Positions 1-28,798 of a stretch of 28,798 bases of DNA are shown here, one piece after another (the stretch's first letter is position 1; every line of letters starts with the position of its first letter). Below the pieces are notes generated by a model. That model was not told where the DNA came from and ran no database searches. It was given only the letters and a program-made list of their open reading frames with translations. A program made the position numbers and the translations under genes. The DNA comes from a virus: the IMG/VR virus record IMGVR_UViG_3300009182_000243, positions 1-28,798 of that record. One strand, 5' to 3'.

Positions 1-249
1 GCAAATGGTAGATCTACAGGATCTCTTTCACGCACTGGTACAACTAACACAGGAGGTGGCGGTGGTGGTGATGTTTGTCACAACGTTCGCACATCATATA
101 CACATGGAGCTTCTGGTGGTTCTGGTATCGTTATTCTATCTATTCCAACAGCAAATTATACTGGAACAACTACTGGCTCACCAACAGTAACTACAGTTGG
201 TACTAATAAAATATTAACATTCACAGCATCTGGTTCTTATACGGCTTAA
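1..249 (+). CDS. Glycine-rich tail fibre/adhesin, C-terminal end (partial)
   Basis: The frame is open from base 1 to a TAA at 247-249, so this is the last 82 codons of a gene that begins outside the window. The peptide has a run of six glycines near residues 18-23, then a GASGGSGIVILSI stretch and a Thr/Gly-rich tail that ends GSYTA. The pattern 'SGGSGIVIL..' closing a glycine-rich block is also seen at the end of the gene at 921-3137 (GGGGSGIFMLRY) and twice in the gene at 9531-11624 (GGGGSGVIIV, GGGGSGIIII). I therefore read it as the glycine-rich receptor-facing tip of another fibre in the same cassette. Its N-terminal architecture is unknown. The next gene starts 9 bases after the stop. 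Confidence 0.75.
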   Translation, partial: ANGRSTGSLSRTGTTNTGGGGGGDVCHNVRTSYTHGASGGSGIVILSIPTANYTGTTTGSPTVTTVGTNKILTFTASGSYTA

Positions 250-258
250 AGGTAAACA

Positions 259-921
259 ATGACACAGATTCAACAATTAGGTTTTCTTGCTAACAACTTA
301 ACTGTAAATACAGCAGCTAACACAGCCACGTTTACAAATATTCTTGTTGTTGGTAATAGCTCTGTTAACGTTGTTGTTAACTCATCATCTGTTTATGTTA
401 GTGGCGTTGCTCTTGGTAGTGGTGGTGGAACAAACGCTGCTGCTCAATACGCTTGGACTAATACGCAATCGTTTTCTAATACAATTACATTTACTGGTGC
501 AATTTTAGCAAATACTGTTAACGCTGCATCTTATACAGTTGGCACAAGTTTTATTGCCAATGCTACTCAGCTAACAACAACATATCCAACAGTTCACACA
601 GCTAACGTTTCAGTCAATGGAGCCATTATTGCCAACGGTGGTGCTGGTTCTTCTGGTCAGGTACTAACGTCATCAGCTGGCGGTAACGTATACTGGGCAG
701 CTGCAGCGGCTGGCGTTAATACCGCAGCTTCATATGCATTCTCTAATACAACAGCATCTGGTAACAACTCAACAGGCGCAATTACAATCGTTGGTGGTCT
801 TGGTGTTAACGGTAACATATATACAGCCAGCCGAGTTGGGTTTGCCAATACATCAAACGTTAGCGTTGTATATACATATTACAATCAATCAGTTGGTGGC
901 TTAGATACGGTGTTTGGTTAA
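259..921 (+). CDS. Short tail fibre / fibre-attachment protein
   Basis: A 220-residue Asn/Thr/Ser/Val-rich protein of beta character, typical of phage fibre shafts. It opens MTQIQQLGFLANNL, close to the starts at 6289 ([14 protein letters not shown]) and 9531 (MAYNQQLSVLGQV), which suggests a shared virion-attachment segment. Residues about 31-55 ([16 protein letters not shown]) and 114-146 ([30 protein letters not shown]) recur almost unchanged in the 6289 gene. The C-terminus reads YTYYNQSVGGLDTVFG, which I recognise as a common fibre ending. The start has an AGGTAA element 5 bases upstream. Its stop TAA shares one base with the ATG of the next gene (TAATG), so the two are probably translationally coupled and act in one fibre. 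Exact position in the virion is inferred. Confidence 0.72.
   Translation: MTQIQQLGFLANNLTVNTAANTATFTNILVVGNSSVNVVVNSSSVYVSGVALGSGGGTNAAAQYAWTNTQSFSNTITFTGAILANTVNAASYTVGTSFIANATQLTTTYPTVHTANVSVNGAIIANGGAGSSGQVLTSSAGGNVYWAAAAAGVNTAASYAFSNTTASGNNSTGAITIVGGLGVNGNIYTASRVGFANTSNVSVVYTYYNQSVGGLDTVFG
349..696 (+). repeat. Fibre module copy 1 (shared with 6457-6675)
   Basis: Bases 349-374 are identical to 6457-6482, and bases 601-696 align without gaps to 6580-6675 (20 identical bases at 601-620, then scattered third-position changes). Both copies encode [13 protein letters not shown] and [31 protein letters not shown]. The material between these two blocks is longer in this copy. Confidence 0.8.
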
Positions 922-3137
922 TGCCTACAGCTAGATTATTATCCAACGGTGATTTCTATACTAGCGGTGGAGCTATGGATGAGATCACCATACCAAGAAG
1001 TAAGTATGCTGTTCAGTTTAATGGTAGTAATTATTTAAGTTTAGCTTCTAGTAGTTCTCTAGCGTTTGGTACAGGCGATTATACAGTTGAATGTTGGGTA
1101 TATTTAACTGGAGTTCAAAATAATTCTTATGCAACAATATATGGTGCGACTACAACGGGTGGGTTTATATTAGGTTTTAGAGGCACAACACCTACAAGTA
1201 TTTCTATCAATCCGTACGGAGTTGGCGATACAGCTACTGCTAGTTTTAGTTTTTCTTTAACTACATGGTATCATATTGCAGTTACAAGATTATCAGGTAG
1301 CACTAAAATATTTATAAATGGAACGCAATATGGCACAACCGCAACTGATAATACGAATTACGCACAAACAGTAATGAATGTTGGTGGTATATCAACTCAA
1401 TACTTTACAGGTAATATATCCAATGTTCGTATCCTAAAAGGCACAGCATTATACACAACAAACTTCCTACCTCCAGCAGCACCATTAAACGCTATCACGA
1501 ACACATCATTACTTACCTGCCAATCATCTACAATTATTGACAACTCAACCAATGCATTCGTTATAACTAATAATGGTTCTGCAACAGTGCAATCATCTGT
1601 ATTACCAACGCATACTGCCAATCGTTATTTGACTGATGCTACGTTACAGGCGTCATTGTTTGATGAGGTATCAATAACAAATAACAAGTATGGTGTAAGT
1701 TTTAATGGAAGCTCTCAGTATTTGACAACAACATCTAATGCGGCATTAGGATTTGGTACTGGTGATTTTACTATTGAAGCTTGGGTATATGTTACAAATT
1801 TAACTGCAACTAATACAATTAATGATGCGAGAACTGGGAACACTGCTTCTGCTTATGTTTTTGCTGTTTTTAGTTCTGGTGCATTGAATTTTTATGATGG
1901 TCCAAACAATACAGATAGAACATCTTCAACAGGCTTGATTAGTTTAAATACTTGGTATCATGTAGCAGCAACAAGATCTGGTACTACATTGAGATTATTT
2001 GTTAACGGTGTAGTAGTATCAACTTTCACTGGTATCTCTTCTGATTATGGATCTACTCAACCAAGTTTGATAGGTAGACAACAGAGTGGTTCTGGTTATT
2101 TTTATGGAAATATCTCAAACCTTCGTGTCCTCAAAGGCACAGCATTATACACAACAGACTTTACGCCAACAGCACCACTAAACCCAATCACTAATACAGT
2201 TCTCCTTACCTGTCAATCAGCAACAATTGTTGATAACTCTACAAATGCTTTCACTATAACTAATACTGGTTCCGCTACTACAGCGTCAGCTGCTCTTACA
2301 TACGCATCAAAACGAATATTGAACGATGGAAGTATGGTTGTCTCTGGTGTATATGATGAGATTACTCAGTTCTTTCCAACTGCGGTTGAATATCTAGCAG
2401 TTGCTGGAGGAGGTTCTGGTGGCGGTTATGGATCTCCGTGGGATACAGGTGGTGGTGGTGCTGGTGGTTTACTTAACAGCACATTTGCTGTAGCTGCTGG
2501 TGTTACATATACCATTACTATTGGCGCTGGAGCAGCTGGTGGTGCTGGTAATAACACCAACGGTACTCAGGGAACTAATACCACTATTGTTGGTACAGGC
2601 GTATCGATAACATTATACGGCGGCGGTGGTGGCGCTTTGTGGTCTCCAGCTGGTAACGGTGGTTCTGGTGGTGGTGTTTCACAACAAGCTGGTTATGGTG
2701 TTCCTGGTAAGGGTGTGTATCCAGGTTCAGCATATGTAGATGCACCAAGACAGGGTTATGATGGAGCTCCTGGCGGTGGTATTATTGGATCAACTGGCGG
2801 CTATGGTGGCGGCGGCGGTGGTTCTACTGGTTCTCCAGCAAATGGTGATAGAAACGGTGGACCTGGAACAACAACATCGTTTAGTGGCACGTCAACAACT
2901 TATGCAGCTGGTGGTTATGGTGGTAACAGTGCAACAGCTGGTGTGAACACAGGTACTGGTGGCGGCGGTGGATATAATGGAGGTGGTGCTGGCGGTGGAG
3001 GTGGATCAGGTATCTTTATGCTTCGTTATGCTGACAACCTTCCAAACATCACCAACACAACAGGTTCACCAACACTAACTGTTTCTGGCGGGTATAAAAT
3101 ATATAAGTGGACAAGCTCAGGCAGTTTTTCATTCTAA
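921..3137 (+). CDS. Adhesin with two LamG-like domains and a glycine-rich tip
   Basis: A 738-residue protein. Two LamG/concanavalin-like beta-sandwich domains can be read at about residues 29-190 and 257-420. Each carries the marks FNGS..YLS, FGTGD(Y/F)T(V/I)E.WV, TWYH(I/V)A and NISN(V/L)R(I/V)LKGTALYTT. Each is followed by a conserved LLTCQS.TI.DNSTNAF.ITN extension. Residues 490-738 are glycine-rich with few charged residues, resembling the polyglycine lattice of phage receptor-binding tips such as T4-like gp38 of S16. A linker (RLLSNG.., RYLTDA.., RILNDG..) followed by a DE(I/V) motif recurs at residues 5, 235 and 465, an exact 230-residue period. The start overlaps the upstream stop (TAATG). 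LamG folds in phage fibres commonly bind surface sugars; the ligand here is unknown. Confidence 0.82.
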   Translation: MPTARLLSNGDFYTSGGAMDEITIPRSKYAVQFNGSNYLSLASSSSLAFGTGDYTVECWVYLTGVQNNSYATIYGATTTGGFILGFRGTTPTSISINPYGVGDTATASFSFSLTTWYHIAVTRLSGSTKIFINGTQYGTTATDNTNYAQTVMNVGGISTQYFTGNISNVRILKGTALYTTNFLPPAAPLNAITNTSLLTCQSSTIIDNSTNAFVITNNGSATVQSSVLPTHTANRYLTDATLQASLFDEVSITNNKYGVSFNGSSQYLTTTSNAALGFGTGDFTIEAWVYVTNLTATNTINDARTGNTASAYVFAVFSSGALNFYDGPNNTDRTSSTGLISLNTWYHVAATRSGTTLRLFVNGVVVSTFTGISSDYGSTQPSLIGRQQSGSGYFYGNISNLRVLKGTALYTTDFTPTAPLNPITNTVLLTCQSATIVDNSTNAFTITNTGSATTASAALTYASKRILNDGSMVVSGVYDEITQFFPTAVEYLAVAGGGSGGGYGSPWDTGGGGAGGLLNSTFAVAAGVTYTITIGAGAAGGAGNNTNGTQGTNTTIVGTGVSITLYGGGGGALWSPAGNGGSGGGVSQQAGYGVPGKGVYPGSAYVDAPRQGYDGAPGGGIIGSTGGYGGGGGGSTGSPANGDRNGGPGTTTSFSGTSTTYAAGGYGGNSATAGVNTGTGGGGGYNGGGAGGGGGSGIFMLRYADNLPNITNTTGSPTLTVSGGYKIYKWTSSGSFSF

Positions 3138-3143
3138 TAAATA
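3135..3143 (+). promoter_or_regulatory. T4-type late promoter box overlapping a stop codon
   Basis: TAATAAATA differs by one base from the T4 late -10 consensus TATAAATA over its last eight bases. Its first three bases are the stop codon of the 921-3137 gene. It stands 24 bases before the ATG of the next fibre gene, a suitable distance for a short leader. T4 late promoters need only this box plus the gp55/gp33/gp45 machinery, which is not in this window. Confidence 0.5.
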
Positions 3144-3167
3144 ATTGAAAGCAATAGGTAGACCAAT

Positions 3168-5969
3168 ATGGCAAAACTTCAAGATGGCACAAGAATATAT
3201 GGAACAGCTAACGTTGATACTGCTCTCAACGTAAACACATATTTCACTGCCAACGCAACGCAAGTAAAAATTGCTACACCATTATCAGCAAACGGTTCGA
3301 CTGGCACGGCTGGTCAGATACTTGTTTCTGGTGGAGCTAACAATGCCTATTGGGGATCAACCACACCATTATATAACTATAGCGCACAGTTTAATGGTAG
3401 TAGTTATCTAACAACGGCTGCAAGTTCTTCTCTAGGTTTTGGTACTGGCGATTTTACTATTGAATTTTGGATGAATAGTACATCGACAACTAATTGTAGA
3501 ATTATGGGTAATGGAGCTGGTGGTCCTTGGGCTGCTAATAGATGGGTTATTTCATTTAATGATGTAGCAACTGGAAAAATTGGTTTTGCAACAAATAATA
3601 CTTCTTCAACAATAGTTAGTACAACCGCTACAAATTTAAATAATGGATCTTGGCATCACGTTGCAATTGTTAAAAGTAGTAATACATATACAATTTATGT
3701 AGATGGAACTTCTAGTGGTTCAGCAACAAGTGCAACTTCAGTTGATGGTGGCGGTTCTTTTCCGTTTTCAATTGGGTTTTCTAACCTAAGTGGAGATACC
3801 GTTTATACAGGTTATTTAAGTAATGCTCGTGTTATCAAAGGGCTTGCAGTATATACAGGTAACTTTACTGTTCCAACTTCTCCACTATCAGTATCACAAA
3901 GCTCTGGTACAAATATTGCTGCTGTATCATCATCACAGGTTAGCTTACTTACTTGTAACGCATTGACACTAACTGATGCATCTCCAAATGCACTTGCTAT
4001 TACAAATACTGGACCAGTAGTAGCATCAGCAACCACATACCCAACTTCATTTCCTCAATCAGCTGTATACGTTCCAACAACTGCATTAACAGCAATAAGA
4101 CAACAGTTCACTGGCGATGGTTCAACAACACAGTTTAACATATCTGGTGGTTATACACCAAACACAATATCAGTATTCGTTAACGGTGTTCTTGCCCGTA
4201 ATGGTTCAGATGTTACTGTTACTTCTGGTTCGTTCATAACATTCACTGGTATCACACCACCAAACGGTTCATTGATTGATGTTACTGGAACTGTGCCAAC
4301 GAGCTATAGTGCGATTACACCTGTTAGTTATAGTACACAGTTTAATGGCAGTAGTCAATATTTGTCATTAGCTTCTAATGCTGCATTTGCTTTTGGTACT
4401 GGCGATTTTACTATTGAATGTTGGGTTAATTCTTCAAATTGGAAAACATCTACTGCAGCGCCAATATTTATTTCTGCTGTAACAGGTGGAATGTTTTTTG
4501 GAACAAATGGTACTAATTTTGTTGTTAGAGCTTATTCCGTAGCAGACCAATTAGCGACTGCTACCTTACCAACTCTCAATATTTGGACTCACGTTGCTGC
4601 TGTTAGAATTGGAACAACGTTATCATTATATTACAATGGTGTATTAATTACCTCAACTACTAATAGCTATAATTTTCTACAGGGCGCTACTTATATTGGT
4701 AATGATGCTGCATCGGCTTACTATCAAGGTTACATTTCTAACCTTCGCATAACTAAAGGTGTTGGTGTATATACAGGCAATTTTACAGTACCACAATCAC
4801 CACTTCAAGCGACACAAATATACGGTGGTCCAACTATTCAGGCAATTACTGGCACACAAACCAGCTTACTTACTTGCAATGCACCAACAATCATCGATGG
4901 TTCAACTAATGCATTTACAATAACAAACAACGGTGCAGCAACAGTATCAACATCAATAGTTCCAACATTCACCAATATCGTAATGAATAGCACCAGTGCT
5001 GATGCGTATAATTCATCAACTGGCAATCTTGGTATGCTGTTTGATAATACTAACAATAGACAAATGTTTACCGCATATGGTTTTCAGTTTAAAAACGAAG
5101 GCGGTATCATTACACCAACTAATAAAACTAAAGTATCGTTCTACAATGAAGCTGCAAATACATGGACAGTGCCAACTGGTGTAACAAGAATATTTGTTAA
5201 GATGTGGGGTGCTGGTGGTGGTGGAGGTTCGTATGGTGGTTGGAGACAAGGCGCACAGGCAGGTGGCGGTGGATTTACTCATGCGTTGTTTAATGTGGTT
5301 CCAGGAGAAATTGTACAAATACGTCCTGGTGGCAGAGGTACTGATAGACCAGGTGCTGGAACTGCATATCCAGATGGTGGTGGTGCTTCGACTGGTGGCG
5401 GCGATAATCAATATTGTGCCAACGGCGGCGGTAGTTCAAGTATAAGAATTCCATCAATCAGCGCAAGCGTATATGCATTGTATGCTGGTGGCGGCGGCGG
5501 TGGTGCTGCTTGTAACGGATTTGCTGTTAATAATGGTGGTGCTGGTGGTGGATTAATTGGTCAACCTGGAGGTAGATCAGGTAACTATACAACCACACAA
5601 TATGGATTAGGTGGAACTCAATCTGCTGGTGGTGCTGCTGGTACTGGTTCTAATACAACAGGTGGTGCTGGTAGCGCAGGTCAGGGTGGTACGCATCAAA
5701 ATACAAACTGCTATGGTGGTGGTGGAGGTGGTGGTTATTATGGTGGTGGTTCTGGCTGTTACGGTGGTAGTAATAGTATGGGCGGTGGCGGAGGTGGTAG
5801 CGGTTTTATTCATAGCTCTGCTTTGTTTGGCGCTACATACGCTGGTAATTATAGAACCCCAGCAAATAGTCAAGACTCAGATTTACAAGTAGATAATGTA
5901 TTGCAGTATGGTTATGGTGGTGACGAATCAGCACAAGGTGGTCCTGGCGTCGTTGTATTTTATTACTAA
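3168..5969 (+). CDS. Tail fibre with two LamG-like domains and a glycine-rich tip
   Basis: A 933-residue protein in five visible parts. A short N-terminus (MAKLQDGTRIYGTANVDTAL) leads to an ANGSTGTAGQILVSGG..AYW linker at about residues 41-62. LamG-like domain 1 spans about 72-240 ([42 protein letters not shown]). A module at about 308-376 has the [10 protein letters not shown] and [12 protein letters not shown] motifs. LamG-like domain 2 spans about 387-545 (FNGSSQYLSL, FGTGDFTIECWV, YISNLRITKG). A glycine-rich C-terminal domain runs from about 665 to 933 and begins WTVPTGVTRIFVKMWGAGGGGG, with scattered Cys and Tyr. Each LamG is trailed by the LLTCN...ITN extension. The middle module and the LamG design are shared with the 6289 gene. 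It is likely a receptor-binding fibre; the receptor is unknown. A 100-residue accessory gene follows 9 bases later. Confidence 0.82.
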   Translation: MAKLQDGTRIYGTANVDTALNVNTYFTANATQVKIATPLSANGSTGTAGQILVSGGANNAYWGSTTPLYNYSAQFNGSSYLTTAASSSLGFGTGDFTIEFWMNSTSTTNCRIMGNGAGGPWAANRWVISFNDVATGKIGFATNNTSSTIVSTTATNLNNGSWHHVAIVKSSNTYTIYVDGTSSGSATSATSVDGGGSFPFSIGFSNLSGDTVYTGYLSNARVIKGLAVYTGNFTVPTSPLSVSQSSGTNIAAVSSSQVSLLTCNALTLTDASPNALAITNTGPVVASATTYPTSFPQSAVYVPTTALTAIRQQFTGDGSTTQFNISGGYTPNTISVFVNGVLARNGSDVTVTSGSFITFTGITPPNGSLIDVTGTVPTSYSAITPVSYSTQFNGSSQYLSLASNAAFAFGTGDFTIECWVNSSNWKTSTAAPIFISAVTGGMFFGTNGTNFVVRAYSVADQLATATLPTLNIWTHVAAVRIGTTLSLYYNGVLITSTTNSYNFLQGATYIGNDAASAYYQGYISNLRITKGVGVYTGNFTVPQSPLQATQIYGGPTIQAITGTQTSLLTCNAPTIIDGSTNAFTITNNGAATVSTSIVPTFTNIVMNSTSADAYNSSTGNLGMLFDNTNNRQMFTAYGFQFKNEGGIITPTNKTKVSFYNEAANTWTVPTGVTRIFVKMWGAGGGGGSYGGWRQGAQAGGGGFTHALFNVVPGEIVQIRPGGRGTDRPGAGTAYPDGGGASTGGGDNQYCANGGGSSSIRIPSISASVYALYAGGGGGGAACNGFAVNNGGAGGGLIGQPGGRSGNYTTTQYGLGGTQSAGGAAGTGSNTTGGAGSAGQGGTHQNTNCYGGGGGGGYYGGGSGCYGGSNSMGGGGGGSGFIHSSALFGATYAGNYRTPANSQDSDLQVDNVLQYGYGGDESAQGGPGVVVFYY
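4089..4343 (+). repeat. FTGDGST/VFVNGVL inter-LamG module, copy 1
   Basis: Encodes an about 85-residue block ([52 protein letters not shown]) between the two LamG-like domains of the 3168 gene. The stretch ending at 4343 shares a run of more than 20 identical bases with the copy at 7519-7770. Confidence 0.75.
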
Positions 5970-5978
5970 GAGGGCAAT

Positions 5979-6281
5979 ATGAATATATTAGGAGCAATTA
6001 TGTTTATGATGCCTCAAGCCAAATGGCATTTTGAGGGTGGTGTCGAATACGAGAACATCGTATGGGACGATGCATTTTATCCAAAGCCAAGTTACAAACA
6101 ATTAAAAGATGCATATGAACTCAGTCAAAAAACATATGCATCTGAAACTGATTATAGATTAGTAAGAAAAGATCACTATCCAACTGCCGAAGAACAACTA
6201 GCAATTATATTTGATGTTGGTATTGATGGTTGGAAAGAATATATACAGAATGTAAAGAACACATTTCCAAAGCCAGAATAG
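5979..6281 (+). CDS. Small fibre-associated / tail-fibre-assembly-like protein
   Basis: A 100-residue protein with a GAGGG Shine-Dalgarno 5 bases before the ATG. It begins MNILGAIMFMMPQAKWHFEGG, which resembles the 'AIMxxxPxA' start of small XkdW-like phage tail proteins. It ends with YPTAEEQLAIIFDVGIDGWKEYIQNVKNTFPKP, in which the YPT.EEQL.....GIDGWK.....VK..FPK pattern is widespread in small proteins next to phage fibre genes. No signal peptide or membrane segment is seen. It sits between two large fibre genes with gaps of 9 and 7 bases. That position suits a fibre folding or attachment factor, but the role is inferred from context and motif memory only. Confidence 0.6.
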   Translation: MNILGAIMFMMPQAKWHFEGGVEYENIVWDDAFYPKPSYKQLKDAYELSQKTYASETDYRLVRKDHYPTAEEQLAIIFDVGIDGWKEYIQNVKNTFPKPE

Positions 6282-6288
6282 GTAAGTA

Positions 6289-9200
6289 ATGTCACAAAAT
6301 CAACAGTTATTTCTACTTGCAAATATAGTGTCTGTTAATACAACAGCTAACACTTTAACATTCACAAGTAACTCAAATATATCTACTTCATTCAATGTTG
6401 GCGGTTATGGTAATACTACAACTGGTGGATTTGTTGCTAACTCTTCTGTGCTTGCTGTTGGTAATAGCTCTGTTAACGTTGTGGTTAATTCTTCTGCTGT
6501 ATATGTGGGTGGAGCTCCTCTCGGAGGCGCAATTAATACAGCTGCACAATTTACTTTTACTAATACTCATATTTATACCGCTAACGTTTCAGTCAATGGT
6601 GCCATCATTGCTAATGGTGGTGCTGGTACTTCTGGTCAAGTACTAACATCATCGGCTGGTGGTAATGTTTATTGGTCAACAGCAGCTGGTGGTTTTTCTA
6701 ACGGTGCATCAATATCAGTTGCTAACCTTGCTATTACTGGTTCACTCACTGCTAACGGATCAGTTGGTACATCTGGACAAGCATTAGTATCAACTGGTAC
6801 TGGTGTACAGTGGGGTGCATTGTCACCTGGATATAATTATAGTTCGCAGTTTAATGGAAGTAGTTATTTAACTAACCTTTCAAATAGCACAACTTTACAA
6901 ATGGGTTCTGGTGATTTTACTGTTGAATTTTGGATGTATTCACCATCAATAGCTGCTCAAGTAATATTTGATGGTAGACCAGCTGGCGCAGGTCAATCTA
7001 GTAATGGAGCTTTGCAAATATCCCTTCAAGCTAATGGATCAATTACTGTATATGGAATATTAAATGCACAAAATAATTTAGTTACAAGTTCTGCTGGAAC
7101 TATAGTTGCTAATCAATGGTATCATATCGCATTAGTTAGAAGCGGAAGTAGCACTGGTAATGTTAAATTATATATCAACGGCGTATTAGCTTCTACATAT
7201 GGTTCAGCTGATACAACAAATTACAATCAAGGCTATGTTAATATTGGTTGTAGGTTTGATGGCGCTGTAATATATGCTGGGTTTATTTCTAATTGGAGAA
7301 TGGTAAAAGGAACAGCTGTTTATACTTCAGCATTTACACCACCAACATCTCCATTATCTGCAATATCTGGTACATCATTACTTGTTTGTAATGCTATTAC
7401 ACCAACATCAGATTCTTCAACAAACGTTTTTGCACTAACAAATACTGGTCCTGTTACCACAACAGCCACTCTATCCCCATTCACATCAACAACAGTATCA
7501 ATACCAACAGCATCACTAACAGCTGTCAGACAACAGTTTACTGGTGATGGATCAACAACAACATTTGCTGTTGCTGGTGGATATACTGCTAATGCTATTT
7601 CTGTATTTGTTAACGGTGTATTACTTCGCAATGGTACTGATGTAACAGTAACGAACGGTTCAACTGTAGTGTTTGCTATTGCTCCTTTGAGTGGAGCATT
7701 GATTGATGTTATTGGAACTGTACCAACAACTTATAGTTCGATCACGCCTGTTAGTTATAGTACACAGTTTACTACTGCTAGTTCTCAGTATTTGAGTATT
7801 CCAGCAAATGCGGCATTCCAAATGACTGCTGATTTTACTATAGAATTTTTTGCATATATTACAAGTTTTGCAAGCAATCCTGTTATTTTGGATCAGTATG
7901 TTGCTGGAACAACAGGAGCAGGAAATTGGCAAATAGGTTTTATAACTTCAGGAGTTTTACAATTATATTACGATGGTAGTTCATATGTAAATAGTTCAAC
8001 TTTATCCCTTAATACATGGTATCATATTGCGGCTGTTAGAATAGGTTCATCAATAAAAATTTATATTAATGGTGTATTAGCTACAACTCAAACATTTGCT
8101 GGAACATTAGGAAGAAGCGATACTACATTGTGGATTGGCGCTCAACATGCATCTGGTCCAGTAAATTATACGTCTGCTTATATTTCTAATGTTCGTGTTG
8201 TTAAAGGTCTTGCTGTTTACACATCTAACTTCACAGTACCATCAAGTCCACTAGCAATAACACAATCAGCATCTGGTGCCTATATCCAAGCAATCACTGG
8301 CACACAAACATCACTACTCACTTGTAACGGACCAACGATTATTGATGGTTCAACAAACGCATTTACGATAACTAATAATGGTTCTGCACCAGTATCAACT
8401 AGTATTGTGCCTACGTTTACTAATGTGACTATTAATAATAACAACATTATTAACTTTGCTGATGGAACATCGGTTGGAACAGCGCAAAGTCTTAGTCAAA
8501 GAAACAAATTTATCAATGGCGCAATGGCTATTGATCAAAGAAACGGTGGTGCTTCCCAAACAATAACAGCTGCAGCTGCTTTAGCGTATACTGTTGACCG
8601 CTGGTATGCTTATTGTACGGGCGCTAACGTAACTGGTCAACGTGTTGCTGGTTCAACAGCATCATCTCAATATAACTATCAATTTACTGGCGCTGCTTCT
8701 GTTACGGCTATTGGATTTGGTCAAAGAATTGAAGCTCTTAATTGTTATGATCTTGCTGGAACAACAGCAACTCTCAGTGTATTGCTTTCAAACAGTTTAT
8801 TGACAACGGTTACTTGGACAGCTTATTACGCATCAACTGCGGATACATTTGGAACATTAGCATCCCCAACAAGAACACAAATTGCCACTGGAACATTTAC
8901 TATCAATAGTACACTTACTAAGTATTCAACTAACATTGCAATACCAGCTGCTGCCACTACTGGTATTGAAGTAGTGTTCTCAGTTGGTGCTCAAACTTCT
9001 GGTACATGGGTTATTGGTACAGCACAATTAGAAACTGGAGCAGTAGCAACACCGTTTGAACGTAGACTATATGGTACAGAATTAAATCTATGTCAGAGAT
9101 ATTTTGAAAACAGTAATGGAGACGGTACTGCTGCAGCTGCTAGTACAAGTACATACATTTTTACTACAACAGCAACAACAAATTATCCAAGCTGGCCTTT

Positions 9201-9351
9201 CAGAGTTGGAAAAAGAACTTCACCAACAATGACAGTTCTCCCTAATGGTGGAACAGGTGGTGCAGTTTCTCCATCTGTTGGATCGTTTTTTCAATCTTCT
9301 AATCATGGTAACGCTGCTGGGTTTGGTTGGACAGCTAATGCGGAGTTATAA
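6289..9351 (+). CDS. Tail fibre with two LamG-like domains and a non-glycine C-terminal domain
   Basis: A 1020-residue protein, the longest in the cassette. The N-terminus [14 protein letters not shown] and residues about 57-130 match the short fibre at 259-921. A second [13 protein letters not shown] linker follows near 155-170. LamG-like domain 1 is at about 184-360 ([27 protein letters not shown]). The [23 protein letters not shown] module is at about 411-475, and LamG-like domain 2 at about 488-655 ([32 protein letters not shown]). From about 733 to the end there is a different domain, starting [19 protein letters not shown] and containing DRWYAYC and [28 protein letters not shown] recognise this signature from many phage fibre C-termini and take it to be a receptor-binding or trimer-forming domain. 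Unlike its neighbours it has no glycine-rich tip, so it may bind another receptor class. Confidence 0.82.
6457..6675 (+). repeat. Fibre module copy 2 (shared with 349-696)
   Basis: The shorter counterpart in the 6289-9351 fibre gene. The two conserved blocks are brought closer together, as if a segment was gained in copy 1 or lost here. Confidence 0.8.
7519..7770 (+). repeat. FTGDGST/VFVNGVL inter-LamG module, copy 2
   Basis: The equivalent of 4089-4343 in the 6289 fibre gene, one codon shorter. It again stands between two LamG-like domains, so the order LamG - module - LamG is conserved while the tips of the two fibres differ. Confidence 0.75.
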
Positions 9352-9356
9352 TTAAT

Positions 9357-9521
9357 ATGTATAAATTACTTTTTAATCCACTAAATTTAACACCGACTGT
9401 TCTTCGTTTATCAGATGGAGCGTTTATTCCATTTGATGAAGCAAACACAGATTACCAGCAATATCTACTGTGGTTAGCTGAAGGTAATACTCCACTACCA
9501 CCAGATGAACCAACAGCTTAA
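9357..9521 (+). CDS. 54-residue fibre-associated protein
   Basis: A short open frame beginning ATG at 9357, 5 bases after the previous stop, and ending TAA at 9519-9521. The nearest ribosome-binding element is GGAG at 9342-9345, inside the end of the upstream gene, so coupling to it is likely. The protein reads [20 protein letters not shown] followed by [20 protein letters not shown] and [14 protein letters not shown]. The core 'IP.D..N.DYQ.YL.WL.EGNTP' is familiar from small proteins beside phage fibre genes, sometimes labelled tail-fibre assembly related. It fills a gap that would otherwise be empty and stands in the same place, after a fibre gene, as the 100-residue protein at 5979. Function is inferred. 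Confidence 0.72.
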
Positions 9522-9530
9522 GGGTAAGTT

Positions 9531-11624
9531 ATGGCATACAATCAACAATTATCAGTATTAGGTCAAGTTGCCCCAGCTACTACAGGAACAGCTGGTCAGG
9601 TGTTAGTTTCAGCGGGTAGTAGCGCAAGTTCATATTGGGCAGCTACAATACCAGTGAGTGCTTATAGTGCTCAGTTTAATGGTAGCAATTATTTAAGTAC
9701 AACAGCTGTCAGTTTACTTGGTGATTTTACAATCGAATGTTGGACTAGATTTACAGTTTTTTCAGCAGCCACATACGGAAGCGTTATTGTTTCACAAGGC
9801 GCTGCTACAACAATATCACCAAACGTAATGTCATTACAAATTGAAACGAGTGGTGTTTTTCGTTTTTTCTGGTCTGATTTTAATACCCCAGTTTTAACTG
9901 GTCCAACAATGTCACTTAATACTTGGTATCACGTAGCGGTAACTAAAAGTGGTTCTTCTTTTACATTGTGGATAAATGGCGTGTCCTCAGCTACTGGTAC
10001 AAGTTCGGCTACAGTAACAGCAACTAATTTATTTTATGTAGGTTCTTCATGCTATGCACCTGGATTAACAACAAGATCAACAACTGGTTATATTTCAAAT
10101 GTGCGTGTAACAAATGGCGTTGCAATATATACAGGTGCATTTACTCCACCAACAAGCCCATTAGGAACAGCCCAAGCAGCTGGAACTAATATAGCAGCGG
10201 TATCTGGTTCTCAGGTTGTTATATTAACTTGCAACGGTCCAGGATTTACTGACTCATCATCAAATGCATATATATTAACTAATAATGGTAATGTCGTAGC
10301 AACTCAGTACGCTCCATTCTCATCATTCTCCGCAATAGCAAGATCAGCAACACAAACACAAACAATACTAACATCTGGTTCTGGAACATATTATACTCCA
10401 TCAGGTGTTGCTTGGTTGCGTATTCGTATGGTTGGTGGTGGAGGCGGCGGTGGTGGTTCTGGTAGCGGCAGTCCAGGAAATGGCAGTGTTGGTGCTAACA
10501 CAACATTTGGAACATCATTATTAACTGCTGGTGGAGGTGGTGCTGGTGTACCAAATAATGGTCTTCCAGGTATAGGAGGAACTGCATCTATTGGTTCAGG
10601 CGCTACTGGTATAGCACTATCGGGTGGTGGTGGAACTAATGCAGCATATTCATATTATCCAGGTGGTGGTAATGGTGGTACATCACCATTTGGTGGCGGC
10701 GGTGCTGGTGGACAACCAAATGGTGACGCTGGAGTGGTAAAAAATGGTTCTGCTGGAGCTACAAATTCTGGTTCTGGCGGTGGTGGCGGAAATTGGAACC
10801 AAGGTTCAAACGCTGGCGCTGGCTCTGGTGGTGGCGCTAGTGGATATGTTGAAGCATACATATCAAGTCCCGCAGCATCATATGCATATACCGTAGGCGC
10901 TGGAGGTGGCGGTGGATCAGCTGGAACTTCTGGTGGTGCTGGCGGCGGTGGCGGTTCTGGTGTTATTATTGTTGAAGAGAATTATGCTGTTAGTGTCGTC
11001 AAAAAATCAATGTCGCAAACAATACTAACATCTGGTTCTGGAACATATACCACACCAATTGGCGTTGTTCAATTAGAAATTCGTATGGTTGGTGGTGGTG
11101 CTGGTGGTGGAGGTTCGTTTGCTGCCGCTTCTGGTTCTGTTGCAAGTAGTGGTGCCAATACTATTTTTGGTGCAGCACAAGCATATGGTGGTACAGGTGG
11201 ATATAATACATATTACGCTTCTGTAGGTGGTGTTGGCGGTAGTGGCACATTAGGAGGATATAGCGGAATTGTTATTTCTGGCGGTCAAGGTGGTGGTGCT
11301 GGCTCTGCTGTAATTGCTTATACTGGAGGTGGTGTTGGTGGTACATCACCATTTGGCGGCGCTGGTAGTGGTTCGGTAAACGGTAGTGCGTCAGCTGCTG
11401 CCACAAATAGCGGTAGTGGTGGTGGTGGCGGTGGTGGCAATAGTAGCGCATCAACATCTCCTGGTCATGGTGGAGGTTCTGGCGGATATGTCGAAGCATA
11501 CATATCAAGTCCAGCAGCATCTTATGCATATACAGTAGGTGCTGGTGGTGGTGGTGGTTCTGGTGGTGTGTGGCCAGGTGGTGGTGGTGGTTCTGGTATC
11601 ATTATAATTAAAGAATATTATTAA
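9531..11624 (+). CDS. Tail fibre with one LamG-like domain and two tandem glycine-rich tips
   Basis: A 697-residue protein. The N-terminus MAYNQQLSVLGQV resembles the starts at 259 and 6289, followed by a TGTAGQVLVSAG..SYW linker (residues 18-36). One LamG-like domain lies at about 45-205 (SAQFNGSNYLS, GDFTIECWTRF, TWYHVAVTKSG, YISNVRVTNGVAIYT), with the usual ILTCN...ILTNNG extension to about 253. Two glycine-rich domains follow, at about 277-495 and 496-697. Each begins QTILTSGSGTY.TP.GV..L.IRMVGGG and ends GGYVEAYISSPAASYAYTVG..GGGGS..GG..GGGGSG(V/I)II. The second is a tandem copy of the first, still visible at DNA level. The start has AGGGTAAG 4 bases upstream. It is probably a receptor-binding fibre with a doubled tip. 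Confidence 0.8.
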   Translation: MAYNQQLSVLGQVAPATTGTAGQVLVSAGSSASSYWAATIPVSAYSAQFNGSNYLSTTAVSLLGDFTIECWTRFTVFSAATYGSVIVSQGAATTISPNVMSLQIETSGVFRFFWSDFNTPVLTGPTMSLNTWYHVAVTKSGSSFTLWINGVSSATGTSSATVTATNLFYVGSSCYAPGLTTRSTTGYISNVRVTNGVAIYTGAFTPPTSPLGTAQAAGTNIAAVSGSQVVILTCNGPGFTDSSSNAYILTNNGNVVATQYAPFSSFSAIARSATQTQTILTSGSGTYYTPSGVAWLRIRMVGGGGGGGGSGSGSPGNGSVGANTTFGTSLLTAGGGGAGVPNNGLPGIGGTASIGSGATGIALSGGGGTNAAYSYYPGGGNGGTSPFGGGGAGGQPNGDAGVVKNGSAGATNSGSGGGGGNWNQGSNAGAGSGGGASGYVEAYISSPAASYAYTVGAGGGGGSAGTSGGAGGGGGSGVIIVEENYAVSVVKKSMSQTILTSGSGTYTTPIGVVQLEIRMVGGGAGGGGSFAAASGSVASSGANTIFGAAQAYGGTGGYNTYYASVGGVGGSGTLGGYSGIVISGGQGGGAGSAVIAYTGGGVGGTSPFGGAGSGSVNGSASAAATNSGSGGGGGGGNSSASTSPGHGGGSGGYVEAYISSPAASYAYTVGAGGGGGSGGVWPGGGGGSGIIIIKEYY
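10359..11015 (+). repeat. Glycine-rich domain, tandem copy 1
   Basis: Begins with a 33-base stretch identical to that at 11016-11048. Near its end, the 20 bases at 10851-10870 are identical to 11493-11512. The copy length is 657 bases (219 codons). Confidence 0.8.
11016..11624 (+). repeat. Glycine-rich domain, tandem copy 2
   Basis: An in-frame second copy of 10359-11015 that ends with the gene. The glycine-rich middle differs in length and order from copy 1, while the two ends remain nearly identical at DNA level. Confidence 0.8.
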
Positions 11625-11643
11625 CTCAAAGGAGAACTAAACA

Positions 11644-12024
11644 ATGGGACATTTTGCAAAAGTAGTAGACGGAAAAGTATCACAGGTGATTGTTGCGGAA
11701 CCAGACTTCTTCGACACATTTGTTGATTCATCTCCTGGTCAGTGGATTCAAACCTCATATAATACAAGAGGTAATGTTCACTATGCACCAAACTCAAATG
11801 AGCCAGATGGTGGTGAAGCATTACGTGGCAACTATGCTGGTATTGGATACACATATGATAATATCAATGATGTGTTCTATGCACCTCGTCCATATGATAG
11901 CTGGACTTTGTCGCATGATACATGGACTTGGGAAGCACCAGTACCTTATCCAACTGATGGTCATATATATGTTTGGGAAGAAGCAACTACATCTTGGCAA
12001 GAAGTTGAGATACCATCTTTATAA
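11644..12024 (+). CDS. Conserved small phage structural-region protein
   Basis: A 126-residue, Trp/Tyr-rich acidic protein with a good AAAGGAGA Shine-Dalgarno about 9 bases before the ATG. It begins MGHFAKVVDGKVSQVIVAEPDFFDTF and contains GQWIQTSYNTRGNVHY, RGNYAGIGYTYD...D.FYAPRPY.SW and PVPYPTDGHIYVWEEATTSW. I recognise this family as very common beside fibre genes of T4-like marine phages ('AKV..G.V..VIVA', 'QTSYNT', 'RKNYAGIGYTYD'), where it is usually hypothetical or a structural protein. No catalytic motif is visible. It lies between the doubled-tip fibre gene and the S74 fibre gene. Confidence 0.72.
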   Translation: MGHFAKVVDGKVSQVIVAEPDFFDTFVDSSPGQWIQTSYNTRGNVHYAPNSNEPDGGEALRGNYAGIGYTYDNINDVFYAPRPYDSWTLSHDTWTWEAPVPYPTDGHIYVWEEATTSWQEVEIPSL

Positions 12025-12027
12025 ATA
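12020..12027 (+). promoter_or_regulatory. T4-type late promoter box (TATAAATA)
   Basis: This is an exact match to the T4 late -10 consensus, 32 bases before the ATG of the S74 fibre gene. The TAA stop of the upstream gene (12022-12024) is embedded in it. A Shine-Dalgarno-like AAGGGGA follows in the leader at 12041-12047. Confidence 0.65.
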
Positions 12028-12059
12028 GAATAAAACCAATAAGGGGATAGTGAACCAAA

Positions 12060-13124
12060 ATGGCAGATAACAGTTTTGTAGTAAAGAATACATTAGTAGT
12101 TAACAATAGTTTTACTGTTAACAGTACATCTTTTGTTTACACAGCCAATGCTTTAAGTATCGGAACATCTGCGTACTATGTTACTAACGGTAACATAGGT
12201 TTAGGTAATAGCTCTCCTGATCACAAATTAAGCGTTAATGGAAACACATACCTTAATGGCACAGTAAACGCCATTGGTAATGTTTCCATTGGCGGCATTA
12301 CTTCTATTAATGCTAATGTGGTTATGAACTCTACTGCTGGTATTTCCGCCAATGGTTCTTATGGATCCCAAGGTCAGGCGCTTATATCAAACGGTTCTTC
12401 TGTTTACTGGGCAACCGCAACAGCCGGAACAAACACTCAAATTCAATTTAATGATTCTAGCACTGCTAATGCCTCTGCAGGATTCATATTTAATAAAACA
12501 ACAAACAATGTTACAATAGCCAACAGCCTCAGTTTAGGGAATAACCTAACATTATCAAATAGTGTTATTATAGGCAGTATGGTAATCAATAATACTGGTG
12601 TGTCTCAAAATACATTTGGTATTGGAACAGCCGCATATTTTGTTTCTAATGGTAATTTTGGTATTGGAACATCAAGTCCAGCATACAAACTAGATGTGGC
12701 TGGTACTATTAATTCTCGTGGAGATATATTTGTTACAAAAGGATCTTCACCATATATCGGACCAATCGATAATTATAATATACGTTTTGGTACAGGTGGT
12801 GTTGATCGTGCTACTATTGACACTAGTGGTAACTTTACTGCAACTGGTGATATAACAGCGTTTTCTGATTCCAGATTAAAAACAGATGTTAAGACAATAA
12901 CAAACGCTTTAGAAAAAGTATCAAAAATGCGTGGTGTTATGTTTACAAGAAAAGATACTGGGTCTAAAGGTACCGGTGTTATAGCTCAAGAAATGTTAGA
13001 AATATTACCAGAGGTTGTTCATGAAGGAGATAATCTATCAGTAGCATATGGAAATATTGTTGGTATTCTAATTGAAGCTATTAAAGAGTTAAAAATAAAA
13101 GTTAAAGAGTTAGAAAACAAATGA
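12060..13124 (+). CDS. Tail fibre with C-terminal peptidase S74 (endosialidase-type) chaperone
   Basis: A 354-residue protein. The N-terminal two thirds are beta-rich and repetitive, with NGNIGLGNSSPDHKLSVNG and NGNFGIGTSSPAYKLDVAG as paired copies and an ANGSYGSQGQALISNGSSVYW linker. The C-terminal 86 residues are a clear intramolecular chaperone: SDSRLKTDVKTI at 269-280, then LRG-type MRGVMFTRKDTG, GTGVIAQEMLEILPEVV, LSVAYGNIVGILIEAIKELK and a closing coiled-coil segment. In this family the domain trimerises the fibre and then cuts itself off at the Ser of the SDxRLK motif, here Ser269; the Ser and a Lys act as the dyad. The mature fibre would thus be about 268 residues. Its stop overlaps the next start (ATGA), pairing it with the glycine-rich tip gene. 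Confidence 0.9.
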   Translation: MADNSFVVKNTLVVNNSFTVNSTSFVYTANALSIGTSAYYVTNGNIGLGNSSPDHKLSVNGNTYLNGTVNAIGNVSIGGITSINANVVMNSTAGISANGSYGSQGQALISNGSSVYWATATAGTNTQIQFNDSSTANASAGFIFNKTTNNVTIANSLSLGNNLTLSNSVIIGSMVINNTGVSQNTFGIGTAAYFVSNGNFGIGTSSPAYKLDVAGTINSRGDIFVTKGSSPYIGPIDNYNIRFGTGGVDRATIDTSGNFTATGDITAFSDSRLKTDVKTITNALEKVSKMRGVMFTRKDTGSKGTGVIAQEMLEILPEVVHEGDNLSVAYGNIVGILIEAIKELKIKVKELENK

Positions 13125-13933
13125 CTTTACCATCATCTGGTTCAATAAGTTTCAGTCAAATAAACTTAGAACTTGGTAGATCTTCAAATGCAAGGTTTAC
13201 CCTTAATGACGCAGAAGGAAGAAAATTAGCTTCTACTGGAGGAACTGGTCAGAATTTATCTTCTGGCACCCAAACTAAAACATCAAATTATCGTGGTCAT
13301 GCAAAATTAAATGTTACTTTTGGTTCGACCACAACGAATATTGATACTGGAAATTATCTTACTAATTATTCTGCTGGAAAAACTTGGTCGACATACACAA
13401 TCAATAACGGTGTGGTAATCGGATCTTCTTCATCTGGCAGTTATGCTATGACTATTACTGGTAATTCCGGTGATATTACTGAATTGTATAATAATGGAAC
13501 AATTATCGGAGCTGGTGGAGCTGGTGCAGGTCGAAATGGAGGAGGTGGCGGAGCTGGCGGTAATGCATTATTAGTTAATACTTCAACAACTGTATATAAC
13601 AATGGCGCTTTATGGGGTGGAGGCGGAGGCGGCGGTGGTGGTAATGATGGTGGCGATGGTTCACCAAAACCAGCATTTAATCCTGGTGGAGGCGGAGGCG
13701 GCGGCGCTGGGTATGTTGGAGGTTCTGGATATAATGGCGGTACTCTTACTGTTGGTGGTAATGGCGAATGGCGTGGAGGAACTGCAGGTAACGGCGGCAG
13801 CGGTGGTGATCCAGGCAATGCAGGTGGTGGAAGTAATAATGGTGGCGGCGGCGGTGCGCCAGGTTATTATGTTGTAGGTGGTGGTAATGTTATTTGGGCA
13901 GCTACTGGTGACCGAAGAGGTTATTCTGGTTAA
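13121..13933 (+). CDS. Glycine-rich fibre-tip adhesin
   Basis: A 270-residue protein. The N-terminus MTLPSSGSISFSQINLELGR followed by SSNARFTLNDAEGRKLA is a signature I know from glycine-rich tip proteins of many tailed phages. Residues about 62-126 are a small beta-rich region, and about 128-270 are dominated by runs of up to nine glycines. The end GGGNVIWAATGDRRGYSG is also typical. It overlaps the S74 fibre stop by four bases (ATGA), so the pair is translated together. By analogy with gp37/gp38 of T-even phages such as S16, where gp38 is a polyglycine-sandwich adhesin at the fibre tip, this protein probably caps the S74 fibre. That role is inference; the sequence itself shows only the composition and coupling. 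Confidence 0.75.
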   Translation: MTLPSSGSISFSQINLELGRSSNARFTLNDAEGRKLASTGGTGQNLSSGTQTKTSNYRGHAKLNVTFGSTTTNIDTGNYLTNYSAGKTWSTYTINNGVVIGSSSSGSYAMTITGNSGDITELYNNGTIIGAGGAGAGRNGGGGGAGGNALLVNTSTTVYNNGALWGGGGGGGGGNDGGDGSPKPAFNPGGGGGGGAGYVGGSGYNGGTLTVGGNGEWRGGTAGNGGSGGDPGNAGGGSNNGGGGGAPGYYVVGGGNVIWAATGDRRGYSG

Positions 13934-13939
13934 TAAATA
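13931..13939 (+). promoter_or_regulatory. T4-type late promoter box overlapping a stop codon
   Basis: TAATAAATA: the first three bases are the stop of the glycine-rich tip gene, and the last eight differ from TATAAATA by one base. It precedes the 13960 gene by 20 bases and would drive the block that runs through genes 13-17, for which no other such box is apparent upstream of 19026. Confidence 0.5.
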
Positions 13940-13959
13940 TAAATTAAAAAGGTATTAGT

Positions 13960-14274
13960 ATGTCAGACAATATTATTGTTACTATTGTAAGTTATGACGA
14001 TGATCATAATATGCATGTTAAATTTTCAGATGGTGTAGATGAAACACCAATCTACAATTTTCAACCGTATACGTTTGATTCAAGTATATCAACATCAGAT
14101 ATCTTAAAAAAAATATCATTAGCTGGTATCAACGCTCTAAAAGATATTAAAAATAAAAAAACATTTAATAACAAATTCTCTCATGTTAATGAGTTTAAAT
14201 CGCTTGTTGGTAAACCACAAACATATTCTATTTCTGAATTATCAGCAAACAACTCTTATGAGATTTCAATATGA
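13960..14274 (+). CDS. Unassigned 104-residue protein upstream of the neck genes
   Basis: I do not recognise this protein. It is soluble-looking, starts MSDNIIVTIVSYDDDHNMHVKF, and has a basic middle (KKISLAGINALKDIKNKKTFNNKF) followed by LVGKPQTYSISELSANNSYEISI. All of its lysine codons are AAA, unlike the capsid gene. A Shine-Dalgarno-like AAAAAGG lies about 8 bases upstream. Its stop overlaps the next start (ATGA), so the two proteins are probably made together. Position between the fibre tip gene and gene 13 suggests a structural or assembly role, but nothing in the sequence proves it. Confidence 0.65.
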   Translation: MSDNIIVTIVSYDDDHNMHVKFSDGVDETPIYNFQPYTFDSSISTSDILKKISLAGINALKDIKNKKTFNNKFSHVNEFKSLVGKPQTYSISELSANNSYEISI

Positions 14275-14798
14275 AAGTATTAAGCACTGCAGAAATATGT
14301 AAAGGATTTGCTATTTGTGTTGGTCATATTACTGCTAATGATGAGTTTGTTTTTACTGTTGAAGAGACAACAGGTAATGGCGTATTCAGTCAATTGGGTT
14401 ATTGCATAGAAGGTTATGCAGATTTAATAGATTCTGATGGTAAAGTAATACAAGAATTATCTGGCGGTAATCTATACGACTTTAGAGATTATTACAGTAC
14501 ATCATATAAAATGCGAACAAATTCTACTACTAGTGGAACTTGGTTTTGTATAAACCCAATTCTTGCTACTAAAATATATGATGCTACTTTATTAAAAGAA
14601 AACACAACAAAAACATATACAGGCGATGGCGTAGAAAATGTTATAGTTTGTGTTACTGGAACAGTAAAAGTTAATGATAAAGTACTTGAGAGTAAAAATT
14701 ATGTTAGAGTACTAAATGGCAAAATAGCTAATGTTACAGTATATCCAGGGTCGGTTGCTGTTTATTTTAAAGATTCCGGAAAGGTTCAAGGTCAGTAA
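14271..14798 (+). CDS. Unassigned 175-residue protein, possibly cupin-like
   Basis: The protein starts MKVLSTAEICKGFAICVGHI and holds two beta-rich halves. The first has GYCIEGYADLIDSDGKVIQELSGGNLYDFRDYY (about residues 43-75), the second TYTGDGVENVIVCVTGTVKVNDKVL (about 118-142). An 'E-G-x-A-D ... L-x-x-G-x-x-Y-D-F' layout recalls the beta-barrel repeats of cupin-fold proteins, but the histidine metal ligands of enzymatic cupins are not apparent. A binding or structural role is therefore more likely than catalysis. It begins inside the previous stop (ATGA) and ends one base before the gene 13 ATG. Identification is tentative. Confidence 0.65.
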   Translation: MKVLSTAEICKGFAICVGHITANDEFVFTVEETTGNGVFSQLGYCIEGYADLIDSDGKVIQELSGGNLYDFRDYYSTSYKMRTNSTTSGTWFCINPILATKIYDATLLKENTTKTYTGDGVENVIVCVTGTVKVNDKVLESKNYVRVLNGKIANVTVYPGSVAVYFKDSGKVQGQ

Positions 14799-14799
14799 A

Positions 14800-15540
14800 A
14801 TGGCAACCCCAACATCAAGATCAGATTTTAAAGAAAATTGTCTACGACGTTTAGGTAAGCCTGTTATCGAAATCAACGTTGATGACGATCAGGTAGATGA
14901 TCGTATTGATGAGTCTTTGAGATATTTTTGGGATTACCATTTTGATGGTTCCGAAAAACTATTTTATAAACAGCAAGTAACACAAACAGATAAAACCAAC
15001 AAGTACATCACACTACCTGAAAACATTATTGGCGCTGTTAATATATTTCCTATTGGTAGTGGTTTAAATACCAATAACCTATTCAATATTCGTTATCAGA
15101 TTGCTCTTAATGATCTGTACACTTTAACTTCTGTTTCTATGGTGCCATATGTTATGGCGCTAACTCATATTCAAAATCTTGAACAGATACTTGTTGGTCA
15201 ACAACCATTAAGATACAATCGTCATGTTAATCGTTTATATGTTGATATGGATTGGGATAGGGTAGATATTGGTGAATACCTTTTAGTCGAAGCTTATGAA
15301 ATTGTAAATCCAGACATCTATACTGATGCTTGGTCTGATCGCTGGTTGCTTCGTTACGCTGCATGTTTGATCAAACAACAGTGGGGTAACAACTTAAAGA
15401 AATTTGATGGTATGAAAATGCCAGGTGGTTTAACTTTTAATGGTCAACGAATATATGAAGAAGCCACTCAGGAAAGAGTAGAGCTTGAAAAAGAAATGAT
15501 CCATAGCTATTCACTTCCTGTTACAGATATGATTGGCTAA
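14800..15540 (+). CDS. 13: Neck protein gp13
   Basis: A 246-residue protein. I chose the ATG at 14800 (MATPTSRSDFKENCLRRLG) rather than an in-frame ATG 69 bases upstream, because that one lies within the previous gene and the residues from MATPTSR onwards match the family start. Recognisable stretches are VIEINVDDDQVDDRIDESLRYFWDYHFDG, YITLPENIIGAVNIFPIG and a C-terminal region with RWLLRYAACLIKQQWGNNLKKF. In T4, gp13 joins gp14 at the completed head vertex after DNA packaging, giving the surface to which the tail docks. Length is close to that of T4-like relatives. It is followed, one base after its stop, by gene 14, the standard order. Confidence 0.9.
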   Translation: MATPTSRSDFKENCLRRLGKPVIEINVDDDQVDDRIDESLRYFWDYHFDGSEKLFYKQQVTQTDKTNKYITLPENIIGAVNIFPIGSGLNTNNLFNIRYQIALNDLYTLTSVSMVPYVMALTHIQNLEQILVGQQPLRYNRHVNRLYVDMDWDRVDIGEYLLVEAYEIVNPDIYTDAWSDRWLLRYAACLIKQQWGNNLKKFDGMKMPGGLTFNGQRIYEEATQERVELEKEMIHSYSLPVTDMIG

Positions 15541-15541
15541 T

Positions 15542-16264
15542 ATGGCAACTAACTTTTTCTTCAATAATTTCCAATCGTCTCAGGAGCAGCTGCTTCTCGA
15601 GAATTTAATTATTGAAACTATTAAAATTTATGGTCAAGACATGTGGTATATGCCTCGTAAGTTAAACAACTACGATAAGGTATATGGCGCAGACGATCAA
15701 TCAAGTTATGAGAGCGCATATCCTATTGAAATATACATCAAGTCAGTAGATGGGTTTTCTGGTGATGGTAATTTTATGTCTAAGTTTGGCCTTGAAATTA
15801 GAGACCAAGTTATATTCTCTGTTGCTCAGCGTATCTTTAATGAGGAAGTTGGTAGTTTCTCAACACAACCAAGACCAAACGAAGGCGACCTTATATATTT
15901 CCCATTGAACAAAAAGTGTTTCCAGGTTAAGTATGTCAACAAGTTCGAAATGTTTTACCAGTTGGGTGCTCTTCAAACTTGGGAAATGACTTGCGAGTTG
16001 TTCGAATATTCCAATGAATTAATGAATACTGGCATACCTGAAATTGATATTCTACAAGCAAAATCCAGCACCAATATTCTTGATTGGAATATCATGGATG
16101 AAAGTGGATTCAACCTATTAACAGAAAACGATGAGTATATTGTGATGGAACAATCATCAGTAACAGATATTGTTGTTGTTTCAAACAATGATGCAATACA
16201 ATCAGAGTCAGATATGTTTGTTGACTTTACTGCATTTGATCCGTTCAGCGAAAGAGCAATTTAA
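15542..16264 (+). CDS. 14: Neck protein gp14
   Basis: A 240-residue protein. The start is taken at the ATG 15542 (MATNFFFNNFQSSQEQLLLE); a TTG nine bases upstream lies within the gene 13 stop region and is less likely. It contains IYGQDMWYMPRKLNNYDKVYG, FSGDGNFMSKFGLEIRDQVIFSVAQRIF and FPLNKKCFQVKYVNKFEMFYQLGALQTWEMTCELFEYS, all typical of the family. In T4, gp14 forms the neck with gp13 and is needed for tail attachment. Its TAA shares a base with the ATG of gene 15 (TAATG), so genes 13-14-15 are read as a coupled set. Confidence 0.92.
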   Translation: MATNFFFNNFQSSQEQLLLENLIIETIKIYGQDMWYMPRKLNNYDKVYGADDQSSYESAYPIEIYIKSVDGFSGDGNFMSKFGLEIRDQVIFSVAQRIFNEEVGSFSTQPRPNEGDLIYFPLNKKCFQVKYVNKFEMFYQLGALQTWEMTCELFEYSNELMNTGIPEIDILQAKSSTNILDWNIMDESGFNLLTENDEYIVMEQSSVTDIVVVSNNDAIQSESDMFVDFTAFDPFSERAI

Positions 16265-17124
16265 TGTTTGGTTCTCCATTCTACTTTTCAATGATAAGAA
16301 AATATGTTATCTTGATGGGAACACTCGTCAACAATATTCGTATTACAAGAACAGATAAAGCTGGTAATGTAACATCTCTTATCAAAGTTCCTGTTACATA
16401 TGCACCAAAAGACAAAATGCTTGCCCGTGTAACACAAGATCCAAATATTGATAGAGCTTCTGCTGTAGCTCCATTGCCTATGATTTCTTTTGAAATGGGC
16501 AAGATGAGATATGATGGATCTAGAAAACTACCAACTATTAATAAAATAGCTGTCAAAAATGTTGCAGATGTTAACAAGTTAAAATATCAATATAACCCAG
16601 TTCCATATGACATAGAATTTAAAGTTTATGTTTATGCTAAAAATGCCGAAGACGGTACAAAAATAATCGAGCAGATCATTCCTTATTTTACTCCTGATTG
16701 GACAACCACTGTAAAACTTATTCCCGAAATGGAAGTTACAATGGATATCCCAATCATATTAAATGATATAGCATATACTGATAATTATGATGGCGCTTTT
16801 CAAAATCGTAGAGCAATTATATGGACTTTAGACTTTGTTCTAAAAGGCTATATATATGGTCCTGTTAAAACAGGTAATATTATTAAATTCGTTGAAACTA
16901 ATTTTTATCTACCAGATACTGAATATGGAAAAATACCAACTGTTGCTGGAACTCTTCCTGTTGGCGAACGTGTTACAGTGCAGCCAGGATTTACTCCAGG
17001 TAATACCTCAATAAGTTATTATGGTCAGCCTAATAATTCTATATCGACAATACCATATGCTGATATAAAAGTATCTGATGATTTTGGGTTTGTTACAATG
17101 ATTTACAATGAAGATGAGATATAA
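16264..17124 (+). CDS. 15: Tail completion / sheath-stabiliser protein gp15
   Basis: A 286-residue protein with the family start MFGSPFYFSMIRKYVILMGTLVNNIRITR and the stretch KVPVTYAPKDKMLARVTQDP. The middle has PMISFEMGKMRYDGSRKLPTINKI and PVPYDIEFKVYVYAKNAEDGTKIIEQIIPYFTPDW, which are hallmarks of T4-like tail terminators. In T4, gp15 forms a hexamer that caps the tube and sheath and binds the neck. The C-terminus (from about residue 230) is Pro/Ser/Thr-rich and looks flexible. It overlaps both neighbours by one base (TAATG at each end). Confidence 0.92.
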   Translation: MFGSPFYFSMIRKYVILMGTLVNNIRITRTDKAGNVTSLIKVPVTYAPKDKMLARVTQDPNIDRASAVAPLPMISFEMGKMRYDGSRKLPTINKIAVKNVADVNKLKYQYNPVPYDIEFKVYVYAKNAEDGTKIIEQIIPYFTPDWTTTVKLIPEMEVTMDIPIILNDIAYTDNYDGAFQNRRAIIWTLDFVLKGYIYGPVKTGNIIKFVETNFYLPDTEYGKIPTVAGTLPVGERVTVQPGFTPGNTSISYYGQPNNSISTIPYADIKVSDDFGFVTMIYNEDEI

Positions 17125-17552
17125 TGACAGATAATGCAAACAACGATCCTATAGGCCAAGCTTTAGGTGTTACGCCAATGAGTTCAACTAGCACAATCAG
17201 TAACATGATTGTTGATGCTCATGATGATTCTGCGAAAACAGACTTTGAAACAGCCAGAGCTAATATCTATGAAGTTATACAGAATGGTCAAGAGGCTATG
17301 TTTAAGCTTGGTCAAATAGCAGACAGTTCTCAACACCCAAGAGCTTTTGAAGTATTGGCAAAGTTAATGGATACAATGTTAGCAGCTAATAAAGATTTAA
17401 TGGAATTACAAAATACCATTAGAAAAATTACAGCTGCAAGCGCCCCAACAAACGAAACAGCAAAAACTATTCATAACAATTTATTTGTAGGTTCTACAGC
17501 AGAACTTCAAAAAGTAATCGAGAACATGAAAAATGGTGGATCTGCAGTTTAA
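17124..17552 (+). CDS. 16: Small terminase subunit gp16
   Basis: A 142-residue protein at the position expected for gene 16, between 15 and 17. The first 35 residues are polar and probably disordered. The middle (about 37-110) is a long helical stretch with FETARANIYEVIQNGQEAMFKLGQIADSSQHPRAFEVLAKLMDTML, the part that in relatives forms the oligomerising coiled coil. The C-terminus ends ELQKVIENMKNGGSAV. In T4, gp16 recognises DNA and stimulates the gp17 ATPase. The gene starts in the gene 15 stop (TAATG), and its last 20 bases overlap the start of gene 17. Confidence 0.9.
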   Translation: MTDNANNDPIGQALGVTPMSSTSTISNMIVDAHDDSAKTDFETARANIYEVIQNGQEAMFKLGQIADSSQHPRAFEVLAKLMDTMLAANKDLMELQNTIRKITAASAPTNETAKTIHNNLFVGSTAELQKVIENMKNGGSAV

Positions 17553-19185
17553 TAATGTACGCACTGGGTATAATGGTAACGTTAATCTCAAGCGTGAAAA
17601 TCAGGCTATCGAATGGACGCCTGAACTAGTACAAGAATATATAAGATGTTCTCAGGACGTTATATATTTCACTGAAACATATATGAAAATTATTAACGTT
17701 GATAAGGGGCTTATGAATTTTAAGCTTTACCCCTATCAAAAAGAAATGTTGTTATCGTTCGCCAATAATCGATTCAATATTGTAACGACTGCTCGTCAGG
17801 CTGGTAAATCGACTACTACCTGCGCTTTTATTCTTTGGTATATCATATTCCATAAAGACAAAACAGTTGCCCTCCTCGCCAACAAAGGCGATACGGCACG
17901 AGAAATTCTTGGACGTATTCAGCTTGCTTACCAGCACCTGCCTATATGGCTACAACAGGGTATCAAGGAATGGAACAAGGGTTCTTTTGAATTAGAAAAC
18001 AACTCTCGTGTTATCGCTTCTGCAACATCCACAGATTCAATCCGTGGTTATTCTATTAATATGTTGTTTATCGACGAAGCGGCGTTCATTGAAAACTGGG
18101 ATGAGTTTTTCACCTCTGTTTATCCTACGATTTCTTCAGGTAGCGAATCTAAAATTGTTCTGGTTTCTACACCTTGTGGCTTAAATCACTTTTATAGCAT
18201 CTGGGTCAATGCTATACAGAAACGTAACCAATATCAACACATACAAGTTATGTGGCAAGATGTTCCTGGACGAGACGAAAAATGGAGAGACGATACTTTA
18301 GCTGCTATGAACTTCGACTTAGAAAAGTTCGATCAGGAATATAATTGTGAATTCCTTGGTAGCTCTGGTACTCTTATTGCTGGTTGGAAACTTAAAGAGT
18401 TAGTCCATCAAACGCCATTAGTTGAACGCGAAGGGTTAATTCAATATATCCAACCAATCGACCAACATGTCTATATAATGTTATGCGACGTTTCTCGTGG
18501 TAAAGGTCTAGATTATTCTGCATTCCAACTTATAGATGTAACAACTATGCCATATCAACAGGCATGCGTATATCGTAACAATGCTATATCACCTATAGAT
18601 TATGCAGACTTCATTCACCGATCAGCTAAGGCATATAATAATGCATCTGTTCTAGTTGAAATTAACGATATCGGTGAGCAGGTTTCTCACTCATTACATT
18701 ATGATTTTGGTTACGAACATGTATTGTTTACTGAGAATGCTGGTCGTTCGGGTAAACGTATCACCGGTGGATTTGGTGGAGGCTCGGTAGACAAGGGTAT
18801 CAGAACAACCAAGATCGTTAAGTCGGTTGGATGTTCTATCCTTAAGCTTCTTATCGAACAGAACCAATTTATAGTCAACGATTTCCATACAATCAATGAA
18901 CTCTCAACTTTCTCTAAGAAGGGAACTTCTTATGAAGCCGAGTCTGGCAAACATGATGACTTGGTTATGTGTCTTGTTCTTTTCGCTTGGCTCTCGGAGC
19001 AGCAATATTTCAAAGATTATACCAATATAAATACGCTTATGTCCCTTCGTGAAAAAACAGAAGAGGATATGGAACAGGACATGTCACCATTCGGTTTCAT
19101 GTTCGACGGTCGAGATGAATACGATGAAACAATTGAAAGGATCGTTCCAGATAGTTGGATGTGGAACACACAAGAAAATTTCTAA
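17533..19185 (+). CDS. 17: Large terminase subunit gp17 (packaging ATPase/nuclease)
   Basis: A 550-residue DNA-packaging motor. ATPase domain: an adenine-binding YPYQKEML stretch (66-73), Walker A ARQAGKST (87-94, Lys92), Walker B MLFIDE (177-182, Glu182 catalytic) and the coupling motif STP (212-214). The nuclease domain of RNase H fold shows Asp319 in LCDVSRGKG, Glu376 in VEIND and the Asp475-Asp476 pair in KHDDLVM, the usual acidic metal site. The start at 17533 lies within gene 16 (20-base overlap); a GTG is the second codon, so exact initiation is slightly uncertain. All key residues are intact and the length fits the family. The protein docks on portal gp20 and cuts the concatemer to begin and end packaging. 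Confidence 0.95.
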   Translation: MVDLQFNNVRTGYNGNVNLKRENQAIEWTPELVQEYIRCSQDVIYFTETYMKIINVDKGLMNFKLYPYQKEMLLSFANNRFNIVTTARQAGKSTTTCAFILWYIIFHKDKTVALLANKGDTAREILGRIQLAYQHLPIWLQQGIKEWNKGSFELENNSRVIASATSTDSIRGYSINMLFIDEAAFIENWDEFFTSVYPTISSGSESKIVLVSTPCGLNHFYSIWVNAIQKRNQYQHIQVMWQDVPGRDEKWRDDTLAAMNFDLEKFDQEYNCEFLGSSGTLIAGWKLKELVHQTPLVEREGLIQYIQPIDQHVYIMLCDVSRGKGLDYSAFQLIDVTTMPYQQACVYRNNAISPIDYADFIHRSAKAYNNASVLVEINDIGEQVSHSLHYDFGYEHVLFTENAGRSGKRITGGFGGGSVDKGIRTTKIVKSVGCSILKLLIEQNQFIVNDFHTINELSTFSKKGTSYEAESGKHDDLVMCLVLFAWLSEQQYFKDYTNINTLMSLREKTEEDMEQDMSPFGFMFDGRDEYDETIERIVPDSWMWNTQENF

Positions 19186-19187
19186 AT

Positions 19188-19251
19188 CCCCTTAAAATTG
19201 AATTATTATAAATAATGGTAAATATAACTATCATACAACCTAATAAAGGGG
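19188..19251 (+). promoter_or_regulatory. Possible long-range stem masking the gene 18 Shine-Dalgarno in read-through RNA
   Basis: CCCCTT at 19188-19193, three bases after the gene 17 stop, is complementary over six bases to AAGGGG at 19246-19251, the gene 18 Shine-Dalgarno. The late promoter lies between the two arms. RNA started at that promoter would lack the CCCCTT arm and leave the site open, while RNA continuing from gene 17 could pair. T4 uses this arrangement for some genes. Here it is a sequence-based inference with a long 52-base loop. Confidence 0.35.
19207..19214 (+). promoter_or_regulatory. T4-type late promoter of gene 18 (TATAAATA)
   Basis: An exact late consensus box in the 73-base gap between genes 17 and 18, 44 bases before the gene 18 ATG. 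It sits in a small inverted repeat, ATTATT (19202-19207) / AATAAT (19211-19216). The leader ends with a strong AAAGGGG Shine-Dalgarno at 19245-19251. Unlike most boxes here, it does not overlap a stop codon. Confidence 0.75.
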
Positions 19252-19258
19252 TAAAACT

Positions 19259-21853
19259 ATGGCTTTTCAATTATCTCCAGGCGTAAACGTTACTGAAATC
19301 GATCTTACTACAGTTGTGCCCGCAGTTTCCAGTTCTGTTGGTGCATTTGGTGGTGTATTCCGTTGGGGTCCGATCGGACAGAGATTGTTAGTAGATAACG
19401 AAGCTTCTCTTGTTTCTAGATATGGCATGCCAACATCGTTCAATGCAGAAACATTTTTCACTGCTGCCAATTTCCTTTCTTATACAAATAGCCTTTATAT
19501 TTCTCGTGCTGCAAATACTACAGGCACTACGCCATCAAATATTAATTTTGTTGTAACAGCAAATACTATCATATCTAACAATATCCTTATCGGTAATACT
19601 ACTAATTTGTCTGTTGGTATGTATGTTACACAGACAGGTAATTCTAGTGTAATCCCTTCTGGTACTCAGTATAGTATTGCAGCTGTAAACTCAACTGCAG
19701 TTATCCTTTCTTCAAATATATTCACTACTAATACTGGTAGTTCTGCTAACACAAATCTTTATTTTGGTCGTTCAGAAACAACATATACTGCAGTTGGCAC
19801 AGGCGCAAATACTAATGCTTCAGCTCCATACTTTGTTGCTAATCTTGCTGATCAAATTGTCAAGAATGAAAACGCTTATCTCTTAAAAGAAGGTACGTTC
19901 GACACAGATATTGCATATCTAGCAAAGTATCCTGGAGCAATGGGTAATTCTCTTAGAGTTTCTGTTTGCGATAACGCGAATTCGTTTTCTTCTAATATCC
20001 CTCTATCTAATTCAACAGTTAATACAGCAATTGAATTTAGAATTGGATCAGACAGCGCAACTGTTAAATTCCTAGGCACATCAAATGGATCTGCTAATAC
20101 TGTATCTTCTAATTTTTCTATTGGCGATCAGATCCTTGCTGGAAACAGTACATTAAGCCTGCAGTATCTTCAAATTACAAAACTTGAAGTTGGCTCAAAT
20201 GCATCTTATGTAAATACAGCAACCAATTCATTCAATGGTAATGGTAGTTTTGTTAATGCTTATACTGGATTTATTACTGCTCCAAATACAAATCCATATA
20301 GCAACGGTGATATAGTCAACTATGTTAATGCTGCTTCTCAAACTGTTCTTTCTGGTTTAGCTGGTGGTACAAACTATTATATCGTTGAGTCAAATACAAG
20401 CGGCTTTAAGCTTGCAACAAATGCTTATGGAACTGCAATTTCTACAATCGTTCCGGCGGTTGGTTCTGACTTTACTCTTACATCAAACACTAACGTATTG
20501 AAGATTACTTTTGATGACCCATACAGACTTCGCGACAATTATGTAACAAGCACAATTAACCGTAACTGGGAATTCTTTAATCTAGTTGGATCTGCTCCTG
20601 GTCAGTCAAATTATCAATTCGTTAATGGTAACACTTCTGTCAATGACGAACTTCATGTTGTAGTTGTTGATAATGGTGGATTGTTCTCTGGTGTAACTGG
20701 CACTGTTCTTGAAACTTATAAGGGTCTATCAAGAGCAACAAGTTCAGTTAATGGCGATGGCACTGATAATTATTATAAGAGTGTTATTAATAAGAACTCA
20801 CAGTATGTTTGGTGGGCAAATGATCGTACAACAGCTGTTTCAAACACTGCAACAAACCTAATAAATTCATCTTCACTATCACCTTTTAATATCCAGTTTT
20901 CTCTAGGTAATGATGGTAGAGACGAAGCAACTATAACAATGAGCTGCCTTGGTGAAGCTTATGACTTGTTCCAGTCACCTGAAGACGTAGATATTTCTCT
21001 TGTTCTACAGGGTCGTCCAATCGGCGGAACAGCATTAGTTGGCGGTCAAACTGTTTCAAACTTCCAGCTAGCAAATTATATAATCGATAACATTTGCGAA
21101 ACTCGTAGAGACTGTATTGCATTAATTTCACCAGATAAAGCTATGATGCTTAACAATGTTGGTAACGAAGCATCAAGTCTTAAGAATTGGAGAGGTGCTG
21201 TACGTAGTACTTCTTATGCTGTTCTTGATTCTGGTTATAAATACCAGTACGATCGCTACAATGATGTAAACCGTTGGATTCCATTGAACGGCGACATCGG
21301 TGGTCTATGCGCTCGTACAGATCAAACTAACGATGCATGGTGGTCACCAGCTGGTTTCAATCGCGGAAACATTAAGAATTCAATTAAGCTTGCTTATAAT
21401 CCTAAGAAAACAGAACGTGATACCCTTTATACTAATGGTATCAACCCAGTTATATCACCTCCTGGTCAGGGAACTGTTCTTTATGGTGATAGAACTCTTC
21501 AGGCAAAGCCATCTGCATTCGATCGTATTAATGTTCGTAGATTGTTTATCGTTCTTGAAAAGGCAATTTCAACCGCTGCTAAGTATTCACTATTTGAATT
21601 CAATGATGCATTTACTCGTGCACAGTTTAAAAATCTTGTAACACCTTATCTTCGCACTATTAAGGGTCGTCGTGGTATTACTGATTTCCTTGTTGTTTGT
21701 GATGATTCAAATAACACACAATCAGTAATTGATACTGCTCAGTTTGTTGGTGATATCTATATTAAGCCAGCTCGTTCAATCAACTTTATCCAGCTGAACT
21801 TCGTTGCTGTTCCAAGTGGTGTTCAGTTCTCTGAAGTTGTTGGCAAGTTTTAA
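19259..21853 (+). CDS. 18: Tail sheath protein gp18, enlarged
   Basis: An 864-residue protein, about 200 longer than T4 gp18 (659). The N-terminus (MAFQLSPGVNVTEIDLTTVV, VGAFGGVFRWGPIGQRLLV) and the C-terminal core (RRLFIVLEKAISTAAKYSLFEFND, LVTPYLRTIKGRRGITDFLVVCDD, NFIQLNFVAVPSGVQFSEVVGKF) are clear sheath signatures. The added length is in Asn/Ser/Thr-rich beta material. One segment is at about residues 96-178, between ISRAAN and the conserved AYLLKEGTFDTDIAYLAKYPGAMGNSLRV. Another is at about 335-400, with NPYSNGDIVNYVNA and GLAGGTNYYIVESNTSGFKLA, which resembles small surface repeat domains. These probably project from the outer sheath surface. The protein contracts around the gp19 tube during DNA delivery. 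Confidence 0.93.
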   Translation: MAFQLSPGVNVTEIDLTTVVPAVSSSVGAFGGVFRWGPIGQRLLVDNEASLVSRYGMPTSFNAETFFTAANFLSYTNSLYISRAANTTGTTPSNINFVVTANTIISNNILIGNTTNLSVGMYVTQTGNSSVIPSGTQYSIAAVNSTAVILSSNIFTTNTGSSANTNLYFGRSETTYTAVGTGANTNASAPYFVANLADQIVKNENAYLLKEGTFDTDIAYLAKYPGAMGNSLRVSVCDNANSFSSNIPLSNSTVNTAIEFRIGSDSATVKFLGTSNGSANTVSSNFSIGDQILAGNSTLSLQYLQITKLEVGSNASYVNTATNSFNGNGSFVNAYTGFITAPNTNPYSNGDIVNYVNAASQTVLSGLAGGTNYYIVESNTSGFKLATNAYGTAISTIVPAVGSDFTLTSNTNVLKITFDDPYRLRDNYVTSTINRNWEFFNLVGSAPGQSNYQFVNGNTSVNDELHVVVVDNGGLFSGVTGTVLETYKGLSRATSSVNGDGTDNYYKSVINKNSQYVWWANDRTTAVSNTATNLINSSSLSPFNIQFSLGNDGRDEATITMSCLGEAYDLFQSPEDVDISLVLQGRPIGGTALVGGQTVSNFQLANYIIDNICETRRDCIALISPDKAMMLNNVGNEASSLKNWRGAVRSTSYAVLDSGYKYQYDRYNDVNRWIPLNGDIGGLCARTDQTNDAWWSPAGFNRGNIKNSIKLAYNPKKTERDTLYTNGINPVISPPGQGTVLYGDRTLQAKPSAFDRINVRRLFIVLEKAISTAAKYSLFEFNDAFTRAQFKNLVTPYLRTIKGRRGITDFLVVCDDSNNTQSVIDTAQFVGDIYIKPARSINFIQLNFVAVPSGVQFSEVVGKF

Positions 21854-21859
21854 TAAATA
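21851..21859 (+). promoter_or_regulatory. T4-type late promoter box of gene 19, overlapping the gene 18 stop
   Basis: TAATAAATA, whose first three bases are the gene 18 stop. It is followed by an AAAAGGAG Shine-Dalgarno (21872-21879) and the gene 19 ATG at 21887. It is one base away from the T4 late consensus. Confidence 0.55.
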
Positions 21860-21886
21860 GATTAAAGCTCAAAAGGAGTATCTTAG

Positions 21887-22501
21887 ATGCCATTTAATAT
21901 CAATAGCTTCAAACAAAATGGTCTGGTGTACGGTGGTGCCAGACCATCCCTATTCAACGTAGTTCTATCAGTGCCAGGAGCTCTTGGCATTGATAGCGTT
22001 TCTGTAGACAAGTTCCGTTTTGTTTGCCGTACTGCTGCTCTTCCAGAATCAACAATTTCTCCAATCGAAATTCCTTATTTTGGTCGTAAGATTAAAGTTG
22101 CTGGAGAAAGAACTTTCGGCGACTGGTCAGTAACAGTAATGAACGACGAAGATTTCGCTGTTCGTGCATTGTTCGAAACTTGGTCAAATGCTCTTAATCG
22201 TCATGTATCAAATGTTCGTGATGCTGGCATTGGCGCTGAACAGTATAAGACAGACTTAGAAGTAATTCAATATTCTAAAGATGGTTCAGAAATTCGTTCA
22301 TATCAGTTTGTTGGGGCTTTCCCAACATCTATTGGCGAAATTCAACTTGGCTGGGATTCAGCTAGTCAAATCGAAGAATTTTCTGTAACATTCTCTTATG
22401 ATTATTGGGTTCCAGTTATTGAGACTTCTGATAAGAAGGCTGGTGGCGTAAACGTGTATGGACCACAAACTGAGCTAGATGGTACTGCTGGCGCTATCTA
22501 A
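21887..22501 (+). CDS. 19: Tail tube protein gp19
   Basis: A 204-residue protein, moderately longer than T4 gp19 (163). It contains GGARPSLFNVVLSVPG, FRFVCRTAALPESTISPIEIPYFGRKIKVAGERTFGDWSVTVMNDEDFAVRALFETWSNALN and FVGAFPTSIGEIQLGWDSASQIEEFSVTFSYDYW, the typical tube-protein series ending in the strand that packs between subunits. Hexamers stack to form the channel that gp18 surrounds. It has its own late promoter and a strong ribosome site, as expected for a protein needed in high copy. The last residues (about 180-204) are a short extension. Confidence 0.92.
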   Translation: MPFNINSFKQNGLVYGGARPSLFNVVLSVPGALGIDSVSVDKFRFVCRTAALPESTISPIEIPYFGRKIKVAGERTFGDWSVTVMNDEDFAVRALFETWSNALNRHVSNVRDAGIGAEQYKTDLEVIQYSKDGSEIRSYQFVGAFPTSIGEIQLGWDSASQIEEFSVTFSYDYWVPVIETSDKKAGGVNVYGPQTELDGTAGAI

Positions 22502-22507
22502 TAAATA
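22499..22507 (+). promoter_or_regulatory. T4-type late promoter box overlapping the gene 19 stop
   Basis: TAATAAATA again uses the upstream stop codon as its first three bases. If the box sits at -10, RNA would begin near 22513, only about 10 bases before the hairpin at 22523-22543, which would then be close to the 5' end of the portal mRNA. Confidence 0.5.
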
Positions 22508-22522
22508 TTTTTTATGATTATA

Positions 22523-22543
22523 GGAGGGGAACAAATCCCCTCC
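22523..22543 (+). promoter_or_regulatory. 8-bp G/C-rich hairpin in the portal gene leader
   Basis: GGAGGGGA (22523-22530), loop ACAAA, TCCCCTCC (22536-22543): a perfect 8-bp stem in an otherwise AT-rich gap. No run of T follows, so a simple intrinsic terminator is unlikely. The 3' arm can instead pair, as CTCCA (22540-22544), with TGGAG (22548-22552), which contains the portal Shine-Dalgarno GGAG. The two structures exclude each other, and the larger one leaves the ribosome site free. Confidence 0.6.
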
Positions 22544-22558
22544 AATTTGGAGAATTAA

Positions 22559-24328
22559 ATGGCAGAATTATTTGGTTTTGAGTTTAAAAGAAAAGATCAG
22601 AAAGCTATTGATGAGATTCAATCGTTTGCTCCAAAGGAGACAGATGATGGTGCAGTCGTTGTTGCAGCTGGTGGTGCGTTTGGTACATATGTTGATCTTG
22701 ACGGAACTGTTAGAACAGAAGCAGAATTAGTAACTAAGTATCGCGAGATGTCGCTTCATCCCGAATGTGATTCAGCGGTTGATGAAATTATTAACGAATC
22801 TATTTCTATTGATGAAGAAGTAATTGTACAGATTAATTTAGAAAACGTTAAAACAATGTCACCACAAATTAAAAAAGTGGTAACCGATGAATTCCAAAAT
22901 TGTTTAGCTTTACTACAATTTAATACTCATGCCTACGATATATACCGTCGTTGGTATGTTGATGGGCGTTTATATTATCATGTGCTTGTTGATGACAAAA
23001 ACCCCAAAGAAGGTATCAAAGAACTACGTTACGTTGATCCACGTAAGATCCGTAAGGTAAGAGAAGTTTCGAAAAAGAAAGTTCCTAATGGTAACTCTGG
23101 TGATGCAGTTATCTCTAGGGTTGCTAACGAATACTTTATCTTTAATGATAAAGGGTTTAATTATGGCAATAGAACATCCGGACCAACTACTTCTGGTTTG
23201 AAAATTGCCAAGGATTCAGTAGTTCATGTTGTATCTGGTTTGACTGATAATCAAGGTACAATGGTTCTTTCTTATTTGCATAAAGCCATTAAGGCTCTTA
23301 ATCAATTGCGTACACTAGAAGATGCTTTGGTTATCTATCGTTTAGCTCGCGCCCCCGAACGTCGTATTTGGTACATTGACGTTGGTAATCTTCCTAAGAT
23401 GAAGGCAGAGCAGTATGTTCGCGATATCATGGTCAAACATAAGAATCGTTTGATCTATGATGCGGCAACTGGAGAAATTAGAGACGACCGTAAGTTCATG
23501 ACCATGTTGGAAGACTATTGGCTTCCTCGTCGTGAAGGTGGTAGAGGTACGGAGGTTACTACCCTACCAGGCGGTCAGACACTAGGTCAAATGGACGACG
23601 TTCTATATTTCCAAAAGAAATTTCTCCAGTGCTTAAATGTTCCTGTAAGTCGTCTTAACTCAGACGCACTATTTTCTATTGGTCGCGCGACTGAAATTAC
23701 TCGCGATGAGTTGAAGTTCGCTCGTTTCATTATTCGTCTTCGTTCTAGATTTTCTCAGCTGTTCATTAAGATGCTTGAAAAACAATTAGTTCTTAAGGGA
23801 ATTATGACACCTGATGATTGGAATGTGTTTGTATCCGACATTAAGTTTGACTATGCCAAAGATAATTATTTCACTGAGCTTAAAGATGCTGAGATTGCTC
23901 AGGGTCGTATTCAGTTGGCTGGTGCATTCCAGGATTTTGCTGGTAAGTATTATTCACACGATTGGATTCGTAGAAACGTTCTTCAGCAGACTGACGTTGA
24001 TATTGAAGAGCAGGAAGCACAGATTGCTGCCGAGAATCAATCACAGGATCCACGTTGGATGAATCCAATGATTGAGCAGAATGCTATGCAAATGCAACAG
24101 CAAGCAGCGGCTCAGGATCAAGGTCAACAGGCTTCGCCTGAAGAAACTAACAAACAAGAAGAAATAAGACAGGCTATGGTTTTCATTAAACAAATGAAAC
24201 AGAAGGGTAGTCCTGCTAACCGTTCTATTCAGGACCAGTCTAAGTATAAAGCAGCAGTTCAATTAGTTGCTAAAAACCCAGATATAGTTAATTCATTGGG
24301 CAGTGGTAATGCTCAACAAACACAATGA
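22559..24328 (+). CDS. 20: Portal vertex protein gp20
   Basis: A 589-residue portal protein. Hallmarks are SLHPECDSAVDEIINESIS (about 63-81), RRWYVDGRLYYHVLVDDKNPKEGIKELRYVDPRKIRKVREV (about 125-165), RLARAPERRIWYIDVGNLPKMKAEQYVRDIMVKHKNRLIYDAATGEIRDDRKFMTMLEDYWLPRREGGRGTEVTTLPGG (about 261-340) and LNVPVSRLNSDALFSIGRATEITRDELKFARFI. The C-terminal 90 residues are Gln-rich and polar. The dodecamer starts prohead assembly, and gp17 docks on it. A GGAG Shine-Dalgarno lies 6 bases before the ATG, just after the leader hairpin. Length is slightly above T4 gp20 (524). Confidence 0.95.
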   Translation: MAELFGFEFKRKDQKAIDEIQSFAPKETDDGAVVVAAGGAFGTYVDLDGTVRTEAELVTKYREMSLHPECDSAVDEIINESISIDEEVIVQINLENVKTMSPQIKKVVTDEFQNCLALLQFNTHAYDIYRRWYVDGRLYYHVLVDDKNPKEGIKELRYVDPRKIRKVREVSKKKVPNGNSGDAVISRVANEYFIFNDKGFNYGNRTSGPTTSGLKIAKDSVVHVVSGLTDNQGTMVLSYLHKAIKALNQLRTLEDALVIYRLARAPERRIWYIDVGNLPKMKAEQYVRDIMVKHKNRLIYDAATGEIRDDRKFMTMLEDYWLPRREGGRGTEVTTLPGGQTLGQMDDVLYFQKKFLQCLNVPVSRLNSDALFSIGRATEITRDELKFARFIIRLRSRFSQLFIKMLEKQLVLKGIMTPDDWNVFVSDIKFDYAKDNYFTELKDAEIAQGRIQLAGAFQDFAGKYYSHDWIRRNVLQQTDVDIEEQEAQIAAENQSQDPRWMNPMIEQNAMQMQQQAAAQDQGQQASPEETNKQEEIRQAMVFIKQMKQKGSPANRSIQDQSKYKAAVQLVAKNPDIVNSLGSGNAQQTQ

Positions 24329-24337
24329 GGTTAATAT

Positions 24338-24529
24338 ATGAGTGAATATAAATATGATATTACAGATTTAATTTCAACTGCTTATGAACAGAAACCATTA
24401 GATTTCGAAACAGCATTTAACGATTTGATCGTTGATAGAATTGCAACAGCAGTAAATGATAAGAAAATAGCTGTCGCTCAACAAATGTATGGTTATACAC
24501 CAGATAACGAAGAAGAATCAGAGGATTAA
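24338..24529 (+). CDS. Small prohead core protein, gp67-like
   Basis: A 63-residue acidic protein directly after the portal gene, where T4 has gene 67. It reads MSEYKYDITDLISTAYEQKP, then LDFETAFNDLIVDRIATAVNDKKIAVAQQMYG and a Glu/Asp-rich end. The 'FNDLI...I..A..DKK..VAQ.M' helix followed by an acidic tail is seen in the equivalent small protein of many T4-like phages. In T4, gp67 is an abundant internal core protein cut by gp21. Assignment rests on position and composition more than on strong identity, so I give no symbol. Confidence 0.7.
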   Translation: MSEYKYDITDLISTAYEQKPLDFETAFNDLIVDRIATAVNDKKIAVAQQMYGYTPDNEEESED

Positions 24530-24533
24530 ACAA

Positions 24534-25433
24534 ATGGCGAAACCGCTCAGAGACGTTGCTCCAAAAGCCCAAAAAGAAAACAAACTAGCTGGTGTTAAAA
24601 AGAGTAAAACAGAACCAGCAGATATTTCTGACTTTAATGCATCGTCAGGCAATCAGGATTTCGCCAAGAAACATAAGATTGAAAAGCATGCCGATCGTGT
24701 AGGTAATGATGAAGATCCGTACAGTGGAAATGATGAACATTATGCATTAAATTCTAAATCAGAAAAACGTTATGGAAATAAAAAAGGTGACGCTGAAAAA
24801 GTTTATGAATCAATGAAATGTGAATCATGCGGTAAGGCTTATGAAGGTGAGTCATGTGGTTGCAGCGGTAAATCTGTACCAGAAGCAAAGCCAGGCAAAA
24901 GAGGAATGATTGCTGATAAGAAAAAACTTCAGGAAGTATTGACTAAGAAAACTCCAGCTAGTGAAGTAATTTCAGATTTCGTTCATAGCAAGAATAAAAC
25001 ATTTTCTGGTGATTCAAAGAAACAGCGTATTAAAAGAGCACTAGGTGCTTACTATGGTATGCATAAAGAAGAAGAAGAAGAACAGATTGATGAGATTTCA
25101 GATGCACTTGCTTTGAGTACTGCTAGAGGTGCAGCAAAATCAATGGACACTGCTGACGTAAATACTGATAAAGGATTTTCTACTTTTCAAAAAAGAGCTA
25201 AAACTCAAGCTTTGGCTCTTGATAAAATGAATCCTGATTATAAAAGATTGAAAGCAAAGGTTGGTACATCTGATGCTAACGCCAAAGATGCTGCTTACAG
25301 AGATGCTGTTAAAGAAGAAAAGATTAACGAGATCACTAAGAAAAAGAAAACAGAAAAAGAATCAGCGCCTGGAGATACTCCTATAAGAATGCCTTCTGGT
25401 AATGTTGGCGATTCAGATACAGGGAGAATATAA
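24534..25433 (+). CDS. Lysine-rich prohead core/internal protein at the gene 68 position
   Basis: A 299-residue, highly charged protein. I start it at the ATG 24534 (MAKPLRDVAPKAQKEN); an upstream in-frame ATG lies inside the previous gene. Residues 94-113 hold CESCGKAYEGESCGCSG with Cys at 96, 99, 108 and 110, which could bind one zinc ion. Residues about 139-175 read KTPASEVISDFVHSKNKTFSGDSKKQRIKRALGAYYG, a motif I know from several proteins of large T4-like marine phages. The rest is low-complexity Lys/Glu/Asp with an EEEEEQIDEI stretch. In T4 this position holds gene 68, a core protein of about 140 residues; this one is twice as long. A packaged or core role is likely but not shown. Confidence 0.7.
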   Translation: MAKPLRDVAPKAQKENKLAGVKKSKTEPADISDFNASSGNQDFAKKHKIEKHADRVGNDEDPYSGNDEHYALNSKSEKRYGNKKGDAEKVYESMKCESCGKAYEGESCGCSGKSVPEAKPGKRGMIADKKKLQEVLTKKTPASEVISDFVHSKNKTFSGDSKKQRIKRALGAYYGMHKEEEEEQIDEISDALALSTARGAAKSMDTADVNTDKGFSTFQKRAKTQALALDKMNPDYKRLKAKVGTSDANAKDAAYRDAVKEEKINEITKKKKTEKESAPGDTPIRMPSGNVGDSDTGRI

Positions 25434-25711
25434 TGGCAGCAATAATTAAACCACTCGGAACAGAATCTGTTTGTAATACAATAACCTTTAGTTCTTATAG
25501 CAACAGCGCATTAGTAAAATTATCACATGCTTCTGCAGTTACAACTTTAGCTCTAATTACATGTAAAGATTCTACAAATACTACTACTAAATGGACAATG
25601 TCTATTATTGGTGGCGAAACATTGATTGTAGAAAAAGGTGCAACAGATATTTTAACATCAAATAATACATCCGCTACATTAGTAGCCGTTCCTGTTGCTT
25701 ACAAGAATTAA
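25433..25711 (+). CDS. Unassigned 92-residue beta-rich protein between core and protease genes
   Basis: A small Ser/Thr/Val-rich protein starting MAAIIKPLGTESVCNTITFS, with no charged clusters and strand-like alternation throughout (SALVKLSHASAVTTLALITCKD, WTMSIIGGETLIVEKGATDIL). Its ATG overlaps the previous stop (TAATG), so it is coupled to the core protein gene. T4 has no gene between 68 and 21. The composition would suit a small virion surface or decoration protein, but I do not recognise a family and make no assignment. Confidence 0.65.
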   Translation: MAAIIKPLGTESVCNTITFSSYSNSALVKLSHASAVTTLALITCKDSTNTTTKWTMSIIGGETLIVEKGATDILTSNNTSATLVAVPVAYKN

Positions 25712-25720
25712 GAGGAAACC

Positions 25721-26395
25721 ATGAAACTCTTTACAGAATTAGTTGAAGACGTTCAGTTCGTTACTGAAGCAAAAGAAAACGGTAAGAAAGACTACTATAT
25801 AGAAGGTATATTCTTACAGGCTGAATTACAAAATCGTAATGGTCGTGTTTATCCAATAGCTGTTTTAGAAAATGAAGTTAATCGTTATATGAAAGAAACA
25901 GTCGATAAGGGTCGCGCCTATGGCGAACTTGGTCATCCATCTGGGCCATCAATTAACCTTGATCGTGTTTCGCATATCATTACAGAACTAAAGAGAAATG
26001 GGAATAATTTCCTTGGAAAAGCAAAACTTACCGAAACTCCAATGGGTAATATCGCTCGTGGTCTTTTGGAGTCTGGTGCTAACCTTGGTGTTTCTTCTCG
26101 AGCAATGGGTTCCTTAAAAGAATCAAATGGTCGTATGGTTGTTCAAAGCGATCTTAAGCTTTCAACTGCTGCTGATATTGTTGCTGATCCTTCCGCCCCC
26201 GATGCTTTTGTTAAGGGCATTATGGAAAATGTTGAATGGCTTTATGATCCAGTCAAGAATACCTGGCACGAACAAAAGTTACATGAAACAAAAAATAAAA
26301 TCCATAGCATGTCAAAGTCGCACCTTGAAGAGCAACGTTTGGCTATTTTCGAAGATTATATTGCTTCATTAGCAATAAAGAACAAGTTTATATAA
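25721..26395 (+). CDS. 21: Prohead core protease gp21
   Basis: A 224-residue serine protease of the T4 prohead protease family (peptidase S77). The catalytic His is His72 in YGELGHPSGPSINLDRVSH, and the nucleophile is within LGVSSRAMGSL (Ser125 or Ser126, most likely the first Ser of the SSR). FLQAELQNRNGRVYP (31-45) and LKLSTAADIVADPSAPDAFV are family features. In T4 it is incorporated in the core, activates itself, and cuts core proteins and the gp23 N-terminus after (I/L)xE-type sites. An AGAGGAAA Shine-Dalgarno lies 3 bases before the ATG. The gene ends in the next late promoter box. Confidence 0.93.
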   Translation: MKLFTELVEDVQFVTEAKENGKKDYYIEGIFLQAELQNRNGRVYPIAVLENEVNRYMKETVDKGRAYGELGHPSGPSINLDRVSHIITELKRNGNNFLGKAKLTETPMGNIARGLLESGANLGVSSRAMGSLKESNGRMVVQSDLKLSTAADIVADPSAPDAFVKGIMENVEWLYDPVKNTWHEQKLHETKNKIHSMSKSHLEEQRLAIFEDYIASLAIKNKFI

Positions 26396-26398
26396 ATA
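26391..26398 (+). promoter_or_regulatory. T4-type late promoter of gene 22 (TATAAATA)
   Basis: An exact consensus with the gene 21 stop TAA (26393-26395) embedded in it, the same layout as at 12020. An AAGGAGA Shine-Dalgarno and the gene 22 ATG (26428) follow. Confidence 0.7.
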
Positions 26399-26427
26399 AT
26401 TTTAAATTCTATTAAGGAGATTTTTTA

Positions 26428-27510
26428 ATGGCTAACGAAAAAAATAAAGACTTAGAAAATATGGAAGAGCTTCCTGTCGACGCAATTGAGAGCGAAGAAG
26501 ACGGTCTAGAAGAAGAAACTATGGCTGCAGCAACTCTTAAGCCAAATTCTAAGCCCGCTGGTGATGCCAAGTCAAAGATTGGTATGATGCAGTCAGTTAT
26601 GGGCCAGATGCATCAGATGTCAAAGGGTGATCTTACTCATTGGTTTAATGCAACTATGGCTCAGTTTGGTCCAGGCAAGACATACGGCGTTGGTGACAAT
26701 TCCGCAAGCAACGCGTCAACTATCGATATGACTACTGGCAAGGGTCCAAAAACTAAGGACGGGATGCCAAAGCTTAATATGAAAGAAGATGTTGAAGAAA
26801 TGTTTGCTGGTTCAGATCTTTCCGAAGAATTCAAGGACAAGGCATCAACCCTTTTCGAAGCAGCTATTTCTGCTCGTATCATTACAGAAACCGCTCGTCT
26901 TGAAGAAGAATTCGAACAGAAGCTTGAAGAGCAGGTATCTATTATTAATGAAGAATTAACTTCAAAAATCGACACTTATCTAGACTACGTTGTAGAAAAC
27001 TGGATGAAGGAAAACGAAGTAGCCATCGAATCGACTCTCCGCAATGAAATTATGGAAGAATTTATGGATGGACTAAAGAATCTTTTCTCAGAGCATTACA
27101 TTAATGTTCCTGAAGATAAGGTAGAAGTTCTAGAAGCACTTGCTCAGAAGGTAAGTGATTTAGAAGAAATGCTTGACGAAACAATTTCTGAAAACTCAGC
27201 TCTAAAGGGTGAGTTAGTAGAGGATCAAGCTAGAGGTATTTTTGAAGAACTTGCTTCTGACCTTGCACTAACACAGCAGGAAAAGTTCTCAGCTCTAGCC
27301 GAAGGAATTGAATTTGATGGTAATCTTGAAACATATGCGAAAAAGTTGAACATCATTAAGGAAAATTATTTCCGTACTGAACCAGCTTCATATTCTTCTA
27401 ATATCGAAGAAGAAACATTCGAAGGCGAACTTACTGAATCAACTAACCGTTACGTAGATCCAAACGTTAACCGTTATGCTCAGGCAATTGCCAGAAACGT
27501 TAAAAAGTAA
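26428..27510 (+). CDS. 22: Prohead scaffold protein gp22
   Basis: A 360-residue acidic, mostly helical protein at the gene 22 position. The N-terminal 30 residues are Glu-rich. The centre has LNMKEDVEEMFAGSDLSEEFKDKASTLFEAAISARI (about 115-150), a signature I recognise for this family. It is followed by a long coiled coil of Glu/Lys/Leu heptads (about 150-280) and an end DPNVNRYAQAIARNVKK that is also conserved. It is about 90 residues longer than T4 gp22 (269). The protein forms the main internal core around which gp23 assembles, and is destroyed by gp21 before packaging. Most of its lysines use AAG, as in gene 23. Confidence 0.92.
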   Translation: MANEKNKDLENMEELPVDAIESEEDGLEEETMAAATLKPNSKPAGDAKSKIGMMQSVMGQMHQMSKGDLTHWFNATMAQFGPGKTYGVGDNSASNASTIDMTTGKGPKTKDGMPKLNMKEDVEEMFAGSDLSEEFKDKASTLFEAAISARIITETARLEEEFEQKLEEQVSIINEELTSKIDTYLDYVVENWMKENEVAIESTLRNEIMEEFMDGLKNLFSEHYINVPEDKVEVLEALAQKVSDLEEMLDETISENSALKGELVEDQARGIFEELASDLALTQQEKFSALAEGIEFDGNLETYAKKLNIIKENYFRTEPASYSSNIEEETFEGELTESTNRYVDPNVNRYAQAIARNVKK

Positions 27511-27515
27511 TTTAA

Positions 27516-27523
27516 TATAAATA
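27516..27523 (+). promoter_or_regulatory. T4-type late promoter of gene 23 (TATAAATA)
   Basis: An exact consensus in the 50-base gap before the capsid gene. It forms part of an inverted repeat ATATAAAT (27515-27522), A, ATTTATAT (27524-27531). An AAAGGAA Shine-Dalgarno follows at 27548-27554, before the ATG at 27561. Confidence 0.75.
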
Positions 27524-27560
27524 ATTTATATCCTATTTTAAAACCCGAAAGGAAAAATAA

Positions 27561-28798
27561 ATGTATCTAGCTGAGGAAATTCAAAACAAGTGGGCACCTG
27601 TCCTTGATCATAACGCTCTTGGCGTTATTAAGGATCAGCATCGCCGTTCCGTAACTGCAATTATGCTTGAGAACACTGAGAAGGCTCTAATGGAATCTGC
27701 CGCTCATGGTCAGTATCAGACTATGATGACAGAAACTACTTCTCTAGTACCACCTAATGCTATGGCTGGCGGTTCTGGTATCGATACTTTCGATCCAGTT
27801 CTTATTTCTCTAGTACGTCGTGCAATGCCTAACCTTATTGCCTATGACATCTGTGGCGTTCAGCCAATGACTGGCCCAACTGGCTTGATCTTTGCTATGC
27901 GTTCACGTTATGCCAATACTACAAATGGCCAGGGTGGAGCAGAAACTTTCTACAACGAAGTTGATACTACATTTTCAACTGTTGCTTCTGGCGCTAACAC
28001 TTTCGGTAACAAGTTTGTTGGTTCTATCCCAGGTGCTTCAAACACCTCACCACTTACTGCTGTTAATACATACAACACTGGTGTTGGTATGTCAAGAGCA
28101 CAGGGCGAAGCTCTTGGAACTGAAGCAAATACTGCTTTCCCACAGATGGCTTTCAGCATCGAAAAGGTTACAGTAACTGCTAACACTCGTGCTCTTAAGG
28201 CAGAATACACTATGGAACTTGCCCAGGATCTTAAGGCAATCCATGGTCTTGATGCTGAAACAGAATTGTCAAATATTCTATCAGCTGAAATCCTTGCAGA
28301 AATCAACCGTGAAGTTGTTCGTACTATCAACATCACTGCTGTTGCTGGCGCTCAGGATAACGTAACTACTGCTGGTATATTCGATCTTGACACCGACTCA
28401 AACGGTCGTTGGTCAGTTGAAAAGTTTAAGGGTCTTATGTTCCAGCTTGAAAGAGAAGCTAACCAAATTGCTAAGAGCACTCGTCGTGGTAAGGGTAATC
28501 TTGTTATCTGTTCTTCAGACGTTGCTTCTGCTCTACAGATGGCTGGTGTTCTTGATTACACCCCTGCTCTTAACTCAAACAATCTTCAGGTAGATGACAC
28601 TGGTAACACTTTCGCTGGTGTTCTTAACGGTCGTCTAAAGGTATACATCGATCCATACGCAATCGGTGGTAACTACCTAACTGTTGGCTATAAGGGTTCG
28701 TCAGCGTTCGACGCTGGTCTATTCTATTGCCCATACGTTCCTCTACAGATGGTTCGTGCAGTTGATCAGGATTCCTTCCAGCCTAAGATTGGTTTCAA
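27561..28798 (+). CDS. 23: Major capsid protein gp23 (N-terminal part, runs off the window)
   Basis: The frame is open from ATG 27561 to the window end, 412 complete codons. It begins MYLAEEIQNKWAPVLDHNAL and contains FDPVLISLVRRAMPNLIAYDICGVQPMTGPTGLIFAMRSRY (about residues 76-116), the clear T4-like capsid signature. A later ALKAEYTMELAQDLKAIHGLDAETELSNILSAEI (about 214-247) and VPLQMVRAVDQDSFQPKIGF near the end of the window are further marks. The first 58 residues are the probable delta domain; MTE at 56-58 is a candidate gp21 cleavage site, which is inference. All 14 lysine codons read are AAG. Only the C-terminal part is missing. Confidence 0.96.
   Translation, partial: MYLAEEIQNKWAPVLDHNALGVIKDQHRRSVTAIMLENTEKALMESAAHGQYQTMMTETTSLVPPNAMAGGSGIDTFDPVLISLVRRAMPNLIAYDICGVQPMTGPTGLIFAMRSRYANTTNGQGGAETFYNEVDTTFSTVASGANTFGNKFVGSIPGASNTSPLTAVNTYNTGVGMSRAQGEALGTEANTAFPQMAFSIEKVTVTANTRALKAEYTMELAQDLKAIHGLDAETELSNILSAEILAEINREVVRTINITAVAGAQDNVTTAGIFDLDTDSNGRWSVEKFKGLMFQLEREANQIAKSTRRGKGNLVICSSDVASALQMAGVLDYTPALNSNNLQVDDTGNTFAGVLNGRLKVYIDPYAIGGNYLTVGYKGSSAFDAGLFYCPYVPLQMVRAVDQDSFQPKIGF

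What the first reader, a model, noticed from the sequence alone, without database searches (positions are those of the whole stretch)
349..6675. DNA-level shared tracts between distant fibre genes, likely recombination points
Blocks 349-374/6457-6482 (26 identical bases) and 601-696/6580-6675 (96 bases aligned without gaps), plus 4089-4343/7519-7770, link three separate fibre genes. Conservation at base level, beyond the protein need, points to recent gene conversion or duplication and would allow tip swapping by recombination in the same reading frame.
Basis: partly seen in the sequence, partly recalled or inferred. Interest (0 to 1): 0.5.

Follow-up and report, generated by a model that had tools for sequence, protein, structure and literature searches.

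The report
Swappable lectin-like cassettes in phage fibres
An uncultured relative of phage T4 carries several fibre genes in which nearly identical connecting DNA segments flank lectin-like domains that have been replaced, a mosaic pattern that probably lets the phage change what it sticks to by recombination.

Summary
The tracts exist. 348-374/6456-6482 is 27 identical bases; 601-696/6580-6675 matches at 84 of 96; 4089-4343/7519-7770 is only about 70-75% identical. The gA/gE tracts keep more synonymous identity than codon usage predicts (28 of 40 codons, shuffled mean 17.5), but are no younger than the gA divergence between two phages, so "recent gene conversion" is not supported. The gC/gE block is close to saturation.

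In-frame swapping at shared DNA is better supported elsewhere. Against phage X (IMG/VR 3300043409_001462), three gE connectors are 91-98% identical in DNA (161 of 183 synonymous codons kept, 79 expected), neck genes 64-73%. LamG (laminin-G/pentraxin-fold) cores between conserved connectors are 36-39% identical in protein, synonymous sites near random, in-register partners ranking 66th, 30th and 16th of 185. gB does not show this. A T4-like phage (L066) repeats it between two of its own genes, with background-level cores at all six LamG positions. X joins a gA-like upstream to a gE-like downstream at the 601-696 tract.

Best reading: adhesion genes whose LamG cassettes and tips are exchanged in frame through conserved connectors, extending known T-even adhesin swapping. 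Receptors and recombination in action are untested.

The parts
259..921 (+). gA, 220-aa short fibre-like protein; no Pfam or PHROG match at E 0.01
   Evidence: same-order counterpart in phage X, 79.7% over the first 79 aa
921..3137 (+). gB, 738 aa, two LamG domains (about 1020-1436, 1704-2132) and a glycine-rich tip
   Evidence: (PF13385, PF21722)
3168..5969 (+). gC, 933 aa, two LamG domains (about 3393-3836, 4344-4754) and a glycine-rich tip
   Evidence: (PF13385, PF12810)
6289..9351 (+). gE, 1020 aa, shaft, two LamG domains, connectors, tail-fibre tip
   Evidence: (phrog_4492 over residues 700-1019)
9531..11624 (+). gF, 697 aa, one LamG domain (about 9678-10112) and glycine-rich stretches
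6763..6852 (+). gE connector into LamG1: 97.8% DNA identity to phage X, 27 of 29 synonymous codons; ends sharply at the LamG core
6853..7305 (+). gE LamG1 core, replaced relative to phage X
7426..7740 (+). gE connector between LamG1 and LamG2 (weak match to PF03906, below its cut-off): 91.7% DNA identity to phage X, 86 of 97 synonymous codons
7780..8202 (+). gE LamG2 core, replaced relative to phage X; modelled as a LamG/pentraxin fold
8257..8436 (+). gE exit connector: 91.1% DNA identity to phage X, 48 of 57 synonymous codons
8455..9348 (+). gE tip, not shared with the X counterpart (glycine-rich tip there) but 67% identical over 274 aa to the tip of a fibre with another shaft in L159
9531..9687 (+). 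gF start and connector into LamG, 93% DNA identity to phage X over 157 bases
219..293 (+). 75 bases identical to phage X, across the end of the preceding fibre gene and the start of gA

Best explanation
Bases 1-13933 are the fibre (host-adhesion) locus of a T4-superfamily phage of an unknown bacterium. The long fibre genes are strings of modules: an N-terminal anchor/shaft, connector segments, one or two LamG (lectin-like) domains, and a tip. New LamG cores and tips enter by homologous recombination between related phages in one cell, and sometimes between fibre genes of one phage. The conserved connectors act as homology arms that keep the reading frame. INFERRED: that homologous recombination did it, that LamG cores and tips bind host surface sugars, and that the exchange changes host range. 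The gA/gE tracts themselves are an older shared shaft module, not a recent conversion.
For: T4 superfamily: PHROG matches to portal, sheath, tube, head protease, major head protein and terminase. Three connectors of gE against X keep 161 of 183 synonymous codons (79.2 expected); three neck genes keep 260 of 486 (227.9 expected); P=6e-18. These connectors were chosen after seeing the profile; fixed 45-residue flanks at the three in-register LamG positions of gE and gF give 101 of 114 upstream (48.0 expected) and 73 of 116 downstream (51.8 expected), cores 72 of 143 (63.7 expected), flanks against cores P=7e-7. In-register partners of these cores rank 66, 30 and 16 of 185. Sharp 5' breakpoints. 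L066, all aligned codons outside against inside the six LamG cores: 467 of 663 (278.8 expected) against 116 of 271 (113.7 expected), P=5e-15; partner ranks 25, 121, 11, 84, 82, 150 of 185. Converse: of 13 pairs with cores above the background 99th percentile, 5 have both flanks within background, e.g. L054 9347/L045 15345, core 0.73, flanks 0.58 and 0.62. gA/gE-type junction in X. Tip on another shaft. No reverse transcriptase in 4 of 4 records searched. RecA-family gene in X and L071. LamG fold.
Against: The third shared LamG gene, gB, does not show it: gB LamG1 against its X counterpart has flanks near expectation (6 of 15 upstream, 7.6 expected; 18 of 33 downstream, 15.0 expected), so it is uninformative or was exchanged longer ago. 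No recombinant was seen in a population: the near-identical contigs (L092/L173 from 9554, L172 from 13644) are 99.99-100% identical to the window over the parts held. Only one close fibre-locus relative (X) was found. L071 shows high connectors at single places, but flanks against cores overall is not significant (228 of 404 against 66 of 131, P=0.23). In L066 one of the 12 flanks is at background level, and L066 has no RecA-family match (its record may be incomplete). The crossover in the X junction cannot be placed, because informative codons in the tract match gA and gE alternately. On the exit side similarity fades gradually, so part of it is protein conservation.
Confidence: 0.74

Rival explanations
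1. Recent gene conversion between gA, gC and gE inside this phage homogenised the tracts.
For: gA/gE blocks keep 28 of 40 codons, shuffled mean 17.5, P=0.0002; longest exact match 27 bases, P=0.004; a local excess in gC/gE beside the LamG2 entry (19 of 28, 12.8 expected).
Against: gA/gE is no closer than gA against X (30 of 49 versus 32 of 48, P=0.67). The gC/gE block is near saturation (62 of 115, P=0.11), and the gE connector is much closer to X (87.5% over 456 bases) than to gC (68.6% over 487 bases).
Confidence: 0.12
2. No exchange: purifying selection keeps the connectors and diversifying selection changes the LamG cores by point mutation.
For: Connectors are protein-conserved in the comparisons made; LamG cores are at a likely host-contact position (inference).
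Against: Synonymous sites differ as well: conserved in connectors, near random in cores. The same connector type between gC and gE is near saturation, so its DNA is not constrained in itself. Twelve in-register core partners in three comparisons have ranks not distinguishable from uniform (median 74 of 185, P=0.36, small sample).
Confidence: 0.06
3. A targeted mutator or switch (diversity-generating retroelement or invertible segment) produces the variation.
For: Variation is confined to defined parts of fibre genes.
Against: No reverse transcriptase in the window, X, L066 or L071 (0 of 4). The longest inverted repeat found in the window is 38 bases at 71%. Whole domains with insertions and deletions differ, not scattered adenines.
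Confidence: 0.03
4. The whole fibre locus moved between the lineages of this phage and X as one block; only later were LamG cores and tips replaced. (Compatible with the main reading, which it extends.)
For: Not only connectors but the gF start, gG (81% aa, 76 of 95 codons, 49.0 expected) and the g0/gA junction are closer than neck genes.
Against: Core replacement is still needed. gB and gH are poorly conserved between the two phages.
Confidence: 0.5

Closest known systems
[quoted passage not shown] 1998; seen only as a title in reference lists; its content otherwise recalled)
   Same: Variable specificity parts flanked by conserved segments in a T4-superfamily fibre locus; modular shuffling (passage in PMC3797505).
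   Different: There the conserved parts are glycine-rich motifs between hypervariable segments of gp38 (passage in PMC12529663). Here they are shaft and connector segments flanking whole internal LamG domains, in more than one gene.
Conserved DNA motifs around receptor-binding domains of tailspikes in six lytic phage genera (PMC10408124, passages)
   Same: Short conserved DNA motifs up- and downstream of an exchanged binding domain, proposed as recombination hotspots.
   Different: Three motifs of 20-95 bp around one receptor-binding domain there. Here connectors recur along multi-LamG fibres, and synonymous sites were tested against codon usage and neck genes.
Kuttervirus tail spike genes recombining within one phage (PMC11414711, passages)
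   Same: Several adhesin genes sharing conserved N-terminal parts; recombination between two of them observed in the laboratory.
   Different: Tail spikes with branching domains, one of them an engineered addition; shown experimentally, which is missing here.
Flexible genes and metagenomic islands in cryoconite phages (PMC7468147, passages)
   Same: Conserved surroundings with exchanged host-recognition genes in environmental phages.
   Different: Gene variants tracked by reads there; here domain-level exchange inside genes, without read data.

Membership tests
T4-superfamily myovirus | T4-type portal, sheath, tube, terminase, head protease and major head protein | tested here: met
   the portal matches 2496 phage records, best place of each below 60% identity
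LamG / concanavalin A-like domain (PF13385) | score above the curated cut-off and the LamG beta-sandwich fold | tested here: met
   7 matches in the window over the cut-off; AlphaFold2 model with pLDDT about 90 over the LamG part, PDB neighbours include a putative carbohydrate-binding protein, PAPP-A, pentraxins, neurexin LNS and laminin LG
T-even gp38-type adhesin swapping | variable adhesin parts replaced between conserved DNA segments | tested here: met
   for gE and gF and for L066; not seen for gB
T-even gp38-type adhesin swapping | the conserved recombination points are the glycine-rich motifs of a gp38 protein | tested here: not met
It works like gp38 swapping but is not filed as a gp38 member
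T-even gp38-type adhesin swapping | exchange changes the bacterial receptor | not testable with these tools
   no isolate, host or binding data
Diversity-generating retroelement | reverse transcriptase near template and variable repeats | tested here: not met
   no PF00078 match in the window, X, L066 or L071; all four records may be fragments
Invertible fibre-tip cassette (shufflon-like) | inverted repeats flanking alternative tips | tested here: not met
   10 inverted pairs of 20-38 bases, at most 85% complementary

The most novel reading that the evidence does not exclude
Some uncultured T4-like phages keep a dedicated cassette system: fibre genes are arrays of LamG sockets (six per gene in L066) whose connectors are maintained as near-identical DNA homology arms, so that LamG cassettes from a shared pool can be exchanged in frame, position by position, combinatorially across several genes.
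Probability: 0.3. Interest if true: 0.65.

Novelty: new variant of a known kind. Interest (0 to 1): 0.45.

Why it matters
A synonymous-site test shows that internal lectin-like domains of phage fibres, not only tips, have been replaced while connector DNA stayed nearly identical. It points to exact junctions (just before the LamG core) where long reads from the source metagenomes could directly measure how often host-binding modules are exchanged in nature.

Tried and rejected
Recent gene conversion among gA, gC and gE: rejected as the general explanation. Selection on protein alone: rejected by synonymous sites. Retroelement or inversion: no support.

A DNA signal at the LamG entry was examined. 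CAGTTTAATGG occurs 5 times in the window (0.03 expected by shuffling), all five at LamG entries. At 6 of the 7 window entries (the seventh did not fit the pattern used) codons agree more than expected (93 of 131 same-residue pairs, 63.7 expected), while the exit motif at 5 sites does not (89 of 181, 83.1 expected). Over 125 entry sites from all loci it is not universal (only 12 carry the Q residue, 9 of 12 CAG against 3.0 expected), and control positions reach similar z-scores. It is kept as a lead only; pairs are not independent.

Placing the crossover inside the 601-696 tract failed. A DNA search of phage genomes with window 1-8000 gave one short hit. A degenerate search for block 1 in viral contigs found only phage X (records very near the window may be left out). 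The protein motif of block 2 (GQVL..S...YW) is common: 32 distinct matches to a loose pattern in the loci then held, so at protein level the tract is ordinary.

Row handling: LamG domains, 238 HMM hits, 228 near full length, 186 distinct, 183 with 120 bases on both sides. Pairs with similar flanks (at least 20 shared 9-mers on one side): 27, of which 20 had core identity below 0.70 and 7 above; they were selected on flanks and several share a phage. Pairs with at least 25 shared 9-mers in the core: 28; 13 above the background 99th percentile; of these 5 with both flanks within background. L066 and L071 were picked from the 27-pair list because they showed the pattern.

Full report
WHAT IS THERE. 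The window is a 28.8 kb virus record of unstated source. From 14731 on it carries T4-type neck, terminase, sheath, tube, portal, protease and head genes; the portal is below 60% identity at the best place of each of the 2496 phage records it matches. Bases 1-13933 are a cluster of fibre genes: the end of one fibre gene (1-249), gA, gB, gC, small gD, gE, gF, gG, gH (S74 chaperone end) and gI. gB, gC, gE and gF hold seven LamG domains.

They are real, with corrections. Block 1 is 27 identical bases. Block 2 matches at 84 of 96 bases with 31 of 32 residues equal. Block 3 needs gaps and is about 70-75% identical. The gA/gE blocks keep 28 codons of 40 same residues against 17.5 in synonymous shuffles (P=0.0002). 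They were picked for identity, and wider stretches give 30 of 49 against 20.5 (P=0.005). The gC/gE connector and exit keep 62 of 115 against 53.5 expected (P=0.11; connector alone 40 of 67, P=0.05), so there protein conservation is nearly enough. At protein level block 2 is a common fibre motif.

RECENT OR OLD? Phage X (IMGVR_UViG_3300043409_001462, loci L008 and L044) has the fibre genes in the same order, with one gene where this window has gC, gD and gE. gA against its counterpart in X keeps 32 of 48 synonymous codons, not different from gA against gE (30 of 49, P=0.67). The shared gA/gE module is thus about as old as the split of the two gA genes; a recent conversion is not needed.

WHERE EXCHANGE IS VISIBLE. 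Three connectors of gE, chosen after seeing the profile, keep 161 of 183 synonymous codons with X (79.2 expected), while three neck genes keep 260 of 486 (227.9 expected); P=6e-18. Ten exact matches of 41-75 bases lie in connectors, around gene boundaries, at the start of the gF tip and in gG. Between connectors, the LamG cores at the three in-register positions of gE and gF are 36-39% identical in protein (30-39% with another alignment), keep 72 of 143 codons (63.7 expected), and their partners rank only 66, 30 and 16 among 185 LamG domains. Fixed 45-residue flanks there keep 174 of 230 (flanks against cores P=7e-7). gB does not show this: its flanks against X are near expectation (6 of 15 and 18 of 33 for LamG1). 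The 5' edge is sharp, just before the core; the 3' edge fades through a protein-conserved exit motif. A structure model of gE 395-725 (mean pLDDT 78.8, pTM 0.72) has pLDDT around 90 over the LamG part and its exit; PDB neighbours include a putative carbohydrate-binding protein, PAPP-A, neurexin LNS, pentraxin and laminin LG domains.

INDEPENDENT CASES. In L066 (3300027659_000015, with a T4-type portal) two neighbouring genes hold six LamG domains each. Outside the cores they keep 467 of 663 codons (278.8 expected), inside 116 of 271 (113.7 expected), P=5e-15; partner ranks are 25, 121, 11, 84, 82 and 150 of 185. At all six positions core DNA identity is 0.59-0.67 (background median 0.61, 99th percentile 0.67); both 120-base flanks exceed the background 99th percentile at five positions and one flank at the sixth. 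L071 is weaker and not significant overall (P=0.23). Both were picked because they stood out. Conversely, 5 of 13 pairs with similar cores have both flanks within background: for example L054/L045 (core 0.73, flanks 0.58 and 0.62) and the window's gC LamG2 with L045 14640 (core 0.69, flanks 0.56 and 0.66).

The X counterpart of gE resembles gA upstream of block 2 (25 of 27 residues; gE 5 of 27) and gE downstream (90% of 59 residues; gA 26% of 39). This is the arrangement that a crossover at the tract would give. The exact crossover cannot be placed, and direction is unknown. The gE tip is 67% identical over 274 residues to the tip of a fibre in L159 that has a different shaft without a LamG hit, while X has a glycine-rich tip on its gE shaft.

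MECHANISM. Homologous recombination between connectors is the simplest route; X and L071 carry a RecA-family gene (L066 no match; the window itself not searched for it). No reverse transcriptase was found in 4 of 4 records. That LamG domains and tips bind host sugars is inferred from the fold and from what is known of phage fibres.

LITERATURE. Motif-guided adhesin exchange is established: T-even adhesins (Tetart 1998, title in reference lists; modular shuffling in a passage of PMC3797505), tailspike motifs (PMC10408124, passages), kuttervirus tail spikes (PMC11414711, passages), environmental phages (PMC7468147, passages). Searches for LamG or concanavalin A-like domains in phage fibres, some with modularity or recombination (2, 3, 1, 6 and 2 papers listed), showed no title or abstract start that describes LamG cassette exchange; the held library lacks most subscription journals, so this is weak evidence of novelty.

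Noticed in passing
9531-11624: gF carries internal repeats of its glycine-rich part (160 bases at 79%, 101 bases at 79%), a partial duplication inside one gene.
   Followed up: no
1410-1585 and 2106-2278: The exits of the two LamG domains of gB are 80% identical over 176 bases, closer than the gC/gE matches listed there (68.6-74.7%), so tandem duplication within gB looks younger.
   Followed up: partly
9554 and 13644: Two near-identical contigs (IMG/VR 3300010885_019190 and 3300028393_000299) have an end at these points inside the fibre cluster, as if strain variation had broken the assemblies there.
   Followed up: partly
19259-21853: The tail sheath protein is 864 aa against a 496-position family profile, so it carries a large insertion.
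   Followed up: no
L050: 21 distinct LamG domains within 24 kb of one phage contig, an unusually large array.
   Followed up: no
1014-1024, 3387-3397, 4338-4348, 6847-6857, 9672-9682: Five LamG entry sites share the word CAGTTTAATGG, more than codon usage predicts; not universal in other phages.
   Followed up: partly
L008:13392-16658: PF07953 scores just above its cut-off (24.0 against 23.8 bits) on a LamG domain; this most likely reflects a shared fold, nothing suggests a toxin.
   Followed up: no
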